Assembly: GCA_022508345.1 (NCBI GenBank) | Contig: JAFLVK010000002.1 | Coordinates: 1 to 64,000, forward strand | DNA length: 64,000 bases | Direction: 5' to 3' | From: Clostridiales bacterium | GTDB lineage: Bacteria; Bacillota; Clostridia; Christensenellales; CAG-314 | Part shown: positions 1 through 64,000 of the stretch, in pieces | Position numbering within the stretch: the stretch's first letter is position 1 | How the letters are laid out: each line of letters starts with the position of its first letter | The notes under the pieces: generated by a model | The model's input: the letters and a program-made list of their open reading frames with translations, nothing else | Told to the model about the DNA's origin: nothing | Database searches by the model: none | Position numbers and translations under genes: made by a program

Positions 1-733
1 CAATTGATTCACCTACAAAGTAGTCCTTTTTGACGTTGTCCGTATTTATCCAAATGTACATCAACTCACGAGTCTTTTCTTCTACAGGTTTCTCAATTAC
101 AATAGTTGTAGGTTCTGCGTTTTGAACAATGGGTTGAGTTGTTTCTTCTACAACAGGAGCTGGCTGCTCCACAACTTTAGCTTGGCGCTCCTCTACAGAT
201 ATTGTATATGAAGCAGACATGTTTTCGTATTTAACCGTTACAACCTTAATGCCCGCTGTGTACATGTACGGTTTTATTACGTACACAGTGCCATGTGTTT
301 TGTCCTTTTTAGCCAAGCGTGCGTAAGTGTCGTTATCTACTATTGTGTAATCTACAAGGCTTTCCGAGGTTGGTAGGACGTTGTATTCTCCGTTTACAAC
401 CAAGCCATCACAGGTAAAACCGTCACCGGCAACAAATGCACGCTGTACGACCCCAAGGTCGAGCGTGATACCCGTAAGCTCACGCTCTACTTCTGTTTTG
501 GGTTCGTTTATGTAAATTACGTCGTTTTTTTGTGTAGTTGGTTGCGCTACAGTGTATAACACATTTTGCTCGGCTTGATTTTTTATCCTGTTGCGTATAA
601 TGAGATATATTATCAGTGAAATGGCCACTACCGCAATTAACGCTTGAATAATTATTAGCCAAACAATTGTTGTGTTGGAGCTCCAGTCGAAGTTGTTACC
701 GAAGAAGCTTACTTTGTTTAATAAGTTTACCAT
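1..733 (-). CDS. Single-TM protein with Ig-like domains, family A paralog A0 (partial; continues off the left edge)
   Basis: Reverse complement from the ATG at 733 reads MVNLLNKVSFFGNNFDWSSNTTIVWLIIIQALIAVVAISLIIYLIIRNRIKNQAEQ... through ...TRELMYIWINTDNVKKDYFVGESI at base 1 with no stop. Very similar to the 10729..12354 product. RBS-like agaggt upstream. Missing from the ORF track because it has no stop in the window. Confidence 0.85.
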   Translation of the reverse strand, partial: MVNLLNKVSFFGNNFDWSSNTTIVWLIIIQALIAVVAISLIIYLIIRNRIKNQAEQNVLYTVAQPTTQKNDVIYINEPKTEVERELTGITLDLGVVQRAFVAGDGFTCDGLVVNGEYNVLPTSESLVDYTIVDNDTYARLAKKDKTHGTVYVIKPYMYTAGIKVVTVKYENMSASYTISVEERQAKVVEQPAPVVEETTQPIVQNAEPTTIVIEKPVEEKTRELMYIWINTDNVKKDYFVGESI

Positions 734-754
734 TTGATTTACCTCTTTTGCACC

Positions 755-3700
755 TTACGCTACCGTTCTACGACGAACGATAAACATTGCAGCGATAATT
801 ACGATTGCTTGAGCAACCAACGATACAACGGCAACACCGATATCCAATATATCTTCTGCTGTATTGTCAAGTTGGCTTACAATTTCGCCAATGTTGCTTA
901 CACCCTTTTCACCAGCTTGTTTAGCTTCTTCGGGAGTAACTGCTTGCTCTATCTTTTTCTTAGCGTCTTCGTATTCTTTGTCGAGTTGATCCTGCAATTC
1001 TTTCTTTTTTTCTTCACTCAGGTTGGGATTTTGCTCAATTTCTTTCTTAGCATCCTCGTATTTGTCCTCAAGGTCTTTCAATGCGCCGTCTTTAGCGTCT
1101 TTCAAGGTGCCACCTGTTGCTTGGTCAGCTTTGTCAACAACATCCACGATATCTGACATGCCTTGGTCTACTGCATCTTGAAGTTCGTCTTTGTTTGTAG
1201 CGTCATCAACGCCCTTTTTAGCGTTGTCAAGCGCATCGTCAATTTCACCCTTTGCCTGTTCCTTTTCTTCGTCTGTAAGGCCATCCATGCCGTCAATTGC
1301 GTCCTTAGCGTCCTGAGCTTTCTTGTCCAGGTCGTCCTTGGCCTTTTTCTTGGCTACATTAAGTTCTGCATCTTCAAGTGCTTTTTTGCCAGCTTGCAGT
1401 GCCTCTTCGACTTCTTCGGAAGTAACTGCGCTGTCTACTGCGTTTTGAGCCTTTTTGAGTTCCTCGTCGATTTTTTCAAGGATATCCTTTTTCTCGTCAT
1501 ATGTGAGGTCGTCACGGTTTCTAATTTCATCTTTCAAATTGTTTGCCGTGTTTTCAAGCTCTTTTTTGGCAGCTTCTTTTTCTTGTTCAAGGGTTTTGCC
1601 ACTTTCGCTACCGGGAGTTCCGTGCCCTTTGTTGCTTTCGCTCTTGTCAACACCGTTTAGAATGTCACCGATGGCCTTTTGTGCTTCGTCAGCTGCTTTC
1701 CTTGCATCTTCGGGAGTTTTTGCATTGTCAATTGCTTCCTCGGCTTTCTTAGCCGCCTCGTCAATAGCATCTTCGGCTGCCTTTCTGTCCTCGTCGCTCA
1801 GGTCGGGATAGTTATCCAGTGCGTCTTTAGCGTCTTGAGCCTTTTTCTTGACGTCATCTTGAGCCTTTTCTTTAGCGCTGTTCAGTTCAGCATCTTCGAT
1901 AGCTTTTGCACCGGCTTGTTTTGCCTGTTCTACTTCTTCGCTGTTAACTGACTTGTCAATTGCATCCTTAGCCTTTTGAAGCTCGCTTTCGATTCTGTCA
2001 ATAACCTCTTGCTTTTCTGCTTCGGTCATGTCGTTACGCTTTTTGATTTCGTTTTCAAGTTCGCGTGCCATATCTTCAAGCTCTTTCTTGGCAGCGTCCT
2101 TTTCTTCTTTCAAGCTGGGAGTACGGTTTTCGTCATCTTTGTCGCCGTGTCCGCCAAGCTTTTCGTCAACTTTGTCTATGATACCGCCGATATCCTTTTC
2201 CGCTTCATTTGCAGCGTTCTTTACATCTTCTACGGTCTCTGCCTTGTCGATATCTTTCTTAGCGTCTTCAACTCTTTGGTCTACTTCTTTCTTAGCGTCT
2301 TCAAGTTGACCGATTTCGTTTTCAAGTTCCGATTTTCTTCCCTCAAGTTCAGTTTTTTTCTGTTCGAGGTCAGATTTCTCGTTAAGAAGTCCGTCTCTCT
2401 TTTCTTCTAGCTCAGCTTTTTTGTCCTGAAGGTCCTTAAGTTGCTGCTCCAACTCTTTCTTTGTTTCTTCAAGTTCAGCACGTTTTTCTTCGGGCAAATT
2501 GTCCTGTGCAAGTTGGCTGTTTACGTTGTCCAGTGCGCCTTGAGCATCCTTTATTTTTTCTTCAAGGTCTTCAATTTCGCGCCCCAGGTCGCCAAGTTCG
2601 CTTTCTATTTCGCCCAATCTGTCTTCTATTTCGCCCAGACGGTCGTTTACATCATCAAGCTCTTCTTGTCTTTCGCCAATCATGCCGTCAAGCTCTTTGT
2701 TAGCGTCTTTGCCTTTCTGCTCTACGTCGCTAGTTGCCTTTTCCTTGGTGTAGTTCAGTTTTGCTTCGTCAAGCGCTTTTTCACCTGCTTTCTTTGCTGC
2801 TTCAACATCCTTGGAGTCAACTGCTTTTTCCAGCTCGTTCAAAGCCTTTTCAAGTTCAGCATCAATTCTGTCATTGATACCTTTCTTGTCTTCGTCTGTA
2901 AGGTCGCGACGGTTGTTGATTTCCTCTTTCAACTCTTTTGCTTTCTTTTCAAGAGCGTCACGTGCTTGCTGCTTTTCCTTTTCAAGGCTGGGCAACACGC
3001 TGTCAAGAATTGAACCAATGTCCTTTTCAGCCTCTGCTACTCTCCTGTTTACTTCGTCGGTAGTTGTAGCTTCGTCAATTGCATCAAGGGTATCTTCTAC
3101 TTTCTTGTCGATGTCCTTTTCTGCCTTTTTAAGGTCCTTAAGTTCTTGCTCAATTTGTTGCTTTCTTTCGGAAGATGTTGCAGAGTTATTCAGTTCTTGT
3201 TCAAGTTCTTCAATGCGCTTTTCAATTTCAGATTTAGCGTTTTCACCTTTTTGCACAACTTCTTCGCGAGCCTTTTCCTTGGTGTAGTTCAGCTCAGCTT
3301 CTTCAAGGGCCTTTTCGCCTGCTTTCTTTGCTTCGTCAACCTTGTCAATGTCTACTGCATTGTCGATTGCCTGTTCAGCCTTGGTAAGCTCGTCGTTAAT
3401 TCTGTCAGTAATGCCCTTCTTGTCTTCGTCAGAAAGTCCCTCACGACTGTTAACTTCGTCGACTAAATCTTTTGCCTTTTGTTCAAGCTCCTCCTTAGCC
3501 TCAGCCTTTTTGCTTGCCAGTTTTCCCTTGGGATCGTCGGGATCATCGGGTTCTTCAGGGTCCGTACCGGGAGTTTGATGTCCCTTTTCGTTTTCGCTGT
3601 CGTCAACGCCCTGAATAATGTCGCCGAATGCCTTATCTGCTGCGTCGCCTGCTTTCTTTACGTCGTCAACGTCTTCTGCATCATTTATGTCCTTTTCAGC

Positions 3701-6700
3701 TTTTTTGCGTGCTTCTTCAATAGCATCCTGAGCTGCTTTCCTGTCCTCTTCGCTCAGTTCGGGATACTTGTTCAGTGCATCATTAGCTTCCTGTGCCTTT
3801 TTGTTGACACCTTCCAAAGTTTTGTCTTTGAAATAGTTGAGTTCAGCGTTTTCCAAAGCTTCAAGGCCTTTTTGCTTAGCAGATTCAACACTTTCCGAGT
3901 CAGTTGCGCTGTTCAGCTCTTCCAATGCTTTTGCAAGTTCTTCTTGTATTCTGTCTATAATGCCCTTTCTGTCTTCTTCGCTAAGCCCCGGACGTCTTTT
4001 TACTTCGTATTCAAGTTCCTTTGCCTTGTCTTCCAAAGCTTTTTTTGCGGCGTCCTTTTTCAACTCATTGTCGATATCTTCGCTTTTTGTGCCTGCAATG
4101 TCGTCAAACTTGCCGCCCTCAACGACGTCCTCTAGCACATCGCCTATTTCGCCCTTGTCCTTGGCATCGTCAACCCTGTCAATGGCATCTTCTTCCGCCT
4201 GGCCGACGAGATCCTTTAAGATCTCGCCGTCCTCTGGGGAAAGATCGCCATCGGCAACGCGTTGATCAATTTCGTCTCTAGCTTCTTGCGCTGCGCGACG
4301 TATTTCGTTTTTTGCTTCCCATCTGGTTACTACCAAGTCGTAATATACACCAGCCTCTATCGCCTTAGCCAAAGCAACGTCTAATGCTGCTCCGTCACCG
4401 CTTTCAAGTGCTGCTTGGTATTCCGCATAAGCTTCCTTAAGTCTGTTACCTGCTTCGGTAACTTCCTGTTTGTATTGTGCGTTTTCTCTTTCAGTAAGAT
4501 AAGGCAGGTCTGCAATGTTGGTTTCAACTACGTTCTCGCCCTCTTCTGCAATTACTGCAACTTCGAATACTTCATCGTAGTCTCTATCCGGTTCTGCTGT
4601 TGCATTAGCGTTCTTCTTGTTTCGTGCATAAGCATTTGTCACTTTTGCACCGTCAATTTGTTGTTCGCTTGCGCTTTCCTGTCTGCCATCGAAGTCGTCA
4701 AGCAGCCCACCAAGCCAGTCTTCGAAGTCTTGTTGGTTGCCTTCCTTGAAGTAACCGCAGTTTGCGCATACTCCAAAGCCTGCATTACTAAATGCGTGCT
4801 CAAGCTTGTCAATCTTGCCTAGTCCGATAGTATCCAGCCAATCTGCAAGCGCTGCTGCATCACCAATTGGGTTGGTGCCTTGTGCATCTGCAATAAACAA
4901 CTTGCACAGCACGCATGTGTAGTAAGCTTCCTGTCCGTAGGACGTGCAGGTTGCAGGTATCTTTTCCGATACCAAACCAAGGTAATCGGTGTGCGCAAAT
5001 CTTCCTGTTTCTTCCTTGCAAACGGGGCATGCCTGATAGTGAGTACCGTCATTGCCTGCAATGTAGGGGTAAGTTTCGAAGTCGCTCCAATTGTGCACTG
5101 TCATGCCTGCGGAAATAGAACCGCAGTCGTCACAAGCGTACCAGTGTCCGGCAACGCTGTGCGTGAAGCCTTCCTCACTGTAGGTGTGGGGAGCCTTGGC
5201 ACTGAGGTTGTCACATTCCTTGCAGTAACCAATGTGATAATTGTTGTCTGTCTTGTCAATTGCCCAGTACAGTACCACGTGGGGAGACCTGTCCTTGCCT
5301 TCGTAACCGCAGTCCTGTTGACATGCGTGGAAGTGACAGCCCTCGCTTTGTGACCAATTGCTACCTTCGTCAAAGATGTGCTTGCTTACAATGTCTGATT
5401 TAGAGCAGGTGTCGCAGTATCCATGGTGATTTGTCTCATCTACAGATTTGTAGGAAACAATTACGTGCACTGCTTTTACTGTGTCGTGCGTACACACGTC
5501 GCAGTGTTGCCAGTGCTCAGTTTGGCTTGTGGTTACCCACTCCAGCTCGTGGCTGACGTGCTCTGTTTCGTATACACACTTTTGGCAATATTGCCAGTGT
5601 TTGCTTGCATCTGTAGATTTCCACAGCAAGTCTCCGTGGCTTACAGTTGCGTTTTCGTATTTACAATTTACATTTTGGCACATCTGATGGTGACCTTGTT
5701 CACCGTCATTTATATATGTATTGCCGTAGTCATGTGCTGCATCGTTACGCGTGTAGTTGCACTCTTTGCAGTACTCCCAGTGTTTGAGGCTGGTGTTCGT
5801 CCACGTCATGTCGTGGTTTTTGCCAACTGTTACGTAACAACCGTTGTACAGGCACTCTGTTGTGTGCTGTGTATCTGTGCTCACAATTCCACTACCCTTC
5901 CAGCTGTCGGGGTATTGCGGATCGTGCGTGTCACTCTTGCCACAACCATTAGCTGTACATGTACGCTTGTGCTGTGTTCCGTTCAGTACATAACCTGCAC
6001 CATAGCCGTGATCCTTGTAGATGTTTACCGCACACTCACTGTACGTGCATTTTCCGTAGTGTTGAGCACTGTTTGCATTTGTCCATTTGCTGGGCAAGTT
6101 TTCCGTGTGAGATTGGTATTTGCTGCATACCGAGCATTTACGGTAGTGAGTTGTACCGCTTTCGCTGTATGCACCTGTGTGCGCGCCGTAAATTGTGATG
6201 TTACATGCGCTGTTGTTGCAAATACCATTGTGGCGACTGTCGTCACCTTGGTTCCATGTGCCTGCTGTTACCGCAGCATTGTGCGTGTCAGTTGTGCCAC
6301 AGTTATTAGCACACTTACGTGTATGCGCACTACCGATACTGTCTCCACCTGTAAAGGTGTTTGCTGTCCAACTGTGTCCAGTTGCAGAAACTGTATACGT
6401 ACGGTTTGAAGAGGTTGATACTGTCTGGCTTTGGTATGTTACAGAAGCCTTGACCACCTTGCTACCGTTTACCGTACACGTAGGTGCTGAGTAAGACACC
6501 TGCGATACAGTGGGAGTTTGATTAGTAACTGTTGTACCACAACTGTTGCTACATCTCAATGTAACCTTAACTGTAATGCTGTTTACCTGCGATACTGTTA
6601 TCGTTGTACTAGAGGGAGTCCAAGTCCAATCACTTGCGTTTGCATACCACTTGTGTCCAAGTGCAGATATTGTGTATGTCTTTGAGTTACTAAGACTTCC

Positions 6701-8620
6701 GTATGTACTAGATAGCGTTGCTGTGTATGCAGCCGATCCTGTAGCTGTACATGTGGGAGCTTTGTACGTTCCTGCTATTGCAGTTACTGTTTGTGATGTT
6801 GTAGTGCTACAATTACCACACTTCAAGCTCGCCGTTGCCGAAACACTGCTCGGTCTGCTTGACTGTGTAGTAGCGGAGGGATTCCATGTCCAACTGCTTG
6901 CAGACCAGGAGTGTCCGGTTGCCGAAATTGTGTATGTCTTGGAATTACTCAAGCTACCGTATGTAGCAGACAGGGTTGCTGTGTAAGCAGCCGATCCTGT
7001 TGCTGTACAGGTAGGTGCTTTATAAGTTCCTGCTGTTGCGGTAACAGTTGAAGATGTTGTAGTGCTACACTTACTACACTTCAAGCTTGCCGTTGCAGTT
7101 ACACTGCTTGGCTTGCTTGCCTGTGTCGCAGCTGAGGGATTCCATGTCCAGCTGCTTGCAGACCAACTGTGTCCAGTTGCTGCAATAAAATAACCGGATG
7201 AAACAGATATGCCGTATGGAGAAGGCAGTGATGCCGTATAAGCAGCAAAACCTCTATCTGTACAGGTTGGAGCGCTATAACTGTCTTCTTCTACAGTTGC
7301 AGATTGTGATGTCGTAGTACTGCATATGTTACACTTTAAACTGAATGTTGCAGTTACACTGCTTGGTTTACTTGCCAGTGTCGTATTAATTGATGGGTTC
7401 CATGTAACGTCTCCAGACCAATTGTGAGGACCAATTGTCAATTCTTTACCACTGACACCTATACAATAATCCGGATCATCACAAGTGAAATATGACTTGT
7501 ATGATGATGCCACTCCTCCTGAAGTAAATACTCTTCTGGAAGATATTCCTTTGTAGATACCAATTCTAGCTGACGATGAAAGTGATGTTATGTTAATTGT
7601 ACCAAATCCATACAGATTTCGTGTTCGTACATCACTCGTATTACCTGTGATTTTTGGAGCACCAGATAAATTGAAAGTCGCACTGTCTGACACGTACATG
7701 CCACAATTTTGATTGCCTGTAATTGTTCCGCCACTCAAATTACAAGTACCACCGAACACTTTCACACCTTCGCCAATGCATCCATTTATTGTTCCGCCAG
7801 ACATATTGAATACATTAGATGTACCCTCCCCCCAAAAAACTACGCCAGTGGCATTATAGCTTGTGGTGGTCGAAATAGTTCCACCTGTCATTGTAAATGA
7901 ACCGTCATTACATGTTACACCGCCGTGAAATAATCCACCATTAAGTGTAACTTGTCCACCCTCATCAACAAATATACGGGATGTAATTGCACCTGTATCA
8001 CCGTTAATTGTTAAACTTCCATTCGCATAGACATATAAACGGTCCTTGCCGCTTAAAGTATAATTACCTAAATTTAGGGTTAGCGATCTGTTCAGATTAT
8101 TCAAGGATTGAGAAGCAGTAAGTTGAATATTTGCACCAAGCGTAATTGTGCCATATGACGAACTGTTCCAGTAAGTTTTAAATTGATCAGCTGTAGTTGG
8201 CGTACCTGTACTTGCTATCGGCATAACATCGTTCTCACCCGAATGATCTTCTTCAGGAAGCTCGTCTACCGAGATTACAGGTTCGCTTGCTACTGCAGAC
8301 TCCTCAACGGGTTCTTCTGCCACCAGTTCCTCAACAGGAGCTTCAGCAAGTTCCTCTTCAGCCAGGTCGTCACCATCGTCGTAAACGATATCACCGTCAC
8401 CGCTGATTGCGCCAGACTGCTCCAGCTTGAATTTCTTCTCCGCATTGGCAATCTGCTTTTCGCGTGCCTGTTGCAGTTCCGTTGCCTGTTGCGTAGCCTC
8501 AGCTGCTGTTGCCACTTGAAGTGAACTAGCAAGAGCTACAGAGACAATCATGCACAGCACAAGCGCTATCAACACGATTGCTGTTGCTATTGTCTTTTTT
8601 GTTATAAGGTTGGATTTCAT
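755..8620 (-). CDS. Giant modular surface protein B1 (2621 aa): signal peptide, beta-helix-like repeats, Cys/His-rich repeats, DUF1542-like helical repeats, C-terminal TM anchor
   Basis: Signal peptide MKSNLITKKTIATAIVLIALVLCMIVSVALASS; GGTI.G/SGGTITGN repeats typical of right-handed beta-helices; many CxxC/H motifs; repeated AKKELE..LTDEEK..I..I..A..AI..A..SEEVE.A...G..A..DAELN modules; C-terminus GVAVVSLVAQAIVIIAAMFIVRRRTVA; RBS aaaggagg. Confidence 0.93.
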   Translation of the reverse strand: MKSNLITKKTIATAIVLIALVLCMIVSVALASSLQVATAAEATQQATELQQAREKQIANAEKKFKLEQSGAISGDGDIVYDDGDDLAEEELAEAPVEELVAEEPVEESAVASEPVISVDELPEEDHSGENDVMPIASTGTPTTADQFKTYWNSSSYGTITLGANIQLTASQSLNNLNRSLTLNLGNYTLSGKDRLYVYANGSLTINGDTGAITSRIFVDEGGQVTLNGGLFHGGVTCNDGSFTMTGGTISTTTSYNATGVVFWGEGTSNVFNMSGGTINGCIGEGVKVFGGTCNLSGGTITGNQNCGMYVSDSATFNLSGAPKITGNTSDVRTRNLYGFGTINITSLSSSARIGIYKGISSRRVFTSGGVASSYKSYFTCDDPDYCIGVSGKELTIGPHNWSGDVTWNPSINTTLASKPSSVTATFSLKCNICSTTTSQSATVEEDSYSAPTCTDRGFAAYTASLPSPYGISVSSGYFIAATGHSWSASSWTWNPSAATQASKPSSVTATASLKCSKCSTTTSSTVTATAGTYKAPTCTATGSAAYTATLSATYGSLSNSKTYTISATGHSWSASSWTWNPSATTQSSRPSSVSATASLKCGNCSTTTSQTVTAIAGTYKAPTCTATGSAAYTATLSSTYGSLSNSKTYTISALGHKWYANASDWTWTPSSTTITVSQVNSITVKVTLRCSNSCGTTVTNQTPTVSQVSYSAPTCTVNGSKVVKASVTYQSQTVSTSSNRTYTVSATGHSWTANTFTGGDSIGSAHTRKCANNCGTTDTHNAAVTAGTWNQGDDSRHNGICNNSACNITIYGAHTGAYSESGTTHYRKCSVCSKYQSHTENLPSKWTNANSAQHYGKCTYSECAVNIYKDHGYGAGYVLNGTQHKRTCTANGCGKSDTHDPQYPDSWKGSGIVSTDTQHTTECLYNGCYVTVGKNHDMTWTNTSLKHWEYCKECNYTRNDAAHDYGNTYINDGEQGHHQMCQNVNCKYENATVSHGDLLWKSTDASKHWQYCQKCVYETEHVSHELEWVTTSQTEHWQHCDVCTHDTVKAVHVIVSYKSVDETNHHGYCDTCSKSDIVSKHIFDEGSNWSQSEGCHFHACQQDCGYEGKDRSPHVVLYWAIDKTDNNYHIGYCKECDNLSAKAPHTYSEEGFTHSVAGHWYACDDCGSISAGMTVHNWSDFETYPYIAGNDGTHYQACPVCKEETGRFAHTDYLGLVSEKIPATCTSYGQEAYYTCVLCKLFIADAQGTNPIGDAAALADWLDTIGLGKIDKLEHAFSNAGFGVCANCGYFKEGNQQDFEDWLGGLLDDFDGRQESASEQQIDGAKVTNAYARNKKNANATAEPDRDYDEVFEVAVIAEEGENVVETNIADLPYLTERENAQYKQEVTEAGNRLKEAYAEYQAALESGDGAALDVALAKAIEAGVYYDLVVTRWEAKNEIRRAAQEARDEIDQRVADGDLSPEDGEILKDLVGQAEEDAIDRVDDAKDKGEIGDVLEDVVEGGKFDDIAGTKSEDIDNELKKDAAKKALEDKAKELEYEVKRRPGLSEEDRKGIIDRIQEELAKALEELNSATDSESVESAKQKGLEALENAELNYFKDKTLEGVNKKAQEANDALNKYPELSEEDRKAAQDAIEEARKKAEKDINDAEDVDDVKKAGDAADKAFGDIIQGVDDSENEKGHQTPGTDPEEPDDPDDPKGKLASKKAEAKEELEQKAKDLVDEVNSREGLSDEDKKGITDRINDELTKAEQAIDNAVDIDKVDEAKKAGEKALEEAELNYTKEKAREEVVQKGENAKSEIEKRIEELEQELNNSATSSERKQQIEQELKDLKKAEKDIDKKVEDTLDAIDEATTTDEVNRRVAEAEKDIGSILDSVLPSLEKEKQQARDALEKKAKELKEEINNRRDLTDEDKKGINDRIDAELEKALNELEKAVDSKDVEAAKKAGEKALDEAKLNYTKEKATSDVEQKGKDANKELDGMIGERQEELDDVNDRLGEIEDRLGEIESELGDLGREIEDLEEKIKDAQGALDNVNSQLAQDNLPEEKRAELEETKKELEQQLKDLQDKKAELEEKRDGLLNEKSDLEQKKTELEGRKSELENEIGQLEDAKKEVDQRVEDAKKDIDKAETVEDVKNAANEAEKDIGGIIDKVDEKLGGHGDKDDENRTPSLKEEKDAAKKELEDMARELENEIKKRNDMTEAEKQEVIDRIESELQKAKDAIDKSVNSEEVEQAKQAGAKAIEDAELNSAKEKAQDDVKKKAQDAKDALDNYPDLSDEDRKAAEDAIDEAAKKAEEAIDNAKTPEDARKAADEAQKAIGDILNGVDKSESNKGHGTPGSESGKTLEQEKEAAKKELENTANNLKDEIRNRDDLTYDEKKDILEKIDEELKKAQNAVDSAVTSEEVEEALQAGKKALEDAELNVAKKKAKDDLDKKAQDAKDAIDGMDGLTDEEKEQAKGEIDDALDNAKKGVDDATNKDELQDAVDQGMSDIVDVVDKADQATGGTLKDAKDGALKDLEDKYEDAKKEIEQNPNLSEEKKKELQDQLDKEYEDAKKKIEQAVTPEEAKQAGEKGVSNIGEIVSQLDNTAEDILDIGVAVVSLVAQAIVIIAAMFIVRRRTVA
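4985..6330 (-). repeat. Protein-level tandem repeat in B1: about 15 units of H-x2-3-C-x2-4-C-...-H
   Basis: By-eye count in the translation: AHTRKCANNC, RHNGICNNSAC, THYRKCSVC, QHYGKCTYSEC, QHKRTCTANGC, QHTTECLYNGC, KHWEYCKEC, HHQMCQNVNC, KHWQYCQKC, EHWQHCDVC, NHHGYCDTC, HFHACQQDC, YHIGYCKEC, GHWYACDDC, THYQACPVC. Confidence 0.8.
6653..7426 (-). repeat. 258-bp (86-aa) direct tandem repeat, about 3 copies, within B1
   Basis: gtgtcc anchor recurs at 6653, 6911 and 7169. Translations HSWSASSWTWNPSA.TQ.S.PSSV.ATASLKC..CSTTTS..VTA.AGTYKAPTCTATGSAAYTATL...YGSLSNSKTYTIS are nearly identical in two units; the outermost is diverged. Confidence 0.8.
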
Positions 8621-8930
8621 ATTTTATCCTCCTTTTAATTTTCCTTTTTATAATGTAATATGTCCGCCTCCACCCCACTGCGCCTGTGCGCTTACGGACT
8701 AACGGGGCTGTTCTCCTGGTTGTTACTGACAGAAATTGAAAAAAATTTTGTTCACCTATTATGTTAATAGACGAACAAAAATAGCAAAATGGGGTGAAAA
8801 ATTAAAAAAAAATCGCTTTTTTTGCAAAAAAATCTTGACACATGTGCATAAAGTGTGTATAATTAGGTCGAAATTGAGAAATTTTCTCACTTTTTGTGCA
8901 TATATTAACATAATAGACGCTCATTTTACG

Positions 8931-8958
8931 AAAACTCATACGCATAAGTATGAGTTTT
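8931..8958 (+). terminator. Perfect 11-bp hairpin with T-tract (intrinsic-terminator-like) between A1 and B1
   Basis: aaaactcatac-gcataa-gtatgagtttt followed by ttt. Confidence 0.6.
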
Positions 8959-9088
8959 TTTGCATAGAAAATCGCGATATGGGGTGTAATTTTGGCTTTG
9001 GGGCTTGAAAAATGTGCATAAAATGGTATTTTTATGCACAAATGCCTTAAATAGAAAAATTTGACAAATGAACGTAAATAAAACTACA

Positions 9089-9117
9089 AAAAAAATAGAC
9101 TCCCAGCAAAGGGAGCC
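9089..9117 (-). terminator. Intrinsic terminator downstream of A1
   Basis: Minus strand GGCTCCC-tttgct-GGGAGTC-TATTTTTTTT. Confidence 0.85.
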
Positions 9118-9146
9118 TATCGGCTTTTGATTAAATCAATATTTTA

Positions 9147-10481
9147 CTATTCCTTTTTGGTTACGTAGATGCCCGGGCCGACTTTTGTCAATGTGAGCAA
9201 ATCGTCGTCGTCTTGCACGACGGAATCACGCGCAAATATTGCTTCGTCTTCCGAAGTGCGGATATTACGTTTTACAAGACCTTTGTTTATCAGGTTGAAT
9301 ATACCCTCGTAGGGCATATAGTAATCGACAGATTCGTAATGGGGAGCGGGTTTCATTGCATGTTGCTCCATTACTATCTTGATAAGCTCACGTGCAATAT
9401 CCAGGCGCTTGGCATTTTTCAGACGTAACATAAGGGGAGTATCTTCGTAACATGCGGTATCGGATGCATCTTCTACCGGATAGTCCTTTTCGAAATCGGC
9501 AAACTTCAATGGCAGGAATATACACAAAACCTTGCCGCGAAATGCCAGCTTTGCCAGCACCAGCTTGCCACCACACTTAAATGTCTCACGTTTCCAGCTT
9601 ACACGCGCTTTTGCGCCCTTGTAGGATAGAATATCGTTTTTGATATCGGTGTACCAATGCTTTAGTTCGTCTTCGGACTGAATAAGACGCGACAAAAAGC
9701 TCCTGTCATAACGCAAAATAGCCTCGAAAGCTTCTTCTTCCACTATCCGCAAATCGCGCTGAACCACGGTTGTGGAGGGTTGTGTTGGCTCTGGAACGGT
9801 AATTTCCTCTTCGATAGGTTCGTCTACAATAACATTGGTTTCAACCACGGTAGGCTCATACACGACTTCAGCTACGGGTTCAATGGGCTCCTCAACAATT
9901 TGCTCAGTCGTTTGCTTTGCCTTGTGCTTGGAAGCACGCTTTTCAACAGTGATTGCGTAATCCACGCTGTAATCTTCCAGCTTGACGGTTACAACCTTTA
10001 CACCAACCGTGTACATATACGGCTTGATTACGTACACTGCGGGTGGTACACCTCTCCTTTTTAGACGGACATATCTTTCGTCGTCAATAATATTGTAGTC
10101 AATTACTGTTTCCAAGGTTGGAGCCAAGTTATATTCGCTATTAACAACCAAACCCTTGCAGTCAAATTCGTCGCCTGCTTTAAATTCCCGCTGCACAACA
10201 GTCAAGTCAAGGGAAATACCCGTAAGAACGCGCTGCACCGTTGGTTCAGCCTCCTGCAGGACAATCAGTTCCGAATTGTCCATCTCAGGCTGCACCACAG
10301 TAGACACAACGTCGTTCGAAGCTTTCTTCTTAACCTTGCCGTGCAATACGAAATATAATATTAATGCAATGATTGCAACAACAATGAGCGACTGCAATAC
10401 AATCAGCAATGTTGCTGTCGTCTGTGAACTCCAACTAAGCGGTTTACCGAAGAAGGTCGCAGCATTTAATAGGTTTACCAT
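9147..10481 (-). CDS. Single-TM protein with one Ig-like domain and a conserved C-terminal domain, family A paralog A1
   Basis: MVNLLNAATFFGKPLSW... TM then HGKVKKK; C-terminal domain LRYDRSFLSRLIQSEDELKHWYTDIKNDILSYKGAKARVSWKRETFK...YEDTPLMLRLKNAKR... shared with the 10729..12354 product; RBS agaggt. Confidence 0.92.
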   Translation of the reverse strand: MVNLLNAATFFGKPLSWSSQTTATLLIVLQSLIVVAIIALILYFVLHGKVKKKASNDVVSTVVQPEMDNSELIVLQEAEPTVQRVLTGISLDLTVVQREFKAGDEFDCKGLVVNSEYNLAPTLETVIDYNIIDDERYVRLKRRGVPPAVYVIKPYMYTVGVKVVTVKLEDYSVDYAITVEKRASKHKAKQTTEQIVEEPIEPVAEVVYEPTVVETNVIVDEPIEEEITVPEPTQPSTTVVQRDLRIVEEEAFEAILRYDRSFLSRLIQSEDELKHWYTDIKNDILSYKGAKARVSWKRETFKCGGKLVLAKLAFRGKVLCIFLPLKFADFEKDYPVEDASDTACYEDTPLMLRLKNAKRLDIARELIKIVMEQHAMKPAPHYESVDYYMPYEGIFNLINKGLVKRNIRTSEDEAIFARDSVVQDDDDLLTLTKVGPGIYVTKKE

Positions 10482-10683
10482 TTGTGTACCTCTTTAGCAG
10501 CATCGCAAAAATGCTGGCTACCATTATAACCCGTGCGAGCGCAAATGTCAAGTCAAGAAAATAGTACTGCCCCATTTTATGTAGTGAATGTTAACCTGAG
10601 TGCAGAAAATTTGCAACCTAGGCAAAACACCAAACCTGTGTAAAAAATACGAATACACGAAAACCGTGACCTGGGGTGAGAAA

Positions 10684-10712
10684 AATGCAACCTGCGCTTA
10701 GCAGATTGCATT
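10684..10712 (-). terminator. Intrinsic terminator downstream of A2
   Basis: Minus strand AATGCAATCTGC-taagc-GCAGGTTGCATT-TTTCTC. Confidence 0.7.
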
Positions 10713-10728
10713 TCCTTGTAAGTAACAA

Positions 10729-12354
10729 TTAGTCTCTTTTTGTAACGTAGATGCCGGGAGCTACTTCTGTCAGTTGGAAGGAATCGTCTTCTTGATTTTC
10801 CTTTACCATTTTGTTTTGTTCGAAGATTGCTTCATCTTCCGGCAGCTTGATTTCGCGCTTGATAAGTCCTCTGTTGATTAGCTCCAGTATTCCCTCGTAG
10901 GGGATATAGTAATCGACTGTCTCATGCGGAATGCGTACAATGCCTTTTTGTTCCATTACGGTTGCAATCAATTGCTTAGCAAATTTTACACGTCTTCTAC
11001 TCTTCAAACGAATCATTAGCGGAGTATCTTCGTAGCAAGACATATCCGATGCATTTTCCACAGGATAGTTGCTGTCGGTGTAATCGTAGGGGTTCAGCGG
11101 CAGGAATATGCACAGCTGCTTGCCACGATACGCAAACTTTGCAACAACGTCCTTGTGACACTTGAATGTCTCACGCTTCCAACTCATACGGCCATGAACG
11201 CTCTTGAAGGAGAATAGTTCATTTTTCAGATCTGTGTACCAGTACTTAACTTCGTCGTCCGATTGAATGAGACGAGCTGTAAAGCTCTTGTCGTAACGCA
11301 ATCTCGACGAGATAGACTCCTCCTCTACTATAATAGGATCTGCGTGTTGCACTATAACTGTGGGTTGTTGTTCCACAACTACAGGTTGCTCCTCAACGGT
11401 TGCAGGTTCTTCCTCAGCAACCACTTCGGGTTCAACTACGGGCTCCTCTTCCACTACAGGTTCAGGTTCTGCTTCCACCTCAGGCGCAGGATTGATGGTT
11501 ATGCGATAACCAACAGTTTTGCCTTGGTAGGTTACTGTAACGGTGGGTTTGCCCTCCTTGCTCATATCGGGGGATAGTACCGAGTAGTCGCTAACCTCTT
11601 CTTCAAGCGGTTCCACGTTGAAGTGAGCGGTTACTACTAGACCGTCATGGTCGATAGATTCGCCCACAAAGTACTCTTTCTTGACGTCGTCGGTATTGAT
11701 CCAAATGTACATCAATTCGCGAGTTTTTTCCTCTACAGGCTTTTCTATTACAATTGTAGTAGGTTCTGCAACCTGAACGACGGGTTCGGGCTTCTCTTCC
11801 ACCACGGGAGCAGGCTCTTCCACTACCTTTGTCATGCGTTCTTCCACAGAAATTGTGTATGACGCTGTCATATTTTCGTAGTGAACGGTTACAACCTTGA
11901 TTCCAGCTGTGTACATGTAGGGTTTGATTACGTACACTGTGCCGTGATTTTTATCTCTCTTTGCCAAACGCATATAAGTGTCGTTATCGGTGAGAGAGTA
12001 CTCCAAGATACTTTCCGACGTGGGTGTCGCGTTGTATTCACCGTTCACAACCATTCCTTCGCAGGTAAAGGCATCACCAGCGGCAAATTTGCGCTGAACG
12101 ATCGCCAGGTCTAGCCAAATTCCTGTAAGCTCTCGCTTGACTTCGGTAGTTTGCGTAGTCGGTTGCGCTACAGTGTATACAACGCTTTCTGTTGCTTGAT
12201 TTCTTAACCTTCTACGCAGTATAATATAAATTATCAGTGATAAAGCCATAACAATAAGTACAACTTGGATAACAATCATCCAAACTATAGTCAATTGTTG
12301 GTTCCAATCGAGCTCATGCCCGAAAAAGTTTACTGCGTTTAATAGGTTTTTCAT
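10729..12354 (-). CDS. Single-TM protein with two Ig-like domains and a conserved C-terminal domain, family A paralog A2
   Basis: MKNLLNAVNFFGHELDW... TM then RRRLRN; two Ig-like repeats (GIWLDLAIVQRKFAAGDAF... and YIWINTDDVKKEYFVGESI...); same C-terminal domain as A1; RBS agaggt. Confidence 0.92.
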   Translation of the reverse strand: MKNLLNAVNFFGHELDWNQQLTIVWMIVIQVVLIVMALSLIIYIILRRRLRNQATESVVYTVAQPTTQTTEVKRELTGIWLDLAIVQRKFAAGDAFTCEGMVVNGEYNATPTSESILEYSLTDNDTYMRLAKRDKNHGTVYVIKPYMYTAGIKVVTVHYENMTASYTISVEERMTKVVEEPAPVVEEKPEPVVQVAEPTTIVIEKPVEEKTRELMYIWINTDDVKKEYFVGESIDHDGLVVTAHFNVEPLEEEVSDYSVLSPDMSKEGKPTVTVTYQGKTVGYRITINPAPEVEAEPEPVVEEEPVVEPEVVAEEEPATVEEQPVVVEQQPTVIVQHADPIIVEEESISSRLRYDKSFTARLIQSDDEVKYWYTDLKNELFSFKSVHGRMSWKRETFKCHKDVVAKFAYRGKQLCIFLPLNPYDYTDSNYPVENASDMSCYEDTPLMIRLKSRRRVKFAKQLIATVMEQKGIVRIPHETVDYYIPYEGILELINRGLIKREIKLPEDEAIFEQNKMVKENQEDDSFQLTEVAPGIYVTKRD

Positions 12355-12393
12355 TTTTTACCTCTTGTTACTTGTCTACCTTTGTTACCTAGA

Positions 12394-15300
12394 TTAAGCT
12401 AATCTTGTCTTGCGACGAATAATTAAGAATGCTACGAGTACCAACAATGCCTGAGCACTAAGTGATACAGCTGCAACACCGAAATCGATTGGGAAATCGT
12501 TCGTGCCGTCGCTAAGGTCGCTAACAACGCTACCCATGTTGTTTACACCGTTTTCAGCGGCTTGTTTAGCCTCTTCGGGGGTAACAGCTTGCTCTACCTT
12601 TTTCTTAGCGTCTTCGTATTCTCTTTCAAGTTCGCCTAGTCTCTTTTCCTTTTCCTCATCGCTGAGTTTGGGGTCTTTCTTTATTTTGTCTTCCGCTTCT
12701 TTCTTTGAGTTTTCAAGGTCTTCAAGAGCCTTGTCCTTTGCGTCTTTCAAGGTGCCGCCTGTTGCTTCGTCAGCTTTGTCAACTACGTCTACAATGCTAC
12801 CCATGCCTTCGTCTTCTGCCTTTTTAACGTCTTCAAGCGTTTCTGCGTCGTCAACTGCTTTCTTAGCATTTTTCAATGCTTCGTCAATTGCATCCTTAGC
12901 TGCTTGCTTTTCTTCGTCAGTCAGTCCGGGCATGCTGTCAATTGCATCCTTAGCGTCCTGAGCTTTCTTCTCCAGCTCTTCTTTTGCCTTGTCCTTTGCA
13001 ACGTTAAGCTCGGCATCTTCAATGTTCTTCAAACCGTCCTGAACAGCCTTTGCAACCTGTTCGGAATTGAGAGCCTTGTCTACTTCACCCTTAGCTTTGT
13101 CAAGTTCTTGGTCGATTCGGTCGGTAATATCCTTCTTCTCTTCGTCAGTCAGGTCATTACGTTGGTTAATTTCGTCCTTTTTAGCATTTGCTGCGTCGTC
13201 AAGAGCGTCTTTAGCTGCGGACTTTTCCTCTTTCAAAGTAGGAGTTTTGTCGCCGTCTTCACTGTTTTCGTGAGATTTTTCGTCAGCATCGTCAACAATG
13301 CCACCAATGTCTTTTTCGGTTTGGTCAACTACGTCTTTTACGTCGTCAACGGTTCTAGCGTCGTCAATTGTTTTGTTGGCCTCTTCAAGCTTTTGGTCAA
13401 TTTCGTCCTGAGCCGCTTTCTTTTCTTCGTCAGTCAAACCGGGCATTCTGTCGATTTCGCCCTTAGCTTCTTCGCCTCTTTGCTCCAAGTCTTTCTTAGC
13501 TTGGTCCTTAGTGTAGTTCAGTTCAGCATCGTCAATTGCCTTTTCACCGGCTTTCTTTGCTTGCTCAACTTCCTCGGGCGTTGTAGCCTTGTCAATTGCT
13601 TCTTCAGCTTTGGCAAGATCCTGTTCAATTCTGTCAACGATGCCCGGATTGTCTTGTCCTTTCTTTGCTTCGTCGGCTTTCTTTTGCAGTTCGTCCTTTG
13701 CCTGTTGCTTAGCATCGTCCAGATACTTTTGGTCAACGTATCCGCATGCTGAACATACGCCGTTTACAAAGCTGTGTTGTTCGGTTACTTGCTCTGCGCA
13801 TACATCGCATTGTCCTTTGTGTCCGTTAGCGCCGTCCTGTTCCCACTTGGTTACAGTGTGCGGTACCTTGTCAAGGTCTAGGTCGGCAAGATTTGTAACT
13901 GCTTGCGTGCCTTTTTCGTCCTTGAAGTGTTTGTCACAGTCAGGACACGTCCAGTACGCCTCACGGCCTTTTTTAGTGCAGGTGGGCGCTACCTTGTCTG
14001 TTTTTTCAAGTGTTGCATGTCCTTTTGCAGGTATTACGTACGCGTGCGCTTCTGCTTCAAAGCTTTGACTGTTATCTGCCGTTGCGCGTGCAGTAAAGGA
14101 TACTTTTCCTGTTACTTCACATTTTGGGTTTTCGCGCGAACCTACAACTTCGGTAACCTCAGCGGTTATTGTCTCTACCTTGCCACATTGAGAACATCTA
14201 ATGGTTGCTGTAACTTCAATTTCGTCAGCGTATGCTGCGGGCCAGTTCCAGCTTTGCAGTTCCCAGTTGTGTACGCCCGTTGCAGGTATCTCGTAGGTGT
14301 GTTCACTTGTAAAGGTGTTGTTACCGTACTGCACAGATGCTGTGTAGATTGCTCTACCGGTGTTGCAGCTGGGTTCAACTCTGCTTTCTGTTTGTTCTTG
14401 AATATTCAGTTTGCCATGGTTAAATACATGGTCTTTGTTACAAATGTCGCAGTGAATTGCAAGTGTGAGGTTGTCCTTATCTTCCTCTTGCTCACCCCAT
14501 GTCCACGTTTCTGTCCATTCGTGAGCAAAAGTTTCTTTTTCTTCACATTCAGCGTTTTCGCAAACGTGCCAGTGATTGTTTTCGTCAGATTGCCAATCAC
14601 TCCACTTGTGTCCTGTTGCTGTGTTAGCTTCCGTGTACACTTTACTGTTGTCGGTGTACACTTTGTCACCGTCTTCGGCAAACGTCACTGTTGCCGTAAA
14701 AGTTGCTGTGCTGTCTTTCTCGCAGGTTGCAGCAGTTTGTTGTTTACGTTCAATGCGTACTTGTTCGCCTTCGTAAACAATATCTTCTCCGCAGCCGTAC
14801 TTACATTTGAATGTTGCCGTAGCTGTAGCCGTTGTTCCGTCAAAGCTCCAACTCCACTCGGGTTCAACGCCTTCGTAGTCGTGACCGATTGCTTCAAGTA
14901 TGTAAGTGTATTCCTGTGTAAAGGTCTTGTCGCCGTACGTTACGGTTGCTGTATAGCTATGGCTACCCTCTTTGCAGGTAGGTGCTACGTACTCGCCGTC
15001 TTGTACATTGTTAAATTGTTCTTTAGTAAAGGTTACGTTTTTGTCGCACTCTTCACAGTGAATTGCAAGTGTCAAATCTTCAATTTTCTCACCCCATGTC
15101 CACTTTTCTGTCCATTCGTGAGTAAATGACTGTCTTTCTTCGCAACCGGCGTTTTCGCAAATGTGCCAGTGACTGTTTTCGTCAGTTTGCCAATCGTTCG
15201 CCCATTTGTGACCGGTTTGAGCAAGTACATATTCTTCGCTACTATCTTGGTAGCTTTGTCCGTCAAGTTCAACAGTTGCTTGGAACTTAACTTTACCGTC

Positions 15301-18300
15301 TTGTTCGCACTTTGCTGCCTCTCTGTACAGGTCGGTTATTTCACTTGCATATACAGTTTTTTCAGTTTCGCATGCGGAACATCTAAACGTAGCGTATACG
15401 TGTTGCTTGTCAACGTCGGATACGTCTTCCGCCCAGGTCCAGCCTTGAAGCTCCCAAGCATGCTTGCCTGTTGCAGCTATTGTGTATTTGTGTTCCTGAG
15501 TAAATGTTTGTCCGCCGAACTCTACTGTTGCCGTGTAGGTTACACTACCGTCTTTACAACTGGGTTCAACTCTGTCGCCCTGTTGCGGGTTCAATTCAGC
15601 GAAGTTAAATACATGGTCTTTGCCACATTCGTCACAGTGGATGGTAAGCGTCAGTCTTGTCAAATCAGCCTCATTTTCGCCCCAATTCCAAGTTTCTGTC
15701 CATTTGTGATCTACGGGGTAGGTAATACCGCAATCGTTGTCGCACACTTGCCAGTGTTGCGCGTCGTTTGAGTCCCATCTTCCCCAGCTGTGTCCTGTTG
15801 CTGTGTCAGCTTCCGTGTAAACTTCACTGTCGTTGAAGTATTGCTTGTTGCCGTCTTCAGCAAATGTTACACTTGCAACGTATTTCGCAGTGCTGTTTTC
15901 TTCGCAGCTTGCAGCACTTTGCTCTTGACGGGTAATTTGTACTTGTTCACCACTGTAAACAATTTCATGTCCACAGGTGTTGCACTTAAATGTTGCTGTT
16001 GCCTTGGCGCTATCTCTGGTTCCGTCAAACGTCCAACTCCACTCGGGTGTTACACCGTTGAAGTCATGACCTAATGCGTTGAGCGTGTAGGTATGCTCTT
16101 GCGTGTCGGAAACACCCTCGTAGTCAACCGTTACACTGTATTTGCTGTAGCCGCCGTTTACGCAATCAGCGTTTTTGCTGTCCTTCATGCTTGCGGTTAA
16201 GCCGTTGCCGTCGGTAAGCTCAATTGTTGTGTGACATTCGCTGCATTCGATTGTTACTGTAAGCTCGTCTATGCTGTCGCCCCAATGCCAACCGTCTTCT
16301 TTAATTTGCCATTTGTGTTCTGTGTGAGACGTTTTGAATCCGCATTCTTCACACGTATACATATTTTCGTCATCGAGTTCGCCAAACTTGTGCGGTTGTA
16401 ATGGACTGTGATGTTCGGGATCATTCTCGCACTCTTGATAGTGTCCGCCCATACCGTCCTCGTGCCAATCGCCTGTGTAGTTGTGACCGATAGCAGCTAC
16501 GTCATATCTATGTTGTTGTGTGTTTGTAAATTCTTCGTAGTTTATTGTTACCGTGTAGTCGTTGTAACCTGCAACGTCGCAAGTCACTTCTTGACTGTCG
16601 TCCAATTGTACAGCAAGACCGTTGTCACCGTGTTTCAAAACGATTATTTCATTACATACCGAACACTTAAGTGATACGGTCAAATCTTCAATGCTTTCAC
16701 CCCAAGTGATTGAGGTCATTGACAAAGTGTGAGGAAGCTTAGCAATTTTGCCTTCTCCTTCTGTTGTCAGCCATGATCCAAGGGAAGCTATTCTGATGTA
16801 ATTCTCGTCGAATGCGCCACCGCAAATACTACATAAGTAGTACGCCTTTATACCTGCAGATTTACATGTAGCAGGTATCTCGGGAACGTAGGTATACTCG
16901 TGTTCGCTTCCACCGCTGTGACCGGGCATTGAAGAGTTTTCACTACAATAAGTACACAGACCTGTGTTGGGGTCTAACTTGTGTGGCTGTAAAACCAAAT
17001 TTTTACCGGAAAGACTAATACACTTTTTCGACTCATCCGAATGGAAATATTTTACATATTCAGTGTCGCTTGCAGTTCCAATTGTAAACGCGTTGGAAGA
17101 GGAATAGGTAACACCAATATTTGCACCTACAGAGAATTCCCCCAATGTCATTGCACTTATTAGATAAATGTTTTCAGCTACAGAACCGTAGCCGTTACCT
17201 TTTACAACAGGCGTTCCCGAAAGGCTTATCGATCCCCGACCAGTTGCCGAGCTATAAGAGTTGCTGCTAGTAACAGATGCCTGGTACATTCCTCCGCCAT
17301 ATAGAGCAGTGTTGCCTGTAATGCTTCCACCACTCATGTCAATCGCGCTTCCTGCTCCAAAATATTGAGCGGGTTGAGAAAAGGAGTAATAATACGTATC
17401 AGTTCTACCGGTTAGATATACACCGCCACCGTACATTGCAGTGTTACCGCTAATAGTTCCGTTAGCCATATTTAACTTGGCGCCCTGCCCAGCCGCTGAA
17501 TCCAACTTCGAATTGTCATACGGCACGTTAGAATAGGTCTTAGTCATTCCTATTGCAAAAACACCGCCACCGTTTGTCGTTGCTGAGTTGCCGGAAATTG
17601 CCCCTCCGTTAAGATTTAAGATACCACCATCAAGGTAGACGCCACCACCGTTGTTGGCAGAGTTACCGCTTATTGTTCCTCCGGACATATTAAGTGAAGC
17701 AACGCCGAATGCGCAACCACCGGGAATTGTAACAGAATATGAACCATTACCATATTCAGGATCGTATTGAGCCGCTTTACTAAAAAATGTAGAAGATACA
17801 TACACGCCGCCACCGTTTACTTTTGAGCTACCGTTACCGGAAATTACTCCGCCACTCATTTCAAAGTCCACTTGACTGTTCAGCTGTACACCGCCACCGA
17901 TATTGCCGGTTATATTTCCATTGGTTAGTACACATTTAGTTGGTTCTCCTATAACTGGAGCGGTGGTCCATTTTCTATTATTAGAACCAGACATCCCATT
18001 ACTAGTAGACCTTATGGTAATGCTATTACCTGTAATAACCACACCTCTGCCACCGTTATTGGAAATGGTACCGTTGGTCATTTCAAAGGGGCCTTCTACA
18101 CTGACACCATTACCGGTGTTTTCGGTTATTGTACCGTCTGACATGTAAAATGCGCCTTTAACAGATACGCCGACACCACAACCGGATATTGTGCCACTGT
18201 ACATGTAAACTGTACCCGTTGCGTTGACACCGATCTTGGTGCAACCTGATATTGTGCTACTGTACACGGTAAATGTACCAGTTGTATTGATACCGTACTG

Positions 18301-19104
18301 GGTGCAATTTGATATTGTGCAATCATACATGTTAACTGTGCCTGCTGCATTAACACCGGTATTAGTGCAACCTGATATCGTGTTTCTCGTCAATTCCGCA
18401 GTGACATATGATGATGCCGTCTGGATGCCAGTAGCGCCACCGGATATTTGACAATCAGTCATTGTCAAAACCCTATTAATGTTTTTACTGTAGATATATA
18501 CGCCATTAGCACAAGAAATGGATGTCTTGCTAATTGTAAGATCACATGCGTAACTAGCATTTGTATATATGCCCCAAGATTTACAGGATATATCAACATT
18601 ACTTATTACGACATTAGCGTTAGCGTTTGCAATGACACCAGTTGATCCACCGGAAATTATGCCGGTACCTCTGCTACTTGTTAGCGTAAAGTTAATAGCA
18701 TCTGCGTTGGTATTGGTTACTGTAATCACATCCTTACCGGCAACCCCTGTGAGTGTGAAGCCGTTCAAGTCCAACGTGATACTCTTGTTGATTGTAACCG
18801 TTGCGGTAAGCTCGATGTCTCCTTCAATCTGAACCGTTTCGCCATCCTCAGCGTCACCTATGGCTGCATTGAGTCGTGACTCGGTGTTGATTAGCAAGGC
18901 TGCTGGCATGATGCCGTACTCGCCCGAGTTGTCTTCTGCAGGAAGTTCGTCAACAGAGACGATAGGTTCCGCGAACACTTCTTCAGCAGCTGTTGCCACT
19001 TGAAGTGAACTTGCAAGAGCTACAGATACAACCATGCACAGTGCAAGTACTGCAATCACTATTGCTGTCAATATTGATTTTTTCGTCATAAGGTTGGATT
19101 TCAT
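12394..19104 (-). CDS. Giant modular surface protein B2 (2236 aa), same architecture as B1
   Basis: Signal peptide MKSNLMTKKSILTAIVIAVLALCMVVSVALASS nearly identical to B1; long beta-helix (SGGTISGNSANNGGGVYLDGG...); CxxC/H repeats; DUF1542-like helices; C-terminus FGVAAVSLSAQALLVLVAFLIIRRKTRLA; RBS ggagagg. Confidence 0.93.
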   Translation of the reverse strand: MKSNLMTKKSILTAIVIAVLALCMVVSVALASSLQVATAAEEVFAEPIVSVDELPAEDNSGEYGIMPAALLINTESRLNAAIGDAEDGETVQIEGDIELTATVTINKSITLDLNGFTLTGVAGKDVITVTNTNADAINFTLTSSRGTGIISGGSTGVIANANANVVISNVDISCKSWGIYTNASYACDLTISKTSISCANGVYIYSKNINRVLTMTDCQISGGATGIQTASSYVTAELTRNTISGCTNTGVNAAGTVNMYDCTISNCTQYGINTTGTFTVYSSTISGCTKIGVNATGTVYMYSGTISGCGVGVSVKGAFYMSDGTITENTGNGVSVEGPFEMTNGTISNNGGRGVVITGNSITIRSTSNGMSGSNNRKWTTAPVIGEPTKCVLTNGNITGNIGGGVQLNSQVDFEMSGGVISGNGSSKVNGGGVYVSSTFFSKAAQYDPEYGNGSYSVTIPGGCAFGVASLNMSGGTISGNSANNGGGVYLDGGILNLNGGAISGNSATTNGGGVFAIGMTKTYSNVPYDNSKLDSAAGQGAKLNMANGTISGNTAMYGGGVYLTGRTDTYYYSFSQPAQYFGAGSAIDMSGGSITGNTALYGGGMYQASVTSSNSYSSATGRGSISLSGTPVVKGNGYGSVAENIYLISAMTLGEFSVGANIGVTYSSSNAFTIGTASDTEYVKYFHSDESKKCISLSGKNLVLQPHKLDPNTGLCTYCSENSSMPGHSGGSEHEYTYVPEIPATCKSAGIKAYYLCSICGGAFDENYIRIASLGSWLTTEGEGKIAKLPHTLSMTSITWGESIEDLTVSLKCSVCNEIIVLKHGDNGLAVQLDDSQEVTCDVAGYNDYTVTINYEEFTNTQQHRYDVAAIGHNYTGDWHEDGMGGHYQECENDPEHHSPLQPHKFGELDDENMYTCEECGFKTSHTEHKWQIKEDGWHWGDSIDELTVTIECSECHTTIELTDGNGLTASMKDSKNADCVNGGYSKYSVTVDYEGVSDTQEHTYTLNALGHDFNGVTPEWSWTFDGTRDSAKATATFKCNTCGHEIVYSGEQVQITRQEQSAASCEENSTAKYVASVTFAEDGNKQYFNDSEVYTEADTATGHSWGRWDSNDAQHWQVCDNDCGITYPVDHKWTETWNWGENEADLTRLTLTIHCDECGKDHVFNFAELNPQQGDRVEPSCKDGSVTYTATVEFGGQTFTQEHKYTIAATGKHAWELQGWTWAEDVSDVDKQHVYATFRCSACETEKTVYASEITDLYREAAKCEQDGKVKFQATVELDGQSYQDSSEEYVLAQTGHKWANDWQTDENSHWHICENAGCEERQSFTHEWTEKWTWGEKIEDLTLAIHCEECDKNVTFTKEQFNNVQDGEYVAPTCKEGSHSYTATVTYGDKTFTQEYTYILEAIGHDYEGVEPEWSWSFDGTTATATATFKCKYGCGEDIVYEGEQVRIERKQQTAATCEKDSTATFTATVTFAEDGDKVYTDNSKVYTEANTATGHKWSDWQSDENNHWHVCENAECEEKETFAHEWTETWTWGEQEEDKDNLTLAIHCDICNKDHVFNHGKLNIQEQTESRVEPSCNTGRAIYTASVQYGNNTFTSEHTYEIPATGVHNWELQSWNWPAAYADEIEVTATIRCSQCGKVETITAEVTEVVGSRENPKCEVTGKVSFTARATADNSQSFEAEAHAYVIPAKGHATLEKTDKVAPTCTKKGREAYWTCPDCDKHFKDEKGTQAVTNLADLDLDKVPHTVTKWEQDGANGHKGQCDVCAEQVTEQHSFVNGVCSACGYVDQKYLDDAKQQAKDELQKKADEAKKGQDNPGIVDRIEQDLAKAEEAIDKATTPEEVEQAKKAGEKAIDDAELNYTKDQAKKDLEQRGEEAKGEIDRMPGLTDEEKKAAQDEIDQKLEEANKTIDDARTVDDVKDVVDQTEKDIGGIVDDADEKSHENSEDGDKTPTLKEEKSAAKDALDDAANAKKDEINQRNDLTDEEKKDITDRIDQELDKAKGEVDKALNSEQVAKAVQDGLKNIEDAELNVAKDKAKEELEKKAQDAKDAIDSMPGLTDEEKQAAKDAIDEALKNAKKAVDDAETLEDVKKAEDEGMGSIVDVVDKADEATGGTLKDAKDKALEDLENSKKEAEDKIKKDPKLSDEEKEKRLGELEREYEDAKKKVEQAVTPEEAKQAAENGVNNMGSVVSDLSDGTNDFPIDFGVAAVSLSAQALLVLVAFLIIRRKTRLA

Positions 19105-19504
19105 TTTTTCCTCTCCAATTATTCCTTATCCTTCAATCGGGTTTTCCCCGGTAAAAGGTGTTCGCCTCCACCCTCCTGCGTCTCCTGTCCTGCCCTGCTT
19201 TTCAAGCTGTGGCTAACTTACGCAACCGAACCAAGGGTTGTTCATCAATCAATTTTGTCTTGTTGCGAGCATGCGCGATACGCTAAATTCTATGTCGCGC
19301 GCGACTCGTTTACGACCCAACTATAGCACCAAAATTAACCTGTGTCAAGTTTTTTTTGAAAATTTTTGAAATTTTTTGTAAATTTTTAAAAAAATCGCAC
19401 TCAGGTTGCAATTTTTAGGGGTCAAACCCAAAAAACTCCAGTCAGGTTACGTTTTGTCACACCACTAAGATATGCAAAAATGTCACCTGAGGTGCAAAAA
19501 TCTC

Positions 19505-19785
19505 ACCTCAACGCGCAAGCGCGCACACAGGCACGTAACTCACATGCGTACACATTCGCGCATATACACACGCACCTGCACACGCACATATACGCCCGCA
19601 TATAACGACCCACAAGCCCACCGCAAAAAAAATTTTCAAAAAAATATTTTTTTTTCGGAGCATCCACCACACGTACCCACACATGGGTACACATTCGCGC
19701 GCACGCGTATATAAGCGCACAAATACACACGGGCGTACTCGCATGCGCATTCGTACATGCACATATGTACGCAAGCCCGCCATTT
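19505..19785. repeat. Low-complexity, largely alternating purine-pyrimidine (CG/CA/TA) DNA with an A/T-tract centre
   Basis: e.g. cgcgcacacaggcacg, cgcgcatatacacacgcac, cgcgcgcacgcgtatata; gtacacattcgcgc occurs twice (~19547, ~19689). Confidence 0.75.
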
Positions 19786-19930
19786 CGCCCACAGCAGCCG
19801 TTTCAACCTCAACCGACTTCGCGTACACATGACATTGCCCGCAAGCCTCACAGCCCAATCTGCGGGCTCATGGCGCACATCTGCCTCTCCCCTTACATCT
19901 CCGAACAGTCGTCAACCCCGAAACACAAAA

Positions 19931-19953
19931 GGCGCTCCTCACGTAGGAACGCC
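19931..19953 (-). terminator. Candidate intrinsic terminator
   Basis: Minus strand GGCGTTCCT-acgtg-AGGAGCGCC-TTTTGTG. Confidence 0.6.
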
Positions 19954-20292
19954 CACTTACAACCGAAATCAACTATCACGCAGTCACCAATAGCCTCACG
20001 CAGCTACCATAGCTCACCTCACAAACGAAACAACAAATGTCCCACTTACACAACCACCCAAAGCCTCTACTATGCAAGGGGAGTTGCCGCAGCAACAAGG
20101 CGGAGGGCTGCCACCATCAATTCGCACCCTGCAAAAATATTGATAGAACTTTCTCTTCGGAACAACAGTCACATAGCCCCTAAAGCGTCTACTATAGCTT
20201 CCCTCGTAAACAGTACAACAAACGACTCTATTTACACAACCACCAAAGTAACACCTTGCACAACTTGCCAATATTCTTATACCATTCAAAAA

Positions 20293-20429
20293 TCGCACCC
20301 CAAGTGACGGGAACGCTAATTGCAAAATAGTGCAATGGGGCTAAAAAACACATAAAAATAACCCCATATGGGGCATTTTTGGCTATTTATAGTATTTTTT
20401 GCGATAAGTATTGACCACTTGGGGTGCGA
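20293..20429. repeat. 14-bp perfect inverted repeat bracketing ~109 bp
   Basis: tcgcaccccaagtg at 20293-20306 and cacttggggtgcga at 20416-20429. Confidence 0.85.
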
Positions 20430-20449
20430 AAAATAAAGGCGAAAAATTT

Positions 20450-21199
20450 CTATATATCCTTGAGGAAATTGTACTTCTCCAGCTGCTTCAAACTGTCCTG
20501 CCAATGCGGCAAAGCGTTGGATATAAAGTTCCAAAATTTGTCGTCATGTATCGGGTGAGTAAAGTGAGCAAAGGCATGCGCGATCAAATACATTCGCAAG
20601 TTCTGCGGCAGCTGCACTATCCTGAAATCAAAACACAAAACACGCTGCGCCGCCATCGAACACTTAAGCCAAGATTGCCCAACATCACGGAACTCTATCT
20701 TGGCAGGACACAGCGATACATTACTTCCGAAGTTTGCTATCTCCACCGACACGTACAGCTGCGCAATTTTCTTGAGGTAGTTCTTTATCGCCTTTAGTCG
20801 CGCCTCACGGCTTTGACAATACTTCTCGTTGATGTACAGCACGTTTCCGTCCAGGTAGGTTTTGGCGCTAACGCTCGAGGCTACACTTATCACATCGCCC
20901 ATGATTACCGTTTTTCTCCCATTGAATATATCGCCCTTTAATGAGCTCTCCTTGCCCGATGTGCCGGAACGCGTTGTTCTCTTCTTCTCATGCTTTACGG
21001 GCTCCTCAGCGCTATTACGGGCTTCAGCATGCGTTGCAACCGCCTCCTGCTTGCGTTGCCTTATCCAGTCGGCATTCTGTTCTATTATTTGTCGCAGCTT
21101 TCTGTTTGACACAAAGCAATTAGCTACAACTTTTAGCACACCATCTTCATATCGCATTTTTATAACATTTTTCAGCGTTCGCTCTACCTGCACTCTCAT
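20450..21199 (-). CDS. YgjP/DUF45-like metallopeptidase-fold protein, probably lacking the catalytic Glu
   Basis: Arrangement LIAHAFAHFTHPIHDDKFWNFIS resembles the H-E-x-x-H...H..FW signature of YgjP-like proteins, but reads HAFAH (cat gcc ttt gct cac). Confidence 0.7.
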   Translation of the reverse strand: MRVQVERTLKNVIKMRYEDGVLKVVANCFVSNRKLRQIIEQNADWIRQRKQEAVATHAEARNSAEEPVKHEKKRTTRSGTSGKESSLKGDIFNGRKTVIMGDVISVASSVSAKTYLDGNVLYINEKYCQSREARLKAIKNYLKKIAQLYVSVEIANFGSNVSLCPAKIEFRDVGQSWLKCSMAAQRVLCFDFRIVQLPQNLRMYLIAHAFAHFTHPIHDDKFWNFISNALPHWQDSLKQLEKYNFLKDI

Positions 21200-21419
21200 A
21201 AGCAGGTTATACCACTACAGCAACCGCCACATTTGCCTTTATTTACAATTTGACGGAATATAATGTCAAATTTGAATTTATGTATATTTATGCAAAGTTT
21301 ATGCATAATGTTTAATTTTACTAAACTTTTCATTTTTTGTTATATTTATTATAAATATTGTATATTATATTGACATTTTTTGACATTTATTTTAAAATAG
21401 TATCAAAGGAGGAGTAAAT

Positions 21420-22868
21420 ATGAGCGGTGATTTCACCTTTTTGAAAGGTAATATAGAAACAATCATTCTGTGCGCCCTGTACAAGGAGCCTACTTACGGC
21501 TACGAAATTGCAAAAGAAATCAAAGAACGCACCGGTAATAAATACGAAATCAAGCAACCTACGCTTTACTCCTATCTCAAACGCTTGGAAGAGGACGACC
21601 TTATCGTGTCCTACTGGGGCGAGACGTCAAACGGCGGTCGCCGTCGCTACTACGCGCTTACCAAGACAGGCAGGGCTAACTGCGAGCACTTCATTTCCGA
21701 GTGGCAATATCAACGCACCGTTTTGAGCGAGTTGGTTGATGGCACTGCGAACGGAACGGAAATAACTCAAGACGAAGCCACTCCGCTTTTTGGACGCCGA
21801 ACCAGGCGCACCAAGAAAAAGGAATATCAAACGGAGCTTGACGAACAGGACGAAATTGCACGTCGCTTGAGCGAGCTAACGGGCACGACTTTCGAACAGG
21901 AAGCCGAATCGGACTCTATTGTCGAAGAAACTGTTGCCGACACTCCTGCCGAAAGCGAGGAACCGTTTGTTGGCGTTCAGGAATCTATCAACTTCGAAGA
22001 GAACACTGCCGATGACGTTGTGGAACAGCAAGAACAGGAACCCACTGTCATTGAGCGCATCATCTACGTTGACCGGCCCATTTATATAGAAAAAACCATC
22101 GTCAACGAAGAAAAAGTTGCAGAAATCGCACCCCAGGTCGACCAAAAACCCGAAGAAGACCCACTTGCACGCTTCGAAACAAACCAGGACAACCCCGAAG
22201 ATTTCATCCAGGCATTTGACGAACGCGCGCGTGAAGTATCTGCTACTGAGCCACACACCGAGGGCGAAAATTACCAACACGTATTGATGGGTGTCATTGG
22301 CGAACAGCTGGACGGCATGGATCAGATAAACACTGACCCAGCCACAACAATGTACTACGAGGACCACCATGCAGCCCTTGAGGACGTTGCTGATAGCTTG
22401 GCAAAGGAAGGCATTCGCCTGCGCATTTACAATCACGCTACCGCAGCCTACAAATCAAAGACGCTCATTCCTTTTGCCAAGGTGCTGTGTCAAACTTCAT
22501 GGCTAACGTACGCTATCGGTTTTATTATATTTGGCGTGCTGGCACTGACCTCTATCGCACTGAGCAACTGGGTACCGTTTGTAATCACACTTGCTGTGCT
22601 GCTTATTGTACCGATAGGTTTTACTGTGTACGCGATACTCGACCCCACACGCAAAGAAAAGCCAATATTCAATTTCCGAATAGCAATTATTGTCGCAAGC
22701 GTTATTTGTGTGATAATTGTTTTGGCGGCTGTTGGCTTTAGTGCTATCGGCAATATGGAATTTTCCGATTACGTTGCCGCGTCCAAGCAGATTCTTATCC
22801 CCACCGGTATCGCTGTTCTGATACCTGCAGGAGTTGCCATTTACTACTGCTTGTACAAACAATACTAA
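21420..22868 (+). CDS. PadR-family HTH regulator fused to an acidic linker and a C-terminal four-TM domain
   Basis: N-terminus LKGNIETIILCALYKEPTYGYEIAKEIKERTG..YEIKQPTLYSYLKRLEEDDLIVSYWGETSNGGRRRYYALTKTG is canonical PadR; four hydrophobic segments at the C-terminus; RBS aaaggagg. Confidence 0.88.
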   Translation: MSGDFTFLKGNIETIILCALYKEPTYGYEIAKEIKERTGNKYEIKQPTLYSYLKRLEEDDLIVSYWGETSNGGRRRYYALTKTGRANCEHFISEWQYQRTVLSELVDGTANGTEITQDEATPLFGRRTRRTKKKEYQTELDEQDEIARRLSELTGTTFEQEAESDSIVEETVADTPAESEEPFVGVQESINFEENTADDVVEQQEQEPTVIERIIYVDRPIYIEKTIVNEEKVAEIAPQVDQKPEEDPLARFETNQDNPEDFIQAFDERAREVSATEPHTEGENYQHVLMGVIGEQLDGMDQINTDPATTMYYEDHHAALEDVADSLAKEGIRLRIYNHATAAYKSKTLIPFAKVLCQTSWLTYAIGFIIFGVLALTSIALSNWVPFVITLAVLLIVPIGFTVYAILDPTRKEKPIFNFRIAIIVASVICVIIVLAAVGFSAIGNMEFSDYVAASKQILIPTGIAVLIPAGVAIYYCLYKQY

Positions 22869-22890
22869 AAAACATTTACTAAAGATAAAG

Positions 22891-22930
22891 GGAAGATACT
22901 ACTCCTACTAGTATCTTCCTAAATTTTTTT
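22891..22930 (+). terminator. Intrinsic terminator of the padR-like gene
   Basis: GGAAGATACTA-ctcctac-TAGTATCTTCC-taaattttttt. Confidence 0.9.
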
Positions 22931-23053
22931 ATTTGGTAATTTTGAGCGTTTTCAAAACTATTCGTAAAAAAAATTTTTAAACGAATAGATTTCCAAATAT
23001 AGATAATACTAACACTGTACCAAAGAAAAGGTATAGATATACTAATGACAAAA

Positions 23054-23092
23054 GGAAGGTACTTCTCCTACAGTACCTTCCTCATTTTTTTT
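23054..23092 (+). terminator. Second, similar hairpin (possibly bidirectional terminator)
   Basis: GGAAGGTACT-tctcctac-AGTACCTTCC-tcatttttttt. Confidence 0.8.
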
Positions 23093-23427
23093 GCAGGGGA
23101 GACGCGATTCGTAAGGAGTACGCAAGTCGGTTGTCGTTGAATGTTAAACACTACGACGGAATAGGGATTGTTACACGCAGTGTTAATCCCGTCACACGCC
23201 AACCGAGGTTGCGTGTTCGCCCCACCGTATGAAGCCAATAAAAAAATACGCCGAAAATTCTTTCAGCGTAATTGGCAGGGGAGACGCGATTCGTAAGGAG
23301 TGCGCAAGTCGGTTGTCGTTGAATGTTAAACACCACGACGGAATAGGGATTGTTACACGCAGTGTCAATCCCGTCACACGCCAACCGAGGTTGCGTGTTC
23401 GCCCCGTTGCATGAAGCCAATAAAAAA

Positions 23428-23451
23428 TACGCCGAAAATTCTTTCAGCGTA
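23428..23451 (-). terminator. Intrinsic terminator of tRNA-Trp
   Basis: Minus strand TACGCTGAAA-gaa-TTTTCGGCGTA-TTTTTT. Confidence 0.8.
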
Positions 23452-23453
23452 AT

Positions 23454-23528
23454 TGGCAGGGGAGACGCGATTCGAACACGCAACCGACGGTTTTGGAGAC
23501 CGTTGCTCTACCGTTGAGCCACTCCCCT
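23454..23528 (-). tRNA. tRNA-Trp (CCA), with encoded CCA end
   Basis: AGGGGAGTGGCTCAACGGTAGAGCAACGGTCTCCAAAACCGTCGGTTGCGTGTTCGAATCGCGTCTCCCCTGCCA; anticodon loop ctCCAaa. Confidence 0.95.
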
Positions 23529-23635
23529 AAATTGTAATTTTTGCTGCAAAACATTTGCAACTTTATGTACTTTAATATTATAATGTAAAGGACATTTAAT
23601 GTCAAACAATTACAGCAAAATAAGTTGAGTAAAAT

Positions 23636-24094
23636 ATGAAGAAAGTTACAATATACACCGACGGCGCATGCTCCGGCAACCCCGGCATTGGCGGATGGGC
23701 TGCCGTATTGATGTACAACGGCGTAAAAAAGGAAATAAGCGGCTACGACAAAAGCACCACCAACAACCGCATGGAGCTTTTTGCAGTGATACAGGCACTA
23801 CGCTGCCTCAACCAAAACTGCGATGTCGACATTTGTACCGACTCTCAATACATTGCTGATGCGTTCAACAAAGACTGGTTGACCGCATGGCAAAAAAGCG
23901 GGTGGAAAACTTCCGGCAAAAACGAGGTCAAAAATATTGACCTGTGGAAAGCACTACTCTACGAAGTGAACAAGCACAAGGTGCAGTTTGTAAAGGTAAA
24001 GGGGCACGCTGACGTGGAACTGAACGAGCGTTGCGACACACTAGCGCGCGGAGAAGTTGACCGCTACAAGAAAATTATTGAAGAAAACAGCTAA
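23636..24094 (+). CDS. rnhA: Ribonuclease HI
   Basis: IYTDGACSGNPGIGGWAAVL...NRMELFAVIQAL...CTDSQYIADAFN...VKGHADVELNERCDTLA. Confidence 0.95.
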   Translation: MKKVTIYTDGACSGNPGIGGWAAVLMYNGVKKEISGYDKSTTNNRMELFAVIQALRCLNQNCDVDICTDSQYIADAFNKDWLTAWQKSGWKTSGKNEVKNIDLWKALLYEVNKHKVQFVKVKGHADVELNERCDTLARGEVDRYKKIIEENS

Positions 24095-24100
24095 AGAAAA

Positions 24101-24127
24101 GTAGGAGCTTGCACTCCTACTTTTTTA
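24101..24127 (+). terminator. Intrinsic terminator of rnhA
   Basis: GTAGGAG-cttgca-CTCCTAC-TTTTTT. Confidence 0.85.
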
Positions 24128-24145
24128 TTTCAGCTTTTATTTGTG

Positions 24146-25753
24146 TTATTTTGCAAAGTCTACACTGCGGGTCTCGCGTATTACGTTGACCTTGATTTGT
24201 CCGGGATATTCCAGCTCGCTCTCGATTCGACGCGCAATATCGTTAGCCATCAAGACTGTTGTTTCGTCGTTGACTTCTTCAGGCTTTACAATGATGCGAA
24301 TTTCACGACCAGCCTGCACTGCGTAGGACTTTTGTACGCCCTTGAACGAATTGGCAATTTCTTCAAGCTTTTCAAGACGTTTTACGTAATTTTCCAGCGA
24401 TTCACGACGAGCGCCCGGGCGTGCACCGCTAACAGCGTCTGCTGCAGCAACGATAACCGCCTCCACTGTCATGGGTTCAACGTCGCCATGGTGAGATGCA
24501 ATACAGTTGACAACTTCCTTGCTTTCCTTGTACTTTTTGGCAAGATCGGCGCCAATTTGCATGTGTGTTCCTTCAATTTCTTGATCTACTGCCTTACCGA
24601 TGTCGTGCAGCAATGCTCCACGCTTAGCAAGAGCTACATCCAAACCAAGCTCCGATGCCATGATGCCTGCAATGTAACTGACTTCAATTGAATGTCGGAG
24701 AACATTTTGTCCGTAACTTGTACGGAATTTAAGCCTACCAAGCAGCTTGATAATTTCCGGATGAAGACCAAATACACCTGTATCAAAGGATGCAGCTTCG
24801 CCTTCGTCCTTGATTGTGACATCCATATCGCGCTTGACCTTTTCCACCATTTCCTCAATGCGGGCGGGGTGAATACGGCCGTCGGATATAAGCTTTTCAA
24901 TTGTAATACGGGCAATTTGACGTCTAACGGGATCGAAACCGGACAGTATTACTACCTCGGGTGTGTCGTCGATAATAAGTTCAACACCAGTTGCGTTCTC
25001 CAACGCGCGAATATTACGTCCTTCACGGCCAATCAAACGTCCCTTCATTTCGTCGTTAGGCAGAGGTACGGTTGTTACGGTCATTTCACTGACCTGATCG
25101 CTTGCGCAACGCTGAATAGCCGTCGCCACAATTTCTCTTGCTTTCTGCTCGCCATTTGCTTTGGCTTCCGCTTCTATCTTGCGCACAAGACCTGCTGCGT
25201 CCTTGCGAGCTTCGCCAACCATTTCGTCAACAAGCATCTGCTTTGCTTCGTCTTGTGTGAGACCGGCAACACGTTCAAGTTCCTTTTGAATCCTGATTTC
25301 GGATTGGTCCAGCTCTTGCTGACGTTTGGTAAGCTCACCCTGTTGTGAGATAAGCTGTTTTTGTTGAACGTCTATTTGGTCCAGCTTTTTGAGGAGCATC
25401 TCTTCTTTTTTGTCAAGAGCTTCTTCTTTTTGATTCAAACGGTTTTCCTGTTTGGCTATTTCACTGTTACGCTCTCTAAATTGACGTTCTGTTTCACTTT
25501 TTAATCTTTGGTTTTCTTCTCTTGCCTCATTTATAGCTTCTTTTTTTAACGATTTTGCTTCTTCGCGAGCAAAGTCCAAGATTGAATCTGCTTGCGCTTG
25601 AGTTGAGCCAATTTTCTTAGTGCGATATCTACGATATACGTACACACCTATAGCAAAGCCACCGCCCAGTCCTACAACCGCAACAGCAGCTATTACACCA
25701 CCAAATACTCCAGAGGAGATTGAAGCAAGGAAGGAAAATAGCACTGAATGCAT
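24146..25753 (-). CDS. rny: Ribonuclease Y
   Basis: N-terminal TM, coiled coil, KH domain [43 protein letters not shown] domain [10 protein letters not shown]. Start placed at MHSVLFSF after RBS aggagg (track ORF starts at 25795). Confidence 0.96.
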
Positions 25754-26004
25754 AGTAATTCCTCCTATAAATATGCTGTAAAAGTAAGCATACACCCTAC
25801 TTTCACCAATACTATTTTACCCATTTTTATCTCATATGTCAAGATATAAATTAAAATAAAGAAACAGAAATAAATAAATTACATTAAAAATGGGGAGAAA
25901 GGGCATGTTATGTGTGCAATAGTATTATATAAACTACCAAAAACAAGAATTATTTGATAAAAACATAACATTTCTATTAGTTTTCACTTACATCACTATT
26001 GCTT

Positions 26005-26032
26005 AAAAGCCCGATTGTTATATCGGGCTTTT
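26005..26032 (-). terminator. Intrinsic terminator downstream of recA
   Basis: AAAAGCCCGA-ttgttata-TCGGGCTTTT. Confidence 0.8.
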
Positions 26033-26162
26033 AGACATTATCTATTCCATTTAGATTGATTTGTAAGGTATGTTTACAGCTTACAACAACATAAATGCGA
26101 TGTGAATTTCCACGCATTTACATGTCAAAATTACACAACTATTTTTTGTGTTAAAAACCTGG

Positions 26163-27185
26163 TTATTCAGCAGGTTCTACATCGTCAGACGATGCCGTTG
26201 GGTTGAGCTGTTCTCTGATTTTGGTGGACAACAGATCCATAGCTTCAGGATGTTGCTCAAGATAAATTTTTGCGTTTTCTCTACCTTGTCCAATCTTTTC
26301 ACCGTTGTAGCTAAACCATGAACCGCTTTTTTCGATCAAGCCGCTTGCAATTGCCATGTCGAGAATACAGCCCGAATTGGAAATTCCTTTGCCGAAGATG
26401 ATTTCGAATTCAGCTGTTTTGAACGGCGGAGCAACCTTGTTTTTAACAACCTTTACGCGAGTTTTGCTTCCCACTATTTCCGAGCCGTCCTTTACTTGGT
26501 CTATCTTTCTTACATCTAGGCGTACGCTGGAGTAGAATTTAAGCGCTTTACCACCGGTCGTGGTTTCGGGGTTGCCGAACATTACACCAATCTTGTCGCG
26601 CAATTGGTTGATAAAGATAATACACGTATTTGACTTGTTACCTACTGCAATTATCTTGCGCAAAGCTTGTGACATAAGGCGCGCCTGAACACCCATATGG
26701 CTGTCGCCCATGTCTCCTTCCAATTCCGAACGGGGAGTGAGCGCCGCAACAGAGTCAACAACAACAAGATCGACAGCATTGCTACGTACAAGATAATCCA
26801 AAATGTCCAGTGCCTGTTCACCACTGTCGGGCTGTGAAATGTAAAGCTCGTCAAGGTTAATGCCAAGATTTGCAGCATAAACAGGGTCCAATGCTTGTTC
26901 CGCATCAATGAATGCAGCTGTACCGCCCATCTTTTGAACTTGCGCGATTACATGCAATGTAACCGTTGTTTTACCCGAAGCTTCCGGGCCGTAGATTTCA
27001 ATTATACGTCCTCTTGGCAGACCTCCAACGCCAAGCGCTACGTCCAAAGGCAGGCAGCCCGTGGGGATAACTTCGATATTGCGAGTTGCAGCATAGCTTC
27101 CCAGCTTCATTATAGAACCCTTGCCGAATTCCTTTTCGATTTGTAAAATAGTTTGCTCTAATGCTTTCTTCTTGTCGTCAGTCAT
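26163..27185 (-). CDS. recA: Recombinase RecA
   Basis: [23 protein letters not shown]...[37 protein letters not shown]. Confidence 0.98.
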
Positions 27186-27219
27186 ATTTGTATTCTCCTT
27201 TATTATCTAGTGTAAATGA

Positions 27220-28380
27220 TTATTTGGTTATGGTTTTAAAGACTAAATACAACGCCATATTTGTAGCCTGTGCGCGAATTGTGTTCCTGTCACCGGTAAA
27301 TACATTGCGGTACACAGAAACGCCCTTAGCCGTTGCAACAGCGATATAACACAAACCAACAGGCATTCCGTTTTCCGTAGTTGGACCAGCATACCCTGTA
27401 GTAGCAACTGCTATATCACTACCGTTTTTAAGCAAGCCAAGCGCCATTTCCTGCGCTACTTGCTGCGAAACAGCACCGTATTGGTCCACAAAGTGGGGAT
27501 TTATCCCAAGCCTCTCACATTTGGACTGCGTGGAATAAGTAACTACGCCCTCGTACAACACGCTACTTGCGCCGGCAACGTCCACCAATGTAGATGCAAT
27601 CATGCCGCCCGTGATTGATTCTGCCACAGAGACAGTTTTACCTATATGATTGAGTAAGTCCACTACCGCTTGCCCCATGCTTTGTTCCGAGTTGGCGTAA
27701 AGAGTGTCTCCAAATAACTGCTTAAACTTAGCAAGCGTATCTGCAATTATCGACTTTGCGCACTTTTGCGGGAAAGAAAGAACTATCTTAGTATCCAAAT
27801 TTACTGTTTCACATTTGTGTGAAACATATTTCCCCAGCTTAGCCAAACGGTCGCTAACAGCTTTTTTAGTCAAGCCAAACACTTTATAAACATATCGCGT
27901 GGCGCCTACACTGTTTTTAAACAGGTCCTTGTATAAATAGGTGTCGTACACGACACTGCACTCGCGCTCGTCGTCAGCAATCATGTATACGTGGGTCTTT
28001 TTGTACTCGCCGTAACATGTGCACTGGTATCCGTACGATGACGCATAGTGATTGAATGACTCCGGCGCTACACACAGCTTGTCCATTGCGTGCTGTGGCG
28101 GCAATTCCACGTGAGCAAGCTTGCAGTACTCGTTGACATTACGCTCGGCAAACTTGTCGTAGAACATCGTCATGTTGAACGTATCCGCAAACAGCGTACT
28201 GTTATCCCCCACGTTTCCTATCATAATAATCGCCCTACAGCCCACCGCATTGGTTAAAAACTCACTGGCAGAATGTTTGCTTTTGGATACAAACAAGTCG
28301 TATTGTGCTACTTCTGCGTCAAGCTTCTTACACACAAAAGCCACTGCCTGACTGTATTCTTTTGCTAAAATCTTTATCAT
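27220..28380 (-). CDS. cinA: CinA-family protein with conserved C-terminal domain and a divergent N-terminal MoaB/MocF-like region
   Basis: C-terminal SVAESITGGMIASTLVDVAGASSVLYEGVVTYS..SK.ERLG; start placed at 28380 (ATGA overlap with the pgsA stop). Confidence 0.85.
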   Translation of the reverse strand: MIKILAKEYSQAVAFVCKKLDAEVAQYDLFVSKSKHSASEFLTNAVGCRAIIMIGNVGDNSTLFADTFNMTMFYDKFAERNVNEYCKLAHVELPPQHAMDKLCVAPESFNHYASSYGYQCTCYGEYKKTHVYMIADDERECSVVYDTYLYKDLFKNSVGATRYVYKVFGLTKKAVSDRLAKLGKYVSHKCETVNLDTKIVLSFPQKCAKSIIADTLAKFKQLFGDTLYANSEQSMGQAVVDLLNHIGKTVSVAESITGGMIASTLVDVAGASSVLYEGVVTYSTQSKCERLGINPHFVDQYGAVSQQVAQEMALGLLKNGSDIAVATTGYAGPTTENGMPVGLCYIAVATAKGVSVYRNVFTGDRNTIRAQATNMALYLVFKTITK

Positions 28381-29066
28381 ACCTTTGCAAACACCTTTCT
28401 GTTTTGTACTAAATATATCACACCGGAAACTACTGTCAAAACAATTGAAATTGCAAACATTACAACTGCAATCCACCATATAACGGTGTAAAACAGTGAT
28501 GGCACGTAACCGACTCCCGACAGGGAAACCGTATCGCTTGAAGCAATCAAATTTGCACCGTGTAGCAATACAAGCAATGGCAAGCTTACGTCCTGAAAAA
28601 CTGTTTTTATCTTACCGAAGATGTTTGCCTGCACTACAATGCCCTTGGAGGCGGCAATTTGGCGTACTGCACTAACCAGCAACTCGCGTGAGATTATCAA
28701 TATTGCACCAACAGTCACGAAAATTGTTCCGAAGCCCTCAGCCCATGCATGATTTTCCATTACAATCCAATCTAAATGCATTCCTCTATCTAAATAAATT
28801 AGATACTGCAACGGATTGGACGCTACAACACAGAATAACGCAGCGCATATGAGAACCTTGTCGGCAATTGGATCAAGCAGTTTGCCAAGGTCAGATACCA
28901 TATTGTATTTGCGGGCGATATAACCGTCTAAAAAGTCCGTAAATGCCGCTAAAACAAATATACCAACCGCAACAAAAGCGCCCCACTGATACGGCAAAAA
29001 ATATGCAGCGATAAACAGCGGCACCATGCATATCCTCAGCGTTGATAGTTTGTTAGGCAACGTCAT
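28377..29066 (-). CDS. pgsA: CDP-diacylglycerol--glycerol-3-phosphate 3-phosphatidyltransferase
   Basis: LPNKLSTLRICMVPLFIAAYF...FTDFLDGYIARKYNMVSDLGKLLDPIADKVL. Confidence 0.95.
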   Translation of the reverse strand: MTLPNKLSTLRICMVPLFIAAYFLPYQWGAFVAVGIFVLAAFTDFLDGYIARKYNMVSDLGKLLDPIADKVLICAALFCVVASNPLQYLIYLDRGMHLDWIVMENHAWAEGFGTIFVTVGAILIISRELLVSAVRQIAASKGIVVQANIFGKIKTVFQDVSLPLLVLLHGANLIASSDTVSLSGVGYVPSLFYTVIWWIAVVMFAISIVLTVVSGVIYLVQNRKVFAKV

Positions 29067-30391
29067 TCTACTATTTCTCCTGTTAAATCGTACTCCAAAA
29101 CACCGCTTATCTTGACAGGGTACATGCTTCCTATTTCCAACGGTTTGCGCGAAGTTACGTACACACAGCCGTCGATTTCAGGCGACATAAAATACGCTCT
29201 ACCCTTGTACAAATAATATTCTCCGTCTTTACCGTCGCTTTCGTCAATAATACAGTCGTACGTTTTCCCAACGTCGCTTTGATTGAGTTCGTTAGCCACA
29301 GCGTATTGAGTTGCATATAGCTTCTTTACATAGCGCTGCTTCGTACGCGCAGAAACCTGACAGTCAAACTTCGCAGCAGCTGTGCCCTCTTCACGCGAAT
29401 ATGCGAAGAAACCCACGTTTCTAAGCTTGTAGCTACGCAAAAATTCGTCCACTTCCGCTATTGTTTCATTAGTTTCACCGGGGAAACCGCAAATAAATGT
29501 GGAACGAACAGAGATACCCTTTTGCATCAGCTTGTCAAAAAGTATTCGTATAGATTCACCGTTTGATCTGCGGTTCATTTTGCGTAGTATTCCGTCGTTA
29601 ACATGTTGCAACGGTATATCTACGTATTTCACAACCTTGGGATTGTGCACTATTTCTTCTAACAAGCTATCCGTCATCAACTCGGGGTAACAATACAGAA
29701 GTCTAATCCACTGAATACCCTGTATCTGTGATAGCTCGCGGATAAGTTCAACTAATTTCGGCGCTCCGTAGAGGTCCTTGCCGTAACGCGTAACGTCTTG
29801 TGCAACCAAAATCAGTTCCTTAACGCCCTTTTCTGCAAGCTCACGCGCTTGCCCTACAGCGCTTTCCAGTGTAATAGAACGGTAACGTCCGCGAATATAC
29901 GGAATAAGGCAATATGTACAGTAATTATCACAACCGTCGGCAATTTTGAGATATGCAACGTGTGGCGCAGTTGTCAAAATACGGGCGCCAAAAGTTACAC
30001 CTTCGTTGCATCCACGGTATAAATTGCGATTGCCGTCAAGCGTTTCGGCAACGATATCGCATATTTTATCGTACTCGTAAGTACCCACAATAGCGTCCGC
30101 TTCGTATAGGTCTCGGTACAGCTCGTCGCCGAACTTCTGACCAAGACAGCCAGTTACGATAACCTTTTGGCAATGTCCGTCGCGCTTAAAATTAGCCATT
30201 TCCAATATCGTATCAATAGCTTCCTTGCGCGCCGATTCCAAAAAAGCGCAGGTATTTACGATAATCACGTCGGCTTCACTCGGTTCAGATGTTATTTCAT
30301 AGCCGCCCTGAACCAAATTTGCCAACATCACTTCGGTATCAACTCGGTTCTTGTCGCAACCGAGTGATACCACACCAATTTTAGTTTTCAT
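29063..30391 (-). CDS. rimO: Ribosomal protein S12 methylthiotransferase RimO
   Basis: VSLGCDKNRVDTEVMLANL...KIADGCDNYCTYCLIPYIRGRYRS...TFICGFPGETNE. Confidence 0.95.
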   Translation of the reverse strand: MKTKIGVVSLGCDKNRVDTEVMLANLVQGGYEITSEPSEADVIIVNTCAFLESARKEAIDTILEMANFKRDGHCQKVIVTGCLGQKFGDELYRDLYEADAIVGTYEYDKICDIVAETLDGNRNLYRGCNEGVTFGARILTTAPHVAYLKIADGCDNYCTYCLIPYIRGRYRSITLESAVGQARELAEKGVKELILVAQDVTRYGKDLYGAPKLVELIRELSQIQGIQWIRLLYCYPELMTDSLLEEIVHNPKVVKYVDIPLQHVNDGILRKMNRRSNGESIRILFDKLMQKGISVRSTFICGFPGETNETIAEVDEFLRSYKLRNVGFFAYSREEGTAAAKFDCQVSARTKQRYVKKLYATQYAVANELNQSDVGKTYDCIIDESDGKDGEYYLYKGRAYFMSPEIDGCVYVTSRKPLEIGSMYPVKISGVLEYDLTGEIVE

Positions 30392-30413
30392 GTGTTGTTA
30401 TTTTAAAAGCGTA

Positions 30414-33248
30414 TTAATCTTCTTGATCGGGGAACAGGTCATCCAATTCTTCCAATGTTACAAGCACCTTTAACGGCTTGGAGCTGGGGTCACTGGGAGA
30501 CAGTTCTTCCACGTATTTTAACTTTTGTAACGAGTCCATTATACGTCCGGCGCGGTTAAATCCTATGCCAAGGTTGCGCTGTATTGACGCAATAGATGCT
30601 CTGCCTGCCTGTTTTTCCAACCAGAAATGCAATGCCTTTTTGCAAAGCGGATCGAGTTGTGCCTCCTTGGGGCCCTCTTTTTCTCTTTCCTGCTCTGCAG
30701 CGGCTTCCGCTGCCTGCTTGCGAGAAATGAATATTTCGTCAGACACCTTGTCGTCGTAATAAACCTCGTTGGCTTCTCTTGAGAACTCAACAAGTGCGCG
30801 AATTTCGTCGTTAGATACGTACGCGCCCTGTACACGTTCCAAATCGGGAGAACCGGAATCCATAAACAGCATATCGCCTTTACCCAGCAGTTTTTCCGCT
30901 CCGCCGCCACCGATAATTGTGTTACTGTCAAAAATGGAAGCAACCTTAAGCGCCATACGGCAGGGCAGGTTCGCCTTGATTGTACCGGTAATGGTCTTAA
31001 CGTCGGGACGCTGTGTAGCCAATACGATATGAATACCTGCTGCTCTGGACTTTTGCGCAAGACGTTGAAGCTTGGACTCAAACGCCTGTTTGCTAGCTGC
31101 CATGAGGTCAGCCAACTCGTCTACGATAAATACCAAATACGGTAATCTTTGCGAAATATTAGTATTTACGCGGCTGTTGTATTCGGAAATGTTTCCTACA
31201 CCGCTGGAACGGAACAATTGATATCTTGCTTCCATTTCATTGATAAGGTAATCAAGACCTGCAAGCGCGTCGTTGGTATTGGTTATTGTTTCGCTTGTTA
31301 GCATGTGCGGTATACCGTTGTAACGGGACAGCTCGACGAACTTCGGGTCGACCATTACAAAACGGACGTATTCGGGACCGTACTTGTACATAAGGCTTAC
31401 GATCATACAGTTCAAGCAAACGCTCTTACCTGATCCCGTCGTACCTGCGATAAGCAAGTGAGGCATATCCGCAAGGTCTGCCACGATTACCTTACCGGTA
31501 ATTTCCTGACCGATTGCAAATACTAATTTACCCTTGGCCTTTTGGAATGTTTCCGATTCCAGCAGGCTCCTCAACACGACAGGAGTTTTTACCTTGTTTG
31601 CAACCTCGATACCGACCTGATTTGTGCCGTGTACCGGAGCTTCGATACGTATATCGTCCTGCGCTTCAATGCAAGCCTTGATGTCGTCGGAGAAACGGGC
31701 AAACTCGCTCATACGCGTCTTTTGCGACAACACGTTAAACATGTAGCGAGTTACGGACGGTCCAACGATAATATTGGACGGCTCCACTTTGATACCGAAA
31801 ACGCTAAGCTTGTTAACGATAGCATCTGCGGAGCGTTGTCTGTCATCTGCCTCGAAGTCATCAACAATTGTAGCGTCGGTCAGTAACTCAAAGGGCGGCT
31901 GGTTGTACGGAATAAATTTGTGTACGCGCTCCTGTTCCTTTTTCAGCTCTCCGCGGGATATGAAATCAAGTCCTTCCTGAACAGCTCTTCCCTCGGTTGT
32001 TTCAATAACCTTTTCCGACGGGATAGCCAATATTTCCTCGTCATCCTTTTCTTCGTCAGGCTCCACAGCTGGAACAGGCTCCACTACCTGTTCTGCAAGG
32101 ATCGGCTCGTCTTCGTCGGGTACAATTATTTCCCTAACAAATGATTGACTTTCTTCAATCTTATCTTGCGCCGGTGTCACAATGTCCACAATGTCGGGCT
32201 GAGTTGACGTAACCGTCTCACTCGCCATAGTATTTACTGCGGTTTGCTCAACAGTCTCAACTGTAACAGGAGGCTCCTCTTTGACAGGTTCGACAGGTGT
32301 CGCCACCTTCCAATCGAATTTCGACTCCTGCTGCGGCTTTGCTTCTTCAGCAGGTTTGTAGTAGCCACGAAGTATAAATTCGTCATTTTCCGTTTCGCTC
32401 TTTTGGAAGAAATCATTCTTCGTTGTTGTTTGCTGAGGTTCAGGATTACTTACGTTTCCACCAAACAAAATCTCCACCGCCTGTGAACGTCCGTAACCGG
32501 GATTATCAAGACCGGATTGCGGAGATACGTCTATACGCTCAGAACTGGGCATAGTTGAAACCTGTTCGGGATAAGTTTCTTCGTTGAACAAAATATCAAA
32601 TGCTCTTTTACGCGTGTCGCCTCTGTCCACACCACCGATTGAAGGTATCGTCGAGGTCTGCACGGAGGGTTCAATTTCCACCGTACGTTTGGAGTTGAGC
32701 GTAAGCTTTCCTGTAAAGTACGAATAGAAAAAGTCGCCAACAAATATTACCGATACCACCATCAACGCCAATATGAGAATCAATGCGCCATATATAGTAA
32801 GCGCTGCTGCCAAACCGTAGACTATAGTACCAAACACAACTCCGCCAAAGGTAGGAACGCCCATACTCTTGTCGTAGTAGTTGTAAATATAGCTAACATA
32901 CCTGGAAAACTCGATATAAGAGAGATTGTCCTCCCTTAGCATGTAGAAGGTCGTACAAATGTGCACGAAAAATATCACCGACACAAACAGCAGAATGAAA
33001 AACGTGATGTATTTTACCGGAATTTTTATGCTTTTTCCCGCAAGAGAAAATGAGCAGACTACAATTACCGCTGCCATAATTCCGTAAAATGCCATACCGA
33101 AGGATCCTAAAAAGAAATTTCCGAATTGCTTAAATCCGACGTTATTTATGTATCTACCGCAAAAAGCAAATATAATCAAAAGCGTAGCAATACAAATTCC
33201 TACGATGCTCGCTATCATTTTTCTCTTTGCAATGTTATTGGACTTCAA
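30414..33248 (-). CDS. FtsK/SpoIIIE DNA translocase
   Basis: HLLIAGTTGSGKSVCLNCMIVSLMYKYGPEYVRFVMVDPKFVELSRYNGIPHML; gamma winged-helix C-terminus. TTG start at 33248 preferred because of RBS gggaggtgg (track start 33326). Confidence 0.95.
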   Translation of the reverse strand: MKSNNIAKRKMIASIVGICIATLLIIFAFCGRYINNVGFKQFGNFFLGSFGMAFYGIMAAVIVVCSFSLAGKSIKIPVKYITFFILLFVSVIFFVHICTTFYMLREDNLSYIEFSRYVSYIYNYYDKSMGVPTFGGVVFGTIVYGLAAALTIYGALILILALMVVSVIFVGDFFYSYFTGKLTLNSKRTVEIEPSVQTSTIPSIGGVDRGDTRKRAFDILFNEETYPEQVSTMPSSERIDVSPQSGLDNPGYGRSQAVEILFGGNVSNPEPQQTTTKNDFFQKSETENDEFILRGYYKPAEEAKPQQESKFDWKVATPVEPVKEEPPVTVETVEQTAVNTMASETVTSTQPDIVDIVTPAQDKIEESQSFVREIIVPDEDEPILAEQVVEPVPAVEPDEEKDDEEILAIPSEKVIETTEGRAVQEGLDFISRGELKKEQERVHKFIPYNQPPFELLTDATIVDDFEADDRQRSADAIVNKLSVFGIKVEPSNIIVGPSVTRYMFNVLSQKTRMSEFARFSDDIKACIEAQDDIRIEAPVHGTNQVGIEVANKVKTPVVLRSLLESETFQKAKGKLVFAIGQEITGKVIVADLADMPHLLIAGTTGSGKSVCLNCMIVSLMYKYGPEYVRFVMVDPKFVELSRYNGIPHMLTSETITNTNDALAGLDYLINEMEARYQLFRSSGVGNISEYNSRVNTNISQRLPYLVFIVDELADLMAASKQAFESKLQRLAQKSRAAGIHIVLATQRPDVKTITGTIKANLPCRMALKVASIFDSNTIIGGGGAEKLLGKGDMLFMDSGSPDLERVQGAYVSNDEIRALVEFSREANEVYYDDKVSDEIFISRKQAAEAAAEQEREKEGPKEAQLDPLCKKALHFWLEKQAGRASIASIQRNLGIGFNRAGRIMDSLQKLKYVEELSPSDPSSKPLKVLVTLEELDDLFPDQED

Positions 33249-33487
33249 AAAAGCCACCTCCCTACCGTTTATCTCAGTGTAAAAGAGCAATGCGCTTTGA
33301 ACGAAAACACATACATTTCCGTTCAATAACGATATCTCACCAGTGTAAAATATATTATACTATATAATAGTAAAATAATCAACAATTCAAAATTGAAGTA
33401 TAAGCATAATTTTTCACTTTTTGATTTTGCTCCACTCTCAATTCCAATAAAAGTTTTTACGTCAATGCAGCTGTTGTTTAGACAGAA

Positions 33488-33515
33488 AATCCGCCTTAAA
33501 ATTAAAAGGCGGATT
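33488..33515 (-). terminator. Intrinsic terminator
   Basis: AATCCGCCTT-..-AAGGCGGATT. Confidence 0.8.
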
Positions 33516-33523
33516 GAAGCAAA

Positions 33524-34786
33524 TTATTTTATTGTTAATTTTGAAACCGCATTGTAGCCCTTGACCTTTGGTCCCACGTAAGCAGACGCATGAGGTTTGA
33601 CTAACATGCTACGCGCCACCCTGTTTACGTCTTCAACCGTAACGGATTTGTACTTTGCGATATCCTTTTCCACATCGAACAGCTCGTTCAGCTTCAACAT
33701 GGATCTGCCATACAAGCGCATAAGGGTCATGTTGCTCTCCACGTTCATATACAAGGCATTTACAGCCTGAATGCGTGCACGCGCAAGCTCCCTTTCGGTT
33801 ATGCCGTCAGTTAACAGCTTGTCCAATTCTGTTTTTATCAAATTGCAAACCTTTTCGTTGTTTTCAGGGCTAAGTCCTACGTAAATTTCAAAGGTACCTG
33901 CGTTTGAATAGTAGGATGGATAAGCATAAACGGAATAAGCCAAGCCGTTCTGCTCGCGAATAACCTGATTTAATCTGCTGGACAGCCCTCCTCCCATGAT
34001 GGATGCAAGCATGTTGTTTGCACAACGCTCGTTGTCTTTCAAGGAAAATCCGCCCCACGCAAGCTGCAGGTGAGATTGCTCAATCGGCTTGAAGGCGTGC
34101 AAAAATTTATCGCTATAATTAACTTGTGGCTCGGGTTCAGGGCAAACAGCTGCCTTATCACAGTGCTGCTCGAAATATTTTTCCACAAGATTACACAGCT
34201 CGTCTATATCGAACTTACCGCACACTGCAACCACTGTTGAAGCCGGTACATAGTGCTTTTTCTTAAAATTCAAGATACTATGTCTGTCAGAGTATTTTAT
34301 ATTTTCGATACTTCCGAGAATCGTTTGCCCCAAAGTTTGCTTGTAGAACAGTGCTTGAGATATAAGATCCTGGCTTACGTCGTCGGGAGTATCTTCACAC
34401 ATCTTTATCTCCTCTATCACTACGCCCTTTTCACGCTCCAATTCCTCTTCGGGAATAGCCGCGTTGAAGTACATGTCGGACAAAACGTCCATGCACTTTT
34501 CCAAGTCGTCAGATGAGCTTTTGGTGTAAAAGCAAGTTGAGTCCTTGGAGGTGTAGGCATTTATGTTTGCACCGATGTCATCGATTTCTTCGGAGATTTG
34601 CAAGCATGTACGCTTCTCTGTACCTTTGAATACAAGGTGCTCGATAAAGTGAGAATATCCGTTAGTTGCAGCGTCTTCCTTGACGCACCCTACGTCCACG
34701 AATACACCCAGCGATACTGTGTAAAAGTTGTCTAACCGTTTTGCCACAAGCCTCAATCCGCTTGGGAATTGTTTGTAGAAGTCCAT
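33524..34786 (-). CDS. M16-family zinc protease (MlpA/YmxG-like)
   Basis: HFIEHLVFKGT (inverted zinc motif HxxEH); synteny pnp-ylxY-like-M16 as in Bacillus. Confidence 0.93.
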   Translation of the reverse strand: MDFYKQFPSGLRLVAKRLDNFYTVSLGVFVDVGCVKEDAATNGYSHFIEHLVFKGTEKRTCLQISEEIDDIGANINAYTSKDSTCFYTKSSSDDLEKCMDVLSDMYFNAAIPEEELEREKGVVIEEIKMCEDTPDDVSQDLISQALFYKQTLGQTILGSIENIKYSDRHSILNFKKKHYVPASTVVAVCGKFDIDELCNLVEKYFEQHCDKAAVCPEPEPQVNYSDKFLHAFKPIEQSHLQLAWGGFSLKDNERCANNMLASIMGGGLSSRLNQVIREQNGLAYSVYAYPSYYSNAGTFEIYVGLSPENNEKVCNLIKTELDKLLTDGITERELARARIQAVNALYMNVESNMTLMRLYGRSMLKLNELFDVEKDIAKYKSVTVEDVNRVARSMLVKPHASAYVGPKVKGYNAVSKLTIK

Positions 34787-35490
34787 ATTTCTCCTATATT
34801 TGTACTAACCGGAACAATACTGAAATTGTTGTCCAAGTAATACTTTACTATTTTTTCCAGTGCGTCACGCGTGTGTGCAGTTGGGTGCATAAGTATCAAC
34901 TCGCCGCTGGACGTGTCTTTGGTTGCACGACTGTACACTACACCAGCGTCCTTATCGCGCCAGTCAATTGTGTCTCTCGACCACATAATGGTCTTGTAAC
35001 CGTTGTCACGTGCTGCTGCCACCGTATCGTTGGAAAAATCACCACTCGGCGGAGCAAACAGCGTCATGCTCTTGCCGACATACTCAAATACCAGCTTTCC
35101 GCACGACACTATTTCCTTGACATTATCGGCATATGACAGCTTGCTGTGTTCCTTGTGGAAATATCCGTGATTGCCAATTTCATGCCCGTAGGACACAATT
35201 TTTTCCAGCATTTCGGGATATTGTGCAACCCAGCATCCACCCACGAAAAAGGTTGTTTTGACATCGTACCTGTCAAATATTGCCAACATATCGTCAAGAT
35301 ATTCAGTCCCCCAGTACACGTTTACCATCAAGGACACTTGATTTTGTCCACTACCGCGATAAATGGGAGCGTTATCATTGCTTTTGAATACGTTGGTTGT
35401 TGCGCCGACAAAGCCAATAAAGGCTACCGCCAGCACGAGAGAAACAAGTATTACATTTGCCACAACGTGAGTAAAAAGTTTTCCTTTCAT
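34753..35490 (-). CDS. YlxY-like polysaccharide deacetylase-fold protein
   Basis: VSLMVNVYWGTEYLDDMLAIFDRYDVKTTFFVGG...GHEIGNHGYFH...LFAPPSGDF; start placed at MKGKLF (RBS aggtgg). Confidence 0.88.
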   Translation of the reverse strand: MKGKLFTHVVANVILVSLVLAVAFIGFVGATTNVFKSNDNAPIYRGSGQNQVSLMVNVYWGTEYLDDMLAIFDRYDVKTTFFVGGCWVAQYPEMLEKIVSYGHEIGNHGYFHKEHSKLSYADNVKEIVSCGKLVFEYVGKSMTLFAPPSGDFSNDTVAAARDNGYKTIMWSRDTIDWRDKDAGVVYSRATKDTSSGELILMHPTAHTRDALEKIVKYYLDNNFSIVPVSTNIGEIWTSTNNSQAD

Positions 35491-35567
35491 AATTCCACCT
35501 AAATACAATATGACTCTAACATATTATATTAGTGAAAACGGAAAATTACCCTACTTTTGTATTGTGG

Positions 35568-35607
35568 CAAAACACCCTATTCGAGATAATCGTAACAGGG
35601 TGTTTTG
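35568..35607 (-). terminator. Intrinsic terminator of pnp
   Basis: CAAAACACCCT-...-AGGGTGTTTTG. Confidence 0.75.
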
Positions 35608-35660
35608 ATTTGTCTAGTAATTACAGATTTATTTTTCTTGATTTCTGTCAGGCTTTGATT

Positions 35661-37802
35661 TTACAGTTTCTTCACAAGTTTTAGGTCTATTCTGCCCTTT
35701 TCGTCAATCTTGATTACCTTGACAACCACTGTATCGTCAACATTTACAACGTCTGTAACCTTTTCAACGCGCTCTTTAGCAAGCTTGGAGATGTGGATCA
35801 TTCCGTCCTTGCCGGGAGCCAGCTCTACAAATGCGCCGAAATCGAGAATTCTTACAACCTTGCCGGTAAACTCTTCGCCTACTTCGGGATCCTTAGCGAT
35901 CGCAAGTATCATTTTCTTTGCCTTGTCGGACATTTCTTGGTCTGCCGTTGCGATAAATACTGTACCGTCGTCTGTAATATCAATCTTTACGCCTGTTTCG
36001 TCGATAATCTTGTTGATTACCTTTCCGCCACTACCGATAACCTCGCGAATCTTGTCAGGATCGATACTAAAGGAAATAATCTTGGGTGCGTACTTGGACA
36101 GGTCTGTTCTGGGAGCAGGCAACACCTTCAACATTTGTTCAAGAATGAACAGTCTACCTTGACGGGCTTGCTCAAGGGCTGTACGCAAAATATTTTCGTC
36201 GATACCCTTGATTTTTATATCCATTTGGATTGCCGTGATACCTTCCGTTGTACCTGCAACCTTGAAGTCCATGTCTCCGAGGAAATCTTCAAGGCCTTGA
36301 ATATCGGAAAGAATTGCAACCTTTTTGCCGTCTTCGGACTTCATAAGTCCCATTGCAATGCCGGCAACAGGTGCCTTGATGGGTACGCCTGCATCCATCA
36401 ATGCCAATGTGGAGCCGCAAATACTTGCTTGCGAGGTGCTACCGTTACTGCTGACAACTTCAGATACTGTACGGATTGCGTAGGGGAAATCTGCTTCGCT
36501 GGGGATAACAGGTTCCAATGCGCGTTCTGCAAGTGCACCGTGTCCGATTTCACGTCTGCCGGGGCTACGAAGAGGCTTAGCTTCGCCTGTGGAGTAACCG
36601 GGCATATTGTAGTGATGCATGTAACGCTTGAACGTATCGTTGTCGTCCAGGTTTTCCAGCTTTTGAACTTCGGATATTGTTCCAAGTGTTGCAGTCGTGA
36701 TAACCTGAGTCATTCCGCGTGTAAACACACCGCTACCGTGAACTCTGGGCAAAATGCCTGCTTCGCACCATATAGGACGAATTTCCGTGAGTGCTCTGCC
36801 GTCAGGACGGATACCTTCGTTCAAAATTCTTGCACGAACCTTTTCCTTGGTCATCTTGTAAAGGATGTCGCCGATGGAATCGAGAACTTCGGGATTTGTT
36901 TGCTCGAAATGCTCTCTAACCTTTCTTTCCACTTCGTCCTGATTTGCCTGACGTTCGTGTCTGTCAAATGTTTTAAGCGCTTCGGTAAGCATAGCATCAG
37001 CATAGGGACGAACAATTGCTTCATGCTCTTCCGGTGGCAAATGAAGTTCGATATTTGCCTTGGGTTTACCAACTGATTCACGAATAAATTCGATAAATTC
37101 GCACTGCTCCTTGATAGCTTCATGACCGAACAGGATAGCGTCCAACATTTCCTTTTCGGAAATTTCGTTTGCGCCCGCTTCCACCATCATGATAGCGTCT
37201 TTGGTTCCCGCCAAATTCAAGCTAAGTCTGCTGCGTTCACGTTGTTCTGCGTTGGGGTTGATGATATATTCGCCATCAACGTAACCCACAACTACGCTAC
37301 CCGTGGGTCCTGCAAAAGGAATATCGGAAATTGTCAAAGCAATCGAGCTACCCATCATTGCGTACACTTCCGGTTGAATGTCCGGCTCAACGGACATTGC
37401 TGTTGCAATTACCGATACGTCATTCAAAAATCCCTTGGGGAACAAGGGGCGAATGGGTCTGTCGATAAGGCGTGACGTCAAAATAGCCTTGTCGCTTGCT
37501 CTACCTTCTCTCTTCTTAAATCCGCCGGGAATTTTGCCGACAGAATACATTTTTTCTTCAAAATCAACTCCCAAAGGGAAGAAATCGATACCGTCGCGAG
37601 GCTTAGCCGCGAGCGTTACGTTTGTCATTACTACTGTTTCACCGCAGGAAACCATGACCGAGCCGTTGGCTTGTTCTGCGTACTTGCCGATCTCGACCGA
37701 CACGGTTCTGCCGCCGATTTCCATTTCAAAGATATGATACGGTCTGTTGCCGATCATTCCTTCGAATTTCCTGAATTTCTCAACTTTGTTAACTTTTTTC
37801 AC
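35661..37802 (-). CDS. pnp: Polyribonucleotide nucleotidyltransferase
   Basis: Two RNase PH repeats, KH (IREVIGSGGKVINKIIDETGVKIDI) and S1 domain. Confidence 0.98.
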   Translation of the reverse strand: MKKVNKVEKFRKFEGMIGNRPYHIFEMEIGGRTVSVEIGKYAEQANGSVMVSCGETVVMTNVTLAAKPRDGIDFFPLGVDFEEKMYSVGKIPGGFKKREGRASDKAILTSRLIDRPIRPLFPKGFLNDVSVIATAMSVEPDIQPEVYAMMGSSIALTISDIPFAGPTGSVVVGYVDGEYIINPNAEQRERSRLSLNLAGTKDAIMMVEAGANEISEKEMLDAILFGHEAIKEQCEFIEFIRESVGKPKANIELHLPPEEHEAIVRPYADAMLTEALKTFDRHERQANQDEVERKVREHFEQTNPEVLDSIGDILYKMTKEKVRARILNEGIRPDGRALTEIRPIWCEAGILPRVHGSGVFTRGMTQVITTATLGTISEVQKLENLDDNDTFKRYMHHYNMPGYSTGEAKPLRSPGRREIGHGALAERALEPVIPSEADFPYAIRTVSEVVSSNGSTSQASICGSTLALMDAGVPIKAPVAGIAMGLMKSEDGKKVAILSDIQGLEDFLGDMDFKVAGTTEGITAIQMDIKIKGIDENILRTALEQARQGRLFILEQMLKVLPAPRTDLSKYAPKIISFSIDPDKIREVIGSGGKVINKIIDETGVKIDITDDGTVFIATADQEMSDKAKKMILAIAKDPEVGEEFTGKVVRILDFGAFVELAPGKDGMIHISKLAKERVEKVTDVVNVDDTVVVKVIKIDEKGRIDLKLVKKL

Positions 37803-37921
37803 CTTTTCTTTTTCTCCTTACTCTATATTTCCCACGAAAAAGCTTTCTTACACGCGTATTTACATATATAAATTACCGTACAAGCGCCTTTTCCGTTAAA
37901 GACACCTTAAAAAATAAAAAA

Positions 37922-37954
37922 GGAGAAAAGGCTCAGATTTTTAGCCTCTTCTCC
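37922..37954 (-). terminator. Intrinsic terminator of rpsO
   Basis: Minus strand GGAGAAGAGGCT-...-AGCCTTTTCTCC-TTTTTT. Confidence 0.85.
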
Positions 37955-37967
37955 AAGTTTACCGACA

Positions 37968-38222
37968 TTATTTTCTAAGTCCCAAATCTGCAATAATCTT
38001 GCGGTATTTTTCAATATCCGTTTGCTTGAGATAGTCCAACAAACCCTTTCTGCGACCTACCATTTGCAAAAGTCCGCGTCTGGAGTGATGGTCCTTTTGG
38101 TGTGTTCTCAAGTGCTCAGTCAAGTGATTGATACGTTGTGTGAGCAATGCGATTTGAACTTCGGGAGAGCCTGTGTCTCCTTCTTTTCTGCCGAATTTAG
38201 CAATAATTTCTTGCTTTGTCAT
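37968..38222 (-). CDS. rpsO: 30S ribosomal protein S15
   Basis: [57 protein letters not shown]. Confidence 0.98.
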
Positions 38223-38309
38223 AGATATTTTCTCCTTATATTATATTTGCCGTAGACTACGAAGCAGTCGGAGTGTCTGTCTTCGGAGAATCGGTATTTA
38301 ACTGTTTTA

Positions 38310-40346
38310 TTACTCTTCGTCCTTATTTTCGGGCGCAGGTTGCTCTACCTGTTCGGGCTTTTCAAGCAAAGACTTGCGTGACAATGTGATACGCTTGTTC
38401 TCAGCGTCGAATTCCAACACTTCTACTTCGATTTCGTCGCCAACTTTCAAAGCCTTGTTAATGTCGTCAAGCCATTCCCAAGATACGTTACTAACGTGAA
38501 GCAAGCCGTCGATGTGCTTGTCCAGCTCTACAAATGCGCCGAAAGGCATAATGCGTGCTACCTTACCTGTAACTCTTGCGCCAACAGGGAACTTCTCTGC
38601 AGCAACAGCCCAGGGTTCGGGTTGCAATTGTTTATATCCAAGTGAAACTCTGTTCTTTTCTCTGTCAAGAGCAAGCACTACGAACTCGTAGCTGTTGCCA
38701 ATTTCAAGAACATCGGCAGGAGATGCGATACGGTCCCATGCAAGGTCAGATGTGTGAGCCAAGCAGTCGAAACCGCGAACATCCACGAAAGCGCCAAAGG
38801 GAGCAAAGCGTAGAACTTTACCGTCAACGATTTCGCCAACTTCGATATTGTTCCAGAATTCGTCTTCGCGAGCCTTTCTTTCTGCAAGCAATATTGCCTT
38901 TTGGCTTGCAAAGATTACGCGCTTGTGATCGTCAACCTTGTCTGCACCGCTGACAACAAGTCTCAATGTCTTGCCAACGTAGTCATTCAAGTTCTTGACG
39001 TAGCCAATTCTGATTTGAGAAGCATGAACAATTACTGTGTAGCTGCCCAGCTTACCGGTAAGGCATTCCTTACCAACGCGGGTCATAACAGCCTGGAATT
39101 CTTCCCCTTGCTTGATTCCTTCAACCAAAGCATCGTCCTTGTATCTTTCGTCGATAACTTTCTTAGAAAGGGTAATGCCCTTATCTACGGAAATTACTGC
39201 GCAATCCAAGGTTGCCTCGTCCGTTTCCAAAGCTTTTTTGAGTTCTGCCTTAACAGCTTGATAGTCGCCATCCAAGCTCAACTCTTCGTTGGGGATAAAG
39301 GCTTCTTTCTTGGAGCTGGGAATTCTTACATAAACTCCGTCATCACTTACAAGAACAACGCGGCATTTAACCCTTTGACCGAGCTTATAGCGGTGACCTT
39401 CCTTCATTTCGGAAACAGCCTTAGCAAGCAATGCTTCGTCTTTGTCCATAACCTTCTCTTCCGTTGCTACTTCAGCGGAAGTAATCTCGACGTTTTCGTC
39501 GGATACTACCGTTTCAACAACGGTATCTTTTGCAATTTCACTCATTCTTTCTAAAACCCCCTTGATCAACTCTGTCGGAGTTGATGCGCCTGAAATGATA
39601 CAGGCATTTTTACAATTTGACAAGTCAGCATTTAGCTCGCTTCCGTCCGTTAATATCGTCGGACAGTTGCGTGATGCGATTTCGTACAGTCGCTTGGTGT
39701 TGGAGCTGTTCGCGTCGCCCACTACAATTGCCATGTCGCTTTTGGCGGACAGAATTTGGGCATAATACTGCCTTTGTGTAGTAGTATAACAAATAGTGTT
39801 AAATATTTCAAGCGTTTTAACGCCCTCTGTCGAAATATTTTGCAAACTTTTTTCAAAAAAACGCGTATCAAAGGTGGTTTGAAACATAATTAGCGCCTTT
39901 TCTACGCCGTTAAGCTCCAAATGCCCCTTGCCGTCGAATATTGTTGCTGTGTTGTCGCACCACCCGTTGATACCCACTATTTCGGGATGACGCGCGTCGC
40001 CTATCAGCACGATTTTGTAACCGCAGGCGGAATATCGCTTTGCCTTTTGCTGTATTGCCCTTACCCATGGGCAGGTGGCGTCCACTATTTTGATGCCCCG
40101 CTTTTGCGCTTGGTCATACACCGCTTTGGGCGCACCGTGCGCACGGATAATGAGCGTTTCGCCGTCGGGCACTTCGTCAATGCTGTCTACGGTTATTATT
40201 CCCTTTTTTTGCAGTTCATCGGTAACCGAGGCATTGTGAACAAGCTGCCCCAGGCAATATGCTTTGCCGCTAACGGACAGGGCTTTTTGTATCGCCGAAG
40301 ATACTCCGTTACAAAACCCCACTTCTTTGGGTAGCCAAATCTTCAC
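38310..40346 (-). CDS. ispH: Bifunctional IspH (HMBPP reductase) / ribosomal protein S1-like fusion
   Basis: GFCNGVSSAIQKAL...ATCPWVRAIQQKAKRY...ISGASTPTELIKGVLERM followed by S1 domains (FGAFVDVRGFDCLAHTSDL, FGAFVELDKHIDGLLHVSNVSW). Confidence 0.95.
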   Translation of the reverse strand: MKIWLPKEVGFCNGVSSAIQKALSVSGKAYCLGQLVHNASVTDELQKKGIITVDSIDEVPDGETLIIRAHGAPKAVYDQAQKRGIKIVDATCPWVRAIQQKAKRYSACGYKIVLIGDARHPEIVGINGWCDNTATIFDGKGHLELNGVEKALIMFQTTFDTRFFEKSLQNISTEGVKTLEIFNTICYTTTQRQYYAQILSAKSDMAIVVGDANSSNTKRLYEIASRNCPTILTDGSELNADLSNCKNACIISGASTPTELIKGVLERMSEIAKDTVVETVVSDENVEITSAEVATEEKVMDKDEALLAKAVSEMKEGHRYKLGQRVKCRVVLVSDDGVYVRIPSSKKEAFIPNEELSLDGDYQAVKAELKKALETDEATLDCAVISVDKGITLSKKVIDERYKDDALVEGIKQGEEFQAVMTRVGKECLTGKLGSYTVIVHASQIRIGYVKNLNDYVGKTLRLVVSGADKVDDHKRVIFASQKAILLAERKAREDEFWNNIEVGEIVDGKVLRFAPFGAFVDVRGFDCLAHTSDLAWDRIASPADVLEIGNSYEFVVLALDREKNRVSLGYKQLQPEPWAVAAEKFPVGARVTGKVARIMPFGAFVELDKHIDGLLHVSNVSWEWLDDINKALKVGDEIEVEVLEFDAENKRITLSRKSLLEKPEQVEQPAPENKDEE

Positions 40347-41083
40347 TACTCCTCCCCGCCCGCGCGAGCATCCTTTTGCACGGCAAGCTGCTTAGATAGC
40401 GTACGCTGTTTTTCATTGTAGGCCTTTATTTTCTCAATTTCCTTTTTCGTGCGCGGCCTGCGTTTTACTCCGCGAGCCGACAGCATTTCATTGAGTCGGT
40501 TACGCAGTTCGTCCACTTTGTTTTTGATAACTTCCGTTGCTGCTTCCAAGGTTTTGCGGTCTATCGGCTTGTCGTAGAACTCCTCTAATGTGAATTCATC
40601 GCCGATAATCATGTAGTTTTTGCGCAAAAACTTGGTTTTATCCCATATGTAAAAGGGGCGAATGGGCGACTTTGTTTTGAGCGCAAACAACGCCGCGCCC
40701 GTGTGAAAAGGCTGCAAGCAGTCCACGTTGGGGTTACGCGTTCCCTCTGGGAAAAGGCCGACAGCTTGGTCATTTTTCAACAATCGCAATATGCATTTTG
40801 TTGCGTTCATGTCCACCTCGCCACGACGCACGGGCACAAACTCTAAGCCGTCAAATACCCACTTGAGAAACATGCTTTTGCTAAATTCTGCTTTGTAAAC
40901 AAAGGAAATGATGTTTTTGGTCCACATCGTGTAAAGCAGCGGATCCCAGCCCGAAACATGATTGCCAACAACCAAGCATTTTTTGTTCGGTATCACTCTT
41001 TCACCATATACCTTTGTTGGATAAAACGGGCGAACGACGCTTCTGCCGATTTTCACCAAACATACAACAAACTTGTTCATCAA
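40346..41083 (-). CDS. plsC: 1-acyl-sn-glycerol-3-phosphate acyltransferase
   Basis: VVGNHVSGWDPLLY (H-x4-D) and LFPEGTRNPN. Confidence 0.92.
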   Translation of the reverse strand: MMNKFVVCLVKIGRSVVRPFYPTKVYGERVIPNKKCLVVGNHVSGWDPLLYTMWTKNIISFVYKAEFSKSMFLKWVFDGLEFVPVRRGEVDMNATKCILRLLKNDQAVGLFPEGTRNPNVDCLQPFHTGAALFALKTKSPIRPFYIWDKTKFLRKNYMIIGDEFTLEEFYDKPIDRKTLEAATEVIKNKVDELRNRLNEMLSARGVKRRPRTKKEIEKIKAYNEKQRTLSKQLAVQKDARAGGEE

Positions 41084-41105
41084 ACCTCCAAATGCTTGCG
41101 CAAAA

Positions 41106-41468
41106 TTATTTCAAATCAGTTCGTAACACCGACGCTTCCCCCAGATAACAGTGTATGCACTGCTCCTGGTTCAATCCATCGACAAATACGCATGCGCGAA
41201 TACAGTGTTTTAGGCTTGCAGGCAGACTCATTTCCGCAAAGCACATAAACGCAACGTGACCTAGTTCCAACTGCTCTCTTACGCTTTTAGCAGGATAGCA
41301 CGCGTTCAAATCGTCCGTACAGGAAAAAAATATTGCCGAGATGCGGTGTTTGTCTATCTTGTTGCGCGAAATTATTTCGCTTACCAGCTGCAATGACTTA
41401 GCAGATATATCTTCAACTGTATTTTCGGCGCATATCGCGCCCCTGATTGCTCCCATTATAGCTCCCAT
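41106..41468 (-). CDS. aroH: AroH-type chorismate mutase
   Basis: AIRGAICAENTVEDISAKSLQLVSEIISRNKI...AIFFSCTDDLNACYPAKSVR...VPASLKHCIR-like core; exact start uncertain. Confidence 0.85.
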   Translation of the reverse strand: MGAIMGAIRGAICAENTVEDISAKSLQLVSEIISRNKIDKHRISAIFFSCTDDLNACYPAKSVREQLELGHVAFMCFAEMSLPASLKHCIRACVFVDGLNQEQCIHCYLGEASVLRTDLK

Positions 41469-41509
41469 TGCTCGTGACTAAAACCTAAAGGTTTTAAATC
41501 ACAAAAAAT

Positions 41510-42727
41510 TTAATTTTTTGCGGCGGAAAGACCTGCTACGTAGCCCGTGGACAACGCTATCTGAATGTTGAATCCGCCTGTGTAAGCGTCTACGTCCATC
41601 ACTTCGCCTGCGAAAAACAAGCCCTTGCACAGCTTACTCTCCATCGTGGACGGGTTGATTTCCTTCACGTCCACTCCGCCTGCCGTTACAATTCCGTATT
41701 CAATGTCGTCTAAACCGACGAAAGAAAACTGTAAATTTTTGATTGTATGCGCTAATTTAGCACGTTCAGCAGCAGTTATTTGGTGCACCTTTTTGCCGAA
41801 AGGAATACCGCTTCTCTCAGCAACTTCCTTAATCAAGCGTTCAGGTAACAACGCATCCAAGGAATTAATAAAATCCTTGTTCATTCTTTCGGTAAAATCT
41901 CTCAGCAAGCGTGCGTCCAGCTTGTCCATATCCAATGCTGGCTTCAAATCAATTGAAAGGGTGTAACTGCCCTTTTGCAATCTGTTTATTTTCGATGACA
42001 ACGATAACGCCGTAGGTCCACTAACACCGTCATCGGTAAATAGCATTTCGCCAAATTCGCTTGCTATTGTTTTACCACCACTCATTAGTGACACCGTCAC
42101 GTTTTTAAGCGACAGCCCCTCCAATTGTTTGGTACCATTACACAATATACGGCACAACGCCGGTTTCAATTCAACTGTTTTGTGCCCGAAAAACTCGGCA
42201 AATCTGTACCCGTCACCGGTACTGCCCGTTGCACTGTAACTTACACCGCCGGTTGCCACAATTACCCTATCAAACAATATTATGTCTGTAATAGTAGTTA
42301 ATAAAAAGGCATTTTCTTGGCATTCTACCGCCAAAATCTCGGTATTTAGGCGTATTTGCACGCCTTTTCGGGATAATTCCGTAGCAAACAATTTTATGAC
42401 GTCGCTGGATTTATCCGACGCAGGGAACACACGGTTGCCGCGTTCAGTCTTGAGCGGAAGCCCACGCGACTGACAAAACTCCATCACCTCTTGCGGAGGA
42501 AATTTGTTGATTGCGCCAAACAGAAATTTAGGGTTGGTAACAACATTTGAGAAAAAGTCACGCGCAGAACAGTCGTTTGTCAAATTGCAACGACCTTTAC
42601 CGCTTATGTACAGCTTTTTGCCAAGCTTCTCGTTTTTGTCAAACAGCGTTACCTCTGCTCCACTGTCGGCAGCCGTTATTGCCGCCATCATTCCCGCAGG
42701 ACCGCCACCTATCACAGCAACTTTCAT
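41510..42727 (-). CDS. HI0933/YhiN-family flavoprotein (aminoacetone oxidase family FAD-binding enzyme)
   Basis: VAVIGGGPAGMMAAITAADSGAEVTLFDKNEKLGKKLYISGKGRCNLTN. Confidence 0.94.
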   Translation of the reverse strand: MKVAVIGGGPAGMMAAITAADSGAEVTLFDKNEKLGKKLYISGKGRCNLTNDCSARDFFSNVVTNPKFLFGAINKFPPQEVMEFCQSRGLPLKTERGNRVFPASDKSSDVIKLFATELSRKGVQIRLNTEILAVECQENAFLLTTITDIILFDRVIVATGGVSYSATGSTGDGYRFAEFFGHKTVELKPALCRILCNGTKQLEGLSLKNVTVSLMSGGKTIASEFGEMLFTDDGVSGPTALSLSSKINRLQKGSYTLSIDLKPALDMDKLDARLLRDFTERMNKDFINSLDALLPERLIKEVAERSGIPFGKKVHQITAAERAKLAHTIKNLQFSFVGLDDIEYGIVTAGGVDVKEINPSTMESKLCKGLFFAGEVMDVDAYTGGFNIQIALSTGYVAGLSAAKN

Positions 42728-42730
42728 ACT

Positions 42731-43432
42731 TTATACGTTTTTGAGATAATCTATTTCGTATTCATTCAAAAATCTGTATTCGCCACGTTTCAGCCCGCCA
42801 AGACGCAAGTCTCCAACGGCTACGCGCTTCAAAAACTCCACTTCTTTACCCACAGCCTCAAACATCTTCTTGACCTGTCTGTTGCGACCTTCGTGTATTG
42901 TAACTTCACAACGGGTGTGATGCTGGTCCTGTTTAAGTATTTTCACTCTTGCAGGCGCAGTTTTTACACCGTCGATAAGCACGCCCTTTTCCAGCTGTAT
43001 GCGCTCTTTTTCCGCTAATACACCGGAAATTCGGGCAATGTACGTCTTGTTGACCTCGTTGCGCGGATGGGTTAGGCGGTTCGCTAAATCACCGTCATTT
43101 GTGAGGATCAACAGCCCTTCGGTATCGTAGTCCAGCCGTCCAACAGGATACAGACGTGCCTTGATATCAATCAAATCCATTACTGTCTTGCGCCCAAGAT
43201 CGTCCTTTACCGTTGTAACGCACCCCTTGGGCTTGTGCAGCATGATATAGTAATTTTTCTGCTTGTCGCCCACTCTCTTGTCATTGACAGTTACGTGGTC
43301 GGAATCCGACACCACCGCACCAAGAGTAGCAACCTTGCCGTTGACCTTGACTACACCGTCCGCAATGAGCCTGTCGCACTCTCGGCGACTTCCTACACCG
43401 CAATCCGCTAGATACTTGTTTAGCCTAACCAT
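42731..43432 (-). CDS. Pseudouridine synthase (RluB/RsuA family)
   Basis: S4 domain MVRLNKYLADCGVGSRRECDRLI; YPVGRLDYDTEGLLILTNDG. Confidence 0.93.
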   Translation of the reverse strand: MVRLNKYLADCGVGSRRECDRLIADGVVKVNGKVATLGAVVSDSDHVTVNDKRVGDKQKNYYIMLHKPKGCVTTVKDDLGRKTVMDLIDIKARLYPVGRLDYDTEGLLILTNDGDLANRLTHPRNEVNKTYIARISGVLAEKERIQLEKGVLIDGVKTAPARVKILKQDQHHTRCEVTIHEGRNRQVKKMFEAVGKEVEFLKRVAVGDLRLGGLKRGEYRFLNEYEIDYLKNV

Positions 43433-43592
43433 ATTTCACCTTAAAATACAAAACCGTAAATTTCGACATGTATTATATTAACCTATTTATCGCAAAAAAG
43501 CAAGTAATGCCACAACAAAACACGCCGTGGCATTACTGTTATAAATTATTATTATCTAAAATTTATTTGTTGCACTAATAATTGTGCAAAAA

Positions 43593-44627
43593 CTAGTTAC
43601 ATTTTATCAGTTCGCGCTCGAATACCGTTTTGCCGTTCAACAAAGCCTTGATTGTAGGCATTTCGCTGTCCAGGTCAATTTCCGCAGTTAACTTTTCGCC
43701 ATTTGTAACAGGATAACTGAAACGGTCGGGGCATACATAGTAGATTTGTTTTCCACGTTCAATTCTACTACCGCATATCTTATTTTGCGGGATAACCGTT
43801 TCCAAGTGATAATTTGCAAATGCTGCATTCAACATGTCGGCAGTATCTTCAAACATCGGACCGCAATTCAACACAACTACCACTACTTGCATTCCGTTGC
43901 GAGTTGCGCTACCTACAAAACATCTACCCGCTTTCTTTGTATATCCGGTCTTTACGCCGTCTGCGTCCGCGAAATTACTTAGAAGCTTATTTTTGTTCAC
44001 AAGCACTCTGTCGTACTCCATGCCCTCGTTGGAAATTCGAATAGATTTCGTGGAAACGATTTCGCGAAAATCTGCATTTTCCAAAGCCACGCATGTCAAT
44101 ACCCCCAGGTCATGCGCCGACGTGTAATGATTGTCGTCATGCAGTCCATGCGGATTGGCAAAGTTGCTGTCAGTGCAACCTGCTTCGCGCGCGGTTTGGT
44201 TCATTAACTGTGCAAATTCGTCAATACTGCCCGAAACGTGCAATGCCAGCGCCACAGCAGAGTCGTTTCCGCTGCGCAGCATCAGTCCGTACAGCAGCTC
44301 GCGCACAGTCAGGTGCTCCCCTGCCCTCAAGTAAATTGATGAACCCTCAATACCCACTGCTTTGGGGCTTACCTCCACTACGTCGTCAAGATTGGCATGG
44401 TTTAGCACGGTCAATGCCGTTACAATCTTGGTTGTGCTTGCCATGGGCAAATGAGCGTCGCTATTTTTTGCAAAAAGTATTCGATGGGTAGACCGTTCCA
44501 TCACAACTGCACTTTGCGCTGAGGTAGCAAAACCTTCTTCAGCATTGGCAACGTGACTGAACGCCACTCCTGCAAAGCAAAAGCACAATGTAGCCGCCAA
44601 TATAACAAGAAAAATATACCGTTTCAT
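43593..44627 (-). CDS. D-alanyl-D-alanine carboxypeptidase (DacF/DacB-like)
   Basis: MASTTKIVTALTVL (SxxK), SGNDSAVALA (SxN), DGVKTGYTKKAGRC (KTG). Confidence 0.94.
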   Translation of the reverse strand: MKRYIFLVILAATLCFCFAGVAFSHVANAEEGFATSAQSAVVMERSTHRILFAKNSDAHLPMASTTKIVTALTVLNHANLDDVVEVSPKAVGIEGSSIYLRAGEHLTVRELLYGLMLRSGNDSAVALALHVSGSIDEFAQLMNQTAREAGCTDSNFANPHGLHDDNHYTSAHDLGVLTCVALENADFREIVSTKSIRISNEGMEYDRVLVNKNKLLSNFADADGVKTGYTKKAGRCFVGSATRNGMQVVVVVLNCGPMFEDTADMLNAAFANYHLETVIPQNKICGSRIERGKQIYYVCPDRFSYPVTNGEKLTAEIDLDSEMPTIKALLNGKTVFERELIKCN

Positions 44628-44628
44628 T

Positions 44629-45003
44629 TTACGCCTTGAATGTATTTACAACGTCTTTAGCTACGTCGAATATTTTGTCTATAGTGTTTGTCTTGTCCGC
44701 CTCGATAACCTTTACACCGTCCTGGCTAACCACAAGAAAGCACACGGGAGTGAGTGTTGCTCCACCGCCCGATCCGCCTGCAAAGTTAGCGTCCGTGCCG
44801 TCCCTGTTAAAGCCGCGCTTTCCCGACTTGTTACCGTATTCACCGCCGCCTGCCATGAAGGCAAATGTAACCTGCGACACAGGCAATATTGTCGTACCGT
44901 CCATGGTTACCAAGGGCTGCCCGATGATTGTATTTACCTCAGCAACCTTGCTAAGGTTGGATACAGCTGTTTCCACTATTTCTCTGATTTGCGTATTTTC
45001 CAT
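44629..45003 (-). CDS. GerW/YtfJ-family sporulation protein
   Basis: EVNTIIGQPLVTMDGTTILPVSQVTFAFMAGGGEYG...GSGGGATLTPVCFLVV; start at 45003 (RBS aaggag), track start 45249 is too far upstream. Confidence 0.92.
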   Translation of the reverse strand: MENTQIREIVETAVSNLSKVAEVNTIIGQPLVTMDGTTILPVSQVTFAFMAGGGEYGNKSGKRGFNRDGTDANFAGGSGGGATLTPVCFLVVSQDGVKVIEADKTNTIDKIFDVAKDVVNTFKA

Positions 45004-45491
45004 TGTCTTGCTCCTTGTTTTAGTAGACAAAATGACAGTTCTGCAACGCTGGTACTTGCCACAACCTGCATTTGTACTTTGCTTTCTTCCATTGTTCCCT
45101 CTACTTGCGTGTAAAATTGACAATGAAACAAATTGCAAAGTGTTGCTGTAACCAATGCCATAATAGCATTTTGTAATGCGACATAAAACATTGACACATT
45201 TAAAATGTTGTTTTGCAAGGATACGCAAAGCTTGTCTATTGTTACACACTTCAACAAGTCAATACCATTTTTCCTGTCCACCGTTGTCAAGTCTACGTCG
45301 GTTGATATTGTTCCGTTACAGCGCAGATATTTGCCATGCAATGCTACGTCCTCGTCAAACACTCTAAATACACCTACGTTAACGGTAAAAGCCGCTGCAA
45401 GTTTTTGTAAATAGAGAAATAGGTCTACACGGAAACGTATTGGCGCAAAAATAAGCGTCACAAATAACAGCATTGCAGTTACAACTATCAT
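44976..45491 (-). CDS. DUF2953 (YtfI-like) family protein
   Basis: N-terminal TM, position directly upstream of the ytfJ-like gene as in Bacillus; weak similarity by eye. Confidence 0.65.
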   Translation of the reverse strand: MIVVTAMLLFVTLIFAPIRFRVDLFLYLQKLAAAFTVNVGVFRVFDEDVALHGKYLRCNGTISTDVDLTTVDRKNGIDLLKCVTIDKLCVSLQNNILNVSMFYVALQNAIMALVTATLCNLFHCQFYTQVEGTMEESKVQMQVVASTSVAELSFCLLKQGARQWKIRKSEK

Positions 45492-45615
45492 TGCTGTTAT
45501 TGTGCTTTGAAATATATTTTTTTATACAAATACCCGCTTTTTTATTGTTTTATCGATATTATGTCTGAAATAGTAGTATATATTTAATTAAAAATAAGCA
45601 TAAAGCACAAAAAAA

Positions 45616-45639
45616 TCAGGAGAAACACAATTCTCCTGA
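45616..45639 (-). terminator. Intrinsic terminator
   Basis: Minus strand TCAGGAGA-attgtgtt-TCTCCTGA-TTTTTTTTG. Confidence 0.85.
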
Positions 45640-45662
45640 CGTGAAATATTAGCATGTAATTT

Positions 45663-46772
45663 TTAACTGTTAAACAAAATTAACGGAACAAGCATCTCTT
45701 TTGTAAGCGCTGTATGGTGCCCCTTTTTGTAGTCTATTTCGAATTTAGGCGGGATAAACATTTTGTTGGTATAGGTGCCCGACGCAACAAAGTCGCCCAG
45801 CAAATAACCGTACTCTCCCCTATCGCCAAAGTAGCCTCTCTTTATCAAGTCACTGGTTTTGTACAATACAAAGTCCTTGCCGTAACGCTCTCTGAACAGC
45901 TTGGCAAACTTACCTTTCATGCCACGTTTTACCTTGAACGCCGGCGAACGGGAATCTAAATATAGCGGGCACTCCAGCATTGAATTAAGTTCCTCGTCAT
46001 CGCGAATATCTATGTACCCCTCCACATCTACCTGACCGTGATCGGCAGACACAATAAACAAAGTGTCCTTGGTTTGACTACGCAGCTTCTGCAGGCTGTC
46101 GGATATGTACTGTAGCATTAGTTTCGTTTCGGGGTTGGTTACTCCCCTTTCGTGCATGGAGTGATCGGGTTCGGGACAGTAGGCGTACACGAACTGCTTT
46201 TGAGGCTTTGCGCATATTCCCTTAACAACGTCAAATATGTCTTCCAAACCATGTATCACGTGATTAAACTCCGGCTTTGCAGAAACATACTTGGGCAAGA
46301 CACTGTTTATTTCGTAGTCCGTGCGCGTAGCGTGATAAAAATAACAGTCGGCATCGTTTATCATTGGATATTCGAAATCCACCTCTTCGCCCGTTTGCGA
46401 ATCCCTACGCAGATAGATATCCACGTTGCGACCAATCTCATCAAAGTGCAAGCTCCAGCCAAGCCAGCCATGCTCTAAAGGGAGCTTGTTTGTGGCTAGC
46501 GACGTAGTTGCATTCGTTGTCGTCGACGGAAATGTTGATGTCAAGGTTTTCACAATGTGTGCACGCAGGAAATCATTTTTGTCCAGGTTTATCTCAAGCG
46601 GATTGGTTCCCATGCCGTCAAAACACATGTACACCACGTTTTTGTAACCTTTTGCAAGCTCGTCCTTTAACACTTGCAGCGTTGCATTCTCATTTGGCGC
46701 ACCCAAAAACTCCGCCAATGTAGCGGATATATTCAATATGCTATTTTTCCAGTCGGGTTTAATAAGCTTCAT
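45663..46772 (-). CDS. Alkaline phosphatase / nucleotide pyrophosphatase-family protein
   Basis: VVYMCFDGMGTNPL, TSTFPSTTTNATTSLATNKLP, LFIVSADHGQVDV. Confidence 0.88.
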   Translation of the reverse strand: MKLIKPDWKNSILNISATLAEFLGAPNENATLQVLKDELAKGYKNVVYMCFDGMGTNPLEINLDKNDFLRAHIVKTLTSTFPSTTTNATTSLATNKLPLEHGWLGWSLHFDEIGRNVDIYLRRDSQTGEEVDFEYPMINDADCYFYHATRTDYEINSVLPKYVSAKPEFNHVIHGLEDIFDVVKGICAKPQKQFVYAYCPEPDHSMHERGVTNPETKLMLQYISDSLQKLRSQTKDTLFIVSADHGQVDVEGYIDIRDDEELNSMLECPLYLDSRSPAFKVKRGMKGKFAKLFRERYGKDFVLYKTSDLIKRGYFGDRGEYGYLLGDFVASGTYTNKMFIPPKFEIDYKKGHHTALTKEMLVPLILFNS

Positions 46773-46847
46773 TTTTCTCTAAATATTCTCACATCACATT
46801 TTGACGCGGGTCAAATGTTTCAAATAATACAAATGTTAACGTGAATT

Positions 46848-47594
46848 TTAATCGATATTTTTGCCGATAAGACTTTCGTCAATATTTGGATTGACGTATC
46901 TATCCTTTTTCGTTTTGTTCATGTACACTATCGCTTTATTGGGACATCTGTGATAACATCCCAAGCAAGCCACACAGCGGTTGGCAAATTCAATTTCATT
47001 ATCCACCATTGATATATTATTAACAGGGCACACACTGATACATTTGCCACATTTCACACAATTGTCATTTACCGAAAACCTCTCCCCTATCAGGTGCCAA
47101 TTGCTTTTGTTTTTAATATAAGTCGCTTCCTTTGTGCGTTTCTTTTGCGGAATAGACCTTTCACCGCTGATTATTTTTGCAATTACTTTGTCAATATACT
47201 TGTCGGCTCCCTTCAGCACACTTTTCAAATAAAATTTGGGCACGGTAAAGGTTACTGTGAAATTTTCAGGCATTTTTACAGTATATACGCTCTTTATGTT
47301 CAGCCCGTTCTGCAATGCGTAGTTGTATATATAGTAGTCTGCGCCGCCGCTCATACCGCCATAGTTTTGTATTATGGTAATTTCTTTTTCAGTGTCTAGC
47401 CTTGGCAGCAAGTCAAAAACATGACACGGCATGCCAAAAGAATAAATAGGCGTGACAATGAATATTTGATCAAATTCGCTTCCGTCACCTTGGTATGTGG
47501 GGATATAAATTATTTTGCCACCTATTTTCTTCTGCAACCTTGAAGATATGTAAAGGCTGTTGCCCGTCGAACTAAAATATAGAATTCCTGTCAT
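46848..47594 (-). CDS. EFR1-type flavodoxin-ferredoxin protein
   Basis: GILYFSSTGNSLYIS; two CxxCxxCxxxCP clusters CVKCGKCISVCP and CVACLGCYHRCP. Confidence 0.9.
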   Translation of the reverse strand: MTGILYFSSTGNSLYISSRLQKKIGGKIIYIPTYQGDGSEFDQIFIVTPIYSFGMPCHVFDLLPRLDTEKEITIIQNYGGMSGGADYYIYNYALQNGLNIKSVYTVKMPENFTVTFTVPKFYLKSVLKGADKYIDKVIAKIISGERSIPQKKRTKEATYIKNKSNWHLIGERFSVNDNCVKCGKCISVCPVNNISMVDNEIEFANRCVACLGCYHRCPNKAIVYMNKTKKDRYVNPNIDESLIGKNID

Positions 47595-47603
47595 ATCTCC
47601 CCG

Positions 47604-48155
47604 CTATTTTAAACTTTGCTTTGCCATTGCTGTGTATCTGGCAACAAATTCACCTTTTGCTGCGGTGTAGCCGTCCCTGTCATGTTCAAACTTTTTCCAA
47701 AGTTCAAGCTTGAGCACCTCGTATTCTTTGGCTAATTCAGGGTGCGCATTCAAGTAGTCGCGAAAATATATTTCATCATTATCGCCAAAATAACGCAAAT
47801 GTAGATGGTAAACTTTGTCATCAAATCCGTGTTCCGTATAGCCTTTGTTGAAAGAAATGCGCTCTTCCGCTTCACTCATTTTTATCCAGCCGTTATCTTG
47901 AAGGATATCAGCGATTTCTGCTAAATTCGTGCCTGCTCCAACTTCTACCAAAATGTCCACTATCGGTTTTGCCCAAATTTCTTTTACTGCCGTACTTCCG
48001 ACATGGTTTATTTTAGTTGCTTCAGGCAGCACTCTTTTTAGCGCCGAGGCCTCTTCTGCGTAGTATCTGTCCCAACAGTCGTTATGCTCCGTCAATACGA
48101 TTGGGAAAAGCTGCCAAAGCTCCTCCAGCGTCATTTCGGATAGTTTTTTCGCCAT
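47604..48155 (-). CDS. GrpB family protein (UPF0157)
   Basis: INHVGSTAVKEIWAKPIVDILVEV...HLHLRYFGDNDEIYFRDYLNAHPELAKEYEVLK. Confidence 0.93.
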   Translation of the reverse strand: MAKKLSEMTLEELWQLFPIVLTEHNDCWDRYYAEEASALKRVLPEATKINHVGSTAVKEIWAKPIVDILVEVGAGTNLAEIADILQDNGWIKMSEAEERISFNKGYTEHGFDDKVYHLHLRYFGDNDEIYFRDYLNAHPELAKEYEVLKLELWKKFEHDRDGYTAAKGEFVARYTAMAKQSLK

Positions 48156-48196
48156 AATTCTCCTTTAGATTGAAAACAATTTTAATTAAATTGCAA

Positions 48197-48703
48197 TCAA
48201 AGTCTACTATTCAGCATGTCGAAACGCTGAGCAACGCTACGAACTACCACTTGATTTTCAATCATAACCCGCCATTCTTCCTTGGACACCCATTTGGCAT
48301 CTACTGCTTCATTTGAATCCAACACAATATTTTCGACGTTGATGTCTTTTCTTACAAGATAAATATCCATAAAGTAATTCCTGTGCTTGTAAAAATGCAA
48401 CAGCGACAACTCATCTGGCGTTAGCGTAATACCAACCTCTTCTTTCACTTCACGCACTGCCGCCTGAGCCGTAGTTTCTCCTGCGTGTACGCCACCGCCA
48501 ACAAATTCCCACAAACCACCGGCTTTCTTGTTCGGATTACGTTGCGTTACCAGCATTTCCCCTTTCGAATTTACAATCCACACCTCGCAGCTAACGTAAT
48601 ATTCCCCATCCTTGAATGGCTCTCCTCTGCGAATAGTTCTATTTTGAAATACTCTGTTTTTATCATAGACGTCCCAGTATTCTTCCATTTTCACTAATGC
48701 CAT
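48197..48703 (-). CDS. NUDIX hydrolase
   Basis: Nudix box GGVHAGETTAQAAVREVKEEVGI. Confidence 0.93.
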   Translation of the reverse strand: MALVKMEEYWDVYDKNRVFQNRTIRRGEPFKDGEYYVSCEVWIVNSKGEMLVTQRNPNKKAGGLWEFVGGGVHAGETTAQAAVREVKEEVGITLTPDELSLLHFYKHRNYFMDIYLVRKDINVENIVLDSNEAVDAKWVSKEEWRVMIENQVVVRSVAQRFDMLNSRL

Positions 48704-48972
48704 CCTGTGAATTACACCCTAAATTACTGTTTATTGTTGTATTATACCACACCACACCAAGCATTTGCAACTACACGTTGAGTCGTTAGAAGCTAGCAAG
48801 ACGAGCCGCGCCAGGAAAACTTGAAGGAGTTTACTAAGCGTAAATACTACGTGGCGTTCGCTTAGCTCAGCTAAGGACTGAAAGCTGCCGCAGCGCAACA
48901 AAATATTGCAGCGCTTTACCCCCTCAACAAAAAAAAGTCCCTCAACCACGCTTACGCATAATCAAGAGGCTT

Positions 48973-49057
<85 letters not shown>

Positions 49058-49080
49058 ATACAAGTATTTAGATAAAAAAA

Positions 49081-49157
49081 TGGAGCTGGTGAACGGAATC
49101 GAACCATCAACCTATTGATTACAAATCAATTGCTCTGCCTGATTGAGCTACACCAGC
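49081..49157 (-). tRNA. tRNA-Thr (TGT)
   Basis: GCTGGTGTAGCTCAATCAGGCAGAGCAATTGATTTGTAATCAATAGGTTGATGGTTCGATTCCGTTCACCAGCTCCA. Confidence 0.95.
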
Positions 49158-49176
49158 ACTATTTATTCCAACAATG

Positions 49177-49252
49177 TGGTGCTTCGGGGCGGAATCGAAC
49201 CACCGACACGGGGATTTTCAGTCCCCTGCTCTACCTACTGAGCTACCGAAGC
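49177..49252 (-). tRNA. tRNA-Phe (GAA)
   Basis: GCTTCGGTAGCTCAGTAGGTAGAGCAGGGGACTGAAAATCCCCGTGTCGGTGGTTCGATTCCGCCCCGAAGCACCA. Confidence 0.95.
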
Positions 49253-49259
49253 AAAACAT

Positions 49260-49336
49260 TGGCGACCCGGAAGGGGCTCGAACCCTCGACCTCCAGCGTG
49301 ACAGGCTGGCGTACTAACCATCTGTACTACCGGGCC
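49260..49336 (-). tRNA. tRNA-Asp (GTC)
   Basis: GGCCCGGTAGTACAGATGGTTAGTACGCCAGCCTGTCACGCTGGAGGTCGAGGGTTCGAGCCCCTTCCGGGTCGCCA. Confidence 0.95.
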
Positions 49337-49355
49337 ATATATTTTGTTTTGCATT

Positions 49356-49432
49356 TGGTGGGCCTTCAGGGACTTGAACCCCGGACCAATCGGTTATGAG
49401 CCGACCGCTCTGACCAACTGAGCTAAAGGCCC
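49356..49432 (-). tRNA. tRNA with CAT anticodon (Met elongator or Ile2)
   Basis: GGGCCTTTAGCTCAGTTGGTCAGAGCGGTCGGCTCATAACCGATTGGTCCGGGGTTCAAGTCCCTGAAGGCCCACCA. Confidence 0.92.
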
Positions 49433-49445
49433 AAAGCTGTTCGTT

Positions 49446-49522
49446 TGGTCGGGGTGAAGAGATTCGAACTCCCGACCCCATGGTCCCAAACCATGTGCGC
49501 TACCAAACTGCGCTACACCCCG
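49446..49522 (-). tRNA. tRNA-Pro (TGG)
   Basis: CGGGGTGTAGCGCAGTTTGGTAGCGCACATGGTTTGGGACCATGGGGTCGGGAGTTCGAATCTCTTCACCCCGACCA. Confidence 0.95.
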
Positions 49523-49709
49523 ATGTATCAACATCAGCCTGTTTATCTTACAATATTTTATAAACTATGTCAACTTTTTTATGGGTATTTTTTGAAAAAA
49601 ATTACAATGCGCCCGTTACATTTTTGTTCGACATATTGTTAATCAATAATACAAAAAAATACAAAAGCGCCAGGGCATAATGAAATATCATTGTAGGTGG
49701 GAGGAGCAA

Positions 49710-50015
49710 ATGGAAGTATATATAGATTTTGAAGGTAAATCGATGGTTTTTCGACTGATTGGCGAACTGGATGAGCACTCTGCCGAGTTTGTGAGAAGAC
49801 GGCTGGACGCGTCCATTAGCGAAAACAGCTTCGACGCAGTAATATTCGATTTGTCCCGACTGTCCTTCATGGATTCGACGGGCATTGGCGTAGTCATAGG
49901 ACGGTACAAGCTTATCAGGAAACTTAACAAGCCGGTGTGCGTACGCAACCCGTCGCCAACCGTCGACAAAATATTTAAAATGTCGGGCTTGTACGAAATA
50001 ATATCCAAAATTTGA
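49710..50015 (+). CDS. spoIIAA: Anti-sigma F factor antagonist SpoIIAA
   Basis: STAS domain: VIFDLSRLSFMDSTGIGVVIGRYK; start after RBS gggaggag (track start 49680). Confidence 0.93.
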   Translation: MEVYIDFEGKSMVFRLIGELDEHSAEFVRRRLDASISENSFDAVIFDLSRLSFMDSTGIGVVIGRYKLIRKLNKPVCVRNPSPTVDKIFKMSGLYEIISKI

Positions 50016-50037
50016 AAATATTTAACGAGGTTAATAT

Positions 50038-50460
50038 ATGTCAGAAACCAACAGCATGAAACTTATTATCGAGGCAAAATCGCAAAACGAAAGCTTTGCG
50101 CGCAGCGTAGTTGCCGCTTTTTTTGTACAGATCAACCCCACTCTCGAACAGGTGGAAGATATAAAAACAGCCGTATCGGAGGCAGTGACAAACTGCATTG
50201 TACACGGATACGAAAGCGCGCAAAAGGGCTTGATTGAAATTGAATGCAAGCTAGTCGACAACACACTTAGCGTAGAGATAAAGGACTACGGCAAAGGCAT
50301 TGAAAACGTCGAACAGGCAATGAAGCCGTTTTACACCACGGTGTCCACAGGGGAACGCTCCGGCATGGGCTTTACCGTTATGCAGGCTTTTTGCGATAGC
50401 GTTGAAGTACATTCAGAGCAGGGGCAAACAACAGTAAAACTCACCAAGAAAGTCGCATAG
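50038..50460 (+). CDS. spoIIAB: Anti-sigma F factor SpoIIAB
   Basis: MKLIIEAKSQNESFARSVVAAFF...TAVSEAVTNCIVHGYE...KDYGKGIENVEQAMKPFYTT; between spoIIAA and sigF. Confidence 0.95.
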   Translation: MSETNSMKLIIEAKSQNESFARSVVAAFFVQINPTLEQVEDIKTAVSEAVTNCIVHGYESAQKGLIEIECKLVDNTLSVEIKDYGKGIENVEQAMKPFYTTVSTGERSGMGFTVMQAFCDSVEVHSEQGQTTVKLTKKVA

Positions 50461-50469
50461 AGGCGCATT

Positions 50470-51195
50470 ATGCTAAGTCACGAAGAAACAATGGCGCTAA
50501 TTGCGCTGGCGCAGCAAGGGGACGAGAATGCGTCAACTACGTTGCTTACCGAAAATGCCCCACTGCTTAAAAGTATAATTAAGCGGTATCTTGGCAAGCA
50601 CATTGAGTACGACGACTTGTATCAGATTGCCAGCATTGGGCTGCTGAAGTCTATAAAAAACTTCAGTTACGAGCACAATGTCCGTTTTTCCACCTACGCC
50701 GTCCCAATGATACTTGGAGAAATCAAGCGGTACATGCGGGATGACGGATATCTAAAGGTGTCGCGTTCGCTAAAAAGTCTATCGTCGAAAATCACTCGGT
50801 ATGTCGACGAACAACTGAAAAACGGAGCCGACAACCCCACCGTCGAAGAAATTGCCGAGCACTTCAACCTGGAACCCACAGAAGTTGTTTTTGCAATGGA
50901 TGCGACAAAGCTTCCCATATCACTTTACGAAAAAGCAAACGACAGCGACGGAAAACAAACGGAGCTTATCGAACATCTACCCACCGACGAAGACAAGAAA
51001 ATGATAGACAAGGTGATACTGAAGGATATGCTGCGGCAGCTGTCCCCGCGTGAACAAAAGATAGTGATTTTGCGCTACTTCCGCGACATGACACAGGGAG
51101 AAATTGCAATAAAAATGGGTGTTTCGCAGGTACAAATTTCCCGTTTGGAAAACAAAATTCTCAAAAAGCTAAAAGATCTTTACACCGAAAACTAA
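50470..51195 (+). CDS. sigF: RNA polymerase sporulation sigma factor SigF
   Basis: Sigma-70 regions 2-4; YDDLYQIASIGLLKSIKNFSYEHNVRFSTYAVPMILGEIKRYMRDDG; spoIIA operon position. Confidence 0.95.
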   Translation: MLSHEETMALIALAQQGDENASTTLLTENAPLLKSIIKRYLGKHIEYDDLYQIASIGLLKSIKNFSYEHNVRFSTYAVPMILGEIKRYMRDDGYLKVSRSLKSLSSKITRYVDEQLKNGADNPTVEEIAEHFNLEPTEVVFAMDATKLPISLYEKANDSDGKQTELIEHLPTDEDKKMIDKVILKDMLRQLSPREQKIVILRYFRDMTQGEIAIKMGVSQVQISRLENKILKKLKDLYTEN

Positions 51196-51208
51196 AATGA
51201 AAACAACA

Positions 51209-51236
51209 AAAAAGGACTAAAATTAGTCCTTTTTCT
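51209..51236 (+). terminator. Intrinsic terminator of sigF
   Basis: AAAAGGACTA-aaat-TAGTCCTTTTT. Confidence 0.85.
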
Positions 51237-51328
51237 CATATTATGTGTGAAATAGTATTGTATATTTACACTATTTTTTATTGTTCTACAGTGAATTTTA
51301 CAAATATTTAGAGTACATCAAAACAATT

Positions 51329-52789
51329 TTACAATAACAGGCAGAACAATCCACCACGGTTTTCGTTTACAATCTTGCCCAATGTCTTTGTAAGCTTTTG
51401 CTTGATTTCGATAGGCATTGCCGTGCACTTACCCTCCAAGCCGTCCTTAGCCAAGCCTGCCATGGTTTTACCGAACATATTGGTGTTCCATATCGCTTCG
51501 GGATTTTGCTTGTACTGTTCAAGCAGGTATTGACTTTGCTGTTCAGTACCTACCATCGGGCTGACTTCCGTTGCTACGTCTACTCTTATGATATGGTAGC
51601 TGGGTGAGGTTGCCTTGAGGCGTACGCCGTAAATAGTTCCTTGCTTCACCATTTCCGGTTCGTTCAATGACATTTTGTCCATTCGCGGATATACGATACC
51701 GTAGCCGTTAGCATCCGCCTCGTCCAAAGCATCCTTCATTGCTTCAAAACGACTCTTGGCATATGCAGCTGAAGTAACAAAGCTCATGAGCGAATACTCG
51801 TCCGTGATATCCATTTGCGCTTCTTCAGACAAAATCTTGAAGAACAAATCGGACTTCGGCGCAAGCTTGTAGCTTGCAACACCGCTACCCATATTGAGGC
51901 TGCCAATCTCGGCGTTTTCCACGTATTCGCAGTCGGCAAAGGCATCAAGCAATCTTTCCGCTTCTTTCATTTTGTCGACATGTGCGCAGTTCACCTTGAT
52001 TTTTTCAATGATGTCCATTATTACCTTGTTTTCATTGCCCAGCGCGCGCATCCACATGGGAAGGTCAACGGCAATGCGACGGATGGGAAATTCCTTCAAG
52101 ATACATTGCATCACTTCTTCCATCTGCTTGGCTTCAGCTGACTGAATATTTAAGGGAAGCACGGTTACACCGTATTTTTCTTGAAGAGCAAGCGCTAGCT
52201 CACGTGTTTGCTGCTTTTCGGGATGTTTGGAGTTGAGCACAACAATAAAAGGCTTGCCTGCAAGCTTAAGTTCACGAATAACGCGTTCTTCAGCAGATAT
52301 GTAGCTCTGACGCGGAATTTCACCAATACTTCCGTCTGTAGTTACCACTATTGCAACTGTGGAATGCTCAGTAGCTACCTTTTGCGTGCCGATTTCCGCA
52401 GCCTTTTCAAAGGGAATAGGCTCCGTTGACCAGGGAGTGTTTACAAGGCGCATTTTGTCGCCCTCTAAATGCCCCTCTGCGCCATCAACCAAATAACCTA
52501 CGCAATCTATCAGGCGGACGTTAGCCGTTGCTTTGTCGTCCAATGAGAGCCTGACAGCAGTATTTGGCACAAACTTCGGTTGCGTTGTCATGATAATTTT
52601 ACCGTCTGCCGACTGTGGCAACTCGTCCGTTGCGCGCTTGCGATCGTTTTTGTCCGCAATGTTGGGTAAAATCAATTTAGTCATAAAGTTAGATACAAAA
52701 GTTGACTTACCGCTGCGCACAGGCCCCACCACGCCGATATAAATATCGCCGTTTGTTCTTTCAGAAATATCCTGATAAATGTTGTTCAT
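51329..52789 (-). CDS. spoIVA: Stage IV sporulation protein A
   Basis: MNNIYQDISERTNGDIYIGVVGPVRSGKSTFVSNFM; start 52789 after RBS ggaggcaggt (track start 52801). Confidence 0.97.
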   Translation of the reverse strand: MNNIYQDISERTNGDIYIGVVGPVRSGKSTFVSNFMTKLILPNIADKNDRKRATDELPQSADGKIIMTTQPKFVPNTAVRLSLDDKATANVRLIDCVGYLVDGAEGHLEGDKMRLVNTPWSTEPIPFEKAAEIGTQKVATEHSTVAIVVTTDGSIGEIPRQSYISAEERVIRELKLAGKPFIVVLNSKHPEKQQTRELALALQEKYGVTVLPLNIQSAEAKQMEEVMQCILKEFPIRRIAVDLPMWMRALGNENKVIMDIIEKIKVNCAHVDKMKEAERLLDAFADCEYVENAEIGSLNMGSGVASYKLAPKSDLFFKILSEEAQMDITDEYSLMSFVTSAAYAKSRFEAMKDALDEADANGYGIVYPRMDKMSLNEPEMVKQGTIYGVRLKATSPSYHIIRVDVATEVSPMVGTEQQSQYLLEQYKQNPEAIWNTNMFGKTMAGLAKDGLEGKCTAMPIEIKQKLTKTLGKIVNENRGGLFCLLL

Positions 52790-52915
52790 ACCTGCCTCCA
52801 AAATCTATTTGATAGATTATATGTACATATCGGCATGATATTACATAATTTACGCCATGAAATGGCATAAATGTTGTTCATACCTGCCTCCAAAATACGT
52901 TTGGTAGATTATATG
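52778..52915 (-). repeat. Direct duplication (offset ~92 bp) of the spoIVA leader, RBS and first codons
   Basis: atgttgttcatacctgcctccaaaat.t.tttg.tagattatatg occurs ending near 52822 and again near 52915. Confidence 0.9.
52786..52881 (-). CDS. Candidate 31-codon uORF in the spoIVA leader
   Basis: MNNIYAISWRKLCNIMPICTYNLSNRFWRQV*; RBS ggaggcaggt; its TGA overlaps the spoIVA ATG (gtATGA). Confidence 0.45.
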   Translation of the reverse strand: MNNIYAISWRKLCNIMPICTYNLSNRFWRQV

Positions 52916-52957
52916 AGGCAAGACACTGCGTTATTACAATTAAATAAAAAGAGCCAC

Positions 52958-54094
52958 CTATTTGGTGGCAAGCAATTTATATAGGGTTTGTTCAAAGTGA
53001 TATGTTTCCATCAATTTTTCGATGGATTGCTTGTTTTTAGCATTCTTGGGTTTTGCAAGTTTTGCTCGAAGCATCAAATTTTTGGGAGAGTGGGCAAGGT
53101 CCACAAACTCCATCACGTCCACGCTGTAGCCACTGTCCTCCAAGAGCATTGCGCGGATTGTATCCGTAAGCAAAGCGGAAACACGCTCTTTCACAATGCC
53201 ATATTTTAAAAGAGCATCAATATCTCCACTGCCCTTGGCAATCGTACGGTTAACTTCGTGTTGACAGCACGGAACGGAGAAAATATAAGGTACCTTGTGG
53301 CTTACTGCGTAGTACAGGGCGTAATCGGTTGCCGTGTCGCACGCATGGAGAGACACTACCACGTCGATTTTCTCGTCGTACAGCTTGTCCTTGGATACGT
53401 CCGCTACAACAAATTTCAGCTTGTCGTAGCCGTACTTAACAGCAAGCTCGTTGCAGTGCGCTACAACATCCGATTTGAGGTCGTAGCCGATAATTTTGGC
53501 ATCAAGGTTCTTTACATTCACCAAGTAATGATAAATAATGAATGTCAAGTAGGACTTGCCGCAACCGAAATCTAAAACGGTAATTTGCTTGCCCTCGTAA
53601 CGCTTAAGTACGTCGTCCAGTATTTCCACAAAACGGTTAATTTGCTTGAACTTGTCAAACATACTGTTGACAACTTTCCCCTCGCGCGTGAATATGCCCA
53701 AATCCACGAATGCGGGAATGTTGTCACCATCGTTTAGCATATATTTCTTTTGTCTGTTGTTGCCCGTTGCTACACCGCGTTTTTCTTCGGTAATTACTTC
53801 CAACCGTTTGGTTTTGCCGTTGGAAAAAAGGTATGTAACATCCTTACCGTTCATCACAACGCACACTTGCTTGTAGAACGCAACAACATTAGCTTCCAGC
53901 CAATCCGAAAGACCGTCAACTGGTATATTTTCGTGAAATACCTGCGTTCCCTTGAATTTTTCTGCTTGGAAACAAAACGCATTTTTAACTTTTACGGGAC
54001 GTAAAACCACACGAAAATACTCGCAGTCCTTTACAGGATTGCTTGCAGTAATTTTCAGTATTTCGTTGGGGTTTTTACATTCCAATATTGTCAT
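52958..54094 (-). CDS. SAM-dependent methyltransferase (Methyltransf_32/METTL25-like)
   Basis: ITVLDFGCGKSYLTFIIYHYL...VVVSLHACDTATDYALYYAVSHKVPYIFSVPCCQHEVN. Confidence 0.85.
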   Translation of the reverse strand: MTILECKNPNEILKITASNPVKDCEYFRVVLRPVKVKNAFCFQAEKFKGTQVFHENIPVDGLSDWLEANVVAFYKQVCVVMNGKDVTYLFSNGKTKRLEVITEEKRGVATGNNRQKKYMLNDGDNIPAFVDLGIFTREGKVVNSMFDKFKQINRFVEILDDVLKRYEGKQITVLDFGCGKSYLTFIIYHYLVNVKNLDAKIIGYDLKSDVVAHCNELAVKYGYDKLKFVVADVSKDKLYDEKIDVVVSLHACDTATDYALYYAVSHKVPYIFSVPCCQHEVNRTIAKGSGDIDALLKYGIVKERVSALLTDTIRAMLLEDSGYSVDVMEFVDLAHSPKNLMLRAKLAKPKNAKNKQSIEKLMETYHFEQTLYKLLATK

Positions 54095-54115
54095 AAAACT
54101 TAAACTTTTAAAAAA

Positions 54116-54817
54116 CTACTTTATAATTTTATCCGATTTGCCGCGTAAAGCTTTTCTCAAGCCTATTGCTTTTTCTTTGCCGGTAAATATCCGCGCGATG
54201 TTATACCGATGTGCAAAAATTACCACTGCGTACGAAACCGTGGTCAATAAGCAGCAAAACAAGTCGATACTGTTGTAAATGATGCCAAAGTCACATTCCA
54301 AGATCCATATAATCCAACTCCACGCTACAATAAATATCGACACCAAAAGGCTTGCTACCGACATTCTGTCAGACAGCAGCATTATCACGCAGAACGGCAC
54401 AACAAGACACAGCGCAAATATAGGTTGTAATGAGAAAAGTATTCCTACGCTGGTTGCTACGCCTTTACCGCCACGGAAACGGTGATACATGGGAAATACA
54501 TGTCCCAACACCGCAAATAGCCCTGCAATGTAGCCTGCCGTTGTCGCTTCCGGCGTGCTCCAGCCAAAAATGAGCTTGGCAAGCAAGCAGCACACTACTC
54601 CTTTAAGCATATCGCACAAAAAGGTAAGCGCGCCCATGCGTAGACCGTACACTCTGAACATATTTGTAGTACCTGCGTTGCCGCTGCCGTAGTCACGCAC
54701 GTCGCTCTTTTTGAACAGCTTGGAAAAGGCTATTGCAAAATTGAAGTTACAAAATACGTAACAGCACAAGGCAAGCAACAGGTATTGCCACCAAAGTTTT
54801 ATGAAAATGTCAAACAT
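54116..54817 (-). CDS. plsY: Glycerol-3-phosphate acyltransferase PlsY
   Basis: FKKSDVRDYGSGNAGTTNMFRVYGLRMG...FRGGKGVATSVGI. Confidence 0.95.
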   Translation of the reverse strand: MFDIFIKLWWQYLLLALCCYVFCNFNFAIAFSKLFKKSDVRDYGSGNAGTTNMFRVYGLRMGALTFLCDMLKGVVCCLLAKLIFGWSTPEATTAGYIAGLFAVLGHVFPMYHRFRGGKGVATSVGILFSLQPIFALCLVVPFCVIMLLSDRMSVASLLVSIFIVAWSWIIWILECDFGIIYNSIDLFCCLLTTVSYAVVIFAHRYNIARIFTGKEKAIGLRKALRGKSDKIIK

Positions 54818-56142
54818 TATTCGTCCTTGTCGCTTTTATCGCGGAATATAAGTTTTATCGGTGTGCCGTCAAGCGAGAAAGCGCGTCTGAGATAGTTCTC
54901 TATATATCGACGGTACGAAAAGTGCACAAGCTCGGCATCGTTGGTAAAGATGACGAACGTGGGCGGTTGCACCGACGGTTGCGTTGCGTACTTGATTTTT
55001 GCACGGCGACCGTTGTGCGATGGGGGCTCTACTGCGCGTACCGCATCGGAAATAACGTCGTTGAGCATGCCTGTAGTACAACGGAAGGTGGACTTCGCGT
55101 ACACGTAATTTACCTCTTCCATTAGCTTCATGACACGCTGTCCTGTAAGCGCGGAAACGGTTATCGAGCGAAAATAGTCCATAAACGCCAGGTCGCAAGA
55201 AAGCTGTTTTTTAAACTTTTCCACCGTGTGCGTATCCTTTTCAATCAAGTCCCACTTGTTGATAACCACAACCGAGGGCTTGCCCTCTTCGTGGATAAAG
55301 CCTGCTATCTTTACGTCCTGCTCGGACAGCCCCTCATTTGCGTCCATTACAATAAGACAAACGTCGGCGCGACGGATAGCATTTAACGAACGCATAACGC
55401 TGTACTGCTCTACACTGTCGTTTTCAATTGCGCGCTTTTTGCGCATGCCGGCAGTGTCTATTATGACGTACTTTCTGCCGTCGTAGGTAAAGGGTGTGTC
55501 AATAGCGTCGCGCGTTGTTCCCGCGATGTCGGAAACTATCGTACGGTCGTAACCGAGAATTTTGTTGACAAGCGAGCTTTTGCCTGCGTTAGGCTTGCCC
55601 ACTACCGCAATTTTTATTGTTTCGCTGTCTTCGTCGTCCTCGTGCAACTCAGGGAAGTACGACACAACCTGATCAAGCAAATCACCTACGCCCTGCTTTT
55701 GTTCGGCAGCAATGGCATAAAAATCGCCAAAGCCCAACGAATAGAAATCCGTCAAGTCCGCTTCCAGGTAGTTGTCAACCTTGTTCACCACCAAAATTAC
55801 CGGCTTATTGGTACGGCGAAGCAACGTAGCAACGTCGTAGTCCTCAGCCGTCAAGCCGCTTTTGTAATCGCAAAAAAACAGAATAACGTCCGCAAGGTCA
55901 AGGGCAATTTGCGCCTGCTCCTTGATATGCTTGAACATCACGTCGTCGCTCTTGAACTGAATACCGCCCGTATCCACCAAAGTGAACTTTTTACCAAGCC
56001 ACTCGGCATCGGCATATACTCTGTCGCGCGTAACGCCCGGCATATCTGAAACTATCGATATACGTCCGCCACATACTTTATTAAAAAATGTCGATTTACC
56101 TACGTTGGGCTTTCCAACGACGGCAACCAAAGGCTTTATCAT
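54817..56142 (-). CDS. der: GTPase Der (EngA)
   Basis: Two G domains: VVGKPNVGKSTFFNKVCG and VVGKPNAGKSSLVNKILG; C-terminal KH-like. Confidence 0.97.
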   Translation of the reverse strand: MIKPLVAVVGKPNVGKSTFFNKVCGGRISIVSDMPGVTRDRVYADAEWLGKKFTLVDTGGIQFKSDDVMFKHIKEQAQIALDLADVILFFCDYKSGLTAEDYDVATLLRRTNKPVILVVNKVDNYLEADLTDFYSLGFGDFYAIAAEQKQGVGDLLDQVVSYFPELHEDDEDSETIKIAVVGKPNAGKSSLVNKILGYDRTIVSDIAGTTRDAIDTPFTYDGRKYVIIDTAGMRKKRAIENDSVEQYSVMRSLNAIRRADVCLIVMDANEGLSEQDVKIAGFIHEEGKPSVVVINKWDLIEKDTHTVEKFKKQLSCDLAFMDYFRSITVSALTGQRVMKLMEEVNYVYAKSTFRCTTGMLNDVISDAVRAVEPPSHNGRRAKIKYATQPSVQPPTFVIFTNDAELVHFSYRRYIENYLRRAFSLDGTPIKLIFRDKSDKDE

Positions 56143-57446
56143 ATTTCACACTCCAATATCGCGCAACAGAATTCATATCCGTCAGCGGTAATTTCTATCT
56201 TCTTGCCTACTGCTTTTTTCAGCTCACTCAATGTCATGCCGTCCAGAAAGACATCCTCCGTTTCCTTGAGCATAACGCGTGGCAACAGCAACGTGTCACC
56301 CACGTCCGTACGACCCTTTAACGTAGAAACAATATCCTGCCCCACTACAAGCCCGGCAACTGTTACAGTCTCTCCAAAAAACTTGTTGATGACAGTTACT
56401 ACGTTCACGTTAAGTTCGGGGAAAAGATGCTTCGCCTTGTTGAGCACTTGCTGAACATAAGGAGTTGCCGCAACACCCGTAACTACGGTAAAGCTACCCT
56501 TTTTCGCCGCTACTGCGTCACGCAGGGCAAGGTCGAACTGGTAACGCATGTCGGCAACCAAGCCAACGCCGTTTTCCAGCTGTTCAAATTCGCCGTAGTA
56601 CTCGTATGACGGAATTTCCCTTTCGCCACACACGTACATTTCGTCCGAGCAGTACACAAAGTGCTGACCGGTTTTTGCAAAGCACTGTGCGTCAAAGCTT
56701 TCCACCATATCCACCGCTCTCGACGCGCACTCCTTGCTTACAGGCTGCAGATCCTGCAAGCCGCAACGGTATTTGGTCAATCCTACAGGAACCACTGCCA
56801 AATTTTGCACGGAGGGATACAGGCTGAACAAGTCCTCCATTGTCTGTTGCAGCACCTGCCCGTCGTTGTAGTCAGGGCACATCACAACCTGTGTATAAAG
56901 CGTTATTCCGCAGCTTGCCAATTCGCGTAGAAGCGGCATTATCGGGCGCGCCTTGGAGTTACCCAATAGCTTTCTGCGTATGTCGTCGTCAGTTGCATGA
57001 ACTGAAACGTAAAGTGGCGAAAATTTCTTTTCTTTTATACGCGCTATTTCCGCGTCTGTAACATTTGTAAGCGTTACAAAATTTCCCGAAACAAAGGACA
57101 AGCGCCAGTCGTCATCCTTAACGTACAAAGTTTTACGTTGACCTTTCGGCAATTGATCCACAAAGCAGAACATACACTTGTTTGCGCACCAACGCGGCTC
57201 GATGTAGCATTCGTCGTAAAAGTCCCAGCCCATAGCCTCGTTAGCATCTTTGTTTACATCCAATGTAATTTGTCTGCCCTTGCGCTCCACCGTCAGGCTA
57301 AAAACAGATTGCGAATCGAAATAGGCAACGTCCAGCATATCCTTTGCCGGGTCACCGTTAAAGGCTACAATTACGTCGTCCTTTTTTAGTCCGAGCTCGC
57401 TTGCTATTGAATGTTTTTCTAAACGTGAAATTTTTAACATAAACAA
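56139..57446 (-). CDS. DUF512/PDZ-like radical-SAM-related protein
   Basis: CANKCMFCFVDQLPKGQRKTLYVKDDDWRLSFVSGNFVTLTNV. Confidence 0.92.
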   Translation of the reverse strand: MFMLKISRLEKHSIASELGLKKDDVIVAFNGDPAKDMLDVAYFDSQSVFSLTVERKGRQITLDVNKDANEAMGWDFYDECYIEPRWCANKCMFCFVDQLPKGQRKTLYVKDDDWRLSFVSGNFVTLTNVTDAEIARIKEKKFSPLYVSVHATDDDIRRKLLGNSKARPIMPLLRELASCGITLYTQVVMCPDYNDGQVLQQTMEDLFSLYPSVQNLAVVPVGLTKYRCGLQDLQPVSKECASRAVDMVESFDAQCFAKTGQHFVYCSDEMYVCGEREIPSYEYYGEFEQLENGVGLVADMRYQFDLALRDAVAAKKGSFTVVTGVAATPYVQQVLNKAKHLFPELNVNVVTVINKFFGETVTVAGLVVGQDIVSTLKGRTDVGDTLLLPRVMLKETEDVFLDGMTLSELKKAVGKKIEITADGYEFCCAILECEI

Positions 57447-57458
57447 TTACCACGAAAA

Positions 57459-57491
57459 AAGGCAACCTTGCCACACAGACTGGGCTGCCTT
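57459..57491 (-). terminator. Intrinsic terminator
   Basis: Minus strand AAGGCA..-..TGCCTTTTTT. Confidence 0.65.
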
Positions 57492-57501
57492 AGTTTTTCC
57501 G

Positions 57502-58356
57502 TTATTTACCTATCCTCGGTAGCTTGGACCAATCGTTGTTACCAACAATCTCTACTTGAACTGTAACAATCTGCTTCATCATGTAGAAAGATGGCACCTT
57601 GGTTTCTTCTGTAGTATCAGTGTAAACTATTCTGTCATTGATCCTTTGCGTAAAGCTTTTAAGGTTTGCAAGCGCTTGCGAATGCACTCCGCCGTTAGGC
57701 ATTGTAACCGCAGGCTTGTCGCCGGACTTGTAGGACATGGAAACCATATGAGCAAATACTGCGTAATTGTTGGAGTTTAGCGTTTCTTCGTCCAAAGCAA
57801 GTATCAAAGCGCCGTTTGCACTATCGAAGTTGGTATTTTTCTCGTTCTTATATTCGTCGTGGAACATTGCCAGCGAGAAGCTGTTAAACTGAGCATAGCC
57901 GTCCTTGGGCTCGCGGTAGTTATTGCTTGCAAATTCGCCCTTAAATGTAACGTCCAAAGCGTTGTTTACGTAACAAGTCTTGTCGTTTTCCTTTTCCGAT
58001 ACTACGCTATCCTTGTAGATGTATCTACCCAAAATCATGTAATTGTAAGTAGAGTTGTAGGTGTCAATCAGTGTATCGTTGTAGTAGCCTTCGTTAGCAA
58101 GCTGAATAAAACGAATAACAGCCAGCGGCGTTTGACTTAGCAACAAGTCGTAAGTGAGCTTTATTTCAAAGTTTTTTTCAACACCACCGTCTTTCATTTC
58201 ATAGGAAAGAGTAACAACTGCTTGCGGTGTGCCGTATTCATTCACAAGAGAATTGACCTGCGAACGAGACATAAATCTCTTCGACGGAACATACGAGCAA
58301 GCACATATGCTGAATAACAAAATTACTAAAACCAAAATTACTAAAGCTTTTTTCAT
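57502..58356 (-). CDS. Cyclophilin-like peptidylprolyl isomerase lipoprotein
   Basis: Lipobox-like LLFSICACS; TPLAVIRFIQLANEGYYNDTLI...FSLAMFHDE; divergent. Confidence 0.7.
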   Translation of the reverse strand: MKKALVILVLVILLFSICACSYVPSKRFMSRSQVNSLVNEYGTPQAVVTLSYEMKDGGVEKNFEIKLTYDLLLSQTPLAVIRFIQLANEGYYNDTLIDTYNSTYNYMILGRYIYKDSVVSEKENDKTCYVNNALDVTFKGEFASNNYREPKDGYAQFNSFSLAMFHDEYKNEKNTNFDSANGALILALDEETLNSNNYAVFAHMVSMSYKSGDKPAVTMPNGGVHSQALANLKSFTQRINDRIVYTDTTEETKVPSFYMMKQIVTVQVEIVGNNDWSKLPRIGK

Positions 58357-58367
58357 ACAAACCTCAT

Positions 58368-59219
58368 TTATTGCTTCTTGTAGTACTGAGATAAATCAAT
58401 GTTTAACACAACGCTTTTACCGTCCAGATATTTCAACGCGCCCTGTTGGAAATGAAACGTCACCCTGGTACAACACAGTAACTGTGTTTTAACACGGAAC
58501 CTGCGGTTTACCTTGTTGATGCCGTACTTGCCGTCACCAAGAATAGGCAAACGAATGTGAGCCAAATGCGCCCTTATTTGGTGCGTACGCCCTGTGATGA
58601 GCTTGACCTCCAACAGCGACAACTCACCAAGTCTCTTGAGCATAGTATAGTGCGTTTCGATGGGCAGATACCCTTTCTTGGGAGAGTCGGACACATACAC
58701 CAAGCTTTTCTTCGCATCCTTGAACAAAAATGCTTTCAGCTTAGCGTTTGGTTTTTGCGGAGCGCCAACAACTACACATTGATAGGTTTTGTCGATATCC
58801 CTATCCTTGAAGGAAGCAAGCAACTCCGTCTCTGCTGTTTTGTTAAGGGCAAACACCACCAGCCCCATCGTGTTGCGATCCAATCGGTGAACGGGAACGG
58901 CAGTTGTATCTGTGAGGATATTGTTGATACGCTCGGTAAGCGATTCCTCACCCTGCACTTCTATGCCTGCGGATTTGTTTACGACCAATATGTTGTCGTC
59001 ACGATACACAACTTCGACGCTATCTTTTTCTCTATCTGCAAGGTAAACGTACACGGTGTCGCCGGGATTGACATTCATGTCAGTGCCAACACGTACGCCG
59101 TTGATTTTTACACTCTTCGACTTGATTACTTTCTGTATGCGGTAGTAACCCAAATCGGTATTCTCGCCTATTGCATCGGACAGTAATTGTTTGTTTTGTA
59201 TTTGTATCTCTTTGAGCAT
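58368..59219 (-). CDS. RluA/RluD-family pseudouridine synthase
   Basis: VPVHRLDRNTMGLVVFALNKTAE...LITGRTHQIRAHLAHIRLPILGDGKYG. Confidence 0.94.
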   Translation of the reverse strand: MLKEIQIQNKQLLSDAIGENTDLGYYRIQKVIKSKSVKINGVRVGTDMNVNPGDTVYVYLADREKDSVEVVYRDDNILVVNKSAGIEVQGEESLTERINNILTDTTAVPVHRLDRNTMGLVVFALNKTAETELLASFKDRDIDKTYQCVVVGAPQKPNAKLKAFLFKDAKKSLVYVSDSPKKGYLPIETHYTMLKRLGELSLLEVKLITGRTHQIRAHLAHIRLPILGDGKYGINKVNRRFRVKTQLLCCTRVTFHFQQGALKYLDGKSVVLNIDLSQYYKKQ

Positions 59220-59330
59220 AGATTGATTATACCAAATACATCAAAAAAAAGCAAATATTTGATATTAAATTATATATATAGCACAACAGGCATGCTCAAT
59301 AGCTCTTACAAGCAAATAAAAATACAAAAA

Positions 59331-59357
59331 GGCATACTATGTCTAAAATAGTATGCC
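59331..59357 (-). terminator. Intrinsic terminator downstream of the ylmC/ymxH-like gene
   Basis: GGCATACTA-..-TAGTATGCC, followed on the minus strand by TTTTTGTATTTTT. Confidence 0.75.
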
Positions 59358-59381
59358 ACAAAACACCTAAAATTAGTATTA

Positions 59382-59693
59382 TTACAGGTAATCATCTACA
59401 CCTTTGTCATATGAAACGCCGTCCAGATTCATATCTGCCGACTTTGTGATGTTTGTAAGTGAAGCTATGTCCAGCGACACAAGTATCACATCATTGCCGA
59501 TTTTTGATATGTTGCACCACGGAATAAAAATATCTTCTCCCGACTTAAACAGTCTGCGTATGCCGGGCACAACCAAGCCCAAGACGTTTTTGCCGTTGCT
59601 GTCAATTATCATATCTATTACTTTGCCCATGCGGGCGCCGTTTTGCAAATTTACTACTTCCTTAGAGCGAAGTTCTGTGTAACTTATTTCCAT
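59382..59693 (-). CDS. YlmC/YmxH-family PRC-barrel sporulation protein
   Basis: ELRSKEVVNLQNGARMGKVIDMIIDSNGKNVLGLVVPG. Confidence 0.88.
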   Translation of the reverse strand: MEISYTELRSKEVVNLQNGARMGKVIDMIIDSNGKNVLGLVVPGIRRLFKSGEDIFIPWCNISKIGNDVILVSLDIASLTNITKSADMNLDGVSYDKGVDDYL

Positions 59694-59777
59694 ACATTAC
59701 TCCGCTACTAGTATAGACAAACAAACTGGCAAACAGAACCGTCCGTGACAAAATTGTACAAGCCATTACGCAAGTTA

Positions 59778-60548
59778 CTACGCCATTTCGTTACGCAAGT
59801 GAACCATCGCATTCTTTTCCAAACGCGAAACCTGCGCCTGGCTCAACCCGATTTCACGCGACACTTCCATTTGTGTTTTTCCCTCGAAGTAGCGCTTGAG
59901 CAGTATATTTTTTTCCTTGTCCTCAAGGGTGTTGAGTGCATCGAATAGCGTAACATTTTCCGCCCAAACGTACTCGGAACATTTGCTGTCTGAAATGTGA
60001 TCCTGAAGCGACAAGCTGTCCTCTTCATCCGAATATACCGTCTCGGATAAAGATATCGGTTCGGATATTGCATCAAGACAGTACAACACCTTGTAAACGG
60101 GAAGCTTCATTTCGTCGGCAATTTGCTGAATGGAAGCTTCGTCAACACTTTCCGCTTCCAGCCTTTCGCGGGTTTGCAATGCCTGATATGCCACGTCCCG
60201 TATTCCACGGCTTACGCGCATAGAACCCTCCCGCAAAAAACGTCTTATCTCCCCCACTATCATTGGCACAGCATAGGTAGAAAAGCATACGCCCACGTCA
60301 ACCCGAAAGTTATCTACAGCCTTTATCAGCCCCACACAGCCGATTTGAAACAGGTCGTCGGGATTGTCCACCCTGTACGAATAGCGCTGCACAATAGAAA
60401 GCACCAAGCGTAAATTGCAATTTATGAAATAACTTCGTGCGTTGGCGTCGCCGTGACTAATCTTGACAAGCAATTCGTTTGATTCCTTTTGAGACAGTTT
60501 GGGAAGCGCCGAAGTGTCCACTCCGCATATAATAACCTTCTTGCTCAC
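59778..60548 (-). CDS. sigG: RNA polymerase sporulation sigma factor SigG
   Basis: NPDDLFQIGCVGLIKAVDNFRVDVGVCFSTYAVPMIVGEIRRFLREGSMRVSRGIRD; SigG-like N-terminus. Confidence 0.93.
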   Translation of the reverse strand: MSKKVIICGVDTSALPKLSQKESNELLVKISHGDANARSYFINCNLRLVLSIVQRYSYRVDNPDDLFQIGCVGLIKAVDNFRVDVGVCFSTYAVPMIVGEIRRFLREGSMRVSRGIRDVAYQALQTRERLEAESVDEASIQQIADEMKLPVYKVLYCLDAISEPISLSETVYSDEEDSLSLQDHISDSKCSEYVWAENVTLFDALNTLEDKEKNILLKRYFEGKTQMEVSREIGLSQAQVSRLEKNAMVHLRNEMA

Positions 60549-60657
60549 ATTTTTCTCCTTTTTTTGTGTTATTTTGAGCCTAAAAGATTACAAATATACA
60601 ACCGCCAATAATTGACAAGAATTTCGTTGTGTACTAAAATATTTATGAGGTGTTTTT

Positions 60658-62307
60658 ATGCTACGTGAATTTATCAATCAATTAGACAAGCTTCCACAAA
60701 AGGCATTGACCAATTGCCTTGAAATCGACACCAACAAACCGTTGATTGGCATTATTTCAGCGCAAAATGAGCTTACTGCTACGCACAACAATCTTGACGG
60801 TATTTGCCAACGCGTGAAAGCGGGCATTTTGTCCAGTGGAGCTATTGCAAAAATCTCACACATATCCTCAGTTGACTGCACCACTTTGCGCGGAACACAG
60901 TCGGCAAAGTACGATTTGCCGTCGCGTGATTTGACAGCCAACGCAGTGGAACTCCTTTGCTCCAACGATTACTTCGACGGGGTAGTTTTTGTTGCCAGTG
61001 AGCCAAACGTAGTTGCAGGTATGCTACTTGGGGCAATCAGGCTAAATATTCCGTGTGCATTTGTGTGCCAGGGAGTAATGACGCCCATTTATCACAGAGG
61101 CAGCGAACACGGCTACGTGCACTTCTACGAGCAGATAGCCAAGGTGAAGATTGGCAAAACTTCCTACGAAGAGCTAACGGACATTGCAGGTAACCTTCCC
61201 CTTGTGCTTGGCACAGACTGCGACAGCTACGGCGCAAACAGCTTCAACTGTGTGTTGGAAACACTGGGGCTGGCAGTAAAGGGAAACGGTACGGCAACAG
61301 TTATGTCCACCGAGAGAAATAACATTGCCTATAAAACTGGCGAGTTGGCAGTTAAGTTGGCAAACGACAAATGCACCCCCAAGAGATTGCTTACACAAAC
61401 TACACTCTCCAACGCAATAAAATTCGACCTGGCATGTGGCGGTAGCACCACCACAATGTTGAATTTGATTGCCATTGCCAAGGAGCTGGGCATAAAAAAT
61501 ATCAACCTGAAAACTATTGCAGAAACAGCAAAGAAAACACCGCTTCTGTTGTGTAAAGAACAACCCAAAGTGTGCTTAATGCCTCAGTTCCACAAGGCGG
61601 GCGGAACGTATGCAATGCTGAAACAGCTACTCAACGCGCACTTAATTGCAGATGAAACACCTGTTTACGAAAACATGACAGTGGGCGACATGCTTTCGTC
61701 AACGGAAGTAATCAACCCCATGGTTATATGCTCCGTCGAGGATTGTGTTGCTCCTGCTGCACGCCTACGCGTAGTTAACGGAAATGTTGCAGAAGACGGC
61801 GCATTTGTGCAATTTAACGGAACAGATACCGTCTTTACAGGTACGGCAAAAATATACAGCAACGAAGAAATGGCTGTAGAAGCCATTCTACACCGCGAAA
61901 TACGTGACGGCGACGTTTTGGTATTACGTGGTGAAGGTCCCAAGAGCGGCCCCGGCATGAGAGAGATTTACGTATCACTTGCACTACTTAAGGGCTTTGA
62001 ACTGGAAGACAAAGTAGCCGTTATTACTGACGGACGAATTGCCGATTTCTACAACGGCTTTGCAGTAGGTCATATCACACCGGAAACAGGGGAGAGAAAT
62101 CTTTTCAGCGTCATACAGGACGGTGACGAAATTGAAATCAACATAGCCAAAGGTAAGGTAAACTGCGATATCAAAGCGAAAGAGCTTACAAAGCGTTACC
62201 GCGACAGCGACCAAGGTGTTGGCAACTACGGAAACTTTTTCCTCAAGAATTGGTCCAAAACATGTGGCACCGCTTCCGAAGGCTGTGCATACAAAGGCAA
62301 GAAATAA
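60658..62307 (+). CDS. ilvD: Dihydroxy-acid dehydratase family (IlvD/Edd)
   Basis: ASEGCAYKGKK end, FDLACGGSTTTMLNLIAIAKELG, LVLRGEGPKSGPGMREI. Confidence 0.9.
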   Translation: MLREFINQLDKLPQKALTNCLEIDTNKPLIGIISAQNELTATHNNLDGICQRVKAGILSSGAIAKISHISSVDCTTLRGTQSAKYDLPSRDLTANAVELLCSNDYFDGVVFVASEPNVVAGMLLGAIRLNIPCAFVCQGVMTPIYHRGSEHGYVHFYEQIAKVKIGKTSYEELTDIAGNLPLVLGTDCDSYGANSFNCVLETLGLAVKGNGTATVMSTERNNIAYKTGELAVKLANDKCTPKRLLTQTTLSNAIKFDLACGGSTTTMLNLIAIAKELGIKNINLKTIAETAKKTPLLLCKEQPKVCLMPQFHKAGGTYAMLKQLLNAHLIADETPVYENMTVGDMLSSTEVINPMVICSVEDCVAPAARLRVVNGNVAEDGAFVQFNGTDTVFTGTAKIYSNEEMAVEAILHREIRDGDVLVLRGEGPKSGPGMREIYVSLALLKGFELEDKVAVITDGRIADFYNGFAVGHITPETGERNLFSVIQDGDEIEINIAKGKVNCDIKAKELTKRYRDSDQGVGNYGNFFLKNWSKTCGTASEGCAYKGKK

Positions 62308-62335
62308 TTACATATTTTCACTGAGATTAACCAAC

Positions 62336-62367
62336 AAAAAGGCTGCACCAACAGGTACAGCCTTTTT
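62336..62367. terminator. Bidirectional intrinsic terminator between ilvD and tdk
   Basis: AAAAAGGCTG-caccaacaggta-CAGCCTTTTTTT. Confidence 0.85.
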
Positions 62368-62371
62368 TTAT

Positions 62372-62986
62372 CTATTTACTTTTACGCGCTTTTCGCAGTT
62401 CCTTTTTCCAGCACCAGTAGCACATTCCCTCGTAGCTTTCGTCGCCACCAATCAGCACTACAGGTCCGTCATCAACACACACACCATCTACAAAACGCGC
62501 GTTTACCGACGCCTTACGTCCGCAACGGCACACCGACTTTATCTCCTGTAGGGAATCTGCAAGCTCCACCAGACGCTTGCTGCCTTCAAAAAGCTGACAG
62601 CGAAAGTCCAACAACAGTCCGTAACAAAGCACCGTAACCTGTTGAGTGAGCTGTTTAAGTTGATTGATTTGTTCGGTTGTACAGAATTGCGCTTCGTCAA
62701 CGATAATGCAATCGTAGGTGTCGCTTGCACTGGCATTTTTAAACAAGTCGATAAAGCTCTCATTGGGCGCAATGGTAAAACATTTAGCCTGCAACCCTAT
62801 GCGCGAACGCACTTTTCGCTCTTCTCCGTCGTCTCGCGTGTCCAATGAGGGTTTAACAAGCAACACTTTCATTCCTTTCTGCTCGTAGTTAAACTTGCAC
62901 ATCAGTGCTTGCGCAGATTTACTACTTGCCATTGTTCCGTATTTAAAATAAAGCTTGGGCATAACCGTTTTCCTTTGTTCATTCAT
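62372..62986 (-). CDS. tdk: Thymidine kinase
   Basis: KYGTMASSKSAQALMCKFNYE...CIIVDEAQFCTTEQINQL...CRCGRKASVNARFVDG. Confidence 0.94.
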   Translation of the reverse strand: MNEQRKTVMPKLYFKYGTMASSKSAQALMCKFNYEQKGMKVLLVKPSLDTRDDGEERKVRSRIGLQAKCFTIAPNESFIDLFKNASASDTYDCIIVDEAQFCTTEQINQLKQLTQQVTVLCYGLLLDFRCQLFEGSKRLVELADSLQEIKSVCRCGRKASVNARFVDGVCVDDGPVVLIGGDESYEGMCYWCWKKELRKARKSK

Positions 62987-63013
62987 TTTTTTTCACCGTT
63001 TATTTGCGTTGTT

Positions 63014-64000
63014 TTAATACAATCCGCTGATGTTGCCGTCCTTGTCAATTGTCATGTTGACAGCGTTGGGAGTTTTGGACAAGCCCGGCATAAGTAGCAT
63101 ATTACCTGCTAGCGCCACCAAAAATCCAGCGCCACCGCGGTATTCGATGTCTCTGATGTTTAACGTGAAGTCACTTGGCGCACCAAGTAGCTTGGGGTCG
63201 TCGCTGAAGCTATATTGTGTCTTTGCAATTACAACTGGTAGATTGTTGATTTCCGTAACTTTCGACAACGCAGCAAGGCTGTTTAGTGCTTTTTCGCTGA
63301 ACACCACATCCTTGGCACCGTATATTTTCGTTGCCAGTTTGATTATTTTTTGCTGAACGTCATCCTTATCTTTATAGGCAAAACGGAATGTGCTGTTGTC
63401 AGTGCCACAAAGTTCCACAACTTTTTTGGCAAGCTCTGTTGCTCCATTGCCGCCCTTACCCCACACGTCACACTCTACTGCCTGTACGTTCAATTTAGAC
63501 ACAGCGCGCTTTATGCACTCTATTTCTGCGTCGGTGTCCGTAGTAAAACGGTTTATCGCTACAATGCAGGGTAAGCGGTAAACATTTTTGATATTTTTAA
63601 CATGTCTGAGCAAGTTACACATGCCGTTGTTGAGCGCACGCAAATCTTCTTGCGACAGGCTTTCTTTGCTTGCTCCACCGTGTAATTTGAGGGCGCGAAC
63701 TGTAGCAACGATAACCACTGCATTGGGCTTTAAACCTGCTGTGCGGCATTTCACGTCGAGGAATTTCTCCGCGCCGAGATCTGCCCCAAAGCCCGCTTCC
63801 GTCACTGTGTAATCTGCGTACGACATTGCTAACTTTGTTGCCTGTACACTGTTGCAACCGTGAGCAATGTTGGCAAAAGGTCCGCAGTGAACAAACGCAG
63901 GGGTTCCCCCTATTGTTTGAACAAGATTGGGCTTCAGCGCATCCTTTAGCAAAATTGCCATAGCGTCCGCAGCTTGTAAATCACGGGCGAAAACGGGCGT
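63014..64000 (-). CDS. fhs: Formate--tetrahydrofolate ligase, 3' part (continues off the right edge)
   Basis: TPVFARDLQAADAMAILLKDALKPNLVQTIGGTPAFVHCGPFANIAHGCNS; reading frame open to the window end. Confidence 0.95.
   Translation of the reverse strand, partial: TPVFARDLQAADAMAILLKDALKPNLVQTIGGTPAFVHCGPFANIAHGCNSVQATKLAMSYADYTVTEAGFGADLGAEKFLDVKCRTAGLKPNAVVIVATVRALKLHGGASKESLSQEDLRALNNGMCNLLRHVKNIKNVYRLPCIVAINRFTTDTDAEIECIKRAVSKLNVQAVECDVWGKGGNGATELAKKVVELCGTDNSTFRFAYKDKDDVQQKIIKLATKIYGAKDVVFSEKALNSLAALSKVTEINNLPVVIAKTQYSFSDDPKLLGAPSDFTLNIRDIEYRGGAGFLVALAGNMLLMPGLSKTPNAVNMTIDKDGNISGLY

Follow-up and report, generated by a model that had tools for sequence, protein, structure and literature searches.

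Putatively invertible promoters in a tandem array of giant surface-protein operons from a Clostridia genome

The window analysed here, a stretch of 64,000 nucleotides that opens contig C12 of a Clostridiales bacterium, harbours successive minus-strand genes whose ORF coordinates confirm the order B2-A2-A1-B1-A0 given by an earlier, sequence-only reading. B2 (12394..19104, 2236 aa) and B1 (755..8620, 2621 aa) specify giant proteins of the same architecture, and each is closely followed by a member of family A: A2 (10729..12354, 541 aa) lies 39 nt behind B2, and A0 (2..733, 244 aa), which is truncated by the contig end, 21 nt behind B1, in agreement with the claimed spacings of 40 and 22 bp. The reported similarity between copies was also upheld, A2 being 74% identical to the A0 fragment and the final 450 aa of B1 and B2 being 53% identical. 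A1 (9147..10481, 444 aa, minus strand) is indeed extra and diverged; it is 53% identical to A2, falls outside any B-A pair and has its own promoter (TTGACA-17-TATAAT, 10523..10551, minus strand, 12/12 sigma-70-type) and a terminator-like hairpin behind it (9094..9121, minus strand).

As the window starts at the first base of C12, the array runs off the assembly, which comprises 1.40 Mb in 47 contigs, and a search of the same genome recovered the remainder on C43, C45, C46 and C34. The expectation of more copies past the left edge was therefore well founded, and the repetition of B and A together across the array contigs agrees with the proposal that the pair is a duplicated transcriptional unit. 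At least five B genes (at least five B-A units) and at least six A genes are present; since exact 77-mers are common to the contig ends and other array copies, the breaks are attributed to repeats and the unit count is a minimum. C34 represents the far end of the array, where a B-A pair is followed by genes for an HflX-like GTPase, an XerS-like recombinase and a methionine gamma-lyase, beyond which genes resembling MiaA, MutL and MutS were read by eye. A lexA gene (LexA; L043:3417-4109, plus strand) lies within the array on C43, and broken pieces of an A gene were observed at G000:C1:92117-92730.

Profile searches detected DUF1542 repeats in B1 (E 2.5e-90) and B2 (E 1e-51), together with a GA match in B2 (E 2.5e-10). 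Inspection by eye added, for both proteins, a signal peptide, a right-handed beta-helix-like region and C..C/H repeats, although the C..C repeats align weakly; the beta-helix-like and C..C/H parts come first, followed by DUF1542 and then by a C-terminal TM with a basic tail (RRK in B2). In other genomes A is accompanied by different giants, of up to 6669 aa, some of which carry DUF6273, MBG_2, YDG or List_Bact_rpt domains. These partner domains, DUF1542 and the repeats seen by eye support the earlier suggestion that B is a giant extracellular adhesin, which is what its sequence looks like. B has helical DUF1542 repeats, GA-like matches and giant size in common with adhesins of the Ebh/DUF1542 type, whereas it differs from them by its additional beta-helix and C..C repeats and by the absence of LPXTG from its C-termini (motif check) in a genome that has no sortase; across the family, sortase was present in 1 of 41 genomes.

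The A proteins consist of an N-terminal TM, at least one Ig-like domain, an E/P-rich linker and a conserved C-terminal domain; in A2 the second Ig-like domain matches Big_3 (E 4e-8). The C-terminal domain was left unnamed by NCBIfam and Pfam scans. It yielded a confident structure model (pLDDT 90.6) whose best Foldseek matches are YjbR/YdhG/DUF1801 proteins (most at a probability of 0.87-1.0, all with E >=0.009), suggesting that the frataxin-like fold of YjbR/YdhG (DUF1801) is common to both. The domain differs from those proteins in its identity to them of about 10%, in being tethered by a TM and in having no Pfam match, YdhG/DUF1801 not being among the Pfam matches listed for 18 A members, and a sequence search against solved structures returned a single chain (E 0.058), covering the Ig part of A. 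Within the order, 138 of 297 genomes contained this C-terminal domain, as compared to 0 of 398 genomes sampled from elsewhere in the phylum, and no account of the A family turned up in the literature searches. Paralogues of this domain with a ribosomal L15-like C-terminus occur at L050:6512-7609 (minus strand) and L109:15088-16323 (plus strand), and one of them, by content the L109 copy, matches Pfam Ribosomal_L27A (E 1.4e-9). At L144, L146, L150, L189 and L195, A-type genes lie near short surface-type proteins that by eye resemble TasA relatives.

The view of A as an outward-facing Ig-domain membrane partner was not supported. Net charge at the A TM averages -1.4 in the preceding flank and +2.4 in the following one, and on the positive-inside rule an N-out/C-in topology is favoured in 64 of 70 A relatives; this bias, coupled with the cytosolic-type fold of the C-terminal domain, indicates that the Ig and C-terminal domains are probably cytosolic. 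Big_3 Ig domains are extracellular as a rule, and their occurrence in A sits badly with a cytosolic location. A model in which A has a single TM, exposes its Ig domains to the outside and acts there together with B, under ordinary expression, would account for Big_3 and for the Foldseek matches of the Ig part, namely LigA, SbsC and other surface proteins, but appears improbable in the face of the charge bias, the similarity of the C-terminal fold to cytosolic YjbR/YdhG proteins, the existence of one paralogue of that domain without a TM, and the invertible nature of the promoters described below.

Conservation of the B-A pairing was assessed for 70 TM-bearing A relatives drawn from 78 loci by scoring upstream ORFs that end <=150 nt from A and finish in a TM with a basic tail. 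A B-like giant was located directly upstream of 35 of the 70, as compared to 8 of 553 control ORFs (1.4%). Loci L133 and L136 present a further B-like TM upstream but with a longer tail and stand outside the 35, while L143, where A also follows B, was left out of the count owing to a disturbed A reading frame; in G009 an additional A gene comes after a B-A pair (L105). On the tree, paired relatives tend to group together (13 changes versus 29.2 in shuffles). The proposed co-occurrence of A and B therefore stands as far as the pairing recurs in other species, but with an adjacent B missing from roughly every second TM-bearing A relative the pair represents a conserved rather than an obligate context. 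A homologs regularly without B, which the sequence-only reading had named as evidence against a partnership, were encountered in part, and include one clade of 15 wholly without an adjacent B.

A Gln or Glu in mid-membrane was found in both helices of 31 B-A pairs, in neither helix of 13 and in one helix of a single pair, such that 44 of 45 pairs are concordant; corrected for the tree the ratio is 7:0 (p 0.016), with the mid-membrane rule set post hoc, and an earlier, looser TM definition gave p 0.03 only. The B and A helices are neighbours in the DNA, and joint transfer as a single cassette, in place of co-evolution through contact, could account for the match. On balance we lean slightly towards a contact between A and B in the membrane. 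That A is instead tethered to the membrane on the cytosolic side, serves some other purpose and is co-transcribed with B without being its physical partner would suit the unpaired half of the relatives (many members of the clade of 15 keep the TM glutamine) and the A-like genes that adjoin other kinds of genes; we regard it as unlikely, as adjacency far exceeds the control and is retained while B domain content changes, the pair was duplicated jointly in the array, and the two partners agree in TM class.

The invertible promoters, from which most is learned about this locus, had escaped the earlier reading. Upstream of B1 lies an element (8746..8916) with arms at 8756-8781 and 8891-8916 and the core TGT/ACA, enclosing a perfect sigma-70-type promoter (TTGACA-17-TATAAT, 8835..8863, plus strand) that faces away from B1; a promoter scan of 1-19900 returned two 12/12 promoters of this type only, one being that within the B1 element. 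In this OFF orientation a terminator-like hairpin of 16 bp with a T-tract (8746..8780, minus strand, -13.0 kcal/mol) stands ahead of B1. In the approximately 165 bp upstream of B43n (C43, L043:3042-3206), TTGACA-17-TATAAT reads into B and the element is ON, while the region is inverted relative to B43n, and hence OFF, at B1, B43, B46n and one copy at the end of C45. The hairpin before B reaches 16 bp with a T-tract and -13 to -19 kcal/mol when OFF, as compared to -6.5 kcal/mol when ON. Both orientations thus occur between paralogues, any single element being seen in one orientation only. The B43n promoter, if flipped OFF, would face lexA.

Four two-armed elements and one partial element, all upstream of duplicated B genes, were established. 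They are bounded by CTATTA-NNN-TAATA inverted repeats 146-148 bp apart, and their NNN cores (TCT/AGA, TGT/ACA, CGT/ACG and TTG/CAA) are complementary within an element and different between elements; the partial element has the core TGG, with one arm visible. A site search of 41 genomes gave 12 matches in this genome, all within the array, as compared to 0 for the reversed-pattern control, and the pattern is absent from the whole G009 genome. A scan of 2.15 Mb for ATTANNNTAATA-type pairs separated by 100-200 bp led without exception to 7 elements, distributed over five genomes and all with an arm spacing of 146-148 bp and matched cores, and a fifth relative has a matched element beside a recombinase with one site base changed and a spacing of about 156 bp.

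Gene order, opposite orientations between copies, matched cores and promoters can be read off the sequence directly, and we infer from them that inversion operates at the present day; the array is likely to be a set of phase-variable surface-protein operons with invertible promoters. Contigs break at repeats within the array and the case is drawn from assembled contigs, so that the opposite orientations might be imagined to be assembly or duplication artefacts and not live switches. This is highly improbable, given that the B1 element lies well within one contig, that private matched cores and the 146-148 bp spacing recur here and in four other genomes, and that the recombinase-adjacent element of the fifth relative is matched despite its changed base and spacing. 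The B copies display patchwork identity (reaching 91% over 3 kb, with divergence in other parts), as gene conversion between them would produce, but gene conversion leaves the inverted promoters and private cores unexplained and is hardly likely to be the main source of variation in place of promoter switching; both processes can operate.

B2 has a promoter (TTGACA-17-TATAGT with TG, 19320..19348, minus strand) without flanking inverted repeats of the element type, and as this promoter is fixed B2-A2 should be always on. A conserved 5' leader of B1 (8661..8730, minus strand) contains a candidate pseudoknot, and the diverged B2 leader (19152..19242, minus strand) retains GTTCG...GGGTGGAGGCGAAC. 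The candidate pseudoknot pairs ACCCT with AGGGT and GTTCG with CGAAC in leaders from the window, L043 and L045; two pairs are changed on both sides among four paralogues, and the signal is weak in a shuffle test (59/500). An Rfam scan of 1-24000 returned a tRNA and chance microRNA/sRNA matches only, with no known leader RNA; an alternating TG/CG-rich tract at 19500-19800, upstream of B2, is the source of the chance microRNA matches.

This genome encodes two tyrosine recombinases, on C23 and C34, and zero serine recombinases. The C23 enzyme (301 aa) has no inverted-repeat element beside it here, and five relatives have recombinases that share 63-67% identity with it and immediately adjoin such elements; at L152 a recombinase (50% identical), a 139-bp inverted-repeat element and a B-A pair occur in succession. 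Sequence comparison thus makes the C23 tyrosine recombinase the most likely candidate invertase, acting in trans. The XerS-like enzyme on C34 is separated from the last A gene by about 1.3 kb and could on that ground be thought to flip the elements, but its counterpart in G009, a genome devoid of these sites, is 90% identical, it resembles the single housekeeping Xer, XerS, and it is the C23 orthologues that adjoin elements in the five relatives; a role for it as invertase is quite improbable, and it was dropped as a candidate. At L122 and L119 a recombinase lies immediately ahead of a B-A pair, and the L122 B ORF seemingly has no signal peptide, as though its head lay elsewhere.

In the model that we propose, each operon would give rise to a giant B held by its C-terminal membrane helix and then to a membrane-tethered A, the body of which is probably cytosolic. 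In four and probably five of the observed units, the start of transcription would lie inside the inverted-repeat-bounded segment, which a tyrosine recombinase, most likely the C23 protein in trans, would invert: when ON the promoter would read into B-A, and when OFF it would face away, with the terminator-like hairpin before B. Such recombination uses a pair of identical sites (PMC8371274). With a 3-nt core of its own each segment would recombine only between its own partner arms, so that units would switch independently and the repeats would not delete each other; private cores, for which no description was found in a non-exhaustive literature search, may in this way insulate the units from one another. 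B2-A2 would stay on from its fixed promoter. A would probably bind B via paired membrane helices with matching embedded Gln, and may link or sense B from inside in a lineage nearly without sortase. Flippable promoters probably let cells show different coats.

A small-genome, uncultured, gut-type lineage of Clostridia therefore has an apparent combinatorial ON/OFF set of giant adhesin operons, to which is linked an undescribed A family whose C-terminal domain is restricted to the order among the genomes sampled. Private cores suggest a simple, testable rule by which one recombinase could serve many switches while the repeat array remains unscrambled, and, if it is true that A grips B inside the membrane, A is a candidate substitute for sortase anchoring. 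The full combination, namely that A is an order-restricted inner partner which engages many unrelated giants helix-to-helix in sortase-less bacteria, as a new mode of holding or sensing them, and that one recombinase can switch the units independently of each other by virtue of their private 3-nt cores, is put forward tentatively, and we incline to doubt that all of it will hold.

The nearest known system is the promoter inversion of Mycoplasma penetrans P35. To our knowledge no A partner has been recognised in the P35 operons. Each gene of the P35 (mpl) family is reported to have an invertible promoter (PMC10502178, citing Horino 2003), and the likeness, drawn from the published description, extends to paralogous surface-gene clusters, promoter inversion per gene and ON/OFF phase variation, whereas P35 products are lipoproteins and those described here giant TM-anchored proteins. 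In Bacteroides fragilis a single tyrosine recombinase inverts two promoters of surface products, one local and one distant (PMC4747536); inversion of promoters controlling surface products by a tyrosine recombinase is similar, but the loci concerned are polysaccharide and outer-membrane loci in another phylum, with no tandem adhesin array. Invertons of gut Clostridia linked to tyrosine recombinases, as reported for inverton group 139 (PMC11892184), and the switches of C. difficile, which include a 174-bp element (PMC9286219), belong to the same bacterial class, are of similar size and have tyrosine recombinases nearby, but their targets differ. Promoter inversion of surface genes is hence known already; the present array departs from these systems in its operon of giant B and A, in the A family and in its private cores.
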